DNA of 64,000 nucleotides from an uncultured Pseudokineococcus sp. Lineage in GTDB: Bacteria > Actinomycetota > Actinomycetes > Actinomycetales > Quadrisphaeraceae. The notes beneath the pieces were generated by a model that saw nothing but the letters and a program-made list of their open reading frames with translations, had not been told where the DNA came from and made no database searches. The stretch covers positions 1 through 64,000 of the forward strand of contig NZ_CANMAA010000001.1 in the NCBI RefSeq assembly GCF_947495735.1. The letters run 5' to 3'. The position numbers and the translations under genes were made by a program. Positions 1-64,000 of this stretch are shown here, in pieces (the first letter of the stretch is position 1; each line of letters starts with the position of its first letter).

Positions 1-1
1 G

Positions 2-850
2 GGGAGCTCGGACGCGGACGGCTCGGTGGTCTCCTACGCGTGGGCGTTCGGCGACGGGGCGACGGCGACGGGCGTCGGGGCGTCGCACGAGTACGCGGCG
101 GCGGGTTCGTACGAGGTGGGTCTGGTCGTGACCGACGACCGCGGGGCGACGGCGCGCTCGACGCGCGCGGTGGTCGTCACGGCGCCGGCCCCGGAGGAGA
201 CGCCGACGTCGTCGGACATCGCTCGCGACGCCTTCTCGCGCACGGTCCAGGGCGGGCTCGGGACCGCGGACGCCGGTGGCGCCTGGACCACGTCGGGGAC
301 GGCGAGCAGCTTCTCGGTGACGGGTGGTGCTGGGCGCATCTCCTCCGAGCGCGTCGGCGTCAACCGCAGCGCCGTGCTCGCGGGCGCGTCCTCGAGCAGC
401 ACGGACCTCCAGGCGACGCTGTCGCTCGACACGGCGCCGACCGGCGGCGGCACCTACGTCTCCGTCCTCGGCCGTCGGGTCTCCTCCTCGAGCGACTACC
501 GCGCGAAGGTGCGGTACCTGGCGGACGGTCGCGTCATCGTCTACCTCGTGCGCGTGGTCGGCGGCGCGGAGACGACCCTGACGTCGACCGTGGTGCCGGG
601 CGTCACCGCGGCCGCGGGCGAGAAGCTCGGCGTGCGCCTGCAGGTCGCGGGCACGGGGTCGACCGACCTCGCGGTCAAGGCCTGGGACGCCTCGGCGACC
701 GAGCCGAGCGCCTGGCTCGCCCGGACGACGGACTCGACGTCCTCGCTCCAGGTGCCGGGCGCCGTGGGCCTGCTGCTCTACGTGTCGGGCTCCGGCACCC
801 CGGCGTCCCTGCTCGTCGACGACCTCCTCGCGGTGCCGGTCGCCGGCTGA
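2..850 (+). CDS. PKD-domain secreted/surface protein, 3' part
   Basis: This is the C-terminal 282 residues of a larger protein whose start lies left of the window; the frame is open from base 2. The first residues (SSDADGSVVSYAWAFGDG) are the central strand of a PKD (polycystic kidney disease) beta-sandwich, which runs to about residue 55. After a Pro/Thr-rich hinge (APEETPTSSD) comes a ~200-residue Ser/Thr/Gly-rich domain starting ARDAFSRTV, with the look of a jelly-roll (LamG/concanavalin-like) module often found behind PKD repeats in secreted actinobacterial proteins. No catalytic motif is visible. A strong terminator follows at once. Inference: exported carbohydrate-binding or cell-surface protein; any enzymatic part would be in the missing N-terminus. 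Confidence 0.85.
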   Translation, partial: GSSDADGSVVSYAWAFGDGATATGVGASHEYAAAGSYEVGLVVTDDRGATARSTRAVVVTAPAPEETPTSSDIARDAFSRTVQGGLGTADAGGAWTTSGTASSFSVTGGAGRISSERVGVNRSAVLAGASSSSTDLQATLSLDTAPTGGGTYVSVLGRRVSSSSDYRAKVRYLADGRVIVYLVRVVGGAETTLTSTVVPGVTAAAGEKLGVRLQVAGTGSTDLAVKAWDASATEPSAWLARTTDSTSSLQVPGAVGLLLYVSGSGTPASLLVDDLLAVPVAG

Positions 851-856
851 GGCGGT

Positions 857-901
857 CGGACGAGCCGGCGACGCCCCCGCGGGACGTCGCCGGCTCGTCC
901 G
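857..901 (+). terminator. 17-bp hairpin terminator
   Basis: A perfect 17-bp inverted repeat (CGGACGAGCCGGCGACG and its complement) with an 11-nt loop begins 7 nt after the stop codon of the PKD gene. There is no long T-run after it, as is usual for high-GC actinobacterial terminators. Confidence 0.8.
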
Positions 902-1120
902 TCTCCCCTCCTCGCGCGCCGGACCGACGCCGTCGCGCCCGGTGAGGTGGCGGGGGAGCGTCCGGGAGGCCAGGATCCGGGGACAGAACCCCAGATCAGG
1001 GACTTCTCCCCTCGCGGCCGCACGTCGGCCGGCCGGGACGAGGACGTCCGACGTCGGCCGGGCGCCGCCGGTCACCCGCACGACCGGATCGGTCGTCGAC
1101 TCCCGCGAGGTCACGACGCC

Positions 1121-2587
1121 ATGCTGCGCAAGCCCCCTCCCTTCGCCCGTCGTGCCACCGCGCCGGCGGTCGCCCTCGCGGTCCTGACCGCGGCCGTCCT
1201 GCCCGTGGGACCCGCTCAGCGGGCGTCCGCGGCGTCCACCACCACCGCGACGACGGCCTCCGCGGCGCCCGGCGGGAGCACGTGCCGGGCGGCGCAGGAC
1301 CAGGTCTTCGCGGGGGTGGACGAGCAGAGCGGAGACGCCTTCTACACGACCGACCGCGCAGCGGCGCAGTCGGAGAACCCGAGCGCTCGGGGGCCGGCCG
1401 TCGCCTTCCTCGCGTCGAGCACGCCGCGCCCCGGCAGCCGGCTGGTCCGGCAGATGACCGATCCGCGCACCGGGCTGCACGCCTACGCCATGTCGTGGCG
1501 GGAGCGGGCGGCGCTCGTCGCCCAGGGGTTCTCCAGGGCCGGCGGGGTCGCGTTCCACGCCGCGACGGCGCCCGCCGAGTGCCTCGCGCCCGTCCACCGG
1601 TGGGTGGGTCCGCAGGGGCAGCACCGCTTCGCCGCGAGCGAGGACGAGGGGGAGCGGCTGGCGTCGCAGGGCTGGCGCGACGCGGGCGCGGCCTTCTACG
1701 CCGCCCAGGACACCCGCTTCTCGATCGCCGTGCTCCCCGACACGCAGGAGGAGGTGATCGGCGCGACGGGGCGCTTCGAGCAGCGGACCCGCTGGCTCGT
1801 GGAGAACCGCGACCACTGGGACCTGCGCTACGTGACCCACGTCGGTGACGTGGTCAACTGGGACACGCCGGACCACCGCCAGTTCGAGGTGGCTGACGCC
1901 GCAGCGGACGAGCTCGACGCGGCGCGGATCCCCTTCTCGTTCGGCATCGGCAACCACGACACGCGGGCCACCTGCCCCGGTGGCAGCGCCTGCCCCGGTG
2001 ACGTCGCGGCCAACCAGCGCGACACGAGGACCTTCAACGCCTACTTCCCGCCGAGCCGCTCGACGGCCGTCGCCGGCCTGCACGAGGCGGGGAAGGTCGA
2101 CAACTCGTTCCACACCTTCGAGGCCGGCGGCCAGGAGTGGATGGTCCTCCACCTCGAGCTCTGGCCCCGGGCCGGTGCCGTCGACTGGGCGAGGAGCGTC
2201 GTCGCCGCCCACCCGCACCACAACGTGGTGGTCGTCACGCACTCCTACCTCAACGCCGACGGGAGCATCAAGCAGGACAACGGCGGGTACGGCTCGACGA
2301 GCCCGCAGCACCTCTACGACCGCCTCGTCAGCCAGTACGCCAACATCCGCCTCGTCTTCTCGGGCCACGTGGGCACCACCGCGCACCGCGTCGACACCGG
2401 GGTGCACGGGAACCGGGTCGACTCGGTCCTCACCGCCTACCACGACCGCCGGGGCAACCCGACGCGGCTGGTGGAGATCGACACCGCCGAGGGGTGGTTC
2501 AGCACGGGCGTCCACTCCCCGGGCGCCGGGGAGGCGAGGTCGGACGGCTCGAGCTTCACGGTGCGGGACGTCCGCTGGGTGCGCTGA
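1121..2587 (+). CDS. Secreted calcineurin-like metallophosphoesterase
   Basis: A 488-residue exported phosphoesterase. The ATG at 1121 gives a Sec signal peptide (MLRKPPPFARR, a hydrophobic run, then AQRASA), whereas the open frame extends upstream without such a signal. Residues ~55-195 hold repeats of the type DxxxGLHAYAMSWxERAxLVxQGFSRAG, resembling the lectin-like repeat often named DUF5648. The catalytic domain follows with metallophosphatase blocks in order: PDTQ (~206), GDVVNW (~242), GNHD (~276), VVTHSY (~372) and FSGHVG (~413); these residues bind the two metal ions. Likely outside the cell on a phosphodiester or phosphomonoester; the substrate is not predictable. A GAGG stretch about 11 nt upstream may be the ribosome site. 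Transcribed alone. Confidence 0.88.
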   Translation: MLRKPPPFARRATAPAVALAVLTAAVLPVGPAQRASAASTTTATTASAAPGGSTCRAAQDQVFAGVDEQSGDAFYTTDRAAAQSENPSARGPAVAFLASSTPRPGSRLVRQMTDPRTGLHAYAMSWRERAALVAQGFSRAGGVAFHAATAPAECLAPVHRWVGPQGQHRFAASEDEGERLASQGWRDAGAAFYAAQDTRFSIAVLPDTQEEVIGATGRFEQRTRWLVENRDHWDLRYVTHVGDVVNWDTPDHRQFEVADAAADELDAARIPFSFGIGNHDTRATCPGGSACPGDVAANQRDTRTFNAYFPPSRSTAVAGLHEAGKVDNSFHTFEAGGQEWMVLHLELWPRAGAVDWARSVVAAHPHHNVVVVTHSYLNADGSIKQDNGGYGSTSPQHLYDRLVSQYANIRLVFSGHVGTTAHRVDTGVHGNRVDSVLTAYHDRRGNPTRLVEIDTAEGWFSTGVHSPGAGEARSDGSSFTVRDVRWVR

Positions 2588-2671
2588 CCACCGCGTCCCG
2601 GGCGACCGGGTGCCGGCGGGCGTGGCGGGCGGGTGACAGCCCCAGCCGTCTGCCGCGCTGTCGCCTACCGT

Positions 2672-2694
2672 GAGGTGCTCGACGGGTGCACCTC
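2672..2694. terminator. Short hairpin between convergent genes
   Basis: GAGGTGC and GCACCTC form a 7-bp stem with a 9-nt loop in the gap between the phosphoesterase and the oppositely oriented glycosyltransferase. It may end transcription from both sides but is short. Confidence 0.35.
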
Positions 2695-2705
2695 CGGAGG
2701 ATTCC

Positions 2706-3752
2706 TCAGGCGAGCGGGCGGGGCGCCTGCGCCTGCGGCGCGGACGACGGCGCCGTCAACCGTGCCGTCTCCCGGGCCGAGGGAACCGAGCGGGCGCCCT
2801 CGAGCAGGGCCATCCGTCGCAGGAGCTTGGCCGTCCGCAGCTGGACGCCGTAGAGGTGGACCGCCCCCAGCGCGGCCACGAGGGCGCTGAGCAGCCGCAC
2901 GAGCGGCCGGCGCGCCGACGCGACCTGGGAGAGGCGGACGAGCGCCCGGGCCGGCCCAGGGAGGCCGGACAGCAGCGACCGCTCCGACCAGGGGCCCAGG
3001 ACACCGGGGTGCAGGGCGTGCATGAGCACCCGGTCCGCCCCCTGGCGCCGGGACTGGTCGAGGAAGGCCTCGAGCGACCGCTCATGGATGTGGTCGGCGT
3101 GCAGCTCGCGGACGAAGACCCCGTGCAGACCGGCGTCGAGGGCGCAGATGCCCAGGTGCTTGTCCTGGTGGTAGCGCAGGGCGGGAGCGCTCTCGTGCGC
3201 CGCGAGCGCGAGGTAGTCCTCGCGCCGGAACGAGACGTTGCCCATCCAGAGGTCCTTCAGCACGCAGCGCCGGTCCCGCTCCCAGCGCGCCACCACGCCG
3301 GCGTACTCCTCGGCGTACAGGTGCGTGGTGAAGGTGCGCGGGCCCGGTCGGGCGGGCGGGGCGGTGGGCATGTGCCCGGCCACGACGCGGTGCGGGCCCT
3401 CGGCGTGGGCCCGCGCGTGGCCCTCGACCAGGCCGGGGTGCACGAGCACGTCGTCGTCGACGAAGAGGACGACGTCGCCGCGGGCCTGCTGGGCCCCGAA
3501 CCACTGGGCTCGCGTCAGGCCGAGGTTCTCCAGGAAGAACAGCCTGACCCTGGGGTCGTCCCGGGTCAGGTCCTCGAGCAGCTCCGTCGACCCGTCGCGC
3601 GAGCCGTTCACGATCAGGACGTAGTCGTCCGCCGCCTGCGCGAGGAGGGGCGGGAGGACCCACTCCAGGTTGGCGCGGCGCCCGTACGTGCTGAGGACGA
3701 CGGTCGTGCTGGGCAGGCCCAGCTCGGTCGTCGTCGATGACTCGGCGTGCAC
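2706..3752 (-). CDS. GT2 family glycosyltransferase
   Basis: A 348-residue inverting glycosyltransferase with a GT-A fold. Near the N-terminus is the strand TTVVLSTYGRR, then NGSRDGSTE (nucleotide-sugar binding) and the metal-binding LFVDDDVLVHPG. Downstream DLWMGNVSFRRED and the basic C-terminal half fit enzymes that decorate or extend a lipid-linked polysaccharide at the inner membrane face. The frame stays open far upstream, but that extension is Arg/Ser-rich shadow sequence running toward the divergent gene at 4027; the GTG at 3752 is the best start. It is a clear paralogue of the protein at 16393-17391, sharing DDDV, GHMPTA/GYMPTA, LYAxEY and GVFxREL blocks. Donor and acceptor unknown. 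Confidence 0.85.
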   Translation of the reverse strand: MHAESSTTTELGLPSTTVVLSTYGRRANLEWVLPPLLAQAADDYVLIVNGSRDGSTELLEDLTRDDPRVRLFFLENLGLTRAQWFGAQQARGDVVLFVDDDVLVHPGLVEGHARAHAEGPHRVVAGHMPTAPPARPGPRTFTTHLYAEEYAGVVARWERDRRCVLKDLWMGNVSFRREDYLALAAHESAPALRYHQDKHLGICALDAGLHGVFVRELHADHIHERSLEAFLDQSRRQGADRVLMHALHPGVLGPWSERSLLSGLPGPARALVRLSQVASARRPLVRLLSALVAALGAVHLYGVQLRTAKLLRRMALLEGARSVPSARETARLTAPSSAPQAQAPRPLA

Positions 3753-4026
3753 GATGTCCCCCGACGGTGCGTGGATGCTGACCCTGGAACGGTACACAGA
3801 GCGACCACTCACCGATGCTCCGTCCGTGGTCGACCACACCGTGGTGGCGTTGCTCCACCTGCTTGAGCGTCGTACGGGGTGGTCGGTCGCCTTCACTCGG
3901 CTGCTCGACCCGGGGGGGTGACGGGAGCCCCACGAGGCCGCGGCTCGCCGCTCGGATCTCCATGCGGAGCGGGTGCGTGACGAGAGACCGGCTACCAACC
4001 GACCCCTCGCAGAACGGCCTCTCACC

Positions 4027-5472
4027 ATGCGCGTCCATCCCGTCCTCGGCGCTGCCGCCACCGCCCTCGTCGCGGCGGCGTGCCTGGCGCCCGCCGCCTC
4101 GGCGGCGAGCGATCCGGTCCCGGTCCTCGCCGTCAACGCCGGTGGCGCCGCCCTCACCTCCAGCGGCGTGGCCTACTCCGCCGACCGCTACTCGACGGGC
4201 GGCACGGCCTCGACGTCGAAGCTGACGAGCGGGCCCTACCAGTCGCTCCGGTTCGGCGTGAGCGCCTACGACCTGCCGGTCGCCAACGGCACCTACGAGG
4301 TGACCCTGCAGTTCGTCGAGAACTACTGGACGAGCGCGGGCAAGCGCGTCTTCGACGTCACCGCCGAGGGCAAGCGCGTGGTCACCGCCCTCGACCCCTA
4401 CGCCGCCGCAGGAGGCAAGGACCGGGCCGTGACGCGCACCGTGCCCGTGACGGTGGCCGACGGCACGCTGGACCTCGGGTTCACGGCGAGCAAGGACAAG
4501 CCCTCGATCGCGGGGATCGTCGTCCGCCGCACGGCGACGGCGACCCCCACCCCGACGCCCACGCCCACGCCCACCCCGACGCCCACGCCCACCCCCACGC
4601 CCACGCCCACGCCGACGCCCACGCCGACGACGACGTCCCCGGCACCCGCCCTCCAGCGCGCCTCCTGGACGGCGCCCAAGCTCGTCGACCCGCTCGTCTG
4701 GGACGTCAGCGCCAGCAAGACGACCTTCACCGCGCCGGCGAACCGCGACGTGCTGATCAGGTGGCCCTCCGCGCCGCTCGACGTCGTGGGCGGCATCAAG
4801 CTGAACGGTGGCCGCAACGTCGTCAGCCAGGGCGGTGAGGTCAAGTTCTCCAAGCGGCACTTCCCGCTCCTGAAGGACGGCGGAGCCTCTGACCCGGGCT
4901 CGAACAACAACCGCTGCCTCTACATCACCGGCAACTCGGCCGCGCAGGCGCCCCGCACCGTCCACATCGAGGGCTTCCGCTGCGCCGGGCCGTACATCTG
5001 GGAGGGCATCAACGTCGACTCCCGCGGCGAGCGGGGCAACCTCACCGTCCAGCTCCGGGACATCAAGGTCGACGGCGTCAACGTCGACCTGCCCGGCGGC
5101 ACCGGCAAGCACTACGGCGGCGACGCGCTCCAGGCCTGGAACGGCCCCCACCGTCTGCGCGTCGACGGCTTCACCGCCAAGAACCTCTCCTACCAGGGCT
5201 TCTTCCTGCAGCCCTACCAGTTCGGCACCGGCAAGCTCGGCGCCTGGGACATCCGCAACGTCAACCTCGAGGGCGCGGCCAAGGGCTCGGCCTACCTGCT
5301 CTGGCTCGCCGGCTCGCGCAACCCCGCGGCCTCCGACGGCGTGGACCTGACCGTCCAGGACGTCTACGTCCAGCCGGGCGGCACGCGCACCCGTGCGCAG
5401 ACGCTCTGGGACGCCGCCAACGACTGGTCCGAGGTGAAGATCGGCAAGCCGGTCTGCGACTTCGTCCCCTGA
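4027..5472 (+). CDS. Secreted malectin / beta-helix protein
   Basis: A 481-residue exported two-domain protein. The signal peptide is MRVHPVLGAAATALVAAACLAPAASA. Residues ~35-170 form a malectin-like carbohydrate-binding domain (LAVNAGG at its start, then FVENYW and GKRVFDVTAEGKRVV). A Thr-Pro repeat linker (~171-205) leads to a ~270-residue C-terminal domain with pectate-lyase-like parallel beta-helix character (GGRNVVSQGGEV, VHIEGFRC, DGVNVDL, LQAWNGPHRLRVDG, SYQGFFLQP). The next gene, tail-to-tail with this one, encodes a membrane-anchored version of the same C-terminal domain. Inference: binds or modifies the polysaccharide outside the cell; polysaccharide lyase activity is possible but no catalytic residues can be assigned. 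The ATG was chosen because it gives a clean signal peptide. Confidence 0.87.
   Translation: MRVHPVLGAAATALVAAACLAPAASAASDPVPVLAVNAGGAALTSSGVAYSADRYSTGGTASTSKLTSGPYQSLRFGVSAYDLPVANGTYEVTLQFVENYWTSAGKRVFDVTAEGKRVVTALDPYAAAGGKDRAVTRTVPVTVADGTLDLGFTASKDKPSIAGIVVRRTATATPTPTPTPTPTPTPTPTPTPTPTPTPTPTTTSPAPALQRASWTAPKLVDPLVWDVSASKTTFTAPANRDVLIRWPSAPLDVVGGIKLNGGRNVVSQGGEVKFSKRHFPLLKDGGASDPGSNNNRCLYITGNSAAQAPRTVHIEGFRCAGPYIWEGINVDSRGERGNLTVQLRDIKVDGVNVDLPGGTGKHYGGDALQAWNGPHRLRVDGFTAKNLSYQGFFLQPYQFGTGKLGAWDIRNVNLEGAAKGSAYLLWLAGSRNPAASDGVDLTVQDVYVQPGGTRTRAQTLWDAANDWSEVKIGKPVCDFVP
4541..4637 (+). repeat. Thr-Pro linker microsatellite
   Basis: Tandem ACGCCC/ACCCCC units encode an uninterrupted (Thr-Pro)n hinge between the malectin and beta-helix domains. 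Low-complexity DNA like this can gain or lose units; a similar tract lies in the gene at 26330. Confidence 0.9.
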
Positions 5473-5500
5473 TCCGACAGCACGCGCTCGCCGGACCAGC

Positions 5501-5540
5501 AGCGCCCGTCGCCACCCCTCGCGGGGTGGGGACGGGCGCT
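5501..5540. terminator. 18-bp bidirectional hairpin terminator
   Basis: AGCGCCCGTCGCCACCCC and its near-perfect complement (one mismatch) flank a TCGC tetraloop, between the convergent ends of the two beta-helix genes. It can serve both strands. Confidence 0.75.
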
Positions 5541-5593
5541 CTCCGTCGGGCGGGGCGACCGGTCAGCGCGCCGAGGAGCTGGGCGCCGAGCGG

Positions 5594-6556
5594 TCAGGGC
5601 GCCGAGGCGTACCCGGGGGTGACGTACCCCACGCCGGGCTCCCCGGCGGGCATGCCCCCGGAGAGCTCGTCCACGACGTCGACGCCGTCCCACTCCTCCT
5701 CGGGCATGAAGGCCAGGCTCCGGCCGCGGTCGCGCTCGAGGGTCACCTCGCTGTCGCTGACCTCGAGGTAGTCGGCGTCCTCCGGCCCCCAGAGCATGTA
5801 GCCGTGGCGGTCCACGCCGGCGACGCGGAGGCGGCGCAGGTCGAACTCCTCCGGCTCCTCGTCGCTGAAGTCCATCGGGTCCAGGAAGACGCCCTGGTAG
5901 TCCGTGCTCCCGCTCAGGCCGTCGACCCGCAGCCGTTCGGGGCCCGCCCACGTCTGCAGCAGGTCCGCGTGGTGCCCGTCGCGCTCGCCCGTGACGTGCT
6001 CGACGACGATGTTCTGCAGCTGCACCGTCGCGCCGTCCGGCTGGCCCAGGTTGATGCCCTCGCTCAGGGGGCCCGACATCCGCACGCCCTCGACGTGCAC
6101 CGTGCCCGTCTGCTCCTTGAGGTACAGGGCCCGCCGGTCGAGGCCGTCGTCGTAGCCGTCCGGGACGCGGATCTCGCCGCCCACGAGGACGACGTTCCTC
6201 CCGCCGTCGACGGTCAGGCCCCCCGCGACGACGAGGGGCTCGTCCTCCGGGAGCACCAGGAGGTAGTCCTGGTCGTCCTCGAGCGTCAGCGAGCTGTCGT
6301 CCTCGGTGATCCGGATGACCTCAGGGTCCTCCAGCTCGGGGGGCGCCCAGCTCAGGCGCTCCTCGGGCGAGACGCCCGGGAGCGTCGCCCTCGGCGTCGT
6401 CGCGCGAGGCGGCGCGTCCTCCGGCGGCCGGTCCTGGTCGGTCAGCGCGAGGACGCCCGCGCCCCCCGCCGCGACCACCCCGAGCGCCACGACGACGAGG
6501 ACCGCCCCTCGCGACCGGCGCGAGCCCCGCGGGTGGGAGGAGGTCGGCGAGCTCAC
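5594..6556 (-). CDS. Membrane-anchored beta-helix protein
   Basis: A 320-residue protein starting with a GTG whose GTGA overlaps the stop of the upstream glycosyltransferase, so the two are translationally coupled. A basic N-terminus (SHPRGSRRSRG) precedes one transmembrane segment (AVLVVVALGVVAAGGAGVLAL) with no cleavage site, then an acidic/Pro linker. The exported part (~65-320) is homologous to the C-terminal domain of the 4027 gene: GGLTVDGGRNVVLVGGEI, VHVEGVRMSGP, LLQTWAGPERLRVDG and DYQGVFLDP match it block by block. It ends the operon with a chain-length protein, polymerase and GT4. Inference: acts on the nascent or exported polymer near the membrane; mechanism unknown. Confidence 0.85.
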   Translation of the reverse strand: MSSPTSSHPRGSRRSRGAVLVVVALGVVAAGGAGVLALTDQDRPPEDAPPRATTPRATLPGVSPEERLSWAPPELEDPEVIRITEDDSSLTLEDDQDYLLVLPEDEPLVVAGGLTVDGGRNVVLVGGEIRVPDGYDDGLDRRALYLKEQTGTVHVEGVRMSGPLSEGINLGQPDGATVQLQNIVVEHVTGERDGHHADLLQTWAGPERLRVDGLSGSTDYQGVFLDPMDFSDEEPEEFDLRRLRVAGVDRHGYMLWGPEDADYLEVSDSEVTLERDRGRSLAFMPEEEWDGVDVVDELSGGMPAGEPGVGYVTPGYASAP

Positions 6557-7581
6557 CGGCCACCCCCCGCGCCGTCGCGGACGCCGGCCGCCGCGGGCAG
6601 GTCCAGGAGCGCCCGGAGCCGGCCCACCTGCTCCTCCCACCGCTGCTGCTGCAGCACGAGGGCCTCGTCGCGCTCGGCGTCCGTGCGCTGCGAGGCCTCC
6701 ACGACGGCGTCCGCCAGGGAGCGGGCCGTGTTGTCGCTGAAGGCCGCGCCGGGGAAGGTCTGGCGCAGGGCCGGCCAGTCGGAGACGACGAGGCTGCGGC
6801 TGGCGTAGACCGCCTCGTAGGCGGCCCGCATGATCGACGTCGGCTCGGTCGTGAGCGCGATGACGACGTCGCACCCGGCGAGGAGCTCGGCGTAGGCGTC
6901 CCCGCCGAGGAAGCCCACGAAGTCCACGTTCGACGTCGCCCGCTCGCGCAGGCCCTCGGGGCAGCGGGCCGGGTCGCCGGTCACGGCGACGTCCACCTCC
7001 GGCAGGAGGGCCGCGGCCTCGACGACCGCCTCGACGGGCTCGTCGTCGGAGAAGACGCAGACGAAGACGGCGCGGACGCGGGCCCCGGGCGGTGCGTCGG
7101 CCCGCGACGGCAGCGCCGCTCGCGTGGGCGGCGCCTCGTGGACGATGACGCCCCGCCCGCCCCAGGAGCCGACCACCTCGACCCACTCGTCGGTCGTCAC
7201 CATCACGCCCGCGGCGCGGCGGGCCAGCCACCGGTGGAGGGGCAGCAGCCGGCGAGCCACCTCGTTCCCCTTCACGCCGAAGGACGACGTGTGGCTGTCG
7301 AGGACGAAGGGGCGGCGCGCGAGGGCGCTCCACGCCGCGGCCAGGAGGCCCGGCACCAGGGGCGGGTTGGTGACCACGACGGCCCGGGGCCTGCGGCGGG
7401 CGAGCGCCCACGCCGTCGTCGCGGTGCTCAGCGCGTAGCGGGTGAGCGCCGCGCGACGGCGGCTTCCCCGGGTGGCGGGGTGCACGTGCAGCGGCTCACC
7501 GCCGAGCGCGGCGCTGATCTCCGCGGCGCGGCCGCCGTGCCGCTGCCAGGTGACGTGGAGGACGGTCGGTCGTGCGCTCAT
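6553..7581 (-). CDS. GT4/GT1-type glycosyltransferase
   Basis: A 342-residue GT-B fold transferase. The ATG at 7581 opens with VLHVTWQRHGGRAAEI, the N-terminal Rossmann strand and glycine loop. Middle blocks include DSHTSSFGVKGNE, GVMVTTDEW and GFLGGDAYAELLAGCDVVIALT; the C-terminal donor-site region reads TSIMRAAYEAVYASRSLVVSDWPALR, where the usual E-x7-E is modified. It probably adds one sugar to the lipid-linked repeat unit on the cytoplasmic face. Its stop overlaps the start of the beta-helix gene by GTGA; 175 nt separate it from the polymerase gene upstream. The frame continues beyond 7581 but that part has the compositional look of shadow coding. Confidence 0.85.
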   Translation of the reverse strand: MSARPTVLHVTWQRHGGRAAEISAALGGEPLHVHPATRGSRRRAALTRYALSTATTAWALARRRPRAVVVTNPPLVPGLLAAAWSALARRPFVLDSHTSSFGVKGNEVARRLLPLHRWLARRAAGVMVTTDEWVEVVGSWGGRGVIVHEAPPTRAALPSRADAPPGARVRAVFVCVFSDDEPVEAVVEAAALLPEVDVAVTGDPARCPEGLRERATSNVDFVGFLGGDAYAELLAGCDVVIALTTEPTSIMRAAYEAVYASRSLVVSDWPALRQTFPGAAFSDNTARSLADAVVEASQRTDAERDEALVLQQQRWEEQVGRLRALLDLPAAAGVRDGAGGGR

Positions 7582-7756
7582 CGTTCCCACTGCTCCTCGT
7601 CCGCCTCCCGGCGGGGGGCCGGCCGGCCGCGCGTCGAGCTCGCTCCGCTCGTCCGTGCTCGGCTGGTCGGTGCTCTGGTCGTCTGGTCCGGCGCGTCCCA
7701 CGAGAGGGGGCAACGCCCCCCGGGGCCACCGCGTTCCGCGGCGACGTCCCGGCACC

Positions 7757-9256
7757 TCAGCTCGGAGCCCCCGCCGGAGCCGCGCGTCGGGTCGGTGCGC
7801 TCTGCGCCCCGCCGCTGCGCCCCGGTGGTGCGGACTCCCGCGCACGGCCCCCGAGGACGGCGCCCCCCGCGGCGAACAGCATCGCCGGCAGGCCCGCGTT
7901 CGACAGGTACGGCCACAGCATGGCGGTGGCGGGGAGGAAGGCGAGCACGCCGGCGATCGCGGCCGCCGCGAGCGCCTCGGGCCCTGCGCCCGACCGGGCG
8001 ACGGCGAGCGATCGCACCAGCACCGCGACGACGGCCGCGATCGCGGCCGCGAGCAGGACCACCCCGCCCCGCAGGACGTAGGTGAGGTACTGGTTCTCCG
8101 TCGAGGGGAAGAAGACCGAGTCGGGGAGGTCGTTGCCCAGCCCGTAGGCGGCGCCCCGGGCGAGCAGGGGCAGGTAGTCCCGCTGCCAGACCAGGACGCG
8201 GTAGGCCACGGTCTGCGGGAGCAGGCCCTCGGACGTGCCCGAGGCCGCCGTCGACTGGTCCTCGATCCGGTCGACGAGGATCGACTGGAAGGCGAGCGCC
8301 GCGACGAGGACGAGACCGGCCAGGAGCAGCAGGGCTCGACCCGTGCGGTGCACGAGGACCGCCGCGACGAGGAAGGCGACGGGCACCCACACGATCACCG
8401 TCACGGTGACCGAGAGCACGACGGCGGCCAGGTCGAGCGCCACCACGACCCCCAGCGCCCACGGCCGCAGGACGGTCCGGTCGCCCACGAGGACGAGGAT
8501 CATCGCGAGGACGGTCGGGATGAGCAGGTAGCCGCCCAGGGAGTGCCAGATGGGGAAGGGGCCCGTCACGCGGGAGAAGTCGCTGCCCGCGTCGGGCACC
8601 ACGTCACCGGCGGTCACGGCGAGGACGAGGTCCCGGACCCCGAGGACGTCCAGGTACTGGAGGACCGCCAGCGCGGACGGCACGGCGCTCACGAGCAGGG
8701 TCCACCGGAGCACGACCACCAGGTCGGCCCGGTCGGCCACGCCTCGACGCGCCGTCCACCAGGTGAGCAGGAGGAGGGCGGGCTGCAGGCCGACGCGCAG
8801 GAGGCTGTCCACCGTGGACCCCGTCACGGCGGCGTGGTAGACGCTGAGCGCGGCGGCGGTCACCGCGAAGACGAGGAGCAGGTGCTCCCGCGAGGACCAA
8901 CGCCCCCACGGCTGGGGGCTGCGGAGCACGAGGACGCCGGCGCAGAGCGCCAGCAGCAGCTCGGAGGCCTTGAGGCCGGGGGCGCCCACGCCGCGGTCCA
9001 GGCCGGCGACCGCGGGCACGACCGCGACGACGACGACGGCCGCGACCAGGGGCCTGCGCCAGACGGCGACCGCGAGCGCCGCGACGACCGCCACGCCGAG
9101 GGGCGCGAGGGGGGAGAGGGCGGACGACGCGCCGGCCGCGGCGGCCAGGGCGAGCAGGGCGGCGATCCCGCGGCGCACCCCCGGAGCGCGGAGCTGGGGC
9201 GTCGGGCGCGTCCGGGACCCGGGGGTGCGGCGCCGGTCGTCGACCGACGTGGTCAC
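7757..9256 (-). CDS. Wzy-type polymerase / O-antigen ligase family protein
   Basis: A 499-residue polytopic membrane protein with about 11-12 hydrophobic segments, starting at a GTG that overlaps the chain-length gene by GTGA. The N-terminus (VTTSVDDRRRT) is cytoplasmic; after several helices comes the exported loop with FSRVTGPFPIWHSLGGYLLIP and, later, YGLGNDLPDSVFFPSTENQYLTYVLRGG, the arrangement of the Wzy_C/O-antigen ligase superfamily. Such proteins join undecaprenyl-linked repeat units, or transfer the finished chain, on the outer face of the membrane. Context with a chain-length protein just upstream favours polymerase. One of three such proteins in the window. Confidence 0.87.
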   Translation of the reverse strand: MTTSVDDRRRTPGSRTRPTPQLRAPGVRRGIAALLALAAAAGASSALSPLAPLGVAVVAALAVAVWRRPLVAAVVVVAVVPAVAGLDRGVGAPGLKASELLLALCAGVLVLRSPQPWGRWSSREHLLLVFAVTAAALSVYHAAVTGSTVDSLLRVGLQPALLLLTWWTARRGVADRADLVVVLRWTLLVSAVPSALAVLQYLDVLGVRDLVLAVTAGDVVPDAGSDFSRVTGPFPIWHSLGGYLLIPTVLAMILVLVGDRTVLRPWALGVVVALDLAAVVLSVTVTVIVWVPVAFLVAAVLVHRTGRALLLLAGLVLVAALAFQSILVDRIEDQSTAASGTSEGLLPQTVAYRVLVWQRDYLPLLARGAAYGLGNDLPDSVFFPSTENQYLTYVLRGGVVLLAAAIAAVVAVLVRSLAVARSGAGPEALAAAAIAGVLAFLPATAMLWPYLSNAGLPAMLFAAGGAVLGGRARESAPPGRSGGAQSAPTRRAAPAGAPS

Positions 9257-10386
9257 CGCTCGCCCGAGCGGGTCCCGTGGGGGGGCGTGGCGTCGGCGGT
9301 CGTGCTGGCGTGCGCACCGTGCCCCGGCGCACCGGTCGAGGGCTGCTCGACGTCGCTCTCCGCGCTCGTCGAGGCGGTGGCTGCGGTCACCGGGTCGTGC
9401 AGCAGGACGGCGACGTCCTGCACGCCCGTGTCCGCCACGCCGCGCAGCGCGTCCTCGACGAGGCGGGTGCGCGTCGACGAGGAGACGACGACCAGCGCCG
9501 CCCCGCTCTCGAGCACGGCCTGCTCGGCGTACCCGTCCGTCTGCAGCTGGCCGGAGGCGACCCACGCCGGCGCCGCGACGGCCCCGAAGGAGTCCCGCGG
9601 CATCTGCCGGAGGTGGTCGGCGACCGCGTCCGCGAGCGGACCGGGGGAGGAGGCGGGGGTGACGACCGCCACCGACCCGTGGCCGGAGCGGGCCAGGCGC
9701 AGCGCCGCCGTCTCCAGGCGGGAGTCGCCGCGGCGGTCCCGGACGTCGAAGACGGGCCAGGCGGTGAGGTCGCGGAGGTCGCCGGGTCCCTGGACCCGGC
9801 GGTCCGCCCGCTCGAGGAGCACGGCTCCGGCCAGCCCGACGAGCAGCCCGGTCAGCAGCGCCACGACCGGGGCGACCGGCGCCAGGCCGGCCTGCTCCTC
9901 GACCTGGCTCGGGGCCAGCGCCCGCAGGTTCCCCGCCGGGAGGCCCGTGGACCCCGTGGTGGTCACCACCGCGTCCAGCCCGCTGAAGTAGTCCCGGACC
10001 TCGGCCTCGGTGTCTCCCGAGTACGACACGCGGATGGCGGGGGTGCTCGGGACCTTCTCCGAGACCGCGCGGTCCCGCAGCTCCTCGACCGGCTGGCCGG
10101 TGACGTCGGAGAGGGCGCCGAGCAGCTCGGCGTCGTCCACGAGCAGCAGCGTGTAGGTCTGCGCGAGGCCCTCGGCCTCGTACGGGGACTCCGGCAGGGT
10201 GCTGCCCGCCAGCGTCTGGGCGGCCGAGGCGGTGGGGACGATGTAGAGGCCCGTCCCCGTGTACGCGGCGGAGGTGAGGTTGGTGGTCGCCCACCACGCG
10301 GCCAGGCCGGCGAGGAGCCCCGCGGCGATCGCGACAGCCCAGAACCGCCGCAGCGCTCGGGCGAGCACGCCCTTACGACCTTCCAC
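9253..10386 (-). CDS. Wzz-like chain-length protein with degenerate kinase domain
   Basis: A 377-residue polysaccharide co-polymerase. A basic N-terminus leads into TM1 (FWAVAIAAGLLAGLAAWWATT); an exported loop of ~150 residues follows and TM2 is VAPVVALLTGLLVGLAGAVLLE. The cytoplasmic tail (~215-350) has the strand order of a BY-kinase domain (GSVAVVTPASSPG in the P-loop place, ALVVVSSSTRTRLVEDALRGVADTGVQDVAVLL near the end) but lacks Walker A (no GKT/GKS) and any tyrosine cluster. Inference: a scaffold or pseudokinase that sets chain length for the polymerase encoded next. GTG start with GAGGGG ~10 nt upstream; GTGA overlap with the polymerase gene. Confidence 0.8.
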   Translation of the reverse strand: MEGRKGVLARALRRFWAVAIAAGLLAGLAAWWATTNLTSAAYTGTGLYIVPTASAAQTLAGSTLPESPYEAEGLAQTYTLLLVDDAELLGALSDVTGQPVEELRDRAVSEKVPSTPAIRVSYSGDTEAEVRDYFSGLDAVVTTTGSTGLPAGNLRALAPSQVEEQAGLAPVAPVVALLTGLLVGLAGAVLLERADRRVQGPGDLRDLTAWPVFDVRDRRGDSRLETAALRLARSGHGSVAVVTPASSPGPLADAVADHLRQMPRDSFGAVAAPAWVASGQLQTDGYAEQAVLESGAALVVVSSSTRTRLVEDALRGVADTGVQDVAVLLHDPVTAATASTSAESDVEQPSTGAPGHGAHASTTADATPPHGTRSGER

Positions 10387-10414
10387 CCGAACCGCCCCTC
10401 GCTCTGCTCTGCTG

Positions 10415-10434
10415 ACTCCAGGAGTGTGGCACGG
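10415..10434. promoter_or_regulatory. Small palindrome in the divergent intergenic region
   Basis: Between the chain-length gene (minus) and the exostosin-like gene (plus) lies ACTCC-A-GGAGT followed by TGGCACGG, a relative of the TGGCACAG pair found upstream of the BY-kinase gene at 35.5 kb. Possible regulator site; only sequence resemblance supports it. Confidence 0.25.
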
Positions 10435-10589
10435 CGGCGCGCGCCGCCCCCTGCGTCGCTGGGCCGTCTCGGGGGTGCTCGGCCCGAGTTCCTCCGATCG
10501 AGGTGCCTGCGGGACCGCGCGGGGCCCGATCAGGTGGCGGCGGCGGGCAGCCGGCGCACGAGCGAGGCGGGGGAGAGGGGTCCAGCGCC

Positions 10590-10595
10590 TACGAT
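10590..10595 (+). promoter_or_regulatory. Candidate -10 element (TACGAT)
   Basis: TACGAT fits the actinobacterial TANNNT -10 motif and lies ~70 nt before the GTG of the exostosin-like gene in the 276-bp divergent gap. No convincing -35 is seen. Confidence 0.3.
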
Positions 10596-10662
10596 CCCCG
10601 AGGTCCGGCGGCGGTCGGGCCGGACGCGGTGCCCTTCCCCACCACGAGAGAGCGAGGACGCG

Positions 10663-11733
10663 GTGCGCGCCCACTACTTCACCTGGTTCGACGAGGAGCG
10701 CACCCCCGAGCCCGAGCCGTGGGACGTGCAGAGCGGCGGCGGGCCCCTGGCCAACGGGGAGTACTTCGCCGCGGTCTTCCGGCACCTCGAGGAGCTCCTG
10801 GAGGCCCGCGGGCCACGGGTGGCCGCCGACCTGTCCCGCCTGCGGGTCGTCGCGACGCCGAACCACGGCTCGCTGCCGATGACCGGGCCGGACGTCGTCG
10901 CGCTCCTGGTCCTCGACAACTGGAGCAGGACCCCCCGCTGGTCCGACGACGTCGGGCTCGTCCTGGCCACCAACCGCGGGCGCCGCTGGCGCGAGGCGGC
11001 GACGATGCTGCCCCGGCCGCTCGGGCTGCTGGACGTCGTCGACGAGGCGCGGGTCCGCGTCGAGCGGTCGCTGTGGGCGCGGAAGGGGCGGCGGCCCGCG
11101 CACGCCCGCGTGGTCTCGGTGCCGCTGGGGTACGCCCACCAGGTGGAGCAGCCCCTCGTCCCCTGGGAGGAGCGGGACGTCGACGTCTTCTTCGCGGGCA
11201 GCACCTCGCACGCGCCGGGGCGCGGCGGCCCCGTCCGGCGGGCGGTGCGACGGTCCGTGGGCAACGTCAAGACGCTGCACCGCGAGCGGATGATGACGGC
11301 CGTCGAGGAGGTGCGGCGCCGGCGCCCCGACCTGGCCGTCGCCGTGGACGTCGTCGACGGGGCGGCCGTGGCGCAGCGGGCCGGCAGCTACAGCGAGGAC
11401 CTCGCGCGCTCCCGCTTCGCCCTGGACCCGCGGGGCACCAGCCGCGAGACGTACCGCTACTACGAGTGCGTCCGCAGCGGCAGCGTCCCGGTCGTGACGT
11501 CCCTGCCGCGGCACGGGCTGTACGCCGGGGCCCCCGCCCTGCGCCTGCGCCACTGGTCGGACCTCCCGCAGGCGCTGGACCACTTCCGCGACCACCCCGA
11601 GGAGGCCCGCCGGCTCCACGAGGAGTGCCTCGCCTGGTACCGGGACGTGGGCAGCCCCGAGGCGACCGCCCGCCGCCTCGCCCCGCTCGTCGAGGCGACG
11701 CTGCGGTCCTCCGGCGGCGGTCCCGGCGCCTGA
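10663..11733 (+). CDS. Exostosin-like (GT47-type) glycosyltransferase
   Basis: A 356-residue soluble protein. The diagnostic C-terminal block is SRFALDPRGTSRETYRYYECVRSGSVPVV (quoted only to its key parts: DPRGTSRET, YYECVRSGSVPVV), the nucleotide-sugar site of exostosin-family enzymes. VDVFFAGSTS and the basic KTLHRERMM region precede it. The GTG at 10663 has GCGAGGA about 7 nt upstream; the frame is open further upstream across the antisense chain-length gene, but that is shadow. It forms an operon with the GT at 11795 (61-nt gap). Likely adds one sugar during repeat-unit assembly; the specificity is unknown. Confidence 0.82.
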   Translation: MRAHYFTWFDEERTPEPEPWDVQSGGGPLANGEYFAAVFRHLEELLEARGPRVAADLSRLRVVATPNHGSLPMTGPDVVALLVLDNWSRTPRWSDDVGLVLATNRGRRWREAATMLPRPLGLLDVVDEARVRVERSLWARKGRRPAHARVVSVPLGYAHQVEQPLVPWEERDVDVFFAGSTSHAPGRGGPVRRAVRRSVGNVKTLHRERMMTAVEEVRRRRPDLAVAVDVVDGAAVAQRAGSYSEDLARSRFALDPRGTSRETYRYYECVRSGSVPVVTSLPRHGLYAGAPALRLRHWSDLPQALDHFRDHPEEARRLHEECLAWYRDVGSPEATARRLAPLVEATLRSSGGGPGA

Positions 11734-11794
11734 GCGCCCGCCGCACCGACGCACCCGGCGACCCGTCGCCCCTTCGAGAGAGAGAGGACCCGCC

Positions 11795-12691
11795 GTGCTG
11801 CGAGCGGCCCGACGAGCTGCCCACCTGCTGCGGCTGACGGCGACCTGCTGGGGGACGAACCTCGTCTCGCGCGAGCGCGTCACCGGCAGCGCCCCCGTGG
11901 TGGTCTCCCTGGCGTCCTTCGGGCGTCGCACGAAGACGGCGCACCTGGCGGTCGAGTCCGTCGCCGCCGGGTCGGCGAGGCCCTCGCGGATCGTCGTCTG
12001 GCTGGACGAGTCCGACGAGGGAGCGCCGCTGCCGCGGCCCCTGCGCCGCCTGGTCTCCCGCGGGCTGGAGGTGCGCTACGCGCCCGCCGCCTGGGGCCCG
12101 CACAAGAAGTACTACCCCCTGGCCGCCGAGCGGACGGGCGTCCCGGTGATCACGGCCGACGACGACATCTTCTACCCGCCCACGTGGCTCGCCGACCTCG
12201 AGAGGGCCACGTCCGGCTTCCGCAGCGCGGACGTGGTCGCCCACCGGGTGCACGTGCTGCAGCTCGAGCAGGGGCGGGTGGCGCCCTACGCGACGTGGCC
12301 CTCGTGCGCGACGACGGAGCCCTCGCTCCTCCACTTCCCCACGGGGACGTCCGGTCGCTACATCCCCGTCGCCCTCCTGGAGGAGCTGGCCGAGCGGGGG
12401 ACGGCGTTCCTGGAGACGTGCCCCCGGGCCGACGACGTCTGGCTCCACGCGGTGTCGGTCCGGGCGTCCGTCGCGACGCGGCAGGTGGAGGCCCGCGGGC
12501 ACCACTTCCCCCAGGTGCCCGGCAGCCAGCTGGAGGGCCTCTACCGGCACAACGTCGAGCGGTCGGGCAACGACGAGCAGGTCCGCGCCACCTACGAGCC
12601 GCAGGACCTGGCCGTCCTCGCCGCCGCTGCCGGGGCGGTCAGGACGTCGGAGCCCCGGCCCGGGACCGCCGACCCCTCAGACGGGCGCTGA
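11795..12691 (+). CDS. Putative glycosyltransferase with DDD motif
   Basis: A 298-residue protein with GTG start and AGAGAGAGGA in the ribosome-site position. VVSLASFGRRTKTAHLAVES starts a GT-A-like fold; VPVITADDDIFYPPTW supplies the metal-binding DDD; GPHKKYYPLAAE and FPTGTSGRYIP are further conserved-looking blocks, the pattern of small capsular transferases that act on hexose acceptors. Second gene of a two-gene operon. Its last 53 nt overlap the 3' end of the oppositely oriented flippase gene. Confidence 0.78.
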   Translation: MLRAARRAAHLLRLTATCWGTNLVSRERVTGSAPVVVSLASFGRRTKTAHLAVESVAAGSARPSRIVVWLDESDEGAPLPRPLRRLVSRGLEVRYAPAAWGPHKKYYPLAAERTGVPVITADDDIFYPPTWLADLERATSGFRSADVVAHRVHVLQLEQGRVAPYATWPSCATTEPSLLHFPTGTSGRYIPVALLEELAERGTAFLETCPRADDVWLHAVSVRASVATRQVEARGHHFPQVPGSQLEGLYRHNVERSGNDEQVRATYEPQDLAVLAAAAGAVRTSEPRPGTADPSDGR

Positions 12692-14231
12692 CCGGCGCCC
12701 ACATCTGGCGCAGCAGGGGCCGCGACAGCAGCGCCACGCCGGCCGCGTACACGGCGAGGCCGGCCGCCCCGGCCAGCAGCGTCGCGACGAAGCCGTCGTC
12801 GTCGAGGAGCCACCACGCGCCGGCCGTCGTCGCCACGCCCAGCACCGCCGCGAGCAGGACCCGGCTCGTCGCGGCGTAGGTGGCGAGGGGCACGCCCGCC
12901 ACCCTGCGCAGCACCAGCGCCTGGACGGGCCAGGAGAGCGCCGTCCACGCCGCCAGCCACCAGGCCAGGGCCACGAGGCCCTGCGACGTCACGAGCACGA
13001 TGATCGTGGCCTGTCCCACGACCAGGGCGAGGGTGACGACGAGGTCGACGCCGGGGCGCCCCACGCCGAGGAACGCGGACCGCTGGAACTCGCTGAGCGA
13101 GGCCGCGATGCTCCGCAGCGCCAGCACCGAGGCGATCGCCGCCGCCGGCCCCCACTGGTCGCCGAACAGCAGCGGGACGGCGAAGGAGCTCACCAGGGCG
13201 ACGCCGCCCAGGGCTGGCGCCAGCAGCAGCGCGGCCGCCGCCGAGCTGGTGCCGATGGCGCGGGCGAGCCGGGCCGGGTCGCCCTTGACGCGGGCGAAGA
13301 CGGGGCGCGCGACGACGTTGATGACGGAGGAGAAGAGGTCGACGGCGACCCCGACGAAGCGCCGGGCGACCGCCCAGTAGCCGAGGGCGCTGACGCCGGC
13401 GAGCGCGCCGATGAGCATCCCCTCGGCCTGCTCCCGGACCTGGACCACGAGCTGGCCCAGCAGGGCGCTGCTCCCGAAGCTCGTCATCCGGCGCGCCTCG
13501 GGCCTCGAGAAGGCCAGGGCCGGCCGGAACGGCGTGCTGGACCAGAGCATCACGAGGGCGACGACGCTCCGGACCAGGTGCTGGGCGACCAGCGCCCAGA
13601 CCCCGGCGCCGGCGAGGGCCAGGGCGATCGCCACCACGACGGACGACAGGGTCGCGACGAGCTGCCGGAGGGCGAGCTCGCGGAAGCGCAGCTCGCGGGA
13701 CAGCAGCGCGGCCGGGACGCTCGAGAGCCCCGCGACGAAGACGGTGACGGCGACCGCCGGCAGCACCTGGGCCAGCGCCGGCGCGTCGAAGGCGCCCGCG
13801 AGCAGGCCCGCCGACAGCGCCAGCGAGCCGCTGATCAGCACGCCCAGGGCGACCGAGATGTAGAAGGCCGTGCTGGTGACGACGCGGTCGACCCGGTCCG
13901 CCTGCAGGAGGTAGGTCGTGAAGCCGGCGTCCACCACGACGGTGAGCAGCGTGATGAAGACCATCGCGAGCGCGACGACGCCGAACTCCTCGGGCCCCAG
14001 GAGGCGGCCGAGGATGACGAAGGCGGCGAAGGTCCCGAGGCGGACCGACCACTTCTCGAGGGAGGTCCACAGGACCCCGCGCATCGCCTGCTCGCGCAGG
14101 GTGGGAGGCGCGGCTCCGGCCGTGGGCTCGGCGGGCTCGGGGGGGCCGGCGGCCCCGCCCTGCGCCGCGGCGGAGGTCGCGAGCGTCCCCGCCTCCTGGT
14201 CCGGGGCGCCGGGACGCCGCGGAGCACGCAT
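12639..14231 (-). CDS. Wzx-type flippase (MOP superfamily)
   Basis: A 530-residue membrane protein with about 14 predicted helices. The first ~45 residues are a disordered Ala/Pro/Glu tail; then LREQAMRGVLWTSLEKWSVRLGTFAAFVILGRLLGPEEFGVVALA is the hallmark entry of the polysaccharide transport branch (WzxC/TuaB-like), and SFGSSALLGQLVVQVREQAEGMLIGALAG marks the second half. Moves lipid-linked repeat units across the cytoplasmic membrane. ATG at 14231; the divergent partner starts at 14396. The final 53 nt overlap the opposing glycosyltransferase gene at 11795-12691. Confidence 0.9.
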   Translation of the reverse strand: MRAPRRPGAPDQEAGTLATSAAAQGGAAGPPEPAEPTAGAAPPTLREQAMRGVLWTSLEKWSVRLGTFAAFVILGRLLGPEEFGVVALAMVFITLLTVVVDAGFTTYLLQADRVDRVVTSTAFYISVALGVLISGSLALSAGLLAGAFDAPALAQVLPAVAVTVFVAGLSSVPAALLSRELRFRELALRQLVATLSSVVVAIALALAGAGVWALVAQHLVRSVVALVMLWSSTPFRPALAFSRPEARRMTSFGSSALLGQLVVQVREQAEGMLIGALAGVSALGYWAVARRFVGVAVDLFSSVINVVARPVFARVKGDPARLARAIGTSSAAAALLLAPALGGVALVSSFAVPLLFGDQWGPAAAIASVLALRSIAASLSEFQRSAFLGVGRPGVDLVVTLALVVGQATIIVLVTSQGLVALAWWLAAWTALSWPVQALVLRRVAGVPLATYAATSRVLLAAVLGVATTAGAWWLLDDDGFVATLLAGAAGLAVYAAGVALLSRPLLRQMWAPVSARLRGRRSRAGAPTS

Positions 14232-14395
14232 GGGTCCGACAGTACGGGGCGCCGCCGTCCTCGCCGGTGCGCACGGGTGACGTGCGCCACCGTCGGGGGC
14301 ACGACCCCTCGTCAGGACGGGTGGGTCGGGAAGCGACGGGCATACTCGGCCGCGGGAGACGTCCGTCCCCGGAGTCGGATGAGGAGGCGCCGCCC

Positions 14396-15433
14396 ATGCG
14401 GGTGCTGCACGTGGTCGAGGCGCACGGAGGCGGCGTCGTCAGCGCTCTGCGGGAGTACGTCTCCTCGACGTCGGACGAGGTCGAGCACCTGCTCGTGAGC
14501 CGGGACCGGGAGGCCCACGACACGGGGGAGGGGGTCGGGGCCACCCCGGTGGGCGAGCTCCCCTCGGTGGCCAAGCCCGTCGAGGTCGTGCGCCGCCTGC
14601 GGACCGCCTCGCGCAGGACCAAGGCCGACGTCCTGCACGCCCACTCCTCCTTCGCCGGTCTCTTCGCGCGCATCGGACCGGCCGCCGAGCTGCCGCCGGT
14701 CGTCTACACCCCGCACTGCTACGCCTTCGAGCGCACCGACATCGCCCGGCCCGTGCGGCGCGCGCTCTGGTCGGTCGAGAAGCGGCTCGCCCCGCGGACG
14801 GCGGTCGTCGCCGGCGTGAGCCCCCGGGAGGTCGAGCTCGCGCACCGCCTCGGCGTCCAGAGGGCGGTCCACGTGCCGCAGGTGGTCTCCCTCGGCCAGG
14901 TGGCGCCGGCCGAGCCCCGGGAGCCGGGCTCGCCGACGCACTACGTGACCGCGGGCCGGGTCTCCGCGCAGAAGGACCCCGGCTTCTTCTGCCGGGCGGT
15001 CGCCGACATCCTCGCCGCCGAGCCGGACGCCCGGGTCACGTGGCTCGGCGGTGGCGAGAGCGCGGACGAGGCGGCGCTCACCCGCCTCGGCGTCGAGATC
15101 ACCGGGTGGCTCCCGCGGCACGAGCTCATCGCCCGGATGGCGCAGGCCGACGTCTACCTGCACACGGCAGCCTGGGAGGGCAGCCCCATGACGATCCTCG
15201 AGGCGCAGGCGCTGGGGCTGCCCGTGGTGGCCCGTCGCATCCCCGCCCTGGTGTCCCTGGGCCTGAAGGGCCTGGCCGGCACGCCGGCGGACATGGCCGT
15301 CGCGGCGCGGGTCGCGCGCGGTCGAGGGGGGCCACGGGCCTCGGCGTCCTCCGTCGAGGCCGAGGGGCGCGCGACCCAGCGCCACGCGCTCCTGAGCGCC
15401 TACGCCCTCGTCGAGCAGCGGGTCGGCCGGTGA
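14396..15433 (+). CDS. GT4 family glycosyltransferase
   Basis: A 345-residue retaining GT-B enzyme. ATG at 14396 with GAGGAGG ~10 nt upstream gives MRVLHVVEAHGGGVVSALREY, the canonical N-terminal loop. DVLHAHSSFAGLFAR and YTPHCYAFER lie in the acceptor domain; VTAGRVSAQKDPGFF and HTAAWEGSPMTILEAQALGLPVVAR form the donor site with the E-x7-E signature. Possibly a capsular or teichuronic-type transferase. GTGA overlap couples it to the next gene. Confidence 0.88.
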   Translation: MRVLHVVEAHGGGVVSALREYVSSTSDEVEHLLVSRDREAHDTGEGVGATPVGELPSVAKPVEVVRRLRTASRRTKADVLHAHSSFAGLFARIGPAAELPPVVYTPHCYAFERTDIARPVRRALWSVEKRLAPRTAVVAGVSPREVELAHRLGVQRAVHVPQVVSLGQVAPAEPREPGSPTHYVTAGRVSAQKDPGFFCRAVADILAAEPDARVTWLGGGESADEAALTRLGVEITGWLPRHELIARMAQADVYLHTAAWEGSPMTILEAQALGLPVVARRIPALVSLGLKGLAGTPADMAVAARVARGRGGPRASASSVEAEGRATQRHALLSAYALVEQRVGR

Positions 15434-16371
15434 CCGCGCTCCTCGTCGCCAACAACGGCGGCCACGTCAAGCAGCTGCACTCGCTCGCCCCGCGACTCGG
15501 GCTGGACGAGGACAGGGTCTGGGTGACCGTGGCGTCGCCGCAGACGAAGGCGCTGCTCGAGGGCGAGGAGGTGCTGCTCGTCGACTACCCCGACTCCCGG
15601 GACACCCGGGCCCTGGTGCGCCACGCCCGGGAGGCGAGCGCGCTCTTCCGCCGCCGCCGGTTCTCCAAGGTCGTCAGCACCGGCTCCAGCCTGGCGCTGT
15701 CCGTGCTGCCCCAGGCCGCGCTGCGCGGCCTGGACACCGCCTTCATCGAGAGCGCGACGCGCTTCGAGGGCCCGTCCATGTCCGGTCGGCTCCTCGCCGC
15801 CCTCCCGGGCGTGGACGTGTACACCCAGTACGAGCGGCGCGTGACGCGCCGCTGGCGCTACGGCGGCTCGGTCTTCGACGGCTTCGAGGCGTCGGAGACC
15901 GAGCCCTGGGACGGCAGCAGGCCCCTGCGCGTGGTGGTGACGGTCGGCAGCACCGGCGCCTACGGGTTCCGCCGGCTCGTCGAGCGGATGATCGCGGTGC
16001 TCCCCGAGGACGCCGAGGTGCTGTGGCAGACCGGTTCCACCGACGTCTCGGGCCTGCCGATCACCGCCCGGCCGTCGGTCCCCGGGGACGAGCTCGACGC
16101 CGCGGTCCGGCGGGCCGACGCCGTCGTGGCGCACGCCGGCACGGGCACCGCCCTCGGCGCCGTGGAGGCGGGCAAGCTCCCGCTCATCGTGCCCAGGCGG
16201 CGCGCGCACGGCGAGCACGTCGACGACCACCAGAGCGAGATCGCCACCGCGCTGGGGAACCGGGGGATCGCCCTGGTCCGGGAGGCGGACGCCCTCGAGA
16301 TGGCGGACGTCCTGCAGGTGGCGCGCACGGTGGTCGCGCGGCGCGACGACCCGCCCCCCTTCCGCTGGTAG
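15430..16371 (+). CDS. Alg14/Alg13-type fused glycosyltransferase (PssD-PssE-like)
   Basis: A 313-residue protein joining what are often two subunits. Residues ~1-145 resemble Alg14/PssD (LLVANNGGHVKQLHSL nucleotide-binding/membrane-associating half; KVVSTGSSLALSVLPQA; DTAFIESATRFEGPS). Residues ~155-313 resemble Alg13/PssE (RVVVTVGSTGAYGFRRLVERM, then DAVVAHAGTGTALGAVEAGKLPLIVPRR and HVDDHQ). In two-subunit systems Alg14 recruits Alg13 to the membrane to add the second sugar to a lipid-PP-sugar; a fusion does this on one chain. GTG start overlaps the preceding stop by GTGA. Confidence 0.85.
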   Translation: MTALLVANNGGHVKQLHSLAPRLGLDEDRVWVTVASPQTKALLEGEEVLLVDYPDSRDTRALVRHAREASALFRRRRFSKVVSTGSSLALSVLPQAALRGLDTAFIESATRFEGPSMSGRLLAALPGVDVYTQYERRVTRRWRYGGSVFDGFEASETEPWDGSRPLRVVVTVGSTGAYGFRRLVERMIAVLPEDAEVLWQTGSTDVSGLPITARPSVPGDELDAAVRRADAVVAHAGTGTALGAVEAGKLPLIVPRRRAHGEHVDDHQSEIATALGNRGIALVREADALEMADVLQVARTVVARRDDPPPFRW

Positions 16372-16386
16372 CGCCGGTCCCGGCGC
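16371..16386. terminator. Short GC hairpin at a convergent junction
   Basis: GCGCCG-GTCC-CGGCGC sits in the 21-nt gap between the convergent genes ending at 16371 and 16393. A 6-bp stem with a stable tetraloop, so a weak terminator candidate. Confidence 0.35.
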
Positions 16387-16392
16387 GCGGGC

Positions 16393-17391
16393 TCAGCCCT
16401 CGTGCCGGGCCGTCGCCCCGGCGAGGAAGTCCCGCTCCCCGCGCCGGGTCTCCAGGCGCCGCAGGAGGCGCGCCCCCGTGCTGAGCCCCCGGGCCGACCC
16501 GAGCGCGAGCGAGCTGCGGGAGAGCACGAGGAGCGCCGCCGAGAGGGGGCGCCGGACGACCTCGTGGTGGTCGAGGGAGACCACCAGGCGCAGGGGGGCC
16601 GGCAGGCCCCGCAGCGTCCCGCTCGGGTCGAGCTCTCCCACGAGGTCCGGGTGGTGGTGGTGGATCTGCGCGCGCCCGGCGCCCTGGCGGTAGGCGTCGC
16701 GCAGGAACTGGGGCAGGGGACGGGTGTGGACGTGCTGCGCGCGCAGCTCGCGCAGGAACACCCCGCGGGCCCCGCGCCGCAGGCACCGCAGGCCGAAGTC
16801 CCGGTCGGAGTGGTTGGTCGTGGTGAAGTCGGCCGACTCGTAGGGGACCTGCTCCAGGAGGTGGCGGGGCACGGAGATGTTGCCTCCCCACAGCTTCCGC
16901 AGGACCTCCGCCTCGTCGCGCTCGTAGGTGCGGCACATCGCCTCGTACTCCGCGGCGTACAGGTCGGTGGCGAAGCGCTCGAGGCCGCCCTCGCCGGTGG
17001 CGGTGGGCATGTAGCCGACGACGACGAGCTCCTCGCCCTCGGTGGCGCCCGCGTGCGCCGCCGCGTGGCCCGTGGCGAGCCCCGGCCCGGGGACGACGTC
17101 GTCGTCGAGGAAGAGCACGACGTCCCCGGTGCTGCACGAGGCGCCGTGCTGCCGGGCGGCGGCCCCGCCGCGGCGGGGGGAGGCGAGGCGCTGGAGCCGG
17201 CTGTCGCCGGCGGCCATGGCGTCCAGCACCTCGGCGGCCCCGTCGTCCTCGCCGTCCACGACGACGAGGACCTCCCGGACCGCCGGGTCCTCCAGCAGGG
17301 GCGTGATGACCTGCCGGAGCAGGTGGCTGCGCCGGTGGGTGGGCAGGACGACCGAGACGGGAGCGGCTGAGGACACGCCCGATGGTCTCAC
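16393..17391 (-). CDS. GT2 family glycosyltransferase
   Basis: A 332-residue GT-A enzyme: VSVVLPTHRRSHLL at the N-terminus, VVVDGEDDGAAE, GGAAARQHGA and the metal-binding VLFLDDDVVPGPG. LRKLWGGNISVPR and GLRCLRRGARGVFLREL follow. Paralogue of the protein at 2706-3752, which shares the same order of blocks, so the two probably make related linkages. GTG start at 17391; a second in-frame GTG five codons later is possible. Divergent from the GT4 at 17700, with a 308-nt gap. Confidence 0.87.
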   Translation of the reverse strand: MRPSGVSSAAPVSVVLPTHRRSHLLRQVITPLLEDPAVREVLVVVDGEDDGAAEVLDAMAAGDSRLQRLASPRRGGAAARQHGASCSTGDVVLFLDDDVVPGPGLATGHAAAHAGATEGEELVVVGYMPTATGEGGLERFATDLYAAEYEAMCRTYERDEAEVLRKLWGGNISVPRHLLEQVPYESADFTTTNHSDRDFGLRCLRRGARGVFLRELRAQHVHTRPLPQFLRDAYRQGAGRAQIHHHHPDLVGELDPSGTLRGLPAPLRLVVSLDHHEVVRRPLSAALLVLSRSSLALGSARGLSTGARLLRRLETRRGERDFLAGATARHEG

Positions 17392-17699
17392 CGCCGCGTC
17401 CTGGACGGCTCGTCGTGGACGACCACCGGGGAGCGGACGGGGGCGCTCGCGAAAGACGCCCGACTCGAGGCCACCCGGAGCAACGCGTCGTGACTCTCAG
17501 TCACTAATGCCGTTGTGCCGTGAGTGCCGGTGTCGTGCGGGGCGACCGAGGGCTCCCGGTGCTGCTCTTCCGGGACAGGGCGCACGTCCCGCTGCTACGT
17601 TCCGTCGGCTACCGGTCGCGGGTGGTCGTGGCGGTGGCGAGAACGGGGGTTGTCGTGGGGGCGAGCGCGATCGCTGGGACGACGAGGGCGTCGTCGGTC
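17392..17699. other. 308-bp divergent intergenic region
   Basis: Separates two divergent glycosyltransferase genes. It holds a TACGTT sequence (~17596) that could be a -10 element for the plus-strand gene. The frame of the downstream GT is open through much of it, so an upstream start at one of its GTG codons cannot be ruled out. No repeat or RNA motif was seen. Confidence 0.4.
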
Positions 17700-18821
17700 A
17701 TGACCGCCGGTGGGGACCGGCGGCCCTCCCGCGCGCACGTGGTCGTCGCGCACGACTACCTGACGCAGCGCGGCGGGGCGGAGCGCGTCGCCCTGGCGCT
17801 GCACGACGCCTTCCCCGGGGCGCCCCTGCGCACGAGCATCGTCAACGCCCGCACCACCTTCCACGAGGTCGCGGGCCGCCCGGTGCAGCAGACATGGCTC
17901 GGGCGGGTTCCCTTCTTCCGCGAGGACCCCCGCCGCGCGTTCCTCCTGCTCGCCCCCGTGCACTCGCTGGGTCAGCGGGTCAGGGCCGACGTCGTCGTGT
18001 GCTCGTCCTCGGGCTGGGCGCACGGGGTGCGCACGGACGCCCCGAAGGTCATCTACTGCCACAACCCCCCGCGCTGGCTCTACCAGCCCGACGACTACCT
18101 GCGGGGCGTGCCCTCCGCGATGCGCCCCGTGATCCGGGCGCTGTCCCCCGCGCTGCGGGCCTGGGACCGCCGCCAGGCGCGGTCCGCCGCGTGCTACCTG
18201 GCCAACTCCAGCGCCGTGCGCGAGCGCATCCGCGCCGCCTACGGCCTCGAGGCCACCGTCGTCCACCCGCCGCGCGGGCTGGACCCGGAGGGGCCCGACG
18301 AGCCGGTGCCGGGCGTGCAGCCCGGCTTCCTCCTCCACGTCGGCCGTCCGCGCCCCTACAAGAACGCTGACGCGGTGTGCCGGGCCGTCGCCGCGGTGCC
18401 GGGGGCCCGGCTCGTGTGCGTCGGCGGCACGCCCGACCCGCCGCGGGGGGAGCGGTGGCCGGAGCGGATCACCTCGCTCACCGACCTCACGGACGCCCAG
18501 CTGCGCTGGCTGTACCGCAGCTGCTCGGCGCTCGTGGCGCTCAGCCACGAGGACTTCGGGCTGACGCCGGTCGAGGCCTACGCCTTCGGCAAGCCCGCGC
18601 TGGTGCTGCGGGCGGGGGGCTACCTGGACAGCACCGTCGAGGGCGTCACGGGGGTCTTCGTCGACGACCTCGACGTGGCCACGGTCGTGGAGGGGCTGCA
18701 CCGGCTGCAGCGGACCCGCTTCGACCCCGAGGTGATCCGCCGCCACGGCGAGCGGTTCAGCCCCCTCGCCTTCAAGGCAGCCGTCGAGGCGGTCGTGGCG
18801 GACGTGCTCGCACCGTCCTAG
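17700..18821 (+). CDS. GT4 family glycosyltransferase (mannosyltransferase-like)
   Basis: A 373-residue GT-B enzyme. After a short leader, RAHVVVAHDYLTQRGGAERV is typical of capsular mannosyl- or fucosyltransferases of the WbaZ type. YCHNPPRWLYQPDDYL, NSSAVRERIRAAYG, HVGRPRPYKNADAV and VALSHEDFGLTPVEAYAFGKPALVLRAGG (donor site, E-x7-type) follow in order. The ATG at 17700 was chosen over upstream GTGs because homologous starts lie just before this HDY block; the ribosome site is weak, so the start is uncertain. Its TAG stop shares a CTAG palindrome with the opposing gene. Confidence 0.86.
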   Translation: MTAGGDRRPSRAHVVVAHDYLTQRGGAERVALALHDAFPGAPLRTSIVNARTTFHEVAGRPVQQTWLGRVPFFREDPRRAFLLLAPVHSLGQRVRADVVVCSSSGWAHGVRTDAPKVIYCHNPPRWLYQPDDYLRGVPSAMRPVIRALSPALRAWDRRQARSAACYLANSSAVRERIRAAYGLEATVVHPPRGLDPEGPDEPVPGVQPGFLLHVGRPRPYKNADAVCRAVAAVPGARLVCVGGTPDPPRGERWPERITSLTDLTDAQLRWLYRSCSALVALSHEDFGLTPVEAYAFGKPALVLRAGGYLDSTVEGVTGVFVDDLDVATVVEGLHRLQRTRFDPEVIRRHGERFSPLAFKAAVEAVVADVLAPS

Positions 18822-19798
18822 GCCACCCGTGGCCCGGGCGTCCGTGGCTCCGCGCCGACCCCTGCGCGGGCCCTCGAGCCCGCTCGCCAGCCCGACGCGC
18901 AGGCCCGCGCGAGCGCGGTGGCCGCCCGAACCCGGCTCGAGCCCGGCCACCCGGTCACCAGCACGCGCACCGGGCCGGGGGAGGCCCGGTGACCGACCAT
19001 CAGCAGGTAGCCGAGCCGGACGGCCCGCTGCGTCGTCGCCGGCGTGTGCTTGGCGAGGACGAGGGCCACGTTGGAGGCGCGGTCCGCAGCACCCCGGAGG
19101 GCGGAGACCCCGCGCGTCGTCCCGTCCGCGTCCGAGCCGGGGCGGGGACTGACGAGGTGGTCGACGACGAGCGCGGGGTCGTAGCGGACGCGGCCGCGGA
19201 GGCCGGCGGCGAGGCACATGTCCGCCTCGTTGGCCGTGCCGTCGCCGCGGAGCCCTGCGTCCGGGAGCGGGGCGGGCGCGCGGAAGGCCATGTTGGCGCC
19301 GCGCAGGTGCGCGACGTCGGTGGGCTCGGGCCAGCTCTCCTCGTGCCTGCCCACCATCCGTCCCCACCAGCTGAGAGAGCCCACGTCGCCGCCGTGCCGG
19401 TAGGACGTCGGCGCCTGCGGCCGGGCGTCGCGCCCGCCGAGGGCGGCGAGGTCGGGGTCTTCCCGGAAGCCGGCCGCGATCCGGGCCAGCCAGTCCGGGC
19501 GGGGGCGGGCGTCGTCGTCGGTGCACGCGACGACGTCGGTCGTGGCCGCCGCGAGCCCCGCCCGCAGCGCGGGCACGAAGCCGGGCGCTGCGGGCGCGAC
19601 CACGCGCAGCGGCAGGTCCCGACCGGCGCTCGCGGCGGCGCGGCGACCGGCGTCGTCGTCCTCGCGCAGGACGACGACCACCTCGTCGGCGGCGCGCTGC
19701 TGCGCGGCCAGGGTCGCCAGGCACGCGGCGAGGTCGTCGGGACGCCGGTAGCTGGGGACGACGACACCGACGCGCAGCGCGGCCGCGGAGGTCGTCAC
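18818..19798 (-). CDS. GT2 family glycosyltransferase
   Basis: A 326-residue GT-A enzyme: RVGVVVPSYRRPDDLAACL, VVVLREDDDAGRR, VVACTDDDARPRPDW (metal-binding DDD), GANMAFR and ADMCLAAGLRGRVRYDP (acceptor-side region like that of rhamnosyl/galactofuranosyl transferases). The GTG at 19798 overlaps the stop of the larger GT4 fusion gene by GTGA, so the two are co-translated. Ends in a CTAG shared with the gene at 17700. Confidence 0.85.
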   Translation of the reverse strand: MTTSAAALRVGVVVPSYRRPDDLAACLATLAAQQRAADEVVVVLREDDDAGRRAAASAGRDLPLRVVAPAAPGFVPALRAGLAAATTDVVACTDDDARPRPDWLARIAAGFREDPDLAALGGRDARPQAPTSYRHGGDVGSLSWWGRMVGRHEESWPEPTDVAHLRGANMAFRAPAPLPDAGLRGDGTANEADMCLAAGLRGRVRYDPALVVDHLVSPRPGSDADGTTRGVSALRGAADRASNVALVLAKHTPATTQRAVRLGYLLMVGHRASPGPVRVLVTGWPGSSRVRAATALARACASGWRAGSRARAGVGAEPRTPGPRVA

Positions 19799-21561
19799 GG
19801 CCTCCCCGTCCGGGGCCGGGCTCGCGGCGCGCGCTCGCGCACGGTCGGCTCGCCCGCCGTCACGACCGCTCCCGCGGGCACGTCCCGGGTCACGACGGCG
19901 TTGGGCCCGATCTTCGCCCACGCACCGATGGTGACCGGACCGACGACGATCGCCCCGACCGCCAGCTCCACTCCGCGCTCGAGGACGGGGGCGACCCTGC
20001 TGCCGGGGTGGGCGTAGCCGTCCCGGGCGCCGAGGGTGACGTTGTGGCGCAGCACCACGTCGTCGCCGAGGACGACCTCCGGGTGGAGGACGAGCCCGTT
20101 CTGGTGGGCGATCACGACCCGGCGCCCCACCTCGACGGTGACGGGCAGCTCGATGCCGTAGACGTTGCGCACGACGAGCTGCAGGCTCTTGTGCACGACC
20201 GACAGCACGCCCCGCGCCGGTCGCGGCGCCGAGCGGGCCCAACGGCCGAAGCGGTGGACGGCGAGGGCGTGGAAGCCGGGGGCGAACCGGTGCCCGTGGT
20301 TGGTGCGCAGGTCCTCGGCGACGAGCTCGCGCAGGGAGAGCGCCGAGCTGACGGCGGACTCCTGGGCCGCCTCCTCGGCGGCGGTCTCGACCAGCTCGGA
20401 CGCGAGCGGCTCTCCCCGCGCCGCGCGGCGGACGACGTCGAGGGTCTGCTCGGCGGCGCGGTCCACGTCGAGCTCCCGCCGCGCCCACGCGGCGCCGGCG
20501 GCTGCCGCCCGGCGCAGCGGCTCCGGGTCGCGCAGGTGGTCGGCGACGGCGTCGGCGAGCGCGTCGACGTCCTCGACGGGCACGAGGCGGCCGTGGGCGC
20601 CGTCGCGGAGCAGCTCCCGCGGGCCGGACACGCAGTCGGTGCTCACGACGGGGGTGCCGACGAGGAGGGACTCCGCGACGGTCTGGCTGAACCCCTCCCA
20701 GCGGGAGGACAGGACGTAGAGGTCCGCCGCCGCCAGCACGGGGAGCGGGCTCGCGGCGAAGCCGGGCAGGGAGGCGGTGGAGCGGACGCCGAGCTCGTCG
20801 ACGAGGGCCTCGAGCTCCTCGCGCTGCTCGCCCTCGCCCAGCACGAGCAGCCGGTGGGGCAGGCCCCGGTCGAGCACCGCCCGGTGCGCGCGCAGGAGCA
20901 CGTCGAAGCCCTTCTGCCGGCTCAGCCGGCCGAGCGCGACGACCAGGGGCCCCTCGCCGGCGGGCAGCAGCGAGGGGTCCGCCTCCTCGCGGGCGGCGGC
21001 GCGCACGGCGTCCACCTCGACACCTCCCAGGACCACCGCCACGCCGCGGGCGCGCGCTCCCGTGGCGAGGACGTCGGGGACCAGACCTCCGCTGATGCAG
21101 ACGAGGGCGTCGGCCCCGCGCAGCGCTCGCCGTCCGACCGCACCCATCCAGGTGGGTCCGTGCGACCCGAGGGACCGGGTGGGGGAGGAGCGGACCATGA
21201 CGACGAGCGGGACCCGGGCGAGCCGGGCCAGGCCCCAGGCGAGGACGAGGCCCAGCCCCATCTCGCGCCCCGCGACGACCACGTCGGCGGACCGGGCAGC
21301 GGGCAGGAGGCGTCGCAGGACCGGCAGGAGCGAGCGGCGCAGCGGGGCCTCGCCCGTGGTGGCGACCGTCCACGCCACGTCGTCCGGGATCTCCACGTGC
21401 CCCTCGGGCAGCACGGGCGAGCCGTCGAAGGCCAGCAGCAGCGTCGGGCACCCGGCGGCCGTCCACCGCTGCGCGAGGCGGACGTTCGAGCGCACGGCGC
21501 CGTTGTCACGGAGGCTCGGCTCGACGATCAGGACGCGCGTCCCGCGAGGCCCTGGCGTCAT
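19795..21561 (-). CDS. GT4 glycosyltransferase fused to serine-acetyltransferase-like domain
   Basis: A 588-residue bifunctional protein. Residues ~8-400 are a GT-B transferase (VLIVEPSLRDNGAVRSNVRLA; VALGRLSRQKGFDVLLRAH; SSRWEGFSQTVAESLLVGTPVVSTD with E-x7-E). Residues ~415-575 form a left-handed beta-helix acyltransferase of the CysE/serine acetyltransferase type (LVAEDLRTNHGHRF start; IAHQNGLVLHPEVVLGDDVVLRHNVTLGARDG; hexapeptide turns IGAWAKIGPNAVV). Inference: adds a sugar and O-acetylates it or a nearby residue; whether acetyl-CoA is used cannot be read here. First gene of its operon (ATG 21561). Confidence 0.87.
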   Translation of the reverse strand: MTPGPRGTRVLIVEPSLRDNGAVRSNVRLAQRWTAAGCPTLLLAFDGSPVLPEGHVEIPDDVAWTVATTGEAPLRRSLLPVLRRLLPAARSADVVVAGREMGLGLVLAWGLARLARVPLVVMVRSSPTRSLGSHGPTWMGAVGRRALRGADALVCISGGLVPDVLATGARARGVAVVLGGVEVDAVRAAAREEADPSLLPAGEGPLVVALGRLSRQKGFDVLLRAHRAVLDRGLPHRLLVLGEGEQREELEALVDELGVRSTASLPGFAASPLPVLAAADLYVLSSRWEGFSQTVAESLLVGTPVVSTDCVSGPRELLRDGAHGRLVPVEDVDALADAVADHLRDPEPLRRAAAAGAAWARRELDVDRAAEQTLDVVRRAARGEPLASELVETAAEEAAQESAVSSALSLRELVAEDLRTNHGHRFAPGFHALAVHRFGRWARSAPRPARGVLSVVHKSLQLVVRNVYGIELPVTVEVGRRVVIAHQNGLVLHPEVVLGDDVVLRHNVTLGARDGYAHPGSRVAPVLERGVELAVGAIVVGPVTIGAWAKIGPNAVVTRDVPAGAVVTAGEPTVRERAPRARPRTGRP

Positions 21562-21601
21562 GGCTGTCTCCTTCCCAGGGCGGGGAGCGACCGCACCCCC
21601 G

Positions 21602-21607
21602 TAGGTT
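21602..21607 (+). promoter_or_regulatory. Candidate -10 element (TAGGTT)
   Basis: TAGGTT lies 54 nt before the ATG of the HAD-like gene in the 99-bp divergent gap; the same hexamer forms the better-supported promoter at 54818. No good -35 at 17 nt. Confidence 0.3.
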
Positions 21608-21660
21608 GCCCTCGGCGTCCCCGCGGCGCCGACCCCTCGGACCTCGACGGCGGGAGAGGC

Positions 21661-23691
21661 ATGCGCCAGGACATCCGGTCCTTCGACGTGTTCGACACGG
21701 TGCTGACGCGCACTCTAGGGGAGCCCGAGGCCGTGATCGACGTGGTCGCGGGGAGGGCCCCCGACCAGGTGCCCGGCGCCTCCGAGGTGGCGCCCGCCGT
21801 GCTCGCTGGGTCGCGCGTCGCCGCGGAGCGGGCGCTGCTCGAGCTGCGGGGTAGGCAGCCCGCGCTCCACGAGATCTGGGACGAGGTCGTCGGCGCGCTG
21901 GCGCTCGAGGCCGCCGCCGCCGACGCCCTCGCGCGCCTCGAGCTGGACGTGGAGCGCGAGGTCAGCCGCGCCGTGCCGGGTGCGCGGGACCTCGTGCAGC
22001 GCGCCCGGCGGGAGGGTGACCGGGTCGTCTTCGTCTCCGACAGCCCGCTGGCGGGGGAGGACCTGGGGGGCCTCCTCGCCGAGGCCGGCCTGCGGCACCC
22101 CGACGACCTCGTCGTGACCTCCGCCGACCGGGGGGAGCGCAAGGGCGGCGACGGGGCGCTGTTCTCCCTCGTCGCGGCCGAGCTCGGCGTCGAGCCCGCG
22201 GCGATCACGCACACGGGGGACAACCTCGCCTCCGACGTCGCCGCGGCGCGCCAGCGCGGCTGGCGCGCGTCCCACCGCTCGGCCGGCCTGCTCAACCGCT
22301 ACGAGCGCCTGCTCGGACGGCGCGCCGAGGCCGGCGGCGGGGTGCCGTCCCGCCTCGCCGGTGCGTCGCGGCTCGCGAGGCTGCGCGCCGTGGAGGACGG
22401 CGTCGACCCCGAGCGCGCCGCCGTCGCCACCGGCGTCGTCGCGCCCCTGCTGGTCGGGTACGCGCTGTGGCTCCTGCGCCAGGCGCAGCAGCGCGACCTG
22501 CGGCGCCTGTACTTCCTCTCGCGCGACGGCGAGGTCGTCCAGGAGGTCGTGCAGGCGCTCGCGAGCGCGCTCGGGCAGGAGGTCGAGTGCCGCTACCTCT
22601 ACGGCTCGCGCGCGGCCTGGCGACCGGCGAGCCTGCACCACCGCGACCCCGAGGACCTCGCCGACTGGCTGGCGGGAGACCCCAGCTCGACCCCGAGGAC
22701 CGTGCTGCACCGCGTCGGGCTGTCGCCGGAGCAGGCGGTGGGCCTCGTCCAGGACCCGCTGCTGCGGGCGCCCCGCTGCGACCAGCCCCTCGACGCGGCG
22801 GGGCTCGCCCGCCTCACCGCCCTGGTGGAGACCGGTCCGCTGCGCGAGGAGCTGCGGCGGGTCGCGGCGCGGGCCCAGGCGCTCGCCGCCGACTACCTGC
22901 GGCAGGAGGGGCTCGACGACGGGACCCGGTCGGCGGTCGTGGACGTCGGGTGGCTCGGCCGCACCGGCGGCGCCCTGGTGGACGTGCTCGACGGTGCCGG
23001 CATCCCGCTGCCGGAGGCCTTCTTCCTCATCGGCGTGCGCCGCGGTGCGCGCCGGTGGTCACCACCCCGGCTGGCGGAGCGGCAGGTCGCCTGGCTCTTC
23101 GACCACGAGGCCGGGCACGGGCTGCCCGGGGAGCCCAGCGGCAGGGTCACGCTGGTCGAGAGCTTCTGCAGCGGGCGCGAGGGCTCCACGCTGGGGTACG
23201 AGCGCCGCGACGGGCGGGTCGAGCCGGTGCTCGTGCGGCCCCGCAACGACGCCGCGCTGGACTGGGGGCTGGACCAGGTGCGGACGTCCGTGCGCCTCGT
23301 CGTGGAGGAGCTGGCCTCCGGGGACCCGGCGCCCCTGCGCCGCCCCGTCGACCTGCGCGGCGCCGTCGACGCGGTGCTCCGGGAGTTCTGGGAGCGCCCG
23401 ACGCCGGCCGAGGTGGCGGTGTGGGGCTCCTTCCCGTTCGAGGCCGACGACGCGCACCGCAGGTCCATCCCCCTCGCGGCCCCGGTCCGGTGGGAGGACG
23501 TCGCCCGCGAGGCGCGCCTCGGCCGGCTCAAGCTGCGCCCCGCCGGCTCGTGGCGGGCGGGGACGGCGCAGGTGTCACCGCCGCCGTGGCGCCAGGTGAT
23601 CGCCCTCGCCGCGGCGGCGCAGCGCCACCGGTCGCTGCCGGCGCGGCTGCGCCGACGCGCGCTGCGCGAGAGGGCGCTGCGCCGGGGCTGA
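21661..23691 (+). CDS. Two-part HAD-like protein (COG5610 type)
   Basis: A 676-residue protein. The N-terminal ~220 residues carry HAD motifs in order: SFDVFDTVLTR (D9 and D12, nucleophile and acid), VFVSDSPLAGE (motif II Ser), RKGGD (Lys) and THTGDNLASD (acidic motif IV). The C-terminal part has a second FLSRDGEVVQEV strand-loop plus YLYGSRAAWRPAS, VDVGWLGRTGGALVD and a long Arg-rich end, as in the COG5610 proteins that sit in O-antigen and capsule loci next to glycosyltransferases. Activity is unproven; phosphatase or glycosyl/phosphoryl transfer on the polymer are possibilities. ATG at 21661 with GGGAGAGG upstream. Confidence 0.82.
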   Translation: MRQDIRSFDVFDTVLTRTLGEPEAVIDVVAGRAPDQVPGASEVAPAVLAGSRVAAERALLELRGRQPALHEIWDEVVGALALEAAAADALARLELDVEREVSRAVPGARDLVQRARREGDRVVFVSDSPLAGEDLGGLLAEAGLRHPDDLVVTSADRGERKGGDGALFSLVAAELGVEPAAITHTGDNLASDVAAARQRGWRASHRSAGLLNRYERLLGRRAEAGGGVPSRLAGASRLARLRAVEDGVDPERAAVATGVVAPLLVGYALWLLRQAQQRDLRRLYFLSRDGEVVQEVVQALASALGQEVECRYLYGSRAAWRPASLHHRDPEDLADWLAGDPSSTPRTVLHRVGLSPEQAVGLVQDPLLRAPRCDQPLDAAGLARLTALVETGPLREELRRVAARAQALAADYLRQEGLDDGTRSAVVDVGWLGRTGGALVDVLDGAGIPLPEAFFLIGVRRGARRWSPPRLAERQVAWLFDHEAGHGLPGEPSGRVTLVESFCSGREGSTLGYERRDGRVEPVLVRPRNDAALDWGLDQVRTSVRLVVEELASGDPAPLRRPVDLRGAVDAVLREFWERPTPAEVAVWGSFPFEADDAHRRSIPLAAPVRWEDVAREARLGRLKLRPAGSWRAGTAQVSPPPWRQVIALAAAAQRHRSLPARLRRRALRERALRRG

Positions 23692-23708
23692 GGGCCGGCG
23701 CCGCCCTC
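23690..23708. terminator. Small hairpin at convergent ends
   Basis: GAGGGC and GCCCTC (6-bp stem, 7-nt loop) span the 17-nt gap between the HAD-like gene and the membrane-protein gene. Confidence 0.35.
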
Positions 23709-24461
23709 TCAGGAGAGGCGCTGCCCCTCGCCGGTCCGCCTCACGACGCCCACGGCGACGAGCGCCAGCACGAGGAGCAGGCTCATGGACGCCAGCTCGC
23801 CGACGGACTCCAGGGAGCCGAGCAGGAGCCCGACCACCGACCCGGGCGGGGCGAGGGCCGAGTGCAGCATGTCGAGCCCGGCGCCCGCCGCCCCGAGGGG
23901 GACGAACCCCGCCGCCAGCCACCACGAGGCCCGGCGCACCCGCGAAGGGCTGCGCAGGTGCAGCACGAGGACGACGAGCCCCAGCGGAAGGCCGTACGCG
24001 GCCCAGACCGCCATCTCCCCCAGGTCGTCGGGACGCAGGCCCAGGAGGGCGGGGAGGTCGAGGGCGTCGACGAGGGCGAGGCCCCCGCGCTCGTGGAGGC
24101 CCGCGGCGTCGTCGACGACCACGACGGCGAGCAGCGCAGCCCACCCGGCGAGCAGCGCGGCCCGGTGGCGCAGGGCCCCGACGAGCAGGACGAGAGCGGC
24201 AGCCCCCAGCTGCGCGTAGCCGAGGACCTCCGCGTACGAGCGGTCGGCCTGGCTGTTCCACCGCGCGGAGGCGAAGGCGGCGAAGCGCTCGTCGTCGTCG
24301 CCGAGGTGGAAGCCCACGTCGCCGGCCAGGACGAGGGCGTCGACGAGGAGCAGGACGGCGAGCAGCCCGAGGAGCCGGTACCCGCTCCACCCGTCGACGC
24401 CCCGTCGGCGGGTCGCAGCCGGAGAGGGCCCGTGGTGCGTCGTCTCGGGTGCGCTGCTCAT
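23709..24461 (-). CDS. Uncharacterised polytopic membrane protein
   Basis: A 250-residue protein with about seven hydrophobic segments; residues 1-28 are a polar tail. No family was recognised. It has an acidic/His cluster in a membrane-proximal position (VVVDDAAGLHERGGLAL), and FHLGDDDERFAAFAS in the first loop, features seen in some unnamed actinobacterial integral proteins. The ATG at 24461 has GGAGG ~9 nt upstream (reverse strand). It lies downstream of the glycoside-hydrolase lipoprotein gene with a 169-nt gap, so co-transcription is possible but not certain. Confidence 0.78.
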   Translation of the reverse strand: MSSAPETTHHGPSPAATRRRGVDGWSGYRLLGLLAVLLLVDALVLAGDVGFHLGDDDERFAAFASARWNSQADRSYAEVLGYAQLGAAALVLLVGALRHRAALLAGWAALLAVVVVDDAAGLHERGGLALVDALDLPALLGLRPDDLGEMAVWAAYGLPLGLVVLVLHLRSPSRVRRASWWLAAGFVPLGAAGAGLDMLHSALAPPGSVVGLLLGSLESVGELASMSLLLVLALVAVGVVRRTGEGQRLS

Positions 24462-24630
24462 CGCGGTGACCTCCAGCACGGCGCTCGGTTGCGGTGGCCG
24501 CGCTGGCCGGTCCGATGCTGCACGGCGAGTCACCGCGGTCGCGGACCGGTCACCCGGTCGTCACCGTCCGTTCACCGTAGCGGGGTGGGACCTCCCGAGG
24601 CGGCTGTCCGGAGCCGGCACGACGGCGAGC

Positions 24631-26091
24631 TCACTCCTGGGCGGAGGACTCGATCCGCACGAGGACGGGTTCACCGGCCACCTCGACGTCGAGCGCGCGG
24701 ACGTCGACAGCGGTGCGCACCGGCTCGACGCCGTCGACCGGCTGGTGGACCGCTAGGTCTGCCTCGTCCTGGAGCACGACCTCGACGGGCAGGGCCTCCA
24801 CCTCCAGGCGCCGCCGGTCCCGCTCCTCGTAGACGGGCACCTCGCGCCACAGCGCCAGCCAGAAGCCCTCGTCGTCGTTGAGCAGCAGCGTGCGCAGGTC
24901 GTCCGCCTCCCCCGACCGCACGGCGACGGCGAGGTCGCGGGTCTCGGTCGAGGGCCTGCTGCCCAGCAGGTCGAGCAGGCGCTGGACCGACCCGGCCGCC
25001 GGTTTCGGCGTCCAGTCCCGCCGGTACAGCCCGAAGGACGCCTGGTCGTCGTCGTCGTCGGGGAACTCGTCGACGAGCTCGTACAGGTACGTCCGGGTCA
25101 CCCCGCGGGCGAAGGAGTCGAGGAGGAGGCGCGGGAGGTAGACCGCCTCGACGTCCTCGGGCACGCCGGGCTGCGAGGCGTCGTCGACCACGGCGTCGTG
25201 GTAGCCGGTCTCGGTCACGACGACGGGCGCGTCGGCCGCGGCGGCCTCACCGGCCCGGCGGTGCGGCGCGACGGCTCCCTCGGGCGCGCGGCCCCCCGGG
25301 TACGGGTGCAGGTTGGAGAGGTCGAGCAGCGCGGAGAGGTCGCCCAGCTCCGAGAAGGCGTCGGGTCGGCCGACGCTCGGGCCCGCCAGGGGGAGGCCGC
25401 GGAGGCGGACGTCCGCCAGCAGCGAGTCGTGCAGCAGCGTCTGCTGGGCCACGGCGAGGTCCGCCCAGTCGGGCAGGTCGGACAGGTCGAGCTCGTTGGG
25501 GCCCTCGACGCCGGTCACGACGCCCGGCACGGACTCGAGGACGCCCACGGCGTCGTCGACCTGGCCGAGCTCCACCCGGTCGCCTCCGACGATGAGCTGG
25601 GCGCAGCCGCCCTGCGCCTCCAGCCGATGCAGGAACTCGACCTGCTCGTCTTCCCGGCCGGGGATGAGCCCGTCCCGGATGTGCCGGATGCCCGTGGCGT
25701 CGAGAACCTCGAGCACCGCGTCGTGGTCCGCGTACGGCGTGTCCGTGTAGGTCATGTGCGTGTTGACGCCCACGGACCCGAGGAAGGCCCCGACCGTGCG
25801 GGCCGAGACCGGCGAGGGGGCCGCGTCCTCGCCGACCGCGACGGGCTCCGTCGCGACGGCCTCCTCGACAGCCCGCTGCAGGGAGGCCCGGCAGTCGAGC
25901 GAGCGGTGAGCGTCGTCGGCTGCCGCGTCTTCGCGCGCCTCGGCGAGCCCGGCCCCGTCGCGCACGGGCGCGGGGCCCGTGGTCGTCGGTGCCTCGACCT
26001 CCTCCGCCGGCCCCGTGCACGCCGCGAGCACGGCCGTCGCGGCCGCCGCGGCGGCCGTGCGTCGCTTCCACCGGGTCGAAGAGACCGCCAT
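24631..26091 (-). CDS. Lipoprotein glycoside hydrolase (clan GH-A-like)
   Basis: A 486-residue exported lipoprotein: AVLAACTGP is a lipobox (acylated Cys ~25). The catalytic part (~100-390) is a TIM-barrel of the GH39/GH5 type: VGVNTHMTYTDTPY and IRHIRDGLIPG on early strands; VEGPNELD (~197) places the acid/base Glu; VTETGYHD (~293) the nucleophile Glu; TYLYELVDEF on strand 8. A C-terminal beta-sandwich-like domain ends it. It is a head-to-head paralogue of the gene at 26330, which carries the same blocks. Inference: trims or degrades the exopolysaccharide at the cell surface. Confidence 0.87.
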   Translation of the reverse strand: MAVSSTRWKRRTAAAAAATAVLAACTGPAEEVEAPTTTGPAPVRDGAGLAEAREDAAADDAHRSLDCRASLQRAVEEAVATEPVAVGEDAAPSPVSARTVGAFLGSVGVNTHMTYTDTPYADHDAVLEVLDATGIRHIRDGLIPGREDEQVEFLHRLEAQGGCAQLIVGGDRVELGQVDDAVGVLESVPGVVTGVEGPNELDLSDLPDWADLAVAQQTLLHDSLLADVRLRGLPLAGPSVGRPDAFSELGDLSALLDLSNLHPYPGGRAPEGAVAPHRRAGEAAAADAPVVVTETGYHDAVVDDASQPGVPEDVEAVYLPRLLLDSFARGVTRTYLYELVDEFPDDDDDQASFGLYRRDWTPKPAAGSVQRLLDLLGSRPSTETRDLAVAVRSGEADDLRTLLLNDDEGFWLALWREVPVYEERDRRRLEVEALPVEVVLQDEADLAVHQPVDGVEPVRTAVDVRALDVEVAGEPVLVRIESSAQE

Positions 26092-26329
26092 CTCGCTCCC
26101 GTCCCGTCGCGGACTGTCGAGGGCACCAACGTCCGTGGCAGCCCGTCCGTGCCCCGGTCGGTGACCGGCGCCCCCGTGCGGGCGGGCGCTCGGTCATCCT
26201 GCAGTGCTCGTCACCGTTTCAACCAGCTGGGGCGGTCTGCCCGGACGGAGCAGCAAGGTCGCGGCTGCGCCCGCCGAAGAGGGAGGACCAGCCGGCTGCG
26301 TCCGGCACCCGACGACGAGGAGCTCTTAC
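26092..26329. other. Divergent promoter region of the hydrolase pair
   Basis: 238 bp between two divergent glycoside-hydrolase genes. No clear promoter hexamers, riboswitch or repeat were recognised; a shared control region is likely from position only. Confidence 0.4.
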
Positions 26330-28219
26330 GTGTCCGCACACACGACGACCAGGCGGTTGGCCCCAGCAGGCCGGCTGCATCGGGCCGCCGCAACTGCTGC
26401 GGCGGCGGCCGTGCTCGCCACCGGCCTGGTGGCCGCGCAGCCGGGCGCGGAGCGCGCCGAGGCGGCGACGACCTGGACGACGCTCACCGCGACGCCGGCA
26501 GACGCCTTCGTGGGCACGGTCGGCGTCAACGTCCACACCAACTACACCGACACGGTCTACAAGGACCAGGACCGGACACTCAGACTGCTGCGCGAGCTCG
26601 GTGCGCGGCACGTCCGCGACGCGGTCAAGCACGACAACAAGCCGATGCACACCGCGCTCCGCCGTCTGCGCGACCACGGCATCAAGACCTCGCTCATCGT
26701 CGACCCGGCGGGGCGGTACGGCGCGGGGACGCTGCAGCAGCAGATCGCCGCGCTCAAGGACCCGGCCAGGCTGGCCGGGGTGGCCGACCTCGTCGAGGGC
26801 CCGAACGAGCTCGACTGCGGCACCGGCTGGGAGACGAGGACGCGCGACCAGCAGAAGCAGCTCAGCGCCGCCCTGGAGAAGGAGCCGACGCTCCGGGACC
26901 TGCCCCTGCTCGGCCCCTCGTGGTGCCGCGGCGTGCGCTCGGTGAAGGCGTACGGCCCCGACGGCAGCGCCAGCGACGCGTGGAACCTGCACCCCTACCC
27001 CGGCGGCTGGATGCCCGAGGCGGAGGTCGGCGGCCAGCTCGGTCCTGAGCAGGGCATCCGTGGTCAGGTCGCCGTGGCGACGTCGGTGGAGAAGCAGCCC
27101 GTCTACGCGACGGAGACCGGGTACCACAACGCGGTCAAGGGCGACGGCCGCGGGCACAACCCCACGAGCGAGAAGGCCAGCGGTCCCTACGCCGCTCGCC
27201 TCGCGCTCGAGTACGCCCGGCTCGGCGTCAAGCGCGGCTACTTCTACGAGCTGAGCGACGAGCGCCCGGAGACGGCGCTCGTCGACCGCGAGCAGCACTT
27301 CGGGCTCGCCCGCTACGACGGCAGCCTCAAGCCGTCCTACACGCACCTGCAGTCCCTGCTGCGCACGCTCGCCGACCCGGGCGCCACCGTGCCGTCCCGC
27401 CAGGTCCAGGTGGGCCTCGAGGGGGCGCCGTCGGACGTGCGCACCATGGCCTTCGCCCGGCGCGACGGCTCGACGGACCTGGTCATGTGGCGCGCGAAGA
27501 GCCTCTGGGACGTCACGGCGAAGAAGGACCTGGTGGTACCCGCCGTGGACGTGCGCGTCTCGACGCGCTCCGCGACCACGGCGAGCGCCGTCCGCACCAG
27601 CACCGGCCTGGGCCGCACCTCGCTCGGAAGCGGCACGAGCTTCGGCGTCCGGGTGGACGGCAGCCCGGTCATCGTGCGCCTCGGCAGCGCGGGCACCGCC
27701 ACGACCCCGGCCCCCACGCCCACCCCCACGCCCACCCCCACCCCCACCCCGACGCCCACCCCGGCCCCCGCGCCCGTGACCACGGCCGTGAGCTTCGGGG
27801 CGGGGACCCAGGTCGTGGACGGGGCCCTGTGCTGGTTCACCGACGCCGGCACCACCGGTGGTACGGCGGCGACGCCGCGCGTGGCCGTCGCGGGCGGCTC
27901 CGCGGCTCACCGGGAGGCCTACAAGACGCTGCGCTGGGGCATGACCTCGTACTCCAGGGCCCTGCCGTCCGGGACGTACGACATCACCGTCCTGACCTCG
28001 GAGGACACCTTCACCGCGAGCGGTAAGCGCGTCTTCAGCGTCACCGCGGAGGGGCGCCCCGTCGTCACCGACCTGGACGTCTTCGCCGCGGTCGGTCGGG
28101 GCAGGGCGCTGGAGCGCACCGCCCGGGTGACCGTCACCGACGGCCGCCTCGACCTCGGCTTCTCGGCGAAGGTCGACAACCCGGCGCTCAACGGTGTGAC
28201 CATCACGCGCGTCGGCTGA
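26330..28219 (+). CDS. Secreted glycoside hydrolase with C-terminal malectin domain
   Basis: A 629-residue exported enzyme. The GTG at 26330, with GAGGAG ~7 nt upstream, gives a signal peptide ending AERAEAAT. The TIM-barrel (~45-335) parallels the lipoprotein hydrolase at 24631: VGVNVHTNYTDTVY, ARHVRDAVKHD, VEGPNELD (~155, acid/base), NLHPYPGGWMPE, ATETGYHNA (~261, nucleophile), GYFYELSDE. A beta-rich segment (~340-455) is followed by a Thr-Pro linker and a malectin-like domain (~490-629: GKRVFSVTAEGRPVVTDLD, DGRLDLGFSAKVDNP) homologous to the N-terminus of the 4027 protein. Inference: endoglycosidase tethered to polymer by malectin. Confidence 0.88.
   Translation: MSAHTTTRRLAPAGRLHRAAATAAAAAVLATGLVAAQPGAERAEAATTWTTLTATPADAFVGTVGVNVHTNYTDTVYKDQDRTLRLLRELGARHVRDAVKHDNKPMHTALRRLRDHGIKTSLIVDPAGRYGAGTLQQQIAALKDPARLAGVADLVEGPNELDCGTGWETRTRDQQKQLSAALEKEPTLRDLPLLGPSWCRGVRSVKAYGPDGSASDAWNLHPYPGGWMPEAEVGGQLGPEQGIRGQVAVATSVEKQPVYATETGYHNAVKGDGRGHNPTSEKASGPYAARLALEYARLGVKRGYFYELSDERPETALVDREQHFGLARYDGSLKPSYTHLQSLLRTLADPGATVPSRQVQVGLEGAPSDVRTMAFARRDGSTDLVMWRAKSLWDVTAKKDLVVPAVDVRVSTRSATTASAVRTSTGLGRTSLGSGTSFGVRVDGSPVIVRLGSAGTATTPAPTPTPTPTPTPTPTPTPAPAPVTTAVSFGAGTQVVDGALCWFTDAGTTGGTAATPRVAVAGGSAAHREAYKTLRWGMTSYSRALPSGTYDITVLTSEDTFTASGKRVFSVTAEGRPVVTDLDVFAAVGRGRALERTARVTVTDGRLDLGFSAKVDNPALNGVTITRVG
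27702..27775 (+). repeat. Thr-Pro linker microsatellite
   Basis: CCCACC/ACGCCC units encode the (Thr-Pro)n hinge before the malectin domain, matching the linker of the 4027 gene in composition. Confidence 0.88.
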
Positions 28220-28222
28220 CCG

Positions 28223-28264
28223 CACCGGCCCCGCCCGCTCCTCGGAGTCGGGCGGGGCCCGGTG
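28223..28264 (+). terminator. 15-bp hairpin terminator
   Basis: CACCGGCCCCGCCCG pairs with CGGGCGGGGCCCGGTG (one bulged base), four nt after the stop codon of the glycoside-hydrolase gene, with an 11-nt loop. Confidence 0.7.
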
Positions 28265-28306
28265 GTGCGCTCGTCCGGCCCTCGGCCGGAGGAGCTGCGG
28301 CTCCGC

Positions 28307-28312
28307 TACCGT
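28307..28312 (+). promoter_or_regulatory. Candidate -10 element (TACCGT)
   Basis: TACCGT lies ~80 nt before the GTG of the flippase gene, just past the upstream terminator. No clear -35. Confidence 0.25.
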
Positions 28313-28391
28313 GACGCAGGCTCGGCCCCCGCACCGCGTCCGCGGCCTCCACCGGTCCGGCTGCGCACGTCCCGGAGCTGGAGGTCCCGCG

Positions 28392-29684
28392 GTGTCCACC
28401 GGTCGCGCCATCTTCCGCAACGCCGCGGCCAACTTCGCGCTCCCGGCGGCTGCGCTGCTGACCGGGCCGCTCCTCGCCCGCGCCCTCGGGGTCGAGGACA
28501 GGGGCGCGGTCGCGGCCGTCCTCGCCGGCCTGACGCTCGCGACGTTCCTGGCCCCGCTGGGCATCCAGGAGGCGATCGTCTTCCACCTCGGCCGCCGCAC
28601 GGTCGACGTCCGGCGAGCCCGCCGCGTCTCCTTCGAGGCCGCGCTCGTCCTCGGCACCGCGGGCGCTGCCGTCCTCGCCCTCCTGGCCCCGCTCATCCTC
28701 CGCGACGCGCCCGAGCACGTGGACCTGCTGCGCATGGTCGCCCTCACCATCCCGCCCGCCGTCCTCATCGCCTGCTGGCGGGGCATGGCGGCGGCGCAGC
28801 AGCGGTTCGACCTGACGGCGACGGAGAGGTGGCTCCTCGGGGCGGGGCGGATCCTGCTCATCCTCCCGCTGTTCCTCGCCGGTGCCCTGACCGTCGAGAC
28901 GGCGGTGTGGGCGGGGGCGCTGCTGCCAGTGCTGGCGATGCTCGCGCTCGTGCCCGCGTTGCGGGCGCCGAAGGGGCGTTCGGACGTCGGCGTGCGGGAG
29001 TCGCGTCGACGTCTGCTGGCGTACAGCGCGCGCAGCGCGCCGGGGACGCTGCTGACCACCCTCAGCACGCGCCTGGACCAGATCCTCCTGGCGTCGCTGG
29101 CGGGCGTGGGCCCCCTCGGCCTCTACGCCGTGGCCGCCTCGCTGGCCGAGATCCCCCTCCAGGGCGCGAACGCGGTCCGGGACGTCGTCTTCGCGACGTC
29201 CTCCTCGCGCGACGACCCCACGCTCATCGCCCGCTCGGCCCGGCTCATGGTCGTCGTGGTCCTGCCGGTCGCCGGCGCCGGCATCCTCCTCGCCCCGGTC
29301 GTGCTGCCGCTGCTGTTCGGCGAGGACTTCGCCGGCGCCGTCCCCCTCGCGCAGGTGCTCCTCGTCGCGCTCGTGCCGCAGGTGCTGGGCTCCCTGTTCA
29401 TCGTGGGGCTCCTGGGCCTCGGGCGGCCGGGGCTGCGCTCGTGGCTGCAGGTGGGGTCGAACCTCGTCCAGGTGGTGCTGCTCCTGGTGCTCATCGGCAC
29501 CGGCGGCGCGCTCGGGGCGGCCGTGGCGGTCCTCGTGGCCAGGATCCTCACGACCTCCACGTTCGCGGTGGCCTTCGCCCTGAGCAGCCGCATCCGCCTC
29601 CGGGACTGCCTCGTCCCCCGGCCTGGCGACGTCCGTGCGCTCGTGCGCGCGGTGCTCCGCCGCGGGGGTGCCAGCGAGACGTGA
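28392..29684 (+). CDS. Wzx-type flippase (MOP superfamily)
   Basis: A 430-residue membrane protein with 12 or so helices. GTG with GGAGG ~8 nt upstream; begins IFRNAAANFALPAAALLTGPLLARALGVEDRG, the usual helix-1/loop of polysaccharide exporters. TRLDQILLASLAGVGPLGLYAVAASLAE marks the start of the C-terminal bundle. Moves undecaprenyl-PP-linked units to the outer face. It is only distantly like the flippases at 12639 and 57908, so each probably serves a different polymer. The next gene begins 33 nt downstream, so they form an operon. Confidence 0.88.
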   Translation: MSTGRAIFRNAAANFALPAAALLTGPLLARALGVEDRGAVAAVLAGLTLATFLAPLGIQEAIVFHLGRRTVDVRRARRVSFEAALVLGTAGAAVLALLAPLILRDAPEHVDLLRMVALTIPPAVLIACWRGMAAAQQRFDLTATERWLLGAGRILLILPLFLAGALTVETAVWAGALLPVLAMLALVPALRAPKGRSDVGVRESRRRLLAYSARSAPGTLLTTLSTRLDQILLASLAGVGPLGLYAVAASLAEIPLQGANAVRDVVFATSSSRDDPTLIARSARLMVVVVLPVAGAGILLAPVVLPLLFGEDFAGAVPLAQVLLVALVPQVLGSLFIVGLLGLGRPGLRSWLQVGSNLVQVVLLLVLIGTGGALGAAVAVLVARILTTSTFAVAFALSSRIRLRDCLVPRPGDVRALVRAVLRRGGASET

Positions 29685-29717
29685 CGTCGTCGCGCGGTGC
29701 TCCCCTAGGGTGCTGCC

Positions 29718-32066
29718 GTGCCGTCCTCGCCCCCTCCGCCGTCCTCGCCGACGAGGGTGTGCCTGCTCGGGATGGGCTGGTTCTCCGTGCAGGCGGGCGG
29801 TCTGAACCGGTATCTCGAGGAGCTGCACAAGGCGCTGCGCGAGCAGGGGGTCGCGGCGACGGCGGTCGTCACGGGCCCCCTCCCCGAGCCCGTGCCGGGC
29901 GTGGTCGCCGCCGGCTCGGCGGCGGGCCCGCTCCTGCCGAGGCTCTGGGCGCTGCGACGCGCGACCGGGGGACTGGTGCGCCGCAGCGACGTCGTCGACG
30001 CGCACTTCGCCCTGCACGCCCTGCCGGCCCTGCTCGGACGTCCGCGGGGCGTCCCCGTCGTGGTGCACTTCCACGGCCCCTGGGCCGAGGAGAGCGCCAC
30101 CGCGGGGGACTCCCGCCGAACTGTCCGCGCCAAGCGAGGGGTGGAGCGACTGGTCTACCGGCGCGCAGACCGCCTCGTCGTGCTCTCCGAGGCCTTCCGC
30201 CGCATCCTCGTCGACCGCTATGGCGTCCCGGCCGAGAAGGTCCGCCTCGTACGTCCGGGCGTGGACGTCGAGCGGTTCGCGGGCGTCCCCGACCGCGGCT
30301 CCGCCCGGCGGGCGCTCGGTCTGCCGGACGGGCCGCTGGTCCTCTGCGTGCGCCGTCTCGTCCCGCGCATGGGGCTGGACGTGCTCCTCGAGGCGTGGCG
30401 CCGGGCGGACACCGGCGCAGCCACGCTCGCCATCGCCGGGGACGGGCCGTCGCGCGCCGACCTGCACCGGCAGGTCGACGCCGCGGACCTCGGCGGGTCG
30501 GTGCGCCTGCTCGGCCGGGTGTCCGACGACGACCTGGTCGCGTTGTACGCGGCCGCCGACGTCTCGGTGGTCCCGAGCACGTCGCTCGAGGGCTTCGGAC
30601 TCATCGTCCTGGAGTCGCTGGCCGCGGGGACCCCGGTCATCGCCTCCGACCTGGGGGGCATGGCCGAGGTGCTGCCCGCCCTCGACCCGAGCCTCGTCGT
30701 GCCCCCCGGTGACGTCGCCGCCCTCGCCGCCCGCCTCGAGCGCGCCCTGTCCGCCCCCGGAGGGCTCCCGGAGCGGGAGGACTGCCGCAGGCTCGCCGAG
30801 GAGCACACCTGGGCCCTGACCGCGCGGCAGGTGCGGGGCGTCTACGACGAGGCGGCAGCGGCTCGACGGTCTCCGTCCACCGCCTCGCCGACCGCGGTGG
30901 CGGGTCGTCGCGGCGGACGTCGCCCGCGCGTGGTCGTCGTCGGGCACAGCGCCGCCCTCTCCGGCGGGGAGCTCGCCCTGCTCACCCTCCTCCCGGCTCT
31001 GGAGGCGGTGGACGTCCACGTGGTCCTCGCCGAGGACGGACCGCTGGTCGGCCGCCTGGAGGCCGCCGGCGTCAGCGTCGAGGTCCTGGCGCTGCCCGAG
31101 CGCACCGCACGCCTGCGCAAGGGCGCCGTGCGGCCGGGGACCGTCCCGGTCGGCGCAATGTGGGACACGGCCGACTACGTGCGCCGGCTCGCGCGGCGTC
31201 TGCGCGAGCTGCAGGCGGACGTCGTCCACACCAACACGCTCAAGGCGCACCTCTACGGCGGCCTCGCCGCGCGGTGGGCCCGCACGCCCCAGGTCTGGCA
31301 CGCGCGCGACCGCATCGCGGCCGACTACCTCCCTCGACCCGCCGTCGCGGTGGTGCGCGCCGCGGTCCGGCTGCTCCCCGCCGCAGTGGTGGCCAACTCG
31401 AGCTCCACGCTGGCGACGCTGGGGAGCACCGGGCGTCGCCCTGTGATCGTCCTCCCCAGCGCGGTCCCCGCCGATCCCGCGCCCGCCGGTCGGTCGCGGG
31501 GCGACGGCGACGAGCTCGTCATCGGCTGCGTCGGCCGCCTGACGCCGTGGAAGGGGCAGGACGTCCTGCTCCGTGCGGTCGCGGCGGCCTTCCCCGACGG
31601 CGGGGCGCGCGTCCGCGTGGTGGGGTCCGCCCTCTTCGGCGAGGACGACTACGCCGCCGAGCTCGAGCGCCTCGTCCGCGAGCTGGGCCTCGAGGGGAGG
31701 GTCGACATGACCGGCTTCGTGGACGACGTGCCGGCGCAGCTCGCCGAGATGGACGTCCTGGTCCACTGCTCGCGGACGCCGGAGCCCTTCGGTCAGGTGG
31801 TGGTGCAGGGGATGGCGGCGGGCCTGCCCGTGGTGGCGGCGGACGCCGGCGGCCCCGCGGAGGTGGTGGAGGCCGAGGTCACCGGACTGCTCACCCCGCC
31901 CGGGGACGAGGACGCGCTCTCGAGGGCGCTGCTGCGCCTCGCCGCGGAGCCCGACCTGCGGCGCCGCCTCGGCGAGGCCGGTCGGCGGGCGGCCGTCGCC
32001 TACGAGCCGCACCGCCTGGCGCCCCGGCTCGAGTCCCTCTACGACGAGGTCCTCGCCCGGCGCTGA
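29718..32066 (+). CDS. Double GT4 glycosyltransferase (two tandem GT-B domains)
   Basis: A 782-residue protein with two complete transferases. Domain 1 (~12-385): LLGMGWFSVQAGGLNRYLEELHKAL, DAHFALHALPALLGR, VLSEAFRRILVDRYGV, CVRRLVPRMGLDVLLEAW and VPSTSLEGFGLIVLESLAAGTPVIAS. Linker ~386-405. Domain 2 (~406-782): VVVGHSAALSGGELALLTLL, VHTNTLKAHLYGGLAARW, VGRLTPWKGQDVLLRAV and HCSRTPEPFGQVVVQGMAAGLPVVAAD. Both retain donor-site Glu residues, so both may be active and add two consecutive sugars. Start: GTG at 29718, preceded closely by TAGGGT, which may be a -10 for a leaderless message or a weak ribosome site. Confidence 0.88.
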   Translation: MPSSPPPPSSPTRVCLLGMGWFSVQAGGLNRYLEELHKALREQGVAATAVVTGPLPEPVPGVVAAGSAAGPLLPRLWALRRATGGLVRRSDVVDAHFALHALPALLGRPRGVPVVVHFHGPWAEESATAGDSRRTVRAKRGVERLVYRRADRLVVLSEAFRRILVDRYGVPAEKVRLVRPGVDVERFAGVPDRGSARRALGLPDGPLVLCVRRLVPRMGLDVLLEAWRRADTGAATLAIAGDGPSRADLHRQVDAADLGGSVRLLGRVSDDDLVALYAAADVSVVPSTSLEGFGLIVLESLAAGTPVIASDLGGMAEVLPALDPSLVVPPGDVAALAARLERALSAPGGLPEREDCRRLAEEHTWALTARQVRGVYDEAAAARRSPSTASPTAVAGRRGGRRPRVVVVGHSAALSGGELALLTLLPALEAVDVHVVLAEDGPLVGRLEAAGVSVEVLALPERTARLRKGAVRPGTVPVGAMWDTADYVRRLARRLRELQADVVHTNTLKAHLYGGLAARWARTPQVWHARDRIAADYLPRPAVAVVRAAVRLLPAAVVANSSSTLATLGSTGRRPVIVLPSAVPADPAPAGRSRGDGDELVIGCVGRLTPWKGQDVLLRAVAAAFPDGGARVRVVGSALFGEDDYAAELERLVRELGLEGRVDMTGFVDDVPAQLAEMDVLVHCSRTPEPFGQVVVQGMAAGLPVVAADAGGPAEVVEAEVTGLLTPPGDEDALSRALLRLAAEPDLRRRLGEAGRRAAVAYEPHRLAPRLESLYDEVLARR

Positions 32067-32198
32067 CCCGCGGGACCGCTCGTCCGGGGCGAGTCACTCG
32101 CGCGTCCGGTGCACGCCGCCCCGGACGGGGCCGGCCACGGGGGGTCGGCGTGCCAGGATCCGCGCGGACCGTCCGCAGAGAGCGAGAGAGGGGTCGCG

Positions 32199-33719
32199 GT
32201 GCGCGCCACGAGGTGGGTCCGAGACGTCCTGCGGGATCGTGAGCAGGGGATCGTCGTGACCGGCGCCGCCACCGCCGGCGCCTGCGTCGTCGGTGCGGCG
32301 CTCGTCGCCGCCGGTCCCCGGTGGGCCGTGGTGCTCGCCGTGGTGGGGGCCGCGCTGCTGGCGACCTGGGAGCGCGACACCGCCGCGCGCCTGGCGCTCG
32401 TGCTGGTGCCTCTCGTCGCGCTCGTGCGGCGCCTGACCGGGGGCCCGAACGCCTACGTCGAGAACGACCCCCTCGTCCTGCTCGTGCCGCTGCTGATCGC
32501 CCCGGCGCTCGCGGGCCTCCTGCGCCTGGAGGGTGACCGCCGGCTCGCGCGGGGGCGGTGGCTGTGGATCGGCCTGATCGGGTACTGGGCCGGCATCACG
32601 CTGGTCCAGCCCGGCGGCAGCCTGGTGGTGCGCCTCTTCGGCATCGTCAGCGTGCTGCTGCCCGCCGCCCTCGGCTACGCGGTCTTCGAGGGGCTGCACC
32701 AGCGCCTGCCCCGCTTCGCCCTGCTCTCGGTGCTCCTGCTGGCGCCCCTGGCCGCGATCTACGGCGTCCTCCAGTACTTCGTCAACCCCCCCTGGGACCT
32801 GGCCTGGCTGGCCGACCGCCAGGGGGACCTCATCAGCGTCGGGATGCCCGAGCCTGGCGCCTACCGCGTCTTCGGCAGCCTCGAGGCGCCGCTGCCCTTC
32901 GCGCTCTACCTCGGGCTGGGCCTCGTCGCCCTCGCCGCGTGGGCGCTGTGGGCGCGGCCGGGCGCCAGGGCGCTGCCGCTCGCCGTCCCGGCCGCGGTCG
33001 TCGTGGTGGTGGCGCTGGTGCTCACCGCTACCCGGTCCGTCCTTTTCGGACTGCCGCTGGTGGCCGCCCTGGCGGTCCTGGCCCTCCCCGGACGGCGCCG
33101 GGTCGCGGCCCTTGCGCTCACCGCCGTCGTCGCCGTGGCCACCCTCGTGGTCCCGGCCGTCGTCGCCGACCAGCTCTACGCGGGCGACGAGCGGCAGGCC
33201 GACCGGCTCCGCGTCGACCAGGTGGGGGAGGACACCTCCCTGCTGGCGCGCCTGGACCTGCTCGACGAGTTCACCGACGTCCTCGCCGCACCCCTCGGCT
33301 CCGGCCTGGGCACATCCGGGCAGGCGACGAGACTCGCGGGGGAGGAGGGCGCGGACAACGTCGACAACGGCTACCTGTCGATCGCGCAGGAGACCGGTGT
33401 CGTCGGCGCGGGGCTCTTCGTGGCCCTGGGGCTCACCGCGGCGGTGCGGGGGCGCCGGCTGCTGCAGGAGCGCATGACTCCCGCGCGGGGCTTCGCCACG
33501 GGCGGCAGCTACCTCGTCGTCGTGTACTTCCTGGTGCTGCTGCTCACGGGCGCCGTCCTCTCCAGCTCCTCGGCGGTGCTCTTCTGGGTGGCCCTGGGGC
33601 TGGTCACCCGCGAGACGTCCCTGCGCGCTGACGAGGCGTCGCAGACCGTGCGGCTGGCCGAAGCGCGGGCCACCGCCACGACGAGGCGCTCCGACGGCGG
33701 CCCCTCGCCCCGTCGCTGA
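32199..33719 (+). CDS. Wzy-type polymerase / O-antigen ligase family protein
   Basis: A 506-residue integral membrane protein with ~11-12 helices. The GTG has GAGAGAGGGG upstream. The large exported loop contains GMPEPGAYRVFGSLEAPLPFALYLGLG and, further on, LGSGLGTSGQATRLAGEEGADNVDNGYLSIAQETGVVG, the arrangement of the Wzy_C/O-antigen ligase domain (conserved Arg and His/Asn positions around the outer loop). Third gene of the flippase-GT-polymerase operon. It faces the BY-kinase gene across a 278-bp convergent gap. Confidence 0.87.
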   Translation: MRATRWVRDVLRDREQGIVVTGAATAGACVVGAALVAAGPRWAVVLAVVGAALLATWERDTAARLALVLVPLVALVRRLTGGPNAYVENDPLVLLVPLLIAPALAGLLRLEGDRRLARGRWLWIGLIGYWAGITLVQPGGSLVVRLFGIVSVLLPAALGYAVFEGLHQRLPRFALLSVLLLAPLAAIYGVLQYFVNPPWDLAWLADRQGDLISVGMPEPGAYRVFGSLEAPLPFALYLGLGLVALAAWALWARPGARALPLAVPAAVVVVVALVLTATRSVLFGLPLVAALAVLALPGRRRVAALALTAVVAVATLVVPAVVADQLYAGDERQADRLRVDQVGEDTSLLARLDLLDEFTDVLAAPLGSGLGTSGQATRLAGEEGADNVDNGYLSIAQETGVVGAGLFVALGLTAAVRGRRLLQERMTPARGFATGGSYLVVVYFLVLLLTGAVLSSSSAVLFWVALGLVTRETSLRADEASQTVRLAEARATATTRRSDGGPSPRR

Positions 33720-33997
33720 TCCCGCAGGCCGCACGGCCCCACCCGTCTCGCGGCGTCGGGGCCGGGCGATCGGGGGGGAGGGGCCGCGGAGCAGGGAGGA
33801 CGCCAGCGGCCAGGCAGACGGGTGCGGCGTCGGGGCCCTCGGGCAGCAGCCCGTCGTGCGGGTGCCGCCCGACCAGAGCGAGGGCGACCGCCTCGTGGGG
33901 CCCTCGCCGCGGGCTGCCGGTCGTCCCGGACCCGGCGACCGGCCAACCCCTGACCAGAGCACGCGAGGCGGGGGGCGAGGGCCTCCGCGAGGGGCGG
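33720..33997. other. 278-bp convergent intergenic region
   Basis: Between the 3' ends of the polymerase and BY-kinase genes. It contains the 14-mer GCGGCGTCGGGGCC twice (near 33750 and 33825) but no gene, and no long stable hairpin was recognised. Confidence 0.4.
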
Positions 33998-35413
33998 TCA
34001 GCGGCGGCCGCGCTCCGGTGCGCGCTCTCCGAACACCTGGTCGGCGGCGGAGGCGCCGCGCGCCGTCCTGGTCCGGTCCTCCTGACGAGGGGCGGAGGAG
34101 CCGTTCCCGTACCCGGAGGACAGGTCCGCCAGGTCGCGCTCCCCGACGCCGTTGACGACGACGCCGGCGATCGCCGCGCCAGCTCGCTCGAGCGTGTGGT
34201 GGAGGCGGTCGACGTGCTCCAGGCGAACCTGCCGCAAGCGGTGGACCACGACCGTGGTGTCCGTCATCGTCGCGAGCAGGGCAGGGTCGGCCACCGGGAG
34301 GGCTGCGGGGGAGTCGACCACGACGAGGTCGTACTCCTGGGTCAGGTGGTGCAGCAGGCGTTCCATCTCCGGGCTCCGGAGCACCCGCAGCGGGTTCTCC
34401 ACGGCTCGTCCGGCGGTGAGCACCTCGAGGTTCTGCACGGCAGTGGGCTCGACGGCCGAGTCGAGCGGTGCGCCGTCGAGGACGACGTCGGACAGGCCCG
34501 CGCCCTCGGGCAGCGAGAGCAGGGCGGCGACGGACGGACGGCGCAGGTCCGCGCCGACCAGGAGGACGCGCTGGCCGCCCTGGGCGGCCGCCACCGCGAG
34601 GCCCGTCGCCACGGTCGTCTTGCCCTCCCCGATCAGGGCGCTGGTCACGAGCACCGACCGGGGGGAGGCCTCGTGGGCGTAGGAGAGGCGCCCGGCGATC
34701 GTGCCGAAGACGTCGTCCTCCCGGTGGACGACGTCGTCGCCCTTGCGCGCCCGACCCACCAGACCGAGGACGGCGGGCGGGGTGTGCGTGCGGGAGAGGT
34801 CGCCGACGCGTCGCACGACGCCGTCCTTGCGCGCCAGCAGCACCGCGCCTGCCACGCCCAGGAGCGCGCCCAGCAGGAGGCCACCCGCCAGCGACACCGC
34901 CGTCGAGGGACCGTCGGCGTCCACCGGCAGCACGGGCTGCTCGACGACGCGCATCTCGATCGGCGAGACGCCGCCCTGGATCGGCGGCGGGTCGAGCTGG
35001 ACGACCAGCTCCTCGAGGAGGGCAGTGGTCACCCGCGCCGCTCGCAGGGCGCGCTGGGCGTCGGTGTCGCTGACCGTCGTGGTGAGCAGGACGGTGTCCT
35101 GGCGGACGGCGGCCTCGACGACCGGGTAGGTGCTGTCCGGCTCGACCGTCGGCAGCTGGTCCAGCACCTGGGAGCGGAAGGTGGAGCCGTTGACGATGGC
35201 GGCGTAGGACTCGGCGCGGGCGTCGACGTAGTCGCTCGCGCCCGTCGAGAAGCGGTTGGCCGCCTCTCCGGGGGCCACCAGGGCCAAGGAGTAGGTGGTG
35301 CTCGTCTCGTACACGCGGTCGCTGACGCTCACGAGAGCCAGCGCGCCGAGGAGACCGGCCACGGCCGCCAGCACGACCAGCCACCAGCGATCGCGCACCG
35401 CCGCCGTCGTCAC
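33998..35413 (-). CDS. Wzz/BY-kinase polysaccharide co-polymerase
   Basis: A 471-residue bacterial tyrosine-kinase-type chain-length regulator. TM1 is WWLVVLAAVAGLLGALALVSV, an exported loop of ~150 residues follows, and TM2 is AVSLAGGLLLGALLGVAGAVLLA. The cytoplasmic domain has Walker A SALIGEGKTTVATGLA (~259), Walker A' VLLVGADLRRPS and Walker B DLVVVDSPA (~361). The C-terminal tail holds only one Tyr (SSGYGNGS) rather than the usual Tyr cluster. Binds ATP to regulate polymer length and export. The start is uncertain: GTG at 35413 is used; a CTG four codons upstream with GGGAG spaced well is an alternative. The longer open frame upstream is shadow. Confidence 0.87.
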   Translation of the reverse strand: MTTAAVRDRWWLVVLAAVAGLLGALALVSVSDRVYETSTTYSLALVAPGEAANRFSTGASDYVDARAESYAAIVNGSTFRSQVLDQLPTVEPDSTYPVVEAAVRQDTVLLTTTVSDTDAQRALRAARVTTALLEELVVQLDPPPIQGGVSPIEMRVVEQPVLPVDADGPSTAVSLAGGLLLGALLGVAGAVLLARKDGVVRRVGDLSRTHTPPAVLGLVGRARKGDDVVHREDDVFGTIAGRLSYAHEASPRSVLVTSALIGEGKTTVATGLAVAAAQGGQRVLLVGADLRRPSVAALLSLPEGAGLSDVVLDGAPLDSAVEPTAVQNLEVLTAGRAVENPLRVLRSPEMERLLHHLTQEYDLVVVDSPAALPVADPALLATMTDTTVVVHRLRQVRLEHVDRLHHTLERAGAAIAGVVVNGVGERDLADLSSGYGNGSSAPRQEDRTRTARGASAADQVFGERAPERGRR

Positions 35414-35804
35414 AGTGGTGTCCAGCGTCTGCTCCCGTCCCTCCGGCGGTCCCCGGCCGCCGCCGCGGGACGGCGGCGGGGTGGGCGAGACCGGTTCCTG
35501 ATGGCACAGCCTGGCACAGGGGCGGGTGCCCACGGCCGGGATCCGGGCCGGTCCGGCGCCTGGGACCGGCGAGCCACCCGAGCGGGGGAGAGGCGACGGG
35601 CCGTCGTGACCCGGAGGGGTCAGCCCCGGTCCCGTCGCTGCCACGGCCGGAGGGCGGGCACCCCCGGGGTGGCAGGCGGTACCCTCCGGCGGGCTCGAGC
35701 GGGGAGGGCTCGTGAGGCGTCCGGGCGCTGGGGTGCGCCGGTCCAGGACGCCCGCGTCCCGGCGAGCGCACGAATCCGACGAGCGGCATCGCGAGGGGGC
35801 GCAC
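35414..35804. promoter_or_regulatory. 391-bp divergent region with TGGCACAG pair
   Basis: Separates the BY-kinase (minus) and GT2 (plus) genes. TGGCACAG occurs twice, 10 nt apart (35502-35509, 35512-35519), a direct repeat on one helix face that could bind a regulator. Near 35691 TACCCT may be the -10 for the GT2 gene. No gene was seen here. Confidence 0.35.
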
Positions 35805-36788
35805 GTGGAGCACGGACCCCGGGTCAGCATGGGGCTGCCCGTCTACAACGGCGAGAACTTCCTCGAGCGGCAGCTCGAGTCGCTGCTGTCGCAGACCTTC
35901 ACCGACTTCGAGCTCGTCATCTCGGACAACGCCTCCGAGGACCGCACGGAGGAGATCTGCCGCCGCTTCGCCGAGCGCGACCCGCGGATCCGCTACCACC
36001 GCAGCGACGTGAACCACGGTCTCGCGTGGAACTGGAACCGCGTCTTCGAGCTGTCCCGCGCGCCCTACTTCAAGTGGGTGGCCCACGACGACGAGCACGC
36101 CGAGACCTTCGTCGAGCGGTGCGTGGAGGTCCTCGACGCGGACCCCACGGTGGTGTGCTGCCACAGCGCGACGGTGGACGTCGACCCCGAGGGCCGGGAG
36201 ATCCGGCAGTGGCCGGCCCGGACGCTGCCCGCGTCCGAGCGCCCCTCCGTGCGCCTGGCCGACATGCTCAAGCCCTACCCGGCCTTCCAGGTCTACGGGC
36301 TCATGCGGCGGTCGGTGCTCGCCGAGACCGGCCTGCACCGGCCCATCCCCGAGATCGACCACGCCCTCCTCGCCGAGGTGGCCCTCCGGGGGCGGATCGT
36401 GGAGCTGCCCGAACCCCTGTTCCGCCGGCGTGAGCACCCCGCCCGCTCGGTGCGGGCCTTCACGACGGCGCGGGCCCGACGTGAGCTCTACCGGGACCCG
36501 ACGGCGGGGAGGGCCCGCGTGGCGGACTGGCCGGGCGTCCAGCTCAGCACCGAGATGGTGCGCGCCGTCCGTGAGGCCCCCGTCCGGGGCCGCGAGCGGG
36601 TCCTGTGCTGGCTCGCGCTGCGCCACTGGCTCGCCCGCGACGTCCGCAGGCTCGGGGCGCACCTCGTGCGGGAGGCGCTGGCGCGCGCCGGCCGTGAGGA
36701 CCTGCTGGTGGACACGGGTCTCGCCGCCCACTTGCGCGCGCGGCTGCCGCGCCGCGGGCGCAGCGGCGGGGACAGCGCCTCCGCCTGA
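35805..36788 (+). CDS. GT2 family glycosyltransferase
   Basis: A 327-residue GT-A enzyme with GTG start and GCGAGGGGG ~7 nt upstream. RVSMGLPVYNGENFLERQLESLLSQTFTDFEL, SDNASEDRTEEICRRF and KWVAHDDEHAETF (metal-binding DDE in place of DxD) are those of capsule and rhamnan glycosyltransferases. QVYGLMRRSVLAET and HALLAEVALRG follow. The longer upstream frame lacks such blocks and is ignored. It is alone on the plus strand, 235 nt before the oxidase operon. Confidence 0.86.
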   Translation: MEHGPRVSMGLPVYNGENFLERQLESLLSQTFTDFELVISDNASEDRTEEICRRFAERDPRIRYHRSDVNHGLAWNWNRVFELSRAPYFKWVAHDDEHAETFVERCVEVLDADPTVVCCHSATVDVDPEGREIRQWPARTLPASERPSVRLADMLKPYPAFQVYGLMRRSVLAETGLHRPIPEIDHALLAEVALRGRIVELPEPLFRRREHPARSVRAFTTARARRELYRDPTAGRARVADWPGVQLSTEMVRAVREAPVRGRERVLCWLALRHWLARDVRRLGAHLVREALARAGREDLLVDTGLAAHLRARLPRRGRSGGDSASA

Positions 36789-36906
36789 GCTCGAGCCGAC
36801 GCGTCCCGACGTCACTCAGGGTGGTGTCGCTACGTCGTTCGGGGGGTCCTTCGGGCATGTGGGGGACGTTGCGCGAGATCTGGTGCGCCGGGGCTACGGC
36901 ATCTCC

Positions 36907-36912
36907 TACCGT
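36907..36912 (+). promoter_or_regulatory. Candidate -10 element (TACCGT)
   Basis: TACCGT 41 nt before a small peptide ORF with a strong ribosome site and ~112 nt before the oxidase gene. No convincing -35. Confidence 0.3.
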
Positions 36913-36952
36913 CTGTGACGGAAGAGGCCGCAGTACCGACGGAGGGACACCG

Positions 36953-37030
36953 ATGCCAGGCGCGCAGCAGCAGCGCCCGCGCGGCGAGCGCGGGACGCCC
37001 GCCCGCCGTGCCGGGGGGACGTCGTGCTGA
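36953..37030 (+). CDS. Possible 25-residue leader peptide
   Basis: ATG with a strong GGAGGGA site 6 nt upstream; the peptide is MPGAQQQRPRGERGTPARRAGGTSC. It ends in a TGA 4 nt into the oxidase gene, so the oxidase GTG (37024) lies within its last codons. Overlap like this suggests translational coupling. It is rich in Arg and Gly, with a C-terminal Cys. It may be a regulatory leader, a real small protein, or chance. Confidence 0.35.
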   Translation: MPGAQQQRPRGERGTPARRAGGTSC

Positions 37031-38094
37031 GGGTGCTGGAGGACCAGCGGGCTCGCGCGGTCGACGCTCTGCCGGAGGGCGTGGCGTACTACTACGCCTC
37101 CGGGTCCGGGGACGAGGTGGCGCTCGGGGAGGCCGAGGCGGCGTGGCGGTCCTTCCGCCTGCGCCCCCGCCCGCTGCGCGACGTCTCGACCGTCGACCTT
37201 TCCACGCGCCTGCTGGGCGCGCCGCTGGGGAGCCCGCTGGGCGTGGCCCCCTCGGCCTTCCACCGGCTGGCGCACGAGGACGCCGAGGCGGCCACCGCCC
37301 GTGCGACCGGCGACGCCGGCGGGCTGTTCGTCCTCTCGACGCGCAGCTCGCTGCCGCTGGAGGACGTCGCCGCGGCGGCCACCGGGCCGTGGTGGTTCCA
37401 GGTCTACGTGATGCGCGACCGCGACCTCACCGCCCGCGTGGTGGAGCGCGCCGTCGCGGCGGGCGCCGGCGCGCTCGTCCTGACCGGTGACACGCCCTAC
37501 GTCGGGATCAAGAAGGGTCTGCAGGGCACCCGCATCGACCTGCCCGAGGACCACTTCCTCGTCAACCTGCGCCAGCACCTCGCGCCGGGGGCCGACAGCG
37601 CGCGGGCCGCCTCCCAGGACCCGTCGATCACGCTCGAGACCATCGCCTGGCTGCGGGAGATCAGCGGCCTGCCCGTCCTGGTCAAGGGGGTCCTGCGGGG
37701 GGACTCCGCCGTGGAGTGCCTGGACGCCGGCGCCGCCGGCGTCCTGGTCTCCACGCACGGCGGGCGCCAGCTCGACCGGGCCGTGCCCAGCGCGCTCGCG
37801 CTCGCCGAGGTCGTCGACGCCGTCGACGGCCGGGGGCTCGTCCTCGTCGACGGGGGGATCCGCTCCGGCGTCGACGTCCTGACCGCCCTGGCCCTCGGCG
37901 CCGACGCCGCGCTGCTGGGCCGCCCCGCGCTGTGGGCCCTGGCCGCGGGCGGCGAGGACGGCGTCCGCCGCTGCCTCGAGGCCGTCCGCGACGACCTGGC
38001 CCACGCCGCGGCGCTGGCGGGGTGCGCCGACCTGTCCGACGTGGACCGGTCCCTCGTCGCGCCTGCTCCGAACCCCTCGGGACGCCTGCCGTGA
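37024..38094 (+). CDS. FMN-dependent alpha-hydroxy-acid oxidase/dehydrogenase
   Basis: A 356-residue TIM-barrel flavoprotein of the LldD/glycolate oxidase family, oxidising an alpha-hydroxy acid to the keto acid with FMN. Seen: GVAPSAFHRLAHEDAE and FVLSTRSSLPLEDVA (flavin side), WWFQVYVMRDRD, VLTGDTPYVGIKKG (in place of the common TVDTP-x-GRR), VKGVLRGDSA (Lys near N1) and the active-site STHGGRQLD (catalytic His), then VDGGIRSGVDVLTALALGADAALLGRP (phosphate binding). Typical length. The GTG start overlaps a possible leader peptide. The next gene can begin within its stop codon (GTGA at 38091), so it is probably part of the sugar-nucleotide operon, an uncommon partner for these genes. Confidence 0.9.
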   Translation: MLRVLEDQRARAVDALPEGVAYYYASGSGDEVALGEAEAAWRSFRLRPRPLRDVSTVDLSTRLLGAPLGSPLGVAPSAFHRLAHEDAEAATARATGDAGGLFVLSTRSSLPLEDVAAAATGPWWFQVYVMRDRDLTARVVERAVAAGAGALVLTGDTPYVGIKKGLQGTRIDLPEDHFLVNLRQHLAPGADSARAASQDPSITLETIAWLREISGLPVLVKGVLRGDSAVECLDAGAAGVLVSTHGGRQLDRAVPSALALAEVVDAVDGRGLVLVDGGIRSGVDVLTALALGADAALLGRPALWALAAGGEDGVRRCLEAVRDDLAHAAALAGCADLSDVDRSLVAPAPNPSGRLP

Positions 38095-38147
38095 GCGCCC
38101 CGAGCTCCGACCACCCGGACGACCAGAAGACCAGCAGGGGGAACCCC

Positions 38148-38987
38148 ATGACCGCCGCACCAGAGAGCCAGCACCGCCCGGAGACCGCCGACATCCCCGT
38201 CGTCATCCTGTGCGGCGGCATGGGCACCCGCCTGCGCGAGGCCAGCGAGAAGCTGCCGAAGCCGCTCGTCGACATCGGCGGCGTGCCGATCCTGTGGCAC
38301 ATCATGAAGATCTACAGCGAGCACGGGTACCGGAAGTTCGTGCTCGCCCTCGGCTACAAGAGCGAGCTCATCAAGCGCCACTTCCTCGACCTGCGCGAGC
38401 AGGCCAGCGACTTCACGCTCCACCTCGCGGGCGACCACGTGCCGCAGTTCCACGACGGCGACGGCACGCACGAGGACTGGGAGGTGACCTTCGTCGAGAC
38501 CGGGCTCACCTCCGGCACCGGGGCGCGCATCGCCCGCCTCGCCGACCACCTGCAGGGGGAGACCTTCGCCCTCACCTACGGCGACGGCGTCAGCGACGTC
38601 GACCTCACCGCGCAGCTGGCCCACCACCGCGAGTCCGGCCGGGTGGCCACGGTGACCGGCGTCCACCCCACCAGCCGCTTCGGCGAGATGCGCCTGGACG
38701 AGAGCGGCTCCGCGGTCGAGGAGTTCAACGAGAAGCCCACCGTGGCCACCGGCTGGGTCAGCGGCGGGTTCTTCCTGTTCGAGCGCGCCTTCCTCACCGA
38801 CTACCTCGGCGACGACCCGGACCTCATGCTGGAGAAGCAGCCCCTGCAGCGGCTCGCCCGCGACGGGCAGCTCGGCCTGTTCGCCCACGAGGGCTTCTGG
38901 GGCAGCATGGACACCTACCGGGACTGGCTCGACCTCAACGGTCGCTGGGACTCCGGCGAGGCCGCCTGGAAGACCTGGAAGGACTGA
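38148..38987 (+). CDS. rfbF: Sugar-phosphate nucleotidylyltransferase (RfbF-like)
   Basis: A 279-residue transferase most like glucose-1-phosphate cytidylyltransferase, which makes CDP-glucose from CTP and glucose 1-phosphate. VVILCGGMGTRL is the nucleotide-binding loop, KLPKPLVDIGGVPILWHIMK the substrate-side Lys region; LTYGDGVSDVDLTAQLAHHRESGRVATVTGVHPTSRFGEM is the family signature (quoted as LTYGDGVSDVDL and TSRFGEM). ATG at 38148 has AGCAGGGGG ~6 nt upstream; an in-frame GTG at 38091 overlapping the upstream stop is the alternative start. Opens the set of four sugar-modifying genes. Confidence 0.86.
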   Translation: MTAAPESQHRPETADIPVVILCGGMGTRLREASEKLPKPLVDIGGVPILWHIMKIYSEHGYRKFVLALGYKSELIKRHFLDLREQASDFTLHLAGDHVPQFHDGDGTHEDWEVTFVETGLTSGTGARIARLADHLQGETFALTYGDGVSDVDLTAQLAHHRESGRVATVTGVHPTSRFGEMRLDESGSAVEEFNEKPTVATGWVSGGFFLFERAFLTDYLGDDPDLMLEKQPLQRLARDGQLGLFAHEGFWGSMDTYRDWLDLNGRWDSGEAAWKTWKD

Positions 38988-39048
38988 CGGCCGCGCCGAT
39001 ACCCGCCCGGACCCCCGCACCACCCGCACCCCCACCTCAGGAGCACCA

Positions 39049-40074
39049 GTGCGCGTACTCGTCACCGGCAGCGAGGGCTACCTCGGCTGCCTGCTCGGCC
39101 CCGCGCTCGCGCAGCGCGGGCACGACGTCGTCGGTCTCGACACCGGCTTCTTCACGAACGGCTGGCTCTACAACGGCGTCGAGCGCACCACCTCGACGCT
39201 GCTCAAGGACGTCCGCGACGTCACGGTGGAGGACCTGCGCGGGTTCGACGCCGTCGTCCACATGGCCGAGCTGTCCAACGACCCGCTCGGGGACCTGCTG
39301 GGCGAGGTGACCTACGCGGTCAACCACCACGGCTCGGTGCGCCTGGCGACCCTGGCCAAGGAGGCCGGCGTCAGCCGCTTCGTGCACATGTCCTCGTGCA
39401 GCGTGTACGGCGTGGCCGACGGGGTCGTCGACGAGACGTCCCCGACGAACCCGCAGACCGCCTACGCGGTGTGCAAGGAGCTGGTGGAGAAGGACGTCTC
39501 GGCGCTGGCCGACGACACCTTCTCGCCGACCTTCCTGCGCAACGCCACGGCCTTCGGCGCCTCGCCGCGCATGCGCTTCGACATCGTCCTCAACAACCTC
39601 TCCGGGCTGGCGTGGACGACGGGCGAGATCGCGATGACGAGCGACGGCAGCCCGTGGCGCCCGCTCGTGCACGCCCTCGACATCGGCAAGGCCATCCGCT
39701 GCGTGCTCGAGGCGCCCCGCGAGGCCGTCCACGCCGAGGTGTTCAACGTCGGCAGCGACGAGCAGAACTACCGCGTGCGCGACATCGCGGAGAAGGTCGC
39801 CGCCGCCTTCCCCGGCTGCACCACGAGCTTCGGCGAGCCCGGGGCCGACAACCGCAGCTACCGGGTGAGCTTCGCCAAGATCCACTCCCAGCTCCCCGGC
39901 TTCTCCTGCGACTGGGACGCCGACAGCGGCGCCCGCCAGCTGCAGGAGGTGTTCTCCCGCACCGCGATGGACGCCTCCACCTTCACCGGCCGCGGGCACA
40001 CCCGCCTCAAGCAGCTCGAGCACCTGCTGACGACCGAGCAGCTCGACCCCGAGCTCTTCTGGAGGACCCGATGA
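39049..40074 (+). CDS. NAD-dependent epimerase/dehydratase (extended SDR)
   Basis: A 341-residue short-chain dehydrogenase of the nucleotide-sugar type. VRVLVTGSEGYLGCLLG is the NAD-binding glycine motif, VHMSSCSVYGVAD the catalytic Ser region and TAYAVCKELVEK the catalytic Tyr-x3-Lys. RPLVHALDIGKAI is the substrate-binding helix. GTG start with CAGGAGC upstream, 61 nt after the cytidylyltransferase gene. It may be a dehydratase, epimerase or reductase on a CDP- or dTDP-sugar; there is no separate 4,6-dehydratase in the operon, so it could fill that step. Confidence 0.86.
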   Translation: MRVLVTGSEGYLGCLLGPALAQRGHDVVGLDTGFFTNGWLYNGVERTTSTLLKDVRDVTVEDLRGFDAVVHMAELSNDPLGDLLGEVTYAVNHHGSVRLATLAKEAGVSRFVHMSSCSVYGVADGVVDETSPTNPQTAYAVCKELVEKDVSALADDTFSPTFLRNATAFGASPRMRFDIVLNNLSGLAWTTGEIAMTSDGSPWRPLVHALDIGKAIRCVLEAPREAVHAEVFNVGSDEQNYRVRDIAEKVAAAFPGCTTSFGEPGADNRSYRVSFAKIHSQLPGFSCDWDADSGARQLQEVFSRTAMDASTFTGRGHTRLKQLEHLLTTEQLDPELFWRTR

Positions 40075-40607
40075 GGCTGACCCGCACCGCCCTCGACGGG
40101 CCGGTGGTCGTCGAGCTGGAGCACCGCGCCGACGACCGCGGCTTCTTCGCCCGCAGCTTCGACCGCGCCACCTTCGCCGAGGCCGGCCTGGAGGCGGTCG
40201 TCGAGCAGGCCAACGTCTCGTTCAACCACCGCGCGGGCACGCTGCGGGGCATGCACTACCAGCTGCCCCCGGCCACCGAGGCCAAGCTGGTGCGCTGCAC
40301 CGCCGGCGCGATCCTCGACGTCGTCGTGGACGTGCGCCCGGGCTCCCCGACGCGCCTGCAGCACGTCGCGGTCGAGCTCACGGCGGATAACCGCCGCGCG
40401 CTCTACGTGCCGCCGATGTTCGCCCACGGCTACCTCACGCTCACCGACGGCGCGGAGGTCGTCTACCAGGTGAGCGAGGCCTACACCCCGGGCGTCGAGC
40501 GGGGCCTGCGCCACGACGACCCCGTGCTGGGCATCGACTGGCCGCTTCCGGTCGCCGTCATCAGCGACAAGGACGCCGCCTGGCCCCTCCTGGAGGCCGG
40601 CGCGTGA
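40071..40607 (+). CDS. dTDP-4-dehydrorhamnose 3,5-epimerase-like cupin (RmlC/RfbC family)
   Basis: A 178-residue cupin. DDRGFFARSFD and NVSFNHRAGTLRGMHYQL (His and Lys/Tyr acid-base residues of RmlC), then AILDVVVDVRPGSPT and YVPPMFAHGYLTLTDGAEVVYQVSEAYTPGVERGLRHDDP. Epimerises or isomerises a 4-keto sugar. ATGA overlap with the SDR gene; GGAGG ~5 nt upstream. Of the usual length. Confidence 0.9.
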   Translation: MRLTRTALDGPVVVELEHRADDRGFFARSFDRATFAEAGLEAVVEQANVSFNHRAGTLRGMHYQLPPATEAKLVRCTAGAILDVVVDVRPGSPTRLQHVAVELTADNRRALYVPPMFAHGYLTLTDGAEVVYQVSEAYTPGVERGLRHDDPVLGIDWPLPVAVISDKDAAWPLLEAGA

Positions 40608-41911
40608 TCCTCGTCGACACGGCGCTGGCGCGGCGCGAGGCCGAGGGTCGCCCGGTCCGCGTGGCGATGGTCGGCGCCGGGTTCATGGGGCGCGGCGTCG
40701 CCAACCAGATCATCGGCAGCACGCCGGGCATGCGCCTCGTCGGCGTCTCCAACCGCCACCTCGACGGCGCCGTGCGCGCCTACCGCGAGGCGGGCGTGGA
40801 GGACGTCGACGTCGTGCACGACGCCGCGTCGGCGTCCGCGTCGATCGCCGCGGGCCGGCCCGTCGTCACCGAGGACGCGCTCGCGCTGGTGACGGCCGAC
40901 GGCGTCGACGTCGTCTGCGACGTCACCGGCGCGGTCGAGTTCGGCGCCGAGGTGACGCTGGCGGCCTTCGCGGCCGGCAAGCACGTCGTCACCATGAACG
41001 CCGAGCTTGACGGCACGGTGGGGCCGCTGCTGTCGGTCCTGGCCGAGCGCGCGGGGGTCGTGTTCTCCGGCGTGGACGGCGACCAGCCCGGCGTGGAGGT
41101 CAACCTCCACCGCTTCGTCACCGGCCGCGGGCTCACCCCGCTCGTCCTGGGCAACATCAAGGGACTGCAGGACACCCAGCGCACGCCCACCACGCAGGCC
41201 GGCTTCGCGGCCAAGTGGGGGCAGGACCCGGCCATGGTCACCAGCTTCGCCGACGGGACGAAGGTCTCCTTCGAGCAGGCGATCGTGGCCAACGCCACGG
41301 GCATGACCGTGGAGCGCCGGGGCATGGGCGGTCGCGACCACCGGGGCCACGTCGACGAGCTGACCGGCGCCTACGACGTCGAGCAGCTGCGCGCGCTCGG
41401 CGGCGTCGTGGACTACGTGGTCGGTGCCCAGCCGGGCCCGGGCGTCTTCTGCCTGGCGACCGTGGAGGACCCCAAGCAGCGCCACTACCTCGACCTCTAC
41501 AAGCTGGGGCCGGGGCCGCTGTACAGCTTCTACACGCCCTACCACCTGTGCCACTTCGAGGTGCCGGCGTCGCTGGCCCGCGCGGTGCTGTTCGACGACG
41601 CCGTCATCCGGGCCTCCGGTGCCCCCCGCGTCGAGGTGGTCGCCACGGCCAAGCGCGACCTGGCGCCCGGCGAGGTGCTCGACGGCCTCGGGGGCTACGA
41701 CACCTACGGCGAGGCGGAGACCGCGGCGGCGACGGCGGCCGATCGGCTGCTGCCGATGGGCGTCGCCGAGGGCTGCCGCGTCCTGCGCCCGGTGCGCCAG
41801 GGCGCCACGCTCACCGAGGACGACGTCGAGCTGCCCGCGGGGCGGCTGGTGGACGACCTGCGCCGCCAGCAGGCGGAGCTCTTCGCCGGGGACGCCGCTC
41901 CGCTCGGCTGA
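40604..41911 (+). CDS. SAF-domain NAD(P)-dependent oxidoreductase (COG4091-like)
   Basis: A 435-residue protein. RVAMVGAGFMGRGVANQII is the Rossmann NAD(P) motif; DVVCDVTGAVEFGAEVTLAAFAAGKHVVTMNAELDGTVGP resembles homoserine-dehydrogenase-type folds (cited as CDVTGAVEFG and VVTMNAEL). A C-terminal SAF domain (LAPGEVLDGLGGYDTYGEAE, VRQGATLTEDDVELP) follows at ~350-425. Members are annotated as predicted homoserine dehydrogenase-like; some sit in sugar operons. It is the last gene of the operon, GTGA-coupled to the epimerase. The reaction is unknown: oxidation or reduction of a modified sugar or its carboxylate is plausible. Confidence 0.85.
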   Translation: MILVDTALARREAEGRPVRVAMVGAGFMGRGVANQIIGSTPGMRLVGVSNRHLDGAVRAYREAGVEDVDVVHDAASASASIAAGRPVVTEDALALVTADGVDVVCDVTGAVEFGAEVTLAAFAAGKHVVTMNAELDGTVGPLLSVLAERAGVVFSGVDGDQPGVEVNLHRFVTGRGLTPLVLGNIKGLQDTQRTPTTQAGFAAKWGQDPAMVTSFADGTKVSFEQAIVANATGMTVERRGMGGRDHRGHVDELTGAYDVEQLRALGGVVDYVVGAQPGPGVFCLATVEDPKQRHYLDLYKLGPGPLYSFYTPYHLCHFEVPASLARAVLFDDAVIRASGAPRVEVVATAKRDLAPGEVLDGLGGYDTYGEAETAAATAADRLLPMGVAEGCRVLRPVRQGATLTEDDVELPAGRLVDDLRRQQAELFAGDAAPLG

Positions 41912-41927
41912 CCGGCTCCCGCGCGCA

Positions 41928-41970
41928 GCGCGCCGCCGACCGGCCCGTCACGGGCCGGTCGGCGGCGCGC
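41928..41970. terminator. 20-bp perfect hairpin, convergent terminator
   Basis: GCGCGCCGCCGACCGGCCCG and its exact complement enclose a TCA triloop. The loop is the reverse of the stop codon (TGA) of the phosphopantetheinyl transferase gene, so the 5' arm of its message holds the last codons. It sits 16 nt past the SAF oxidoreductase stop and so separates the sugar operon from the peptide operon. Confidence 0.85.
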
Positions 41971-42682
41971 TCTCGTGCTCCAGGGCCAGCGCGGCCACGT
42001 GCCCGGGCACGGCCAGGCCCCACGTGCGCAGGCCCACGGGCGCCGGCTCCTCGCCCCGCACCGGGGCGCCCGCGCCCTCGGGGTCGACGACGAAGCTCGC
42101 CAGGTCCCGGGCGAGCCCCTCGCCGGTCGCCTTCACGACGGCCTCCTTGCGCACCCACACCGCCAGGAAGCGCCCGGGCAGGTGGTCGCCGCCGGCGAGG
42201 ACCCAGTCCCGCTCGGCGGGCGGCAGCAGCGCGAGCGCCACGTCTCGGGCGTCGGGCGGGCCGGGGAGGCGCTCCAGGTCGACCCCGACGGGCCGCTCGG
42301 CCAGGGCCAGCAGGCCCTCCTCGCCGCTCGAGGCGGCGGAGGTGAAGAGCACCCGCCCGTCCGGGGCGGCCACCCGGCGCGGTCCCGCCCCCGGCAGCGG
42401 TCTCACCTCGGCGGGGTCCCCGCCGCACGCGGCGGCGACCGCGGCGCGCAGCAGCACCCTGCGCGCGACGAGCCGCCGTGCGGCGTCACCGGGCAGGTCC
42501 GCGAGGCGGCGGCGGTCGTCGGCGTCCAGCAGCGCGCCCGCGGCGTCCCCGGGCGCCGGGGCCAGGCGGGTGCGCCAGACCGCGGCGCCCCCCGCCCCCG
42601 GCAGCCGGACCAGCCGCTCGTCACCCGAGGGCGCCGGGGCAGGACCGGACGGGGCGCCCCCGCCCGGCCCTGGCGCGGTCAC
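41948..42682 (-). CDS. 4'-phosphopantetheinyl transferase (Sfp superfamily)
   Basis: A 244-residue transferase that moves phosphopantetheine from CoA to the Ser of carrier domains. VGVDLERL (~133, metal-binding Asp) and FLAVWVRKEAVVKATGEGL (~170-190, W-x3-KEA-x2-K) are the two signature blocks. It is the last gene of the NRPS operon, coupled by GTGA to the second synthetase (GTG at 42682, one codon inside a longer GTG start), so it should arm the three carrier domains encoded next to it. Its stop codon is the loop of the 41928-41970 hairpin. Confidence 0.9.
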   Translation of the reverse strand: MTAPGPGGGAPSGPAPAPSGDERLVRLPGAGGAAVWRTRLAPAPGDAAGALLDADDRRRLADLPGDAARRLVARRVLLRAAVAAACGGDPAEVRPLPGAGPRRVAAPDGRVLFTSAASSGEEGLLALAERPVGVDLERLPGPPDARDVALALLPPAERDWVLAGGDHLPGRFLAVWVRKEAVVKATGEGLARDLASFVVDPEGAGAPVRGEEPAPVGLRTWGLAVPGHVAALALEHESAPPTGP

Positions 42683-45600
42683 CACCTGGCGACCACCCCG
42701 GCCACCACCCGGGCGGTCTCGTCCACCAGCGGCGCCAGCAGCATCGCGTGGTGGTCGCCGGCGAGGGGCACCACCTCCAGGTCACGGCAGCGGGACGCCC
42801 ACCCGAGGTCGTCCCCGCGCACGTCGCGGGCCTCCTCGGACGTGAGCACGACGACCGGGAAGTCCACGGACCGGACCCGCGTCCGCAGCACCGCCTGCCC
42901 GTCCTGGTGGTTGCGCACCCGGGAGCGCGTGCTCCCCGCGTCCGGGAGGTCGGCGCCCGGGGCCGGCCAGCTGCGCTCCTCCCGCCGCATCCGGGCCCGC
43001 CGCACGACGCCGCGCGCCACGTCCTCGGCCCGCGCGAGCGGCGTGTCCCAGGAGCTGGGCGCGATGGTGTCCAGGAGCACGGCGGCCCCGCGACGGTCCC
43101 CGAGCGCGCGCGCCACCTCGAGGGCCACGACGCCGGAGGCCGAGTGCCCGAGCACGTGCACCGGTCCCTCGGGCAGGCGCCCGGCGATGAGCTCGGCCGC
43201 GCGGCGGCCGTCCGCCACGAGGTCGGGGATCTCGGCGCCCTCGGCGGGCAGCGAGCGCATCAGGGTCCAGAGCGAGGTGTCGGGCAGGGCCCGCGCCAGC
43301 GCGTGCTGCAGGACCAGGGCCTCGGCGCCGTCCCGGGCCACGAGGACGACGGGCGGCCCGCTCGTGCCGCGCCGGACCGGGAGGAGCCTGGCCGGCACCG
43401 GTCCCGCGGGGGCCGTCGTCGCGTCCTCGGCCCCGAGCGCGGCGATGCCCCGGGCGCTCGGGGCGCGCACGAGCTCGTGGAGGGGGACCACGAGGTCCAG
43501 CTCCGCGCGCAGGCGCCCGACGAGGCGCGCGGCGAGCAGCGAGCTGCCGCCCGCGGCGAAGAAGTCGTCGTCGGTCCCGAGCCCGTCCTCGCTGAGCACC
43601 TCCCGCAGGACCCCCAGCACCGCGAGCTCGCGGGAGGACGCGGCCGTGCCGGCCCCGTCCGCCGGGTGCGCGCTGCCGGCGGAGCCGGGCGCGGCCGCGC
43701 GCACGTGCTCGGCCGCGCGGCGCCGCAGGGCGGCGCGGTCGAGCTTGCCGCTCGCCACCCGGGGGAGGGCGTCGAGCACGGCCACCGCGTCGGGCACCCA
43801 GGCGGGCGGCAGCACCCCGGCCAGCGCCTCCCGCAGGCCGGTGGCGTCGAGCTCCCGCGGCGCCACGAGGCCGACCAGGCGCGGGCGGCCCTCGTGGACC
43901 ACCTCGACGGCGGCCTCCCGCACGCCCGGCAGGCGCCGCAGGGCGGTCTCGACCTCGCCGAGCTCGACCCGCTGGCCCCGCAGCTTGACCTGCCGGTCCC
44001 GGCGGCCGCGGTACTCCAGCTGGCCGTCGGGGCGCCAGCTGACGAGGTCGCCGGTGGCGTACCAGCGGACCTCCCGGCCCCCGGCCTCCTCGACCGAGAA
44101 CGCGGCGGCGGCCGGGTCGCCGGCGGGCACCCCCTCGTACCCGGCGGCCACGCAGGGACCGCCGATGCGGAGCTCGCCGACCGCGCCGGGCGGCAGCCGG
44201 CGGCCGGCGGCGTCCACCACCCGCACGGTCGTCCCGGGGTGGGGCCGGCCGATGGGCAGGGGGCGCCCCGACGCGGCGTCGGCGGCCGTGACCTCCGAGG
44301 CCGTGGCCGTGACGACGGTCTCGGTGGGGCCGTAGGAGTCGAGCAGCCGCGTGCCCGGCAGGAGCCGGTGGTGAGCCGCGGCGAGCGCCGGCGGCACGAC
44401 GTCGCCGCCGGCGAGCACGCGCCGCAGGGAGACCAGCGAGCCCGGCCCGGCGGCGCCCAGGAGCGCCTCCAGCACCCCGGGCACGACGAACACGTCCGTG
44501 ACGTCGTGGTCGTGCACCAGGCGGGCGAGCGCGAGGGGGTCGGCCACCTCCTCGTCGCGCGGCAGCACCAGGCAGCCGCCCGTGGCGAGCACCCAGAACA
44601 GGTACACGGAGGCGTCGAAGGCGAGCGTCGACTGCAAGAGGAAGCGCACGTCGCGGGTCGCCAGCACCTCGCGGTAGGACAGCGAGCGGGCCACCACGGC
44701 GCCGTCGGGGACGCGCACCGCTTTCGGCTCGCCCGTCGAGCCCGACGTCGGCATGAGGTAGGCCAGGTCCTGCGGGGTGCGCGCCGGCCAGGAGGGCGGT
44801 GCGGGCGCCGGCCGGTGCGGGGCGCCGGCGTCGTCGACGGCCACGGCGGTGGCGCCCGTCGCGGCCGCGAGGGCGTCGGCCCACGCGGGGGCGCCCACGA
44901 CGGCGGAGGCGCCGGCGCGGCGGGCGACCAGCGCCTGGCGCTCCGCGGGGTGCCCGACGTCGACCGGCACGAACGCCGCGCCGGCGCGCAGCACGGCCAG
45001 CAGGCTGACGAGCAGGCCCGGCACCCGGCGGCTGGGGACGGCCACGCGGTCGCCGGGGCGCACCCCCGCGCCCAGCAGCGCCGCCGCGAGGGCGTCGGCC
45101 CGCGCCACCAGCTCCTCGCCGGTGACCGCGCCGTCGTCGGTGACCAGCACGGGGAGCGCGCGCTCCATCCCCGCCAGCACGTGGGTGAGCAGGTCCTCGG
45201 CCGGCTCCGGCCCCGCCGCGCCCTCCCAGGCGGCGAGCCGCTCGCGCTCCTCCTCGTCGAGGACCTCGAGCTCGCCCAGGGGCGTCGCGGGCTCCGCCAG
45301 CGCCGCGTCGAGCAGCCGCAGCACCGTCTCCAGCAGCGCGTCGGCCGACGCGCGGTCGAGCACGGAGGGGTCGTGCTCCAGCCGCAGCCCGACCCGGTCG
45401 CCCCGCAGGCGCACCGTCCAGGACTGCTCGGCCTTGGGCGAGCCGAGCGGCAGGTCGACGTGCGCGACCGCCGGTCCACCGGTCCCCAGGGCGTCGCGCT
45501 CGTCGCCGGAGAGCAGGTTGACGTAGACGCGGGGCAGGACGGCGGCGGGGTCGGCCCCGCGGCGCCGCAGCTCCTCGACGACCTGGTCGAGCGGCGCCGG

Positions 45601-46707
45601 CACCGCGATGGCGGCGGCCACGGCGTCGCGCACCGCCCCGGCCGCCTCCAGCAGCGAGCGGTCGAGCACGTCGTCGACGACGAGCGCCGCGGTCTCCACG
45701 AGGAGGGCGACGACGTCCTCGCTGCCGGGGTCCTGCCAGCGCAGGTCCACCGGGGCGCCGAGGGCGGGGCTCCGCGGTCCGGCGAGCCCGTCGGGCCCGG
45801 AGCGGGACAGGGCCGCGGCGACCACCGCCGTCACCACGGCGAAGGGCGTGAGCCCGCGGGTGTCGGCGACGCGCGCGAGGCGGGAGGAGACCGCCCGCGG
45901 CAGCTCGCGCACGCGCACGTCCGTGCGGGCGGCGCTCGTCCGCGACGGCTCGGCGTCCTCGCCGGCGGCGCGCAGGAGCGCCTCGGCGCGCGCGACGGCG
46001 GCCTCGCGGGCGGCCGGCGAGGCGGCCGCCCCGCGCAGCGCGCGCGCCACGTCGCGGGGCGAGCGCGAGGTCGGCAGGACGGGCTCGCCGCCCGTCGTGG
46101 CCGCCTCGTAGCGCTCGCCCAGCTCGTCGAGCAGCACCGAGAGGGACGTGGCGTCGCACGCCACGTGGTGGACGACGAGCACTAGCACGTGGTCGTCCTC
46201 GGCCAGGCGGGCGAGGCCCGCGCGCCACAGCGGGCCCTCCAGCAGGTCCAGCGGCTCCTCGGCGAGGGCCGTGACCCACGCGGCGGCGGCGGCGGGCAGG
46301 CGTCGCCCGCCGGCCGCAGCGGGGGCGTCGCCGTCGAGCGCGGCCCGGCGCACGTCCGGGTCCGCGTCGTCGACCAGCACCTGCACGACGCCGTCGGCGT
46401 CGGCGCGCACCCGGCTGCGCAGCCACTCGTGGCGCTCGGGCAGCGCCCGCAGCGCCGCGAGCAGCGCGGTCTCGTCGAGGGCGCCCGCGAGGCGCAGCAC
46501 GACCGCCTCGCTGTAGGCGGTCGAGCCCGGGTCCAGCAGCTGCAGGACGGCGAGGCGCTCGGCGTTCGGCGCCAGGCGGCCCGGTGCCCGTCGCCGGGCC
46601 CGCAGCGCCTCCGCGAGCCGGGCGCGGTTCAGGGCGGCGGCGTCCTGCGCGGGGCGCTCGTCCTGCCGCGGCCGCTCGTCCTGCTCGGTCGTGCCCGACG
46701 TGGTCAT
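42679..46707 (-). CDS. NRPS, terminal module C-A-T-TE
   Basis: A 1342-residue single-module synthetase. Condensation domain ~45-470 with the active site VVHHVACD (~179; HHxxxD kept). Adenylation domain ~490-960: YLMPTSGSTGEPKAV, FDASVYLF, SYGPTETVV, YATGDLV and ASGKLDR; hand alignment to GrsA gives pocket residues near D-A-Y-F-V-A-S-V-T-K, which I do not recognise. Carrier domain ~1010-1085 (FFAAGGSSLLAAR, pantetheine Ser ~1052). Thioesterase ~1105-1342 (GHSASGVVALE Ser ~1188, GDHHAML His ~1320), releasing the product by hydrolysis or cyclisation. ATG overlaps the upstream synthetase stop by ATGA. Confidence 0.93.
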   Translation of the reverse strand: MTTSGTTEQDERPRQDERPAQDAAALNRARLAEALRARRRAPGRLAPNAERLAVLQLLDPGSTAYSEAVVLRLAGALDETALLAALRALPERHEWLRSRVRADADGVVQVLVDDADPDVRRAALDGDAPAAAGGRRLPAAAAAWVTALAEEPLDLLEGPLWRAGLARLAEDDHVLVLVVHHVACDATSLSVLLDELGERYEAATTGGEPVLPTSRSPRDVARALRGAAASPAAREAAVARAEALLRAAGEDAEPSRTSAARTDVRVRELPRAVSSRLARVADTRGLTPFAVVTAVVAAALSRSGPDGLAGPRSPALGAPVDLRWQDPGSEDVVALLVETAALVVDDVLDRSLLEAAGAVRDAVAAAIAVPAPLDQVVEELRRRGADPAAVLPRVYVNLLSGDERDALGTGGPAVAHVDLPLGSPKAEQSWTVRLRGDRVGLRLEHDPSVLDRASADALLETVLRLLDAALAEPATPLGELEVLDEEERERLAAWEGAAGPEPAEDLLTHVLAGMERALPVLVTDDGAVTGEELVARADALAAALLGAGVRPGDRVAVPSRRVPGLLVSLLAVLRAGAAFVPVDVGHPAERQALVARRAGASAVVGAPAWADALAAATGATAVAVDDAGAPHRPAPAPPSWPARTPQDLAYLMPTSGSTGEPKAVRVPDGAVVARSLSYREVLATRDVRFLLQSTLAFDASVYLFWVLATGGCLVLPRDEEVADPLALARLVHDHDVTDVFVVPGVLEALLGAAGPGSLVSLRRVLAGGDVVPPALAAAHHRLLPGTRLLDSYGPTETVVTATASEVTAADAASGRPLPIGRPHPGTTVRVVDAAGRRLPPGAVGELRIGGPCVAAGYEGVPAGDPAAAAFSVEEAGGREVRWYATGDLVSWRPDGQLEYRGRRDRQVKLRGQRVELGEVETALRRLPGVREAAVEVVHEGRPRLVGLVAPRELDATGLREALAGVLPPAWVPDAVAVLDALPRVASGKLDRAALRRRAAEHVRAAAPGSAGSAHPADGAGTAASSRELAVLGVLREVLSEDGLGTDDDFFAAGGSSLLAARLVGRLRAELDLVVPLHELVRAPSARGIAALGAEDATTAPAGPVPARLLPVRRGTSGPPVVLVARDGAEALVLQHALARALPDTSLWTLMRSLPAEGAEIPDLVADGRRAAELIAGRLPEGPVHVLGHSASGVVALEVARALGDRRGAAVLLDTIAPSSWDTPLARAEDVARGVVRRARMRREERSWPAPGADLPDAGSTRSRVRNHQDGQAVLRTRVRSVDFPVVVLTSEEARDVRGDDLGWASRCRDLEVVPLAGDHHAMLLAPLVDETARVVAGVVARW

Positions 46708-49700
46708 CGCTCCTCCACCTGCGCGAGGAGGCGCGCCACCTCGTCGTCGTCCAGCTCGTCCAGGCGGGCCAGCAGCGCCTCGACGTCCTCGACGCCGAGG
46801 TCGCCCGCCCCGTCCGGGGTGTTCGGCGCCGCCGGGACCCCGGATGGCACGGCCGGCTCGCCGTCCGTCGTCGTGCTGCCCGCGCCGTCGTCCTCCGCGG
46901 CCAGGCGGTCGAGCAGGCTCGCGACGTCACGCGCCCGGGGGGCCGCGAGCACGTCGCGCAGGTCCACGTCGAGCCCCGTCTCGGCGCGCAGCCGCACGAC
47001 CATGCGCGCGGCCAGCAGGGACTGGCCCCCGAGCGCGGCGAAGGTGCGGTCGACCCCCACGGGCCGTCCGAGCAGCTCCTCCCACACCGCGGCCACGAGG
47101 TGCTCGGTGGGCGTCGCGGGTGGAGCCCCGCCCGAGGGCGGCGCGGGGCGGGGCAGGCGGGCGCGGTCGACCTTGCCGGCCGTGGTCTCGGGGAGGTCGT
47201 CGACGACGACGAGGACGCCGGGGACGGCCCACTCGGGGAGGCGGGCGAGCAGCACGTCGCGCAGGTGCTCGACGTCGGGCTCGCGCCCCGCGACCGGCTG
47301 CACCCACCCGACGAGCGCGGGCTCTCCCTGGACGAGCTCGAGCACGCCGGCGACGCCGCGCGCCACCGAGGGCAGAGCGGTGAGGGCGGCGTCCACCTCC
47401 TCCAGCTCGACGCGGAAGCCGCGCACCTTGACCTGCGCGTCGTCGCGGCCGAGGAAGTCCAGCTCCCCGTCCTCCCGGCTGCGCACCCGGTCACCCGTCC
47501 GGTACCACCGGCGGCCGTCGCGCTCGACGAACCGCTCGGCGGTGCGCGCGGGGTCGTCGAGGTAGCCCTCGGCGAGCAGCTGCCCGCCGAGGAGCAGCTC
47601 GCCCTCGGCGCCGGGCGGCCGCCGCCGGCCCCGCGCGTCGGCCACGCGGGCCACCACGCCCAGCACGGGCCGCCCCACCGGCACGCGCACGCCCTCGCCG
47701 TCCTCGGCCCGGCACGTGTGCGCGAGCGACCAGACGGTCGACTCCGTGGGCCCGTACTCGTTGACGAGCGCGGCGCCCGGCAGCACCGCCCGGTGGGCGC
47801 GCACGAGCGAGGGCGTGCACGCCTCGCCGCCGAGCGTCACGAGCTCGAGCGAGCGCAGGTCCTCGGGCGCGGCCAGGTCCAGCAGCAGCCGGTGGTGGGA
47901 GGGGACGACGTCGAGCTGGCCGACGCCGTGGCGGCGCACGAGCTCCGCGAGCCGCGCAGGGTCCAGCCGGTCGGTGCGCTCGGCCAGCACGAGCTCACCA
48001 CCGGTCCACAGGTACCAGGCGATGATGCCGAGGGCGGCGTCGAAGGCCAGGTCGTGGGCCACCAGCGCGGTCGCCGGGCGCTGCGGGTAGGCGTGCAGCC
48101 GGGCCCGGGTGGAGGCGGCGAGCGCGGCGTGGCTCACCACCACGCCCTTGGGCTCGCCCGTGGTGCCCGAGGTGAACAGGACGTAGGCCGCCTCCTGCGG
48201 GGCGGGCGCCGCGTCGGGGGCGGCCGCGACGTCGCCGGTCTCGTCCAGCTCCTCCAGGGCGTCGCGGTCGAGCACCGCGACGGCGTCGCAGAGGGACACG
48301 AGGCGCCGCAGCCGCGCCGGCGGCTGCTCCTCCCCGACGGGGACGGCGACCGCGCCGGCCCGCCAGCAGCCGACCAGCGCGGCGACGGCGTCGGCGCACC
48401 CGTCCAGCGCGAGGACCACGCGGTCCCCGGGACGGGCGCCGCGCGCGGCCAGCAGCGCGGCGACCGCCCCGGCGCGCTCCCACAGCGCGGCGCGCGACCA
48501 GCCGGCGTCGCCGTCGCGGACCGCGACGGCGCGCGGGTCCTCCGCGAGCCGTGCCCGCACCTGATCGAGCAGCACGCCGGCGGCCGCCGGGGCGGGCTCG
48601 CGCTCGAGCTCGGCGAGCGCCCGGTCCTCCTCGGCGGTGGTGAGCGGCAGGTCGGCGGCGGGCGCCTGCGGGTCGGCGACGGCGCGGCGCAGCAGGCGCT
48701 CCCAGCGGTCGAGGAGCTGCTCGACGGTGCGCCCGGCCAGCCGGTCGAGGCGGTGCACCGCCGCGACGGCCAGCCCGCCGTCGCGGTGCTGCAGGTACAG
48801 GTCCAGCTCGGCGTAGGCCATCGCGCCCGGCCGGCTGAGCCGCTGCACGAGGCGCTCCGGGGCCGCGCCCGAGGAGATGCCGGGGGCCGCCCCCTGGGGC
48901 GCCTCGAGGAGGTTGAGGAGCACCGGGACGGCGGCGGCGCGCTCGCCCTCCGCCAGGGTGCGCAGCGGCACCTCCAGGGGCAGCCACGCGTGCTCGGCGG
49001 CGGCTGCGGCGCCCGCCGCCGTCCGGCGCACCACCTCGGCGAACGAGGGGTCGCCCGAGACGTCGACGGGCACGAGGCCGGTGCCGATGAGGCAGCCGAC
49101 CAGGCGGTCGAGCTCGGCCGCCCCGCGCCCGGAGGTCGGCGTGCCGAGCAGCACCTCGGGCTGGTCGCCGGTGCCGGCCAGCAGGGCGCCCAGGGAGGCG
49201 GCGAGCACCGTGAACGTCGTGGTGCCCGCGGCGGCGGCGAGCTCGCGCGCGCCGTCGACGAGGTCGGCGGGCAGGTGCCGCACGACGACGCCGGGGTCGA
49301 GGACCTCCGTGCGGCCGGGACCGTCGAAGGGCAGCGCCCGCTCCCCGGTGCTCGCGCCGCGCCGCAGGACGTCCGCCAGGGCGGCGCTCGCGGCCTCGCG
49401 CTCGGCCGCCGGCCGGTCGGTCTCCGGGGCGGCGACGTCCACCGGCGTCAGGGGGGACGGCGCGGGCAGCGCGGACGCGTTCCCTCCGGAGCGCACGAGC
49501 GCGTCGACCTCCTCCACGAGCAGGTCCAGGCTCCAGCCGTCCGCGACGGCGTGGTGGACGGCGAGCACGAGCGCCGGGCCGTCGGGCGTCGGGGCCACGG
49601 CGGCCGCCAGGAGGGGGGCGCGGCCGAGGTCGAAGGGGCGCGCGCCCCACCGGTCGGCCGCGGCGAGCAGCGCCGGCCGGTCCTCGGCGGGGTCGAGGTC

Positions 49701-51818
49701 CTCCACCGCGAGCTCGACCCGCGGCTCCACGACCTGCCCCAGCCCCTCGGGTCCCAGCTCGAAGCGGGTGCGCAGGGCGGGGTGGCGGTCGACGAGGGCG
49801 CGGGCCGCCGCGCGCAGGACGTCGGGGGAGGTCCCGGGCGGGGGCAGGAGCACCTCGACGAGGTTGGAGCGGCCCGCGCCGCCCGGGGCGTGCTCGAGGA
49901 ACCAGAACGACTCCTGGCGCGAGGAGGCCGGCCCGCGCTGCGCCCCCGCGCGGCGGGCGGGGGCCGCGACGGGCGCCCGGCCGCGCAGGCGCGCCGCGAG
50001 CTCGGCGGGCGTGCCGGCGCCCGCGAGGTCGCCGGGGGTGACCGGTCGACCGGTGGCGCTGCGCACCCGCGCCACCACCCGGGCGGCGGCGAGGCTCTGC
50101 CCGCCCGCCCGGTGGAAGTCGGTGCCGCGGTGCACGGGGACGCCGAGGACGTCGGCCATCGCGTCGGCGACGGCGCGCTCGAGGTCGTCGCGCGGCGCCT
50201 CGCCGGGCTCGTCCGCGCGGTCCGGCGCGGGCAGGGCGCGACGGTCGACCTTGCCGCCCGGCGTCAGGGGAAGGGCCTCGAGCACGACGACGGCGCCCGG
50301 GCGCAGGTGGGTCGGCAGGCGCTCGGCCAGGGCGGCGGCCACGGCGCCGGCCGTGAGCGCGGCGCCGGGCACGGGTGCGGCGTAGGCGACCAGCCGGGCG
50401 GCGTCCCCGGACCCGTCGACCTCGACGGCGGCCGTCGCGACCCCGGGCAGCCCGCCGAGCACGGCCTCCACCTCCTCGGGCTCCACGCGCTGCCCGCGGA
50501 CCTTGACCTGCCGGTCGCGGCGCCCGCAGAAGGCGAGCTGGCCGTCCTCGCGCCAGCGCACGAGGTCCCCGGTGCGGTAGCGCGGGACGTCCGTGCCGGG
50601 GACCAGGCCGAACGCCGGGTCCCCGGGGCGGCCCAGGTAGCCCGCGGCCACGCACGGCCCGGCGACCCACAGCTCCCCGACCTCGCCGGGCGCCACGGGG
50701 CTGCCGGCGTCGTCCAGCACGGCGACGGCCGTCGCCGGGTGCGGGCGGCCGATGGGGAGGGCTCCGCCGTCCCAGGCCGGGGGGACGACGAAGGCGGTGG
50801 CGGCCACGGTGACCTCGGTGGGGCCGTAGTCGTCCACGAGCACCGCCTGCGGCAGCGCGCGCTGCGAGGTCGCCACGAGCTCGGGCGGCACCACCTCGCC
50901 GCCGAGCACGACGGCGCGCACCGAGTCCAGGTCGCCCGGCCCGGCGAGCTCCAGCAGCGCGGCGTACCAGGAGGGGACGGGCTCCAGGTGGGTGACGGCC
51001 TCCTCGCGGACGGCGACGGCGGCCAGCGCCGGGTCGCCCGCGACGGCGTCGGGCACGAGCACCAGGCACCCGCCGCGGGCGAGGGTCGAGTACATGCCGC
51101 CGACGGCGCCGTCGAAGGACAGCGAGCTGTGCAGCAGGTAGCGGCACGGGCCGCTCGTCAGCCCGAGGTAGGCGGGCAGGCGGTGGACGACGTTCGCGTG
51201 GGTGACGACGACGCCCTTCGGCTCGCCCGTGCTGCCGGAGGTGAACAGGACGTACGCCGTCGATCCCGGGTCGACCTCTGACTGCGCCACCGCACCGGCC
51301 CCGGCGTCGTCCCCGTCCTGGCCCCCGTCGAGCTGCGCGTCGACGTCCACGAGCACCGCGTCGTCGCCGAGGACGTCGAGGAGCTGCTCGGCCGCGCGCT
51401 CGCACGCCGCGGCCGGGCCGGCGAGGGCGCGGGCTCCCGTGAGGCGGGCGACCGTCCGCACGCGAGCCGGCGGGGCCGTCGGGTCCACGGGCACGTACGC
51501 GGCGCCGACCGAGAGGAGGGCGAGCACCGTCGGCACCAGCCCGGGGGTGCGCGCCGCGACGAGGACGACCGCGTCGCCGGCGCGCACGCCGGCCCGGCCC
51601 AGCGCGGCCGCGCGGCGGCGCACGTCGGCGTCCAGCTCCCGGTAGGTCCACCGCAGCGACTCGCCGTCCTCGCGCCGCACGACGAGGGCCGGTGCGTCGG
51701 GCGTGGCCCCCAGCGCTGCTCCGAGCACGTGACGCAGGGACGAGAACGGCGGTGCGGCGACCGCACCGGTGGTCCAATGCGCGGGGAGCAGCTCGGCGAG
51801 GTCGCGGGTCGTGGTCAC
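46704..51818 (-). CDS. NRPS, loading and second module A-T-C-A-T
   Basis: A 1704-residue synthetase without an N-terminal condensation domain, so module 1 loads the first residue. Adenylation 1 (~30-500): FTSGSTGEPKGV, FDGAVGGMY (~234), DDYGPTEVTV, GGKVDRRALP; pocket by hand near D-G-G-E-V-G-D-V-A-K, with Glu at position 278, as in basic-residue (ornithine-like) pockets. Carrier 1 GGQSLAAAR (~575). Condensation ~625-1060 with VHHAVADGWS (~751). Adenylation 2 (~1075-1520): FTSGTTGEPKGV, FDAALGII (~1256), NEYGPTEST; pocket near D-A-G-D-T-G-E-V-W-K, unassigned. Carrier 2 GGQSLLAAR (~1600), then an acidic tail that may dock to the next protein. GTG with AGGAG 7 nt upstream. Confidence 0.93.
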   Translation of the reverse strand: MTTTRDLAELLPAHWTTGAVAAPPFSSLRHVLGAALGATPDAPALVVRREDGESLRWTYRELDADVRRRAAALGRAGVRAGDAVVLVAARTPGLVPTVLALLSVGAAYVPVDPTAPPARVRTVARLTGARALAGPAAACERAAEQLLDVLGDDAVLVDVDAQLDGGQDGDDAGAGAVAQSEVDPGSTAYVLFTSGSTGEPKGVVVTHANVVHRLPAYLGLTSGPCRYLLHSSLSFDGAVGGMYSTLARGGCLVLVPDAVAGDPALAAVAVREEAVTHLEPVPSWYAALLELAGPGDLDSVRAVVLGGEVVPPELVATSQRALPQAVLVDDYGPTEVTVAATAFVVPPAWDGGALPIGRPHPATAVAVLDDAGSPVAPGEVGELWVAGPCVAAGYLGRPGDPAFGLVPGTDVPRYRTGDLVRWREDGQLAFCGRRDRQVKVRGQRVEPEEVEAVLGGLPGVATAAVEVDGSGDAARLVAYAAPVPGAALTAGAVAAALAERLPTHLRPGAVVVLEALPLTPGGKVDRRALPAPDRADEPGEAPRDDLERAVADAMADVLGVPVHRGTDFHRAGGQSLAAARVVARVRSATGRPVTPGDLAGAGTPAELAARLRGRAPVAAPARRAGAQRGPASSRQESFWFLEHAPGGAGRSNLVEVLLPPPGTSPDVLRAAARALVDRHPALRTRFELGPEGLGQVVEPRVELAVEDLDPAEDRPALLAAADRWGARPFDLGRAPLLAAAVAPTPDGPALVLAVHHAVADGWSLDLLVEEVDALVRSGGNASALPAPSPLTPVDVAAPETDRPAAEREAASAALADVLRRGASTGERALPFDGPGRTEVLDPGVVVRHLPADLVDGARELAAAAGTTTFTVLAASLGALLAGTGDQPEVLLGTPTSGRGAAELDRLVGCLIGTGLVPVDVSGDPSFAEVVRRTAAGAAAAAEHAWLPLEVPLRTLAEGERAAAVPVLLNLLEAPQGAAPGISSGAAPERLVQRLSRPGAMAYAELDLYLQHRDGGLAVAAVHRLDRLAGRTVEQLLDRWERLLRRAVADPQAPAADLPLTTAEEDRALAELEREPAPAAAGVLLDQVRARLAEDPRAVAVRDGDAGWSRAALWERAGAVAALLAARGARPGDRVVLALDGCADAVAALVGCWRAGAVAVPVGEEQPPARLRRLVSLCDAVAVLDRDALEELDETGDVAAAPDAAPAPQEAAYVLFTSGTTGEPKGVVVSHAALAASTRARLHAYPQRPATALVAHDLAFDAALGIIAWYLWTGGELVLAERTDRLDPARLAELVRRHGVGQLDVVPSHHRLLLDLAAPEDLRSLELVTLGGEACTPSLVRAHRAVLPGAALVNEYGPTESTVWSLAHTCRAEDGEGVRVPVGRPVLGVVARVADARGRRRPPGAEGELLLGGQLLAEGYLDDPARTAERFVERDGRRWYRTGDRVRSREDGELDFLGRDDAQVKVRGFRVELEEVDAALTALPSVARGVAGVLELVQGEPALVGWVQPVAGREPDVEHLRDVLLARLPEWAVPGVLVVVDDLPETTAGKVDRARLPRPAPPSGGAPPATPTEHLVAAVWEELLGRPVGVDRTFAALGGQSLLAARMVVRLRAETGLDVDLRDVLAAPRARDVASLLDRLAAEDDGAGSTTTDGEPAVPSGVPAAPNTPDGAGDLGVEDVEALLARLDELDDDEVARLLAQVEER

Positions 51819-51908
51819 GGGGGGCTCCTGGGTGGTGCGGTGCGGACTCTCCCGACGGTAGGAGATCCGCGCCTCCCGCCGCTCACTCTTCGTAGGTAGA
51901 GGACTCGA
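51819..51908. promoter_or_regulatory. 90-bp bidirectional NRPS/ABC control region
   Basis: The synthetase operon (minus) and the ABC transporter (plus) start back to back with only 90 bp between them, containing the ribosome site of the former (AGGAG) and TAGGTAGAGGACTCG just before the ATG of the latter. TAGGAGAT at ~51857 could be a -10 on the plus strand. Shared control is inferred from geometry. Confidence 0.4.
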
Positions 51909-53663
51909 ATGGACGCACCGACCATCACTGCTGGTGACGAACGCCCGCCCCAGGCCCCCAGCGTGTGGACGACCGCTCGCCGGATGCACCGCCTGTTCGG
52001 CCGGCAGCGCGGTCGGTGGGTGCTGCTGTCCGTGATCGTCGCGGCGACGAGCGCAGCCGAGGCCGGCGCCGCGGCGCTCGTCTTCGCCCTGGTCAGCATG
52101 CTGTCGACCGGCGGCGTCTCGCTGCCCGTCGTGGGGCTCCTGTCCGTCGAGGGCGGTGACCTCGGCGTCTTCGCCGCCGTCGTGATCAGCGTCTTCCTGC
52201 TGCGGGCGGGGCTCGTCGTGCTGCACGACACGGTGCTCTACCGGCTCTGCTACGGCGCCGGGGCGCGCCTGGAGGAGCAGCTGCTGCTGGGCTACCTGAG
52301 CCTCCCGCCCCGGGAGGTCCGGCGCCGCGGCCACGCCGTGCTCGTCCGCAACGTCCACGACACCGTGGTCACCGTCGTCGAGGAGAGCCTCGTCCCGTCG
52401 GTCCTCGCCGTCGGCGGCGTGCTGCGCACCGTGGCCGTCGTCGCCGTGATGGCCGCCGTCTCGCCCCTGGCCACGCTGCTCGCGGGCGCCGTGTTCGCGC
52501 CCGCGCTCTGGCTCGTGGCGCGCGCGGTGCGCCGCCCGGTGCGCCGGATGGGGCAGGAGGTCGACACCGCGCTCGCGGAGAGCCTGCGGGTGGCGGGGGA
52601 GGGCCTCGCCCTGTCCGGCGAGGTGGTGGGCGCCGGCCGCGCCCAGGCCTTCAGCCAGCGCTTCGGCGCGGTGCGGCGCCGCATCGCGCGCGCCGGCGGC
52701 GGCGAGGAGGTCCTCAAGGCCGTCCCCCGGCTCGTGGCCGAGACGATGCTCGTCCTGTTCGTCGTCGCCTACGTGGCCGTCGCCACCGTGCGGGGGGACG
52801 CCGGGGAGGCGCTGTCGACGCTGGGGCTCTTCGCCTACGCGGCCCTGCGGGTGCTGCCCTCGCTGATCGGGCTCGTCGGGCTCGTGCACTCGATCGCCTA
52901 CTCCTCGCCCGCGGTCGAGATCGTGCTCGCCGACGCCCACCTGCTCCGCAGCAGCCCGCCGGTGGTGCCGGCGACGCAGCCGCCGTCGGAGGTCGTGCTC
53001 GACGACGTCGCCGTGGTCCTGCCCGAGACGGGGCGCACCGTGCTCTCCGGGGTGGACCTCGTGCTGCGGCGCGGCGACGTCGTGGCCGTCGTCGGCCCGA
53101 ACGGCGCCGGGAAGTCCACGCTCCTGGACCTGCTGGCGGGGATGCTGCTGCCCTCGGCCGGCGAGGTCCGCGCGGACGGCCGCCGCCTGGAGGACTGGGG
53201 GACCGGCTGGTCGGCGCAGGTCGCCGTCGTCCCCCAGCACGTGCACCTGCTCGACGCCGACGTCGCGGCCAACGTCGCCCTCGACCCCTCCGGCGCCTCC
53301 TCGCAGGACCCCCGGGTGGCCGAGGTGGTGGAGCAGGTCGGGCTGCGCCACGTCGTCGAGCGCCTGGGCGGGCGCGCGGTGGGGGAGGACGGCCGTGCGC
53401 TCTCCGGCGGGGAGCGCCAGAAGGTCGCCGTCGCGCGCGCCCTCGTCCGGCGGGCCGGCGTGCTGCTCGTGGACGAGGGCACCTCCGCCCTCGACGCCGC
53501 GTCGCGCGCCTCGGTGGCCGACCTCGTCGCCGCGGGGGCGCCGGATCGCCTCACCGTCGTGGTCACCCACGACCCCGCGCTCGCGGAGGTCTGCACGCGG
53601 GTCGTGCGCGTCGAGGCCGGACGGGTGGTCGAGGAGACGGCCGCCGGCGCGCGAGCCGGCTGA
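51909..53663 (+). CDS. ABC transporter (half-transporter, export type)
   Basis: A 584-residue membrane-ATPase fusion. Residues ~20-330 form the six-helix exporter domain; the ATPase (~355-580) has GPNGAGKST (Walker A), QVAVVPQHVHLL (Q-loop region), ALSGGERQKVAVARAL (signature), VLLVDEGTSALD (Walker B and catalytic Glu) and VVVTHDPAL (H-loop). It works as a homodimer. Divergent from the NRPS genes, it is the obvious exporter of the peptide; flipping of a lipid-linked saccharide (PglK-like) is a less likely alternative. ATG with TAGAGGAC upstream. Confidence 0.9.
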   Translation: MDAPTITAGDERPPQAPSVWTTARRMHRLFGRQRGRWVLLSVIVAATSAAEAGAAALVFALVSMLSTGGVSLPVVGLLSVEGGDLGVFAAVVISVFLLRAGLVVLHDTVLYRLCYGAGARLEEQLLLGYLSLPPREVRRRGHAVLVRNVHDTVVTVVEESLVPSVLAVGGVLRTVAVVAVMAAVSPLATLLAGAVFAPALWLVARAVRRPVRRMGQEVDTALAESLRVAGEGLALSGEVVGAGRAQAFSQRFGAVRRRIARAGGGEEVLKAVPRLVAETMLVLFVVAYVAVATVRGDAGEALSTLGLFAYAALRVLPSLIGLVGLVHSIAYSSPAVEIVLADAHLLRSSPPVVPATQPPSEVVLDDVAVVLPETGRTVLSGVDLVLRRGDVVAVVGPNGAGKSTLLDLLAGMLLPSAGEVRADGRRLEDWGTGWSAQVAVVPQHVHLLDADVAANVALDPSGASSQDPRVAEVVEQVGLRHVVERLGGRAVGEDGRALSGGERQKVAVARALVRRAGVLLVDEGTSALDAASRASVADLVAAGAPDRLTVVVTHDPALAEVCTRVVRVEAGRVVEETAAGARAG

Positions 53664-53732
53664 ACGGGCCCTCGACGGGGCGGCGCCTCTCGTGATGGAC
53701 CGTCCCGTCGACCCTCACCGCGAGGACGGGGG

Positions 53733-53900
53733 TTGTGCGGCACTCTGCCGACGAGGTGCCCGGGGGAGCGGGGGCTGAGCGGCACTCTGCCGACGAAGTG
53801 CCGAGGAGAGGGAGGGCTCAGCGGCACTGTGGCGACGAAGTGCCGGGGTGGGCTAGGGCTGAGCGGCGCTGAGCCGACGGGGTGCGGAGGGGCGGGCGCG
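53733..53900. repeat. Four tandem 42-bp hairpin repeats
   Basis: Units at 53733-53774, 53775-53816, 53817-53858 and 53859-53900 are head-to-tail without spacers. The core GCGGCACTCTGCCGACGAAG plus TGCCG is best kept in units 2 and 3. In each, CGGCACT pairs with AGTGCCG (7 bp, ~10-nt loop), while the G-rich remainder (such as AGGAGAGGGAGGG) varies. Unit 4 is decayed. The region lies between the ABC transporter stop and the mazG promoter. The 42-bp period keeps one reading frame open, which explains a spurious long ORF through the repeat. Confidence 0.9.
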
Positions 53901-53911
53901 CCGCCGGCTCC

Positions 53912-53917
53912 TACGAT
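53912..53917 (+). promoter_or_regulatory. Candidate mazG -10 element (TACGAT)
   Basis: TACGAT lies just after the last repeat unit and 50 nt before the mazG start; transcription would begin downstream of the frame that runs through the repeats. Confidence 0.4.
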
Positions 53918-53966
53918 GGTGACCGCCCGACCGCCGGGCGCCCCTCGCCCCTGGAGGCCCGCCCCC

Positions 53967-54764
<798 letters not shown>

Positions 54765-54794
54765 TCAGCTCCTGCGCGAGCACCGGTCGAGGGG

Positions 54795-54823
54795 TTGGCC
54801 CGCCGCCCGGGGTGTCGTAGGTT
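54795..54823 (+). promoter_or_regulatory. Candidate promoter TTGGCC-N17-TAGGTT
   Basis: The -35 TTGGCC and -10 TAGGTT are spaced by exactly 17 bp, the primary-sigma-factor layout; it lies 60 nt upstream of the GT4 gene that opens the third export set. Confidence 0.5.
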
Positions 54824-54882
54824 CACGTCGACCGCACGGGGACGATTCGGGCGTGTGCGCTCGGCGACCAGGGAGGCCCGCT

Positions 54883-56391
54883 GTGCCACACGTCCCGGAG
54901 GGCGGCTCGACGGCGCCCGACCACGCCGTCCCGCTGCTGCGCGGCCAGCGGGCGTCCCGCCCGCTGCACGTGGCGATGGTGGGGCAGAAGGGGCTCCCCG
55001 CCACCTACGGGGGCGTCGAGCACCACGTCGAGGAGGTCGGCCGCCGGCTCGTCGAGCGCGGCCACCGGGTCACCGTCTACTGCCGCGAGGGCTACGGCGG
55101 GCTCTGCGACGACCGCACGACCCACCTCGGCATGGAGCTCGTCACCACCCCGGCCATCCGCTCGAAGCACCTGGACGCCATCACGCACAGCGCCACCTCG
55201 ACGGCGAGCGCGCTGCGGGCCGGGGTCGACGTGGTGCACCTGCACGCCCTCGGGCCCGGGCTGCTCAGCCCCCTGGTGCGCCTGTCGCGGGGCGCCCGGG
55301 TCGTGCAGACGGTGCACGGACTCGACCACGAGCGCGCCAAGTGGGGTGGCCTGGCGCAGCGCGTGCTCGGGCTGGGGCACGAGATCTCCGGACGCGTCCC
55401 CGACGAGCTCGTCGTCGTCTCCCGCGCCCTGCAGGAGCACTACGCCCGGCGCTTCGGGCGCCGCGCGGTGCTGATCCCGAACGGCGCGCCCCCCGCCGCG
55501 GACGTCGGCAGCGGCGCCCCGCCCGAGGTGCCGACCGGTGACGGGCCGGAGCGCTGCGGGGCGGTGGGGGAGCTGGTGCACGAGCTGCTCGGGCCCCAGC
55601 CGCCGCGCTACCTGCTCTTCGTGGGGCGGCTGGTGCCCGAGAAGCGCCCCGACCTGCTCCTGCGCGCCTTCCGCGCCGTGCCGGGCGACGTCCGGCTCGT
55701 CGTGGTGGGCGACTCCTCCTTCTCCGACGAGTACACCGCCTCGCTGGTGCGCCAGGCCGCGGAGGACCCCCGCGTGGTGATGACGGGCTACCAGTACGGC
55801 GACGTCCTGCAGGCGCTGCACGCCCGCGCCCTCGCCTTCGTGCAGCCGTCGGCGCTGGAGGGCATGCCCCTGACGGTGCTCGAGGCCCTCTCGGCGGGTG
55901 CTCGCGTGGTGGCCAGCGACATCGCCCCGCACGTCGAGCTCCTCGGTCGCGCGCCCTCCCGGCACGCGCTCGTGCCGGTCGACGACGAGGCGGCGCTGGC
56001 GGCCGCGATGCGACGGGTGCTCGCCCAGGAGGGCCGCGAGGGCGACGGCGGGGCGGCCACCGACCCGGTGCGCGCGCGGGTGCTGCGCGAGCACTGCTGG
56101 GAGCGGTCCACGGACCTCCTCGAGCAGGTCTACCTCGACGTCGTCGCGCGCCGGTCGGGCGCGGTCCGGCGTCCTCCCGCCGCCGGTGCGCCGAGCCCGG
56201 CCCGCCGAGACCCGCGCGCGCGGCGCCGGGGCGGCTCGCCGTCCCCGGCCCTGCGCCCCGCGGCGCCGGCCGCGCTGCCGCCCAGCGGTGGACGCCCGAC
56301 GCCCAGCCGCCCCGAGCCGTCCCGCCCGACCCCGGTGCGCGCCGCGCCCGCGCGCCCCGCCGCGGGCCGCACCCCCGCCGCGCGTCCGTGA
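54883..56391 (+). CDS. GT4 glycosyltransferase (DUF1972-type)
   Basis: A 502-residue GT-B enzyme with GTG and GGGAGG ~7 nt upstream. LHVAMVGQKGLPATYGGVEHHVEEVGRRL is the DUF1972 hallmark of O-antigen rhamnosyl and galactosyl transferases (cited as GQKGLPATYGGVEHH); VHGLDHERAKWGG; FVGRLVPEKRPDLLLRAF; FVQPSALEGMPLTVLEALSAGARVVASD forms the donor site. Residues ~425-502 are a disordered Pro/Arg/Ala tail unusual for the family. First gene of a four-gene operon with polymerase, flippase and chain-length protein; GTGA overlap with the next. Confidence 0.88.
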   Translation: MPHVPEGGSTAPDHAVPLLRGQRASRPLHVAMVGQKGLPATYGGVEHHVEEVGRRLVERGHRVTVYCREGYGGLCDDRTTHLGMELVTTPAIRSKHLDAITHSATSTASALRAGVDVVHLHALGPGLLSPLVRLSRGARVVQTVHGLDHERAKWGGLAQRVLGLGHEISGRVPDELVVVSRALQEHYARRFGRRAVLIPNGAPPAADVGSGAPPEVPTGDGPERCGAVGELVHELLGPQPPRYLLFVGRLVPEKRPDLLLRAFRAVPGDVRLVVVGDSSFSDEYTASLVRQAAEDPRVVMTGYQYGDVLQALHARALAFVQPSALEGMPLTVLEALSAGARVVASDIAPHVELLGRAPSRHALVPVDDEAALAAAMRRVLAQEGREGDGGAATDPVRARVLREHCWERSTDLLEQVYLDVVARRSGAVRRPPAAGAPSPARRDPRARRRGGSPSPALRPAAPAALPPSGGRPTPSRPEPSRPTPVRAAPARPAAGRTPAARP

Positions 56392-57911
56392 GCGCCCCCG
56401 CGAGCCCGTCGACGAGCACTCCCGGCAGCACGTCCGAGGGCGCCCCGGTGGCCGGCGCCGGGAGGTCCCGGGCGGGCTGCGCCCGCCGCGCGGCCGCCGG
56501 AGCGGCGGCGGTGGCCCTCCTGGCGGCCGCGGCGGCGGCCAGCGGCCTCGCGGTCGCCGAGGGCGACCGGGTGGGGGCCGTGCTGCCGGTGGCCGTCTGC
56601 GGCGCCGTCGTCCTGGCGGCCCTGGCGCTCACCCGCGTCTTCGCCGTGGTGCTCGTGCTTCTGGCCGCGCGCACGGGCGTGGACCTGGTCCGGCTGTCCG
56701 ACGGAGGGGGCGCGGCCCGCGCGCTCGACCCCTCCGTGCTCCTGTCGGTGCTCCTGCTCGGGATGAGCGCGGTGTGGTTCATCGCCCAGCGCCCGGGCGG
56801 GCGGCTGCGCGGCTCGCCGCTGCGCACCGCGCTGCTCGCGCTGGTCGCCGCGGCCGCGCTGAGCCTGCTCGGCGCCGAGCAGCCGGCGCGCGGCGCCGCC
56901 GAGCTGCTGCGCCTGTCCTCGGCCGTGGCCATGCTCGTCCTGCTCGAGCAGCTCGTGACCACGCGGCGCCGCCTGGTAGCCGTCCTCGGCGCCGTCGCCG
57001 CGGGCGCCGTGGTGCCGCTGCTGGTCGGCGTCGGGCAGGTCCTCGGCGTCCTCGACGGGGCGGGCAGCGGGGGGGACGGGCCCGCTGGGCTGGCCGGTCG
57101 CCTGACCGGGCCCTTCAACCACCCGACGACCTACGCCCGCTACCTCCTCGTCGCCGGCCTGACCGGGCTGGCGCTGCTGCCCGCCGTCCGCCGCCGCGCC
57201 GCACGGGCGGCCCTCGCCGGCGCCCTGGTCCTCGGGGCGGCCCTGATGCTGGCCACCCTCACCCGCGGCGCCCTGGTCGCCGGTCTCCTCGGCGCCCTGG
57301 TCCTGGTCGTGGTGCAGCGCCGCCCCGTCCTGCTGCTCGGCCTGGTGGCGGTCGCCACCGCGGGGGCCGTGGCCGTGCCGGGCCTGGTGGAGCGCTTCGC
57401 GGCGGCGCGGACCTCGAGCACCGACAGCCTGCGGTGGCGGCTGGACTACTGGACCGAGCTGCTGCCGCTGGCGCGGGAGAGGCCGCTCACCGGCATCGGC
57501 TTCGACGGCGTCCGCGGGCTCACCGAGGCGGCCAAGCTGCCCCACAACGACGTGCTGCGGATGCTCGTGGAGACGGGCGTCCTCGGCCTGCTCGCCTACC
57601 TCGCCGTCCTCCTGGCGCTCGTCGGCACCGGGCTGCGCGCCGTCCACCGGGCCCGCGCGGGGACCCTCGAGCACGCGGCGGCCAGCGCCGCGACGGCGGT
57701 CGCGGTCGCGGTCGTGGTGGCCAGCTCGGCCGCCAACCTGATCACCGGCGTGGTCGTGCTCTGGTACGTGATGGCGCTGGCGGCCTGCGCCGTCGCCGTC
57801 GGCCGCGGCCCGCTGCCGGAGGACGCCCCAGAAGACGCCCCGGAGGACGCCGCGGCGGCCGGCGACGCCCCTGGCGCGCGCCCGGTCCCGCGCGCCGTCG
57901 CCCTGCGGTGA
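56388..57911 (+). CDS. Wzy-type polymerase / O-antigen ligase family protein
   Basis: A 507-residue membrane protein with ~11 helices. GTG overlaps the preceding stop (GTGA). LTGPFNHPTTYARYLLVAGL and LTRGALVAGLL are the transmembrane-loop hallmarks; RPLTGIGFDGVRGLTEAAKLPHNDVLRMLVETGVLGLLAYL is the O-antigen ligase (Wzy_C) motif region (cited as RPLTGIGFDG and PHNDVLRMLVETG), including the conserved His. N- and C-terminal tails are disordered. Joins repeat units made by the adjacent transferases and flippase; GTGA overlap with the flippase follows. Confidence 0.9.
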   Translation: MSAPASPSTSTPGSTSEGAPVAGAGRSRAGCARRAAAGAAAVALLAAAAAASGLAVAEGDRVGAVLPVAVCGAVVLAALALTRVFAVVLVLLAARTGVDLVRLSDGGGAARALDPSVLLSVLLLGMSAVWFIAQRPGGRLRGSPLRTALLALVAAAALSLLGAEQPARGAAELLRLSSAVAMLVLLEQLVTTRRRLVAVLGAVAAGAVVPLLVGVGQVLGVLDGAGSGGDGPAGLAGRLTGPFNHPTTYARYLLVAGLTGLALLPAVRRRAARAALAGALVLGAALMLATLTRGALVAGLLGALVLVVVQRRPVLLLGLVAVATAGAVAVPGLVERFAAARTSSTDSLRWRLDYWTELLPLARERPLTGIGFDGVRGLTEAAKLPHNDVLRMLVETGVLGLLAYLAVLLALVGTGLRAVHRARAGTLEHAAASAATAVAVAVVVASSAANLITGVVVLWYVMALAACAVAVGRGPLPEDAPEDAPEDAAAAGDAPGARPVPRAVALR

Positions 57912-59638
57912 GCGCCCCGCCGCCCGCGGCCCGAGCCGTCCAGGACGGGGCCCCCGCGCAGGCCCGCGCCGTCGCGCGGGCCGGCCGCGGCGGGGTCCTC
58001 GCCGTCCTCGGGGCGCTGTGCTCCCAGGCCTCGCTGCTGCTGGTCGTCCTGCTCCTCGCCCGGCAGGGCGCGCTGGAGGTCGGCCGCTACACGACGGCCG
58101 TGGCGACCCTGTCGCTCCTCGTGCTCGTGGCCCTCGGCGGCTTCCGCGCCGCGCTGACGCGCTTCGCGGCCGTCCACCTCGCCGACGGCGACGGCGCGCG
58201 CCTGCGCGGGGTCCTCGCGCTCGGGCTGGGCACGAGCGCCGCCGCCTCCGCGCTCGCCGCGCTGGCCCTGCTCGCGGGGGCCCCCGCGCTGGCCGGGGCG
58301 CTCGGGGACCCGGCACTGGTGCCGCTGCTGCGCCTGGTGGCGCTCGCCCTGCCCGGGGCGGTCCTGGCCGAGGCGCTGCTGGCCGCGAGCCAGGGCTGGC
58401 GCACGCAGCGGGTGCACGCCCTCGTCGGCCGCGTGCTGGAGCCGCTGCTGCGCCTGGCCCTCACCGGGGTCGCCCTCGCGGTCGGGGCGGGCACCACGGG
58501 CGCCGTCGGGGCCCTCGTCGTCTCCTCGTGGACGGCGGCCCTCGTCGCCGCCGTCGTCCTGCGCCGCTGGACGCGCCGCGCCGCGCCGGTCCGCGACGGC
58601 GAGCCGGCGCGGCGCGTGGTGGAGGTCCGCCGCGTGCTGTCGTTCTCGGCTGTCAGCTGGGTGGCCTCGATGGCGGCGAGCGGCCTGGTGTGGGCCGACG
58701 TCCTGCTGCTCGGCGCCCTCGTCGACCAGGAGGCGGTGGGCGCCTACGGCGTGGCGACCCGGCTGGCGGCGCTCGTGGTGCTCGCCGGCCCGCCCGTGGT
58801 GGGGGCCGCGACGCCGCACCTGGCGCACCTGCTGCACGTCGGCGACCTGGCGCAGGCCGCGCGCGTCTACGCCAGCGCGACCCGGTGGACGCTCGTGCTC
58901 GCGCTGCCGGCCGCGGTCGTCGTCGCCCGCCACCCGGCCGAGCTGCTCGGGGTCTTCGGCACGGCGTTCCCGGCGGCCGCCGCCGTGACGCTGGTCCTGC
59001 TGGTCGGCCACCTCGTCGGCGCTGCGGCCGGCCCGTGCACCGCGCTGCTGACGATGGCGGGGCGCGTGCACCTGTCGATGGCGGTCAACGTCGCCGTCCT
59101 CGTCGGGGACGTGGTCCTGGTCCTGCTCCTCGTGCCACGGCTCGGGGCCGTGGGCGCGGCGCTCGCGTGGGCCGCGGCCCTGGTGGTCGGCAACGTCGCC
59201 AAGCTGCTGCTCGCCCGCTCGGTGGTGGGCGTGCGCGCCCCGGCGGAGGGCCTCGGGCGCCTGGCGCTCGCCACGGCCGCCGCGGCGGCGACGGCGGCTC
59301 TCGCGGGGCTGGCCGTCGGCTCGTGGGTCGGGGTCGTGCTGCTCACCGCGCCGGCGGTGCTCGTCGTCTTCGCGGGGACGCTCCTCCTCCTGGGGCTGCC
59401 GCCGGACGACCGGGAGCTGGCGGACGCCGCGCTGGCGCGCCTGCGGCGCGGCAGCCGCCGTGCGAGGAGATCACCGGAGCAGCCGCCCGCGGCCACCGCG
59501 ATGAGGCACGCTGCGCCCAGCGCCCGGACGACCGGCACGACGACCGGCACGACGGCGCCCAGCGCGACGCCGAGGACGAGAGCGAGCGAGCCCCCGGCCC
59601 GCCGCCAGGAGGAGGAGCAGGTCCGTGGAGATCGCTGA
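57908..59638 (+). CDS. Wzx-type flippase (MOP superfamily)
   Basis: A 576-residue exporter with ~14 helices. The GTG at 57908 overlaps the polymerase stop (GTGA). GVLAVLGALCSQASLLLVVLLLARQGALEVGRY starts helix 1-2; VSWVASMAASGLVWADVLLLGALVDQEAVGAYGVATRLAA marks the second half. After ~residue 520 comes a polar Thr/Arg/Glu-rich tail (ending QEEEQVRGDR) whose last 14 nt overlap the next gene. Longer than the two other flippases in the window. Confidence 0.87.
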   Translation: MSAPPPAARAVQDGAPAQARAVARAGRGGVLAVLGALCSQASLLLVVLLLARQGALEVGRYTTAVATLSLLVLVALGGFRAALTRFAAVHLADGDGARLRGVLALGLGTSAAASALAALALLAGAPALAGALGDPALVPLLRLVALALPGAVLAEALLAASQGWRTQRVHALVGRVLEPLLRLALTGVALAVGAGTTGAVGALVVSSWTAALVAAVVLRRWTRRAAPVRDGEPARRVVEVRRVLSFSAVSWVASMAASGLVWADVLLLGALVDQEAVGAYGVATRLAALVVLAGPPVVGAATPHLAHLLHVGDLAQAARVYASATRWTLVLALPAAVVVARHPAELLGVFGTAFPAAAAVTLVLLVGHLVGAAAGPCTALLTMAGRVHLSMAVNVAVLVGDVVLVLLLVPRLGAVGAALAWAAALVVGNVAKLLLARSVVGVRAPAEGLGRLALATAAAAATAALAGLAVGSWVGVVLLTAPAVLVVFAGTLLLLGLPPDDRELADAALARLRRGSRRARRSPEQPPAATAMRHAAPSARTTGTTTGTTAPSATPRTRASEPPARRQEEEQVRGDR

Positions 59639-60683
59639 GTGGCTGCGGGCGCGGCGGTCGCGCCTGCTCGTGCTCGTGCTGGTGCCCGCGCTCGCGGCGA
59701 CCGGTGCCAGTGCCGCGGCGCTGGTGCAGGACCCGGCGGCCCGGGCCACGGCGGTGGTGGAGATCCCCTCGCTGGTGGGCAGCGAGGGCTCGCCCTACAC
59801 CGGCGGCACCGGCGTCGACCAGTACGCCGAGGCCCTGGTCTCGGCGGCCACCGGTCCGGCCGCCCGGCGCGCGGCGGCGGAGGCGGCGGGGCTCGACCCC
59901 GCGCGCGTCCGCGAGGGCCTGGAGGTCGGGCGGGAGGCCGGGTCGTCCCGGGTGGAGCTCGTCTACACGGCCGCCCCCGGTGAGGAGGGGACCGCCTCCG
60001 TCGTCGTCGAGGCCGTCGCCGACCGCGCGCGGTCGACGCTGTTCGGGGAGCCCGTCGAGATCGCCGAGGCGGCCGTGCAGTCCGCGCAGGACGCCTACGA
60101 CGACGCCAGCAGCGGGATGAGCGCCGTCAGCACCGAGGCCGGTTACGCCGACGCGCGCTCGGCGTACTCCGCCCAGCTCTCGTTCGTCAACAGCCTGCGG
60201 ACGCAGGTCGCCGCCGCGGAGGGGCGCGAGAACGCCGACGACGGCCCCCTGCGCGAGGCCGCCGAGGAGGCTGAGGCGGGGCTCGAGCGGTTCCGGCCGG
60301 TCCTGGCCCGGCTGGACGACCTCGAGGGGGAGCGCGACGCGGCCGAGGACCGGCTCGAGCGGGCGCAGGAGCGCCTGGACGACGCCCGCGCCCAGCTGGC
60401 CGCCGCCGACCCGGCGCGCACCACCACGACCACCACCGGCACGACCGCTCGCAGCGCGCGGGAGGTCGTCGTCGACGTGGCGCTGCCCGCCGCGGCCGTG
60501 GGGCTCGTCCTGGCCCTGCTCCTCGTCCTCCTGCTCGAGGTCGCCCGCGAGCGCCGGACGGCGCGGCGCCGGACCGGTCGAGGTGCGGCGGGCAGCGGCG
60601 CGGTGGACGGCGGCGCCGCGCACGAGGTCGGCTCCGCCGAGGTGGAGGAGCGGACCCCCGCGGGGGAGCGGGTCGGGCGCTGA
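59625..60683 (+). CDS. Wzz-type chain-length determinant without kinase domain
   Basis: A 352-residue protein with TM1 (LLVLVLVPALAATGASAAALV), an exported domain with a long coiled-coil (~145-265: LDDLEGERDAAEDRLERAQERLDDARAQL) and TM2 (AAAVGLVLALLLVLLLEVA), then a short cytoplasmic tail. It lacks any ATP-binding motif, unlike the proteins at 9253 and 33998. GTG with AGGAGGAGGAG ~8 nt upstream; 14-nt overlap with the flippase. Governs how many repeat units the adjacent polymerase adds. Confidence 0.83.
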   Translation: MEIAEWLRARRSRLLVLVLVPALAATGASAAALVQDPAARATAVVEIPSLVGSEGSPYTGGTGVDQYAEALVSAATGPAARRAAAEAAGLDPARVREGLEVGREAGSSRVELVYTAAPGEEGTASVVVEAVADRARSTLFGEPVEIAEAAVQSAQDAYDDASSGMSAVSTEAGYADARSAYSAQLSFVNSLRTQVAAAEGRENADDGPLREAAEEAEAGLERFRPVLARLDDLEGERDAAEDRLERAQERLDDARAQLAAADPARTTTTTTGTTARSAREVVVDVALPAAAVGLVLALLLVLLLEVARERRTARRRTGRGAAGSGAVDGGAAHEVGSAEVEERTPAGERVGR

Positions 60684-60697
60684 GGCTCGACCGACGC

Positions 60698-60739
60698 GGC
60701 CCCGGCCGGGCCCTCGGGGGAGCGGGCCGGCCCGGGACC
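60698..60739. terminator. Imperfect GC hairpin at a convergent junction
   Basis: GGCCCCGGCCGGGCCC pairs with bulges to GGGCCGGCCCGGGACC around a ~10-nt G-rich loop, between the chain-length gene and the sulfotransferase gene that ends at 60757. Confidence 0.4.
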
Positions 60740-60756
60740 GGCTGGCGGGGACCCGC

Positions 60757-61731
60757 TCAGACGGACGGGTCGGGCGGCGCGGCCGCCCCCGCCAGCGCCC
60801 GGAGCTCGGGCGCCCACGGGCCGCGGGCGCCCAGGTCGTCGAGGCGGTACCCCCACCGAGCGGCCTCGGCCGCCCACCGGTCCTCGACGCGGCGGCGCTG
60901 GCGGTGCCCCGGGCGCCACCAGGAGGCCAGGTCCTCCCACCGGCGCTCGTAGCGGGTGCTGCGCGCGGCCGAGAGGCTGCCGGCGGGCACGGGGCCGTCC
61001 AGGCCGAGGAAGGCCTGCAGCCGGGCGAGCACCGGGGCCGGGTCACGCACGAGGTCCTCGTAGTGCAGGACGTGCACCCGGCGCAGGGAGGGCAGGTCGG
61101 CCAGCAGCGCGCGGTGGGCCAGCACCCAGTGCTCCACGAGGGCGGGCAGGCTCTCGTGGCGCCGCGGGTCGCGCGAGATCGCGCTGCGCCACTTCTTCGT
61201 CGACAGGGCCACCACGACCGGGTGGCGCACCACGACCACGAGCGCCGAGCCCGGCAGCACGTGCTGGAGGAAGCGGCCCATGACCATGTCCGGCGGCGAC
61301 TTCTCCAGCAGCACGGGGCGCGTGGTGTCCCAGTGCGGCGCCCACGACGCCAGGAGCCGCGCGCCGGCGTCGGGGGTGGCGAGCGGGGAGCGCTCGGTCA
61401 GGTGCGCCGCGCCCGAGCGGGCGAAGCGCCCGCTGCCGCCGTGGACCTTCGCGCGCGGGTAGACGTCCTGCAGGTGCTGCCCCTCGTCGTGGGGCACCCC
61501 CGTGCCGGCGAACCCGCTGACCTGCGGGTGCGCCGCGAGCGCCCGCGCCAGCGGCGTCGTCCCGCTGCGGTGCAGGCCGCCCACGAGCACGACCCGGCTC
61601 GGGTCGAGGTCTGCGTGGGGGTCGCCGGGCGCCGCTGCTCCTGGGCCTGCTCCCGGACCTGCTGCGCCCGAGGCTGCTCCACCGACCGCGTCGCCCGGGG
61701 CCTCGTGGCCCGGACCCGGCCCGCCCCTCAC
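60757..61731 (-). CDS. PAPS-dependent sulfotransferase
   Basis: A 324-residue enzyme. VVLVGGLHRSGTTPLARAL is the 5'-phosphosulfate binding motif (GGLHRSGTTPLA); LVVVVRHPVVVALSTKKWRSA the 3'-phosphate motif (RHP-x6-S). The first ~40 residues are Gly/Ala-rich linker; the catalytic core is ~45-260. Transfers sulfate from PAPS to a hydroxyl of a carbohydrate. The GTG at 61731 overlaps the hydrolase stop (GTGA). PAPS-supply genes (CysDN, CysC) are not seen in this window. Confidence 0.87.
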   Translation of the reverse strand: MRGGPGPGHEAPGDAVGGAASGAAGPGAGPGAAAPGDPHADLDPSRVVLVGGLHRSGTTPLARALAAHPQVSGFAGTGVPHDEGQHLQDVYPRAKVHGGSGRFARSGAAHLTERSPLATPDAGARLLASWAPHWDTTRPVLLEKSPPDMVMGRFLQHVLPGSALVVVVRHPVVVALSTKKWRSAISRDPRRHESLPALVEHWVLAHRALLADLPSLRRVHVLHYEDLVRDPAPVLARLQAFLGLDGPVPAGSLSAARSTRYERRWEDLASWWRPGHRQRRRVEDRWAAEAARWGYRLDDLGARGPWAPELRALAGAAAPPDPSV

Positions 61732-63257
61732 CGGAGCGCCCGCGCGAGGTCGGCGATCGCGCCGTCCGTCTCGACGACGACCGGCTCGTCGCCGACCTCG
61801 CCGCCGGGCACGTCGACGTCGGCCAGGTCGAGCTCGGCGGGGGCGCCCTGGGACCACAGGACGGCGGTGGTGCGCCCGCCGGTCTCCAGGCCGACGCCGC
61901 GCACGTCGCCGGCGACGAAGGGCACGGCGCGCGCGCCCGCCCGGGCGGCGCGAGCCAGGGTGGCGTAGCCCTCGGCGGAGGCCCGTGGCTCGCCGTCGGG
62001 ATCCAGGAGGCCCCACCGGGGCTCGTCGGCGTTGCGGCCGCCCGGGTCCACGGCCAGCGGGAGCCACACCACCAGGGAGGAGCCCTCGGCGAGCACGGAC
62101 GCCGTCGAGCGCAGCAGCTCGCCGTCCCGCTCGGCGTCGGACACGTCCCCCGCCTCGCCCCCGCGGGAGAAGTCGCCCAGCTCCCACACCTCCAGCGGGA
62201 CCTCGGCGGGCGTCGTCGCGCGCAGGTAGTCGAACAGCGGGGCCACCTGGCTGGAGGGCTCGTAGAAGTGCACCTGTCGGGCGTCCACGACCCCGTCGGC
62301 GGCGAGGTCCGCGGCGACGTCCAGCTGCGCCAGCGCACGCTGCGAGAGCTCGTCGCCGAGCACCTCCTCCAGCGCGGCGACGTCGTCCACGCGCGGCAGG
62401 ACCTCCCCGCGCGTCCCGATGCGCCTCTCGTAGTAGGCGTTCCACGCCGCGACGGCCTCCTCCTTCGCCCCCGAGCGCAGCAGGCGGTCGGCGACGCCGC
62501 GGCCGTGCCCCACGCTGCTGATGCCGGAGTCGAGCACCCGCGCCTCCGGGTCCGCAGCGCGGACGGCGGCGGCCGCCGTCCGCGCGAGCTCGTCGTACTC
62601 CGCGGCCGTGCCCGCCCAGAAGGTGGGCGCGTCGACCTCGTTCTCCACCGCCCACGTCCGGACGCCGAGCACCGCCCCCCGGCCGACGAGGTCGGTGACG
62701 AAGTCCGTGTACGCCTCGACGTCCTGCGGCGGTGCCGACTCCGTCTTGCCGGCGCCGCGCCGGTGCTCGACCGACCCCGCCGTCGCCCAGCACCGCCCGA
62801 CGCGGATCTTGACCATGACGTCGACGTCGGCCGCCCGCGCCCGGCCCAGGACGCGCTCGAGCCGGGTGAAGCTGCGGCGCCCCTCGACGGGCTCGACGTC
62901 GCACCAGACGACCTCGACGAAGCTGGGACCGCCTGCGGTCTCCTCCGCCCAGCTCTGGTACTGCTGCACGCGGTTCCACGCCCACTTGGCACCGAGGCCG
63001 GCCAGAGGCGGGCCCGGGCGCCCCACGGCGGAGGCGCCCGCCTCCTCGGCGAGGGCCGCCCAGGCGTCCTGCCCGTCGCCACCCCCTCGTGGCGCGCCCG
63101 CGGTCGTCCCCGGCGCCGCGGCGGTCCCGGTGGGGTCGAGGGCGGTCTGCGAGGGGGCGCCGGCCCGGGGCGCGGGATCCCCGGTGCAGGCGGTCAGCAG
63201 GAGCAGGGCCACGGCTGCGGCGGTCGCGCCCCGCGCCCGGCGCCCGGCGGCCGTCAC
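61728..63257 (-). CDS. Lipoprotein glycoside-hydrolase-like protein
   Basis: A 509-residue exported lipoprotein: ALLLLTACTGD is a lipobox (acylated Cys ~24). The ~75-residue linker is Ala/Pro/Gly. From ~75 the TIM-barrel shows LAGLGAKWAWNRVQQYQSW, FVEVVWCDVEPVEG, VDVMVKIRVGRCWA, TWAVENEVDAPTFWAG (~204; likely acid/base in ENE), HFYEPSS, PLEVWELGDF (~358, nucleophile Glu in WELGD). It differs from the two hydrolases at 24-28 kb. GTGA overlaps both flanking sulfotransferase genes, so the three are co-expressed. Confidence 0.82.
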   Translation of the reverse strand: MTAAGRRARGATAAAVALLLLTACTGDPAPRAGAPSQTALDPTGTAAAPGTTAGAPRGGGDGQDAWAALAEEAGASAVGRPGPPLAGLGAKWAWNRVQQYQSWAEETAGGPSFVEVVWCDVEPVEGRRSFTRLERVLGRARAADVDVMVKIRVGRCWATAGSVEHRRGAGKTESAPPQDVEAYTDFVTDLVGRGAVLGVRTWAVENEVDAPTFWAGTAAEYDELARTAAAAVRAADPEARVLDSGISSVGHGRGVADRLLRSGAKEEAVAAWNAYYERRIGTRGEVLPRVDDVAALEEVLGDELSQRALAQLDVAADLAADGVVDARQVHFYEPSSQVAPLFDYLRATTPAEVPLEVWELGDFSRGGEAGDVSDAERDGELLRSTASVLAEGSSLVVWLPLAVDPGGRNADEPRWGLLDPDGEPRASAEGYATLARAARAGARAVPFVAGDVRGVGLETGGRTTAVLWSQGAPAELDLADVDVPGGEVGDEPVVVETDGAIADLARALR

Positions 63258-64000
63258 GGCCTGCCCGCCAGCTGGTCCCGCCGGTCCCGCAGGTCCTCCA
63301 GCTGCCGGTGGACCTCCTGCGCCACCGCCAGCGCCGCCGGGTCGACGTCGAGCGCCGGCGGGTGCGTCGCGCGGGGCTCGACGTGCTCCCACAGGGCGGG
63401 ACGCGGCTCCACGCCCACGTGCCGGCACAGCCGCGCCACCTCGGCCGCGGGGTCGGCGACGACGGCGTCGTAGGACACGAGCGCGACGTCGTCGCGGCGG
63501 TCGAGGCCGAGGTCGAGGACCAGCCGGTTGCGCACGGCCCAGAGGAGGACGGCGGCGCTCGCCGGCGTCATGGCGGCGAGGTCGAAGGAGCGCACCAGCT
63601 CGACCGACGCCGCCGGGAGCCTCTCGCCCTGCCAGACCTCCTCGCCGCGGCCGTCCGCGACCGCCCGCAGCGCGAGCAGGTTGGACGCCCCGAACTTGGC
63701 GACCTCCGAGCGGGCCCGGGCCAGGGGCTCGCGGTAGACCCACACCGCGCGCCCGCCGGGCAGGCGCGGGCAGTCCAGGAGGCGGTCGACGTGCTGGGAG
63801 TCGCACAGCGGCTTGAGCAGGACGACGCGGTGTCGGCTGCTCCGCACGGCCGCCACCAGCGGCTCCTCGCCCGAGAGCCGGTAGCGGCGCATGACGCGGC
63901 GGTCGCCCTCCCCGAGCACCTGGACCTCGGGGGCGGCGTCCACCCCGCGCAGCAGCATGTTCGTGCCCGAGCGCTGGAGGCCGACGACGTAGACGGGCCG
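63254..64000 (-). CDS. PAPS-dependent sulfotransferase, 5' part missing
   Basis: At least 248 residues; the open frame leaves the window at 64000. The visible N-terminal end RPVYVVGLQRSGTNMLLRGV holds the 5'-phosphosulfate loop (GLQRSGTN), so only a few residues are missing. RAVWVYREPLARARSEVAKFG is the 3'-phosphate binding block (YREP-x6-S). Residues ~225-248 are a coiled, charged C-terminus. GTGA overlap with the hydrolase gene. A second, divergent sulfotransferase beside the first suggests two different positions on the polymer are sulfated. Confidence 0.85.
   Translation of the reverse strand, partial: RPVYVVGLQRSGTNMLLRGVDAAPEVQVLGEGDRRVMRRYRLSGEEPLVAAVRSSRHRVVLLKPLCDSQHVDRLLDCPRLPGGRAVWVYREPLARARSEVAKFGASNLLALRAVADGRGEEVWQGERLPAASVELVRSFDLAAMTPASAAVLLWAVRNRLVLDLGLDRRDDVALVSYDAVVADPAAEVARLCRHVGVEPRPALWEHVEPRATHPPALDVDPAALAVAQEVHRQLEDLRDRRDQLAGRP

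Follow-up and report, generated by a model that had tools for sequence, protein, structure and literature searches.

A compact operon in an uncultured Pseudokineococcus sp. is read here, with slightly more confidence than doubt, as a pathway to an activated branched-chain, ring-contracted sugar for a surface polysaccharide, running via CDP-glucose, its 4-keto derivative and the 3,5-epimer to a ring contraction by a protein of the DRL group. The operon lies in the first 64,000 nucleotides of contig NZ_CANMAA010000001.1, hereafter the window. The evidence consists of the gene set, its conservation and protein families, the absence of a dehydratase motif, the linkage to LhgO or an FMN-dependent 2-hydroxy-acid oxidase (HAO) and a swap of residues in DRL. 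From these we infer the substrates, CDP as the carrier, the product and the ring contraction.

In the proposed pathway, the RfbF-like enzyme would convert glucose 1-phosphate and CTP to CDP-glucose. The SDR would oxidize C4 without loss of water, and its bound NADH would be reoxidized by 2-oxoglutarate to give L-2-hydroxyglutarate, which HAO would return to 2-oxoglutarate, as the unrelated FAD enzyme LhgO would do in most other organisms. Epimerization at C3 and C5 by RmlC would then yield a 6-hydroxy 4-keto-L-sugar. DRL would carry out a DXR-like retro-aldol/aldol reaction on a ketone with two neighboring carbinols, in which the expelled carbon is an aldehyde that NAD(P)H then reduces. Applied to a 4-ketopyranose whose 2- and 3-OH groups are free, this would produce a furanose with a hydroxymethyl branch, predicted to be CDP-dihydrohydroxystreptose, 3-C-(hydroxymethyl)-L-lyxose. 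A nearby glycosyltransferase would add the sugar to the polymer.

The operon, its surroundings and its conservation

The five genes are densely packed on the plus strand between 37024 and 41911, and all have clear families (Table 1) and a strong coding signal (GC3 of 0.97-0.99 for HAO, SDR and DRL). Gaps of 53 nt and 61 nt separate HAO from RfbF and RfbF from SDR, respectively, while SDR-RmlC and RmlC-DRL overlap by 4 nt each. The tight linkage with overlapping codons noted in the preliminary description is thus borne out by coordinates, coding signal and family matches. Its extent of 37024-42682 holds as far as 41911, but the last 0.75 kb is a minus-strand gene for a phosphopantetheinyl transferase (PPTase). 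Likewise, the gene that it called a COG4091-like SAF dehydrogenase is present, but is better named as a DRL/DXR-II-fold protein from its DRL_cat domain (PF21135). The start codon of HAO is uncertain, and a Cellulomonas relative is longer.

Table 1. Positions of the operon genes and their neighbors in the window, and of the Rml genes at comparison locus L129
Feature	Position	Strand	Evidence
Polysaccharide flippase	28311..29684	+	PF13440, PF01943
O-antigen ligase / Wzy-like	32109..33719	+	PF04932 57.6 bits
Family 2 glycosyltransferase (GT2), candidate transferase for the sugar	35811..36788	+	PF00535 101 bits
FMN-dependent 2-hydroxy-acid oxidase (HAO)	37024..38094	+	PF01070 (FMN_dh) 354 bits; PDB lactate/glycolate oxidases
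RfbF-like glucose-1-phosphate cytidylyltransferase	38148..38987	+	TIGR02623 275.1 bits; PDB 1tzf 227.8 bits
SDR, proposed NDP-glucose C4-dehydrogenase, Cj1427 type	39049..40074	+	Profile best in PDB 6vo6, 160 bits
RmlC-type 3,5-epimerase	40071..40607	+	TIGR01221 167.9 bits
DRL (NAD-binding domain, DRL_cat, SAF), proposed ring-contracting reductoisomerase	40604..41911	+	PF21135 169 bits; PDB 3upl 217 bits
Inverted repeat between converging DRL and PPTase genes	41927..41971	.	45-nt opposite-strand self-match, 98%
PPTase, outside sugar operon, NRPS side	41951..42685	-	PF01648 49.7 bits
L129 RmlC	about 10977-11483	+	
L129 RmlD	11602-12663	-	
L129 RmlB	12545-13531	-	
L129 RmlA	within 13608-14984	-	

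The unusual sugar that had been suggested as a product is supported; a sugar acid or a building block for the nearby NRPS is not. The flippase, Wzy-like and glycosyltransferase genes upstream, the GT2 gene ending 235 nt before HAO, speak for a polysaccharide rather than for the NRPS, and homologous sets sit amid polysaccharide genes in Deinococcus, on Paracoccus and Gemmobacter plasmids and in the heterocyst envelope polysaccharide (HEP) island of Anabaena. A role of these genes in supplying the NRPS with a sugar-acid or amino-acid-like block is highly improbable: physical proximity is its one argument, whereas the two sides are on opposite strands, with the PPTase on the NRPS side, the polymer genes on the sugar side, and between them the inverted repeat, a likely two-way terminator.

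For comparison of neighborhoods, 80 genome loci with a DRL gene were fetched. RmlC is also encoded in 79 of them, and SDR and RfbF in most, so that the linkage of DRL goes far beyond chance. The RfbF-SDR-RmlC-DRL set is found repeatedly in Actinomycetota, Cyanobacteria, Deinococcota, Planctomycetota and Alphaproteobacteria; the lack of conserved linkage that the preliminary description named as a refutation did not occur, and the association is conserved across phyla. A search of the accessible literature found no described pathway with exactly this gene set. At several Frankia/Pseudonocardia and Acetobacteraceae loci, DRL stands among other genes, either paired with RmlC or without any other member of the set.

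The HEP island of Anabaena PCC 7120 (alr2825-alr2841) has the same order of genes: alr2825 (cytidylyltransferase), alr2827 (epimerase/dehydratase), alr2830 (rfbC) and alr2831 (NAD(P) oxidoreductase). It differs in that HAO is replaced by LhgO, which by gene order falls at the “hypothetical” alr2826. HepA scores above its cut-off at a homologous Nostoc locus, and a HepA relative is present in 33 of the 59 loci with an SDR of at least 50% identity. If the pathway is correct, alr2825-alr2831 would acquire a proposed product in the heterocyst envelope.

Entry into the pathway and turnover of L-2-hydroxyglutarate

The RfbF-like protein falls just below the TIGR02623 cut-off of 300.25 bits and far above its scores with other nucleotidyltransferase models. 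A CDP-glucose 4,6-dehydratase, which the preliminary description could not see in the operon, is indeed absent from it: the SDR has no TIGR02622 match and carries SSCSVYG where the Asp-Lys (DK) motif of dehydratases is expected, with YxxxK kept. The Asp-Lys residues act in dehydration in RfbG-type enzymes, and the missing 4,6-dehydratase is, as judged from sequence, a real and informative absence.

In a profile search of the PDB, the best match of the SDR is titled Cj1427, with the next at 99 bits. When the SDR model was compared by fold, MoeE5 ranked first and Cj1427 did not stand out. Cj1427 is described as a ping-pong C4-dehydrogenase that converts 2-oxoglutarate to L-2-hydroxyglutarate (PMC10680097). 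The SDR is proposed to be a C4-dehydrogenase of this type, with 2-oxoglutarate as electron acceptor. Tight binding of NADH and turnover of 2-oxoglutarate would find indirect support in the linkage to LhgO or HAO.

Among the 59 SDR loci, LhgO is present in 54 and an FMN HAO in two, one of which is the window. By comparison, neither is found in any of seven RfbG-only loci, where a CDP-glucose 4,6-dehydratase takes the place of the SDR (Fisher 1.5e-7, uncorrected for kinship), nor in five loci with an SDR of a low-identity class. For the LhgO equivalog NF008726 (cut-off 299 bits), the genes at L048 and L119 exceed the cut-off; scores are 625 bits for an LhgO from Nostoc and 583 bits for one from Deinococcus. 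In the window genome, nothing reaches the cut-off for LhgO, and the HAO is of a different family (PF01070). The HAO at locus L098 is 68% identical to that of the window.

Within the organism's own family, a HAO of at least 59% identity is present in eight of nine genomes with DRL, the window genome included, versus none of four without DRL (p=0.007). The relatives, in seven of the eight other DRL genomes, are 59-66% identical, and none of these eight carries LhgO. In genome G592 the best HAO relative is only 46% identical, while G139 has LhgO and lacks HAO. At nine further loci of relatives, HAO and LhgO are both missing from the fetched stretch (at most about 9 kb per side) in eight, and RfbF is missing from it in six. 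Where relatives lack HAO near DRL, it is 12.6-16.2 kb away in four and on other contigs in two.

From sequence and gene linkage, recycling of L-2-hydroxyglutarate to 2-oxoglutarate appears to be a better reading of HAO than action on the sugar. That HAO has no part in the pathway, or that its substrate is a sugar acid, with the rest of the route as proposed, is rather unlikely. HAO does belong to a broad FMN enzyme family, and its adjacency is not constant; however, it is within the operon here, near DRL in Cellulomonas and less than 17 kb from DRL in five family genomes, and it tracks the presence of DRL and turns up where LhgO is absent. If recycling is its function, L-2-hydroxyglutarate oxidase would gain a role in polysaccharide clusters.

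The RmlC protein exceeds the TIGR01221 cut-off of 155.75 bits. A Phe-to-Met change in the Coxiella burnetii homolog CBU1838 has been proposed to make space for the 6-OH (PMC9095892). At this site, the 59 SDR-class matches have 56 Tyr and 3 Phe, six cyanobacterial RfbG loci have Tyr and five low-identity SDR loci have Phe. With Tyr in both SDR and RfbG routes, the site was rejected as a marker of the 6-OH route; the residue follows lineage, not route, and so lends that route no support.

The DRL protein

The DRL model superimposes on DXR-II (3upy) with a TM score of 0.90, compared to about 0.43 for other folds. Fold and domain order are like those of DXR-II, the Brucella MEP pathway enzyme, and the DRL_cat domain is present, but two of the three anchors of the substrate analog in DXR-II, K191, K193 and T229 (PMC3847144), are replaced, the window protein having N, K and V. 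All 100 close relatives have N at K191 and keep K193, with 88 I, 11 V and 1 L at T229, while among 30 distant DRLs, K is kept in 27 and T/S in 27.

A change of Thr229 to Leu, Ile or Val is the trait of the DLO1 clade, which was described without a function and includes S. griseus and Coxiella burnetii in Table 1 of that paper (PMC3847144). The V of the window DRL fits this trait, and Nostoc, Anabaena, Deinococcus and Frankia occur both among the DRL relatives and in the published clade. When four proteins from the related DLO1/DLO2 clades were assayed for dxr complementation in a published experiment, none succeeded, so that DXR-like chemistry is unproven in the clade.

We give even odds to a broader reading, in which the DLO1 family as a whole consists of NDP-sugar ring-contracting reductoisomerases with the DXR reaction type and supplies the synthases still lacking for streptose, hydroxystreptose and dihydrohydroxystreptose. 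Under this reading, a C4-dehydrogenase driven by 2-oxoglutarate and a dedicated enzyme for recycling L-2-hydroxyglutarate (LhgO, or HAO as its non-orthologous replacement) would join them in a CDP-sugar module of wide distribution, and its sugar would occur in heterocyst envelopes. If so, isoprenoid and branched-sugar chemistry would be joined through one fold.

Streptose-type pathways and other products

S. griseus and Coxiella burnetii are given as producers of streptose and dihydrohydroxystreptose in a 2022 paper, which for the latter sugar proposes a C4-oxidase, an epimerase and a ring contraction, leaves two activities without an assigned enzyme and favors an RmlD paralog for the contraction (PMC9095892). 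According to that paper it is the C3-C4 bond that breaks, whereas from the DXR analogy one would expect cleavage of C2-C3 and formation of C2-C4. If right, the present pathway supplies one candidate for each step, formation of the 4-keto substrate that keeps its 6-hydroxyl and contraction of the ring, and does so in harmless organisms. C. burnetii, whose sugar is the product proposed here, has RmlC (CBU1838), an SDR (CBU_1837, near CBU_1834) and a DLO1 protein, but differs in having an RmlA-type (dTDP) enzyme where the window has RfbF. No statement that the DLO1 gene lies beside CBU1838 was found in the papers searched, and another Coxiella region has been assigned to dihydrohydroxystreptose (PMC5843353).

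The streptomycin/dihydrostreptose pathway (StrDELM plus DRL) shares the RmlC and DRL families. However, streptose arises there by the dTDP 4,6-dehydratase route, and ring contraction has been published, as a proposal, for the RmlD paralog. Five streptomycin-type Streptomyces clusters were found, all with DRL, of which two also have RfbF, SDR and an extra RmlC. One of these two has only fragments of the RmlB and RmlD homologs of the dTDP route but still holds DRL, RfbF, SDR and extra RmlC. In the genomes of the other three, RfbF is absent at E<=1e-10, and no SDR exceeds 32% identity at E<=1e-20. A near full-length RmlD homolog is present in four of the five clusters, so DRL could have another role there. 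Should DRL be the ring-contracting enzyme, the assignment of the RmlD homolog StrL as dihydrostreptose synthase would come into question.

The main rival to ring contraction is that DRL is a plain C4-ketoreductase and the product a CDP-L-hexose that keeps the 6-OH (e.g., of the L-mannose/L-talose type), a non-deoxy analog of L-rhamnose. We consider this unlikely, although it is the alternative to be taken most seriously. Its logic is that of the Campylobacter GDP-L-gluco-heptose route (C4-dehydrogenase, C3/C5-epimerase, C4-reductase), and since none of the 87 sources searched has an RmlD-like reductase above 100 bits, the reduction must fall to some enzyme. Against it, the characterized members of the DRL fold carry out reductoisomerization, DRL is in all five streptomycin-type clusters, including the three without RfbF, SDR and extra RmlC, and the RmlD homolog beside it in four could act as the plain reductase. 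The Campylobacter route with Cj1427 resembles the ring-contraction pathway as well, in its non-dehydrating C4 oxidation with 2-oxoglutarate, epimerization and reduction, but uses GDP-heptose and another reductase, and the accessible part of its description mentions no LhgO or HAO partner.

Older proposals would have the Streptomyces RfbF/SDR/RmlC/DRL genes, and by extension those of the window, make an activated L-hexosamine, such as the N-methyl-L-glucosamine of streptomycin. This is very doubtful: RfbF, SDR and extra RmlC are missing from three of the five clusters and, by search, from their genomes, though those three strains may differ in product. In its favor, a passage of a 2025 paper calls strP, strQ and strX essential streptomycin genes outside the cluster (PMC12498427). 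The same role was considered for the RfbF/SDR/RmlC/DRL genes of S. griseocarneus, which we take to be a hydroxystreptomycin producer, and set aside, as the split among the five clusters argues against it.

The operon and its surroundings

Five genes run in one direction at 37024-41911: an FMN hydroxy-acid oxidase (HAO), an RfbF-like cytidylyltransferase, an SDR, RmlC and a DXR-II-like protein (DRL) made up of NAD-binding, DRL_cat and SAF domains. The SDR/RmlC and RmlC/DRL genes overlap by 4 nt, and the remaining intergenic gaps are 53 and 61 nt. Together with the ORFs, codon-position GC and family matches, this bears out the tight linkage and partial overlap noted in the preliminary description. 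The extent given there, 37024-42682, covers the operon but runs on into a PPTase gene on the other strand. The sugar operon that it placed next to the NRPS is indeed a conserved module, but polymer genes lie on its upstream side, and the NRPS genes are separate from it. The upstream genes form a polymer locus encoding a GT2, a double GT4, a Wzy-like ligase, a flippase and a protein with a ParA/AAA_31 domain.

Features in and around the sugar operon
Feature	Position	Strand	Remarks
Protein with C-terminal malectin (carbohydrate-binding) domain	26204-28219	+	Adjoins polymer genes
ParA/AAA_31-domain protein	34001-35830	-	Upstream of operon; perhaps a polysaccharide tyrosine kinase
Sugar operon	37024-41911	+	Five genes
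Inverted repeat	41927-41971		Between operon and PPTase
PPTase	41951-42685	-	Adjoins NRPS genes; converges on operon across the repeat
Two NRPS genes	42679-53570	-	A-T-C-A-T and C-A-T-TE, PPTase beside
ABC transporter ORF	51909-53663	+	
Second Wzy/O-antigen-ligase gene	56388-57911	+	Beyond NRPS; suggests a second polymer locus within the window

Conservation of the gene set

The operon is a real, conserved module, more interesting than first stated. The search in other genomes proposed at the outset showed that it recurs. A tblastn panel of 87 sources comprised the window, six plasmid loci and 80 DRL loci (the best 80 of 555 confirmed matches in a genome scan). The SDR is present at 50% identity or more in 59 sources and below 50% in six, RfbG (CDP-glucose 4,6-dehydratase) occurs without the SDR in seven, and 15 have neither, including three short contigs (L040, L051, L114). 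Judged from taxonomy or record titles, the SDR class spans Actinomycetota, Cyanobacteria, Planctomycetota, Deinococcota and Alphaproteobacteria. RmlC is found in all but one (L041) of these best 80 of 555 DRL loci, and no RmlD relative above 100 bits occurs in the 87 sources.

The published proposal for dihydrohydroxystreptose invokes a C4-oxidase, an epimerase and a ring contraction, for which an RmlD paralogue is preferred, and leaves two activities to be identified (passages of PMC9095892). DLO1, a clade related to DXR-II, has members in S. griseus and in five strains of C. burnetii (PMC3847144, Table 1). CBU_1837 is described as a putative epimerase close to CBU_1834 (a passage of PMC3539893), while a different assignment gives cbu0825-0856 to dihydrohydroxystreptose and cbu1831-1838 to other O-antigen parts (a passage of PMC5843353). 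A gene list exists for the heterocyst envelope polysaccharide (HEP) island (excerpt of PMC4390870), and strP, strQ and strX lie outside a streptomycin cluster (excerpt of PMC12498427). Within open-licence PMC, no paper was found that assigns the operon's gene set or DLO1 to a sugar.

Frankia and Pseudonocardia carry an RmlC-DRL pair without RfbF or SDR (L085, L086, L089, L105 and L106, around 8450-10290), in L086 close to an M50 protease and to gcpE, a gene of the isoprenoid MEP pathway. In the HEP-type locus L048, a gene without an NCBIfam match (7465-8277) is flanked by a glycosyltransferase and RmlC.

Probable C4 oxidation and 2-oxoglutarate recycling

The module very likely makes a 6-hydroxy 4-keto sugar in CDP-activated form and recycles 2-oxoglutarate. 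The SDR would oxidize C4 without loss of water. It retains YxxxK (Y139, K143) and has SSCSVYG at the position of STDEVYG in RmlB and T[TS]DK in RfbG. Among solved structures, a profile built from 14 SDRs reaches 160 bits with 6vo6, by its title the Campylobacter C4-dehydrogenase Cj1427, and 99 with the next; an AlphaFold model (pLDDT 79) brought no further discrimination among solved relatives. Cj1427 holds its NADH tightly, is reoxidized by 2-oxoglutarate to give L-2-hydroxyglutarate, and works ahead of a C3/C5-epimerase (passages of PMC10680097).

The oxidase would serve as step 3, recycling 2-oxoglutarate. In Deinococcus the order is RfbF-LhgO-SDR-RmlC-DRL, the oxidase gene being annotated lhgO (L-2-hydroxyglutarate oxidase). 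An LhgO relative accompanies the SDR in 54 of the 59 sources with at least 50% identity and HAO in two, the window and Cellulomonas marina (L098). The three with neither are a 4.8 kb contig (L039), L122, which has a 28% LhgO relative, and the Streptomyces locus L062; LhgO lies elsewhere in the genome in 5/5 Streptomyces searched. None of the seven RfbG-only sources has either oxidase (Fisher 1.5e-7, ignoring kinship, most sources being cyanobacteria). Among SDRs below 50%, the Chloroflexota locus L074 (48%) has RfbG and LhgO beside it, and the other five loci (L042, L045, L065, L079, L121), which hold a second SDR class, 38-41% identical, along with RmlC and DRL, lack both LhgO and HAO.

HepA occurs in 33 SDR loci and three RfbG loci, so the SDR/RfbG exchange takes place within HEP-type islands. 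In three cyanobacterial, HepA-bearing loci (L061, L115, L117), RfbG stands for SDR and LhgO between RfbF and RmlC, which predicts a 6-deoxy version of the sugar.

The window genome has no LhgO above the cut-off (best 45 bits vs 299). DRL occurs in 9 of 13 genomes of its family. HAO at 59% or more is found in eight of these nine, the window's own included (G592 reaches only 46%), and in none of the four without DRL, two of which have 51% and 43% relatives (p=0.007). LhgO is absent from the eight other family genomes with DRL; G139, from the same order, has LhgO and no HAO. Against tight linkage, only one of nine further loci of relatives has HAO inside the retrieved region of up to 20 kb. It is 1.2 kb from DRL in G586, 12.6-16.2 kb away in G590, G591, G593 and G594, and on a separate contig in G585 and G595.

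Probable ring contraction by the DRL

The final step is probably a ring contraction by this DXR-like enzyme. On established chemistry, DXP to MEP and 4-keto-L-sugar to dihydrostreptose would formally be one reaction: a ketone flanked by two carbinols, from which one carbon would be moved out as an aldehyde and then reduced. The closest solved relative is Brucella DXR-II, which the DRL model (pLDDT 89) matches with TM 0.88-0.90, against about 0.43 for the next fold. The family is divided into DXR-II, DLO1 and DLO2, and four DLO proteins tested did not replace DXR; K191, K193 and T229 anchor the inhibitor fosmidomycin (passages of PMC3847144).

After length and stop filters, 130 DRLs were surveyed. 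In all 100 close ones (at least 47% to the window, itself counted), K191 is replaced by N, T229 by I/V/L and R320, at the dimer interface, by T/V, while the equivalents of K193, D167, Y322 and H323 are kept. The 30 more distant DRLs have K at 191 in 27, T/S at 229 in 27 and R at 320 in 28. The site is thus largely retained with an altered phosphate grip, as would be expected with a substrate other than a sugar phosphate.

L062 comes from S. griseocarneus, which we take to be a hydroxystreptomycin producer; no paper on this production was found in open-licence PMC. The locus encodes two APHs, one of them APH(6), together with an aminotransferase and paired ABC exporters, as well as dTDP-route RmlA, RmlB, RmlC and RmlD. 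Among 392 genomes taken as Streptomyces, four have a DRL 81-89% identical to that of L062, in an L062-type cluster in every case, and three a more distant one. RfbF, SDR and an extra RmlC accompany the DRL in G198 (source of L062) and G533; they are missing from the clusters of G544, G442 and G232, and these genomes contain neither an RfbF reaching E<=1e-10 nor an SDR above 32%. Across these clusters, then, the DRL is always present and the other three are optional, the pattern expected of a ring-contracting DRL with partners that supply a 6-hydroxy substrate. In the streptomycin-type cluster copy examined in G533 (assembly 86% complete; L139 2286-4154), only 69 matching residues of the dTDP-route RmlB homologue are left and RmlD survives as fragments; DRL, RfbF and SDR persist, as do the extra RmlC and other cluster markers.

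Follow-up and report, generated by a model that had tools for sequence, protein, structure and literature searches.

The window, the whole 64,000-nucleotide stretch of DNA analyzed here, contains at positions 41948-53663 an NRPS cluster that is real, complete and apparently an orphan, and that belongs to a familiar type, the small actinobacterial NRPS cluster. In our judgment this four-gene cassette is probably a minimal nonribosomal tripeptide cluster that behaves as a unit, its polysaccharide neighbors being incidental.

Gene layout and integrity of the cassette

The cassette consists of a PPTase, a C-A-T-TE synthetase, an A-T-C-A-T synthetase and a divergent ABC exporter, and their catalytic motifs are intact. 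Pfam and motif checks agree with the coordinates and domain order that an earlier note on this DNA had given. The four genes are listed below, with their identity to orthologs in G072, a genome from another family of the same order.

41948..42685, minus strand: PPTase, a 4'-phosphopantetheinyl transferase of the Sfp-like superfamily (PF01648, E 4e-13; motifs GVD and WVRKEAVVK; 55% identical to the G072 ortholog, which lies in the same place)
42679..46707, minus strand: NRPS2, C2-A3-T3-TE, the terminal module (Pfam; 57% identical to the G072 ortholog)
46704..51818, minus strand: NRPS1, A1-T1-C1-A2-T2, the loading and second modules (Pfam; GTG start with AGGAG; 61-63% identical to the G072 ortholog)
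51909..53663, plus strand: divergent ABC exporter, membrane part and ATPase in a single chain (PF00005, E 1e-29, and a weak PF00664 match; 69% identical to the G072 ortholog, which has the same divergent position)

The open frame of NRPS1 (46704-53570) is overlong, and the GTG at 51818, with AGGAG just upstream, is its best start. NRPS1 and NRPS2 overlap by 4 bp, while the overlap of NRPS2 with the PPTase gene is 7 bp; starting from the second GTG would shorten the latter overlap to 4 bp (GTGA). In NRPS1, Pfam recognizes a pair of AMP-binding domains, a pair of carrier domains and a single condensation domain; NRPS2 has a condensation, an AMP-binding, a carrier and a thioesterase domain, each once. 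The matches are well beyond chance, with E values of 1e-148 (two copies) and 7e-70 for AMP-binding, 9e-34 and 2e-33 for Condensation, 2e-21 (two copies) and 1e-9 for PP-binding, 8e-7 for Thioesterase, 4e-13 for ACPS and 1e-29 for ABC_tran. By Pfam and motifs, the A, T and C domains carry their core motifs and the modules are collinear, as in a type I modular NRPS; the PPTase has the ACPS superfamily fold (PF01648) and, in its translation, the GVD and KEA...K motifs of the Sfp type. Judging from the translations, a short helical tail at the C terminus of NRPS1 (EDVEALLARLDELDDDEVARLLAQVEER) and a basic stretch at the N terminus of NRPS2 look like docking elements.

Domains of the two synthetases and predicted assembly

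The domains follow one another along the two synthetases in this order, all on the minus strand:

50214..51707, minus strand: A1 adenylation, pocket DGGEVGDVAK, Orn/Dab-like (1AMU alignment; DGGEIGDVAK in G072)
49977..50189, minus strand: T1 carrier, GGQSL (PF00550, motif)
48615..49931, minus strand: C1 condensation, HHAVADG (PF00668, motif)
47133..48575, minus strand: A2 adenylation, pocket DAGDTGEVWK, acidic, cationic substrate likely (1AMU alignment; identical in G072)
46914..47096, minus strand: T2 carrier, GGQSL (PF00550, motif)
45235..46560, minus strand: C2 condensation, HHVACDA (PF00668, motif)
43708..45195, minus strand: A3 adenylation, pocket DA(Y)FLGSVTK, aliphatic, Leu-like (1AMU alignment)
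43438..43620, minus strand: T3 carrier, GGSSL (PF00550, motif)
42688..43395, minus strand: TE release domain, triad Ser (GHSASG), Asp (LLDT) and His (GDHH) (PF00975; alignment to the 4zxh thioesterase)

The assembly line is whole in its domain content and integrity. C2 departs from the usual HHxxxDG motif in that DA replaces DG (HHVACDA here, HHIACDA in G072), and because this variant is kept in both orthologs the domain is possibly functional. The Ser, Asp and His of the thioesterase all align to the 4zxh triad, with a weak overall score, and both orthologs retain the three residues. As the earlier note had stated, neither a starter condensation domain nor an epimerization domain is seen in the two synthetases.

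From established NRPS logic, the PPTase would arm the three carrier domains and A1 would load the first residue, its amino end left free, there being no starter condensation domain. C1 would then couple this residue to the one activated by A2, and the dipeptide would be handed on to NRPS2, where C2 would add the residue activated by A3. The thioesterase would release a tripeptide, linear or cyclic, and the divergent ABC protein would export it. With a free-amino start, two condensations of the L type (an E domain is not seen) and release by the thioesterase, the line is predicted to yield a tripeptide of L-configuration; the three modules, and an ortholog with the same four genes, support the earlier collinear prediction of a tripeptide. 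Module skipping, iteration, or tailoring by enzymes encoded elsewhere in the genome may modify this scheme.

The terminal thioesterase is divergent, its matches to solved thioesterases being weak, and type I thioesterases can join units or close rings. Both points count for an iterative or cyclizing line, in which the thioesterase joins at least two tripeptides or closes a ring to give a larger or cyclic product. However, no sequence feature specifically points to iteration, and we consider this outcome unlikely, if worth keeping in mind.

Adenylation pockets and a possible, if improbable, siderophore

To return to the tripeptide cluster that we favor, its pockets were read by aligning the three A domains to the PheA structure 1AMU, with the PheA segment checked against 1AMU. 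The alignment reproduces the first two pockets that had been read by hand (DGGEVGDVAK and DAGDTGEVWK) and corrects the third, DAYFVASVTK, which contained a one-residue slip at positions 299/301, where the residues are L-G rather than V-A. One residue of A3 is missing near position 239, so that the Y at that position is uncertain. The pockets were compared with a short list of reference codes, taken partly from PMC12283262 and PMC10522769 and partly from general background. The A3 pocket, DA(Y)FLGSVTK, shares 7 of 10 letters with the commonest Leu code, DAWFLGNVVK (PMC12283262), and the earlier statement that the pockets match no familiar code therefore does not hold for A3. A1 shares Gly239, Glu278, Val299 and Gly301 with a bacitracin/gramicidin-type ornithine code, a Trp code tying with it on letters, and bacitracin-type Orn domains have an acid at position 4 (PMC10522769). 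A2, with Asp278 and Glu322, is similar to Arg codes, which typically have Asp278 and Gly301 (PMC12283262); Leu, Trp and Glu codes tie with these. Even the best pocket matches reach only 6-7 of 10 letters, a level at which unrelated substrates tie. Two acids lining a pocket, as in A1 and A2, would favor a cationic side chain. With low confidence, the likely residues are ornithine- or diaminobutyrate-like at position 1, cationic and Arg-like at position 2, and a leucine-like aliphatic at position 3. Searching the literature for the pocket strings gave no match, but a like search for papers containing two well-known codes also came up empty, so that this negative carries no information.

The resemblance of A1 to Orn-type codes would also suit a siderophore synthetase, whose basic pockets activate modified ornithine and whose product chelates iron, and several actinobacterial siderophores are made by small NRPSs. 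We nevertheless find this explanation improbable. The cassette lacks an ornithine hydroxylase, a formyl/acetyl transferase and a siderophore receptor in both genomes. More broadly, hydroxamate and catecholate tailoring genes and iron-uptake genes were not found within the four-gene unit of the window's genome or of G072, and a genome-wide search of the window's genome found no MbtH, which bears out what the earlier note had said of iron-uptake and MbtH-like genes and leaves the cassette without the features of an NRPS siderophore cluster. MbtH is frequent, not obligatory, in siderophore NRPS clusters. The whole 4.2 Mb genome has two condensation domains, both in the cassette.

Small actinobacterial tripeptide and siderophore clusters such as those for coelichelin and erythrochelin combine three adenylation modules with an exporter of their own, as the cassette does. 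The cassette differs from them in its pockets and in lacking an E domain, a hydroxylase, MbtH and any iron-uptake gene. The linear gramicidin synthetase LgrA, which has an N-terminal formylation domain, resembles the cassette in domain folds and motifs, as do other classical NRPSs; these are among the best solved-structure matches (6mfz for LgrA), whereas module order and pockets differ.

An ortholog in a second family and patchy distribution

In G072 the four genes are all present and keep their order, the GTGA overlaps and the divergent exporter. Comparison of the window with G072 finds no extra gene common to both cassettes beyond the four. The earlier note described a three-module NRPS that is self-contained, having a PPTase and an exporter of its own; this is supported, and G072 keeps exactly these genes. 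The G072 cassette (C4, L036/L037) is itself uncharacterized; at 55-69% identity it shares gene content, order and overlaps with the cassette in the window, and it differs in its setting and in its third pocket. The G072 pockets are DGGEIGDVAK, DAGDTGEVWK and DA(Y)FCGVVTK, so that A1 and A2 are kept between the orthologs with a single V/I change and A3 is less conserved.

The cassette is patchily distributed. Of 13 genomes in the window's family, a search with C2 located it in one, and among the 248 genomes of the order there was one other strong C2 match, that in G072 (55% identity over the whole domain, E 1e-117), the rest being 26-42% identical. In G072's own family the cassette is present in one of 12 genomes, and the other 11 are without it. 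Scanning genome contigs with the NRPS1 alignment, by way of generic NRPS motifs, returned at least 80 loci, those listed being 26-38% identical. Close relatives of the PPTase, TE and C2 at the cut-off were confined, among the 80 loci listed and 19 further genome loci, to the G072 locus L017; many of these loci are truncated, which makes the comparison a weak one. No plasmid record had one place covering 80% of the query, the best among the matches listed being 32-39% identical, and a DNA-pattern search of viral contigs found no close relatives. The NRPS genes have a mean G+C of 0.80, against 0.75 leftward and 0.79 rightward, and composition therefore gives no clear signal of a foreign donor. 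The cassette would be inherited, moved or lost as one unit.

Genomic setting

In the window the cassette is bordered by sugar-nucleotide genes on one side and glycosyltransferase/Wzy/Wzx genes on the other. Beside it, at 39049-41911, an epimerase (PF01370), a dTDP-sugar isomerase (rmlC-like) and a DRL-catalytic/SAF oxidoreductase form a module that is also present, at 54-76% identity, in eight further genomes from the window's family, belonging to three other genera. None of the seven relatives read has an NRPS downstream of this module; in one of them (G006), the next 4.5 kb or so contain genes for FMN-dehydrogenase and MazG. The three congeners that were searched have no close DRL gene. On one flank the G072 cassette has metG and the genes of an Rpf-like transglycosylase and of endonuclease V, on the other those of an aminotransferase, allophanate hydrolase and urea carboxylase, and none of the tested flanking genes of the window occurs in the 34 kb G072 region. 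Since the G072 cassette sits among unrelated genes and the relatives carry the sugar module without an NRPS, the four genes appear to be the unit, and the polysaccharide neighborhood looks incidental. The plain reading is that the four-gene unit happened to insert next to a sugar locus that was already there.

A link between the cassette and the exopolysaccharide, which the earlier note had left open, is not supported by these flanks. That the peptide decorates or is built into the exopolysaccharide encoded around the cluster is suggested by the cluster's place among the glycan genes and is most improbable, as the G072 ortholog has no polysaccharide neighbors, the sugar module of relatives is not accompanied by an NRPS and the cassette contains no peptide-to-glycan transferase.

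The window holds other genes of interest around the cassette. Three Wzx-like flippases (12639-14231, 28311-29684 and about 58000-59600) and two Wzy-like polymerases (32109-33719 and 56388-57911) suggest that two or three glycan clusters are packed in it. A frame at 9277-11733 matches the RXYLT1 C-terminal domain and, weakly, exostosin GT47, families better known from eukaryotes. ORFs with malectin domains lie near glycan genes (3973-5472 and 26204-28219), and an ORF at 947-2587 fuses DUF5648 to a metallophosphoesterase.

Significance

The cassette that we interpret as a tripeptide cluster apparently has no bearing on exopolysaccharide biology. Orphan NRPS clusters are many, yet this one is convenient: with four genes, no tailoring enzymes and its own PPTase and exporter, expression of the whole in a laboratory host with direct readout of the product should be feasible. 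We tentatively propose, as a possibility less likely than not, that the exported tripeptides form a family not described before, with an aliphatic residue after two cationic ones, and that they are made by a free-standing four-gene unit exchanged between or retained in only a few actinobacteria of one order. Overall, the two orthologs, with pockets 1 and 2 conserved and pocket 3 changed, offer a natural experiment, on a small scale, for testing adenylation codes.
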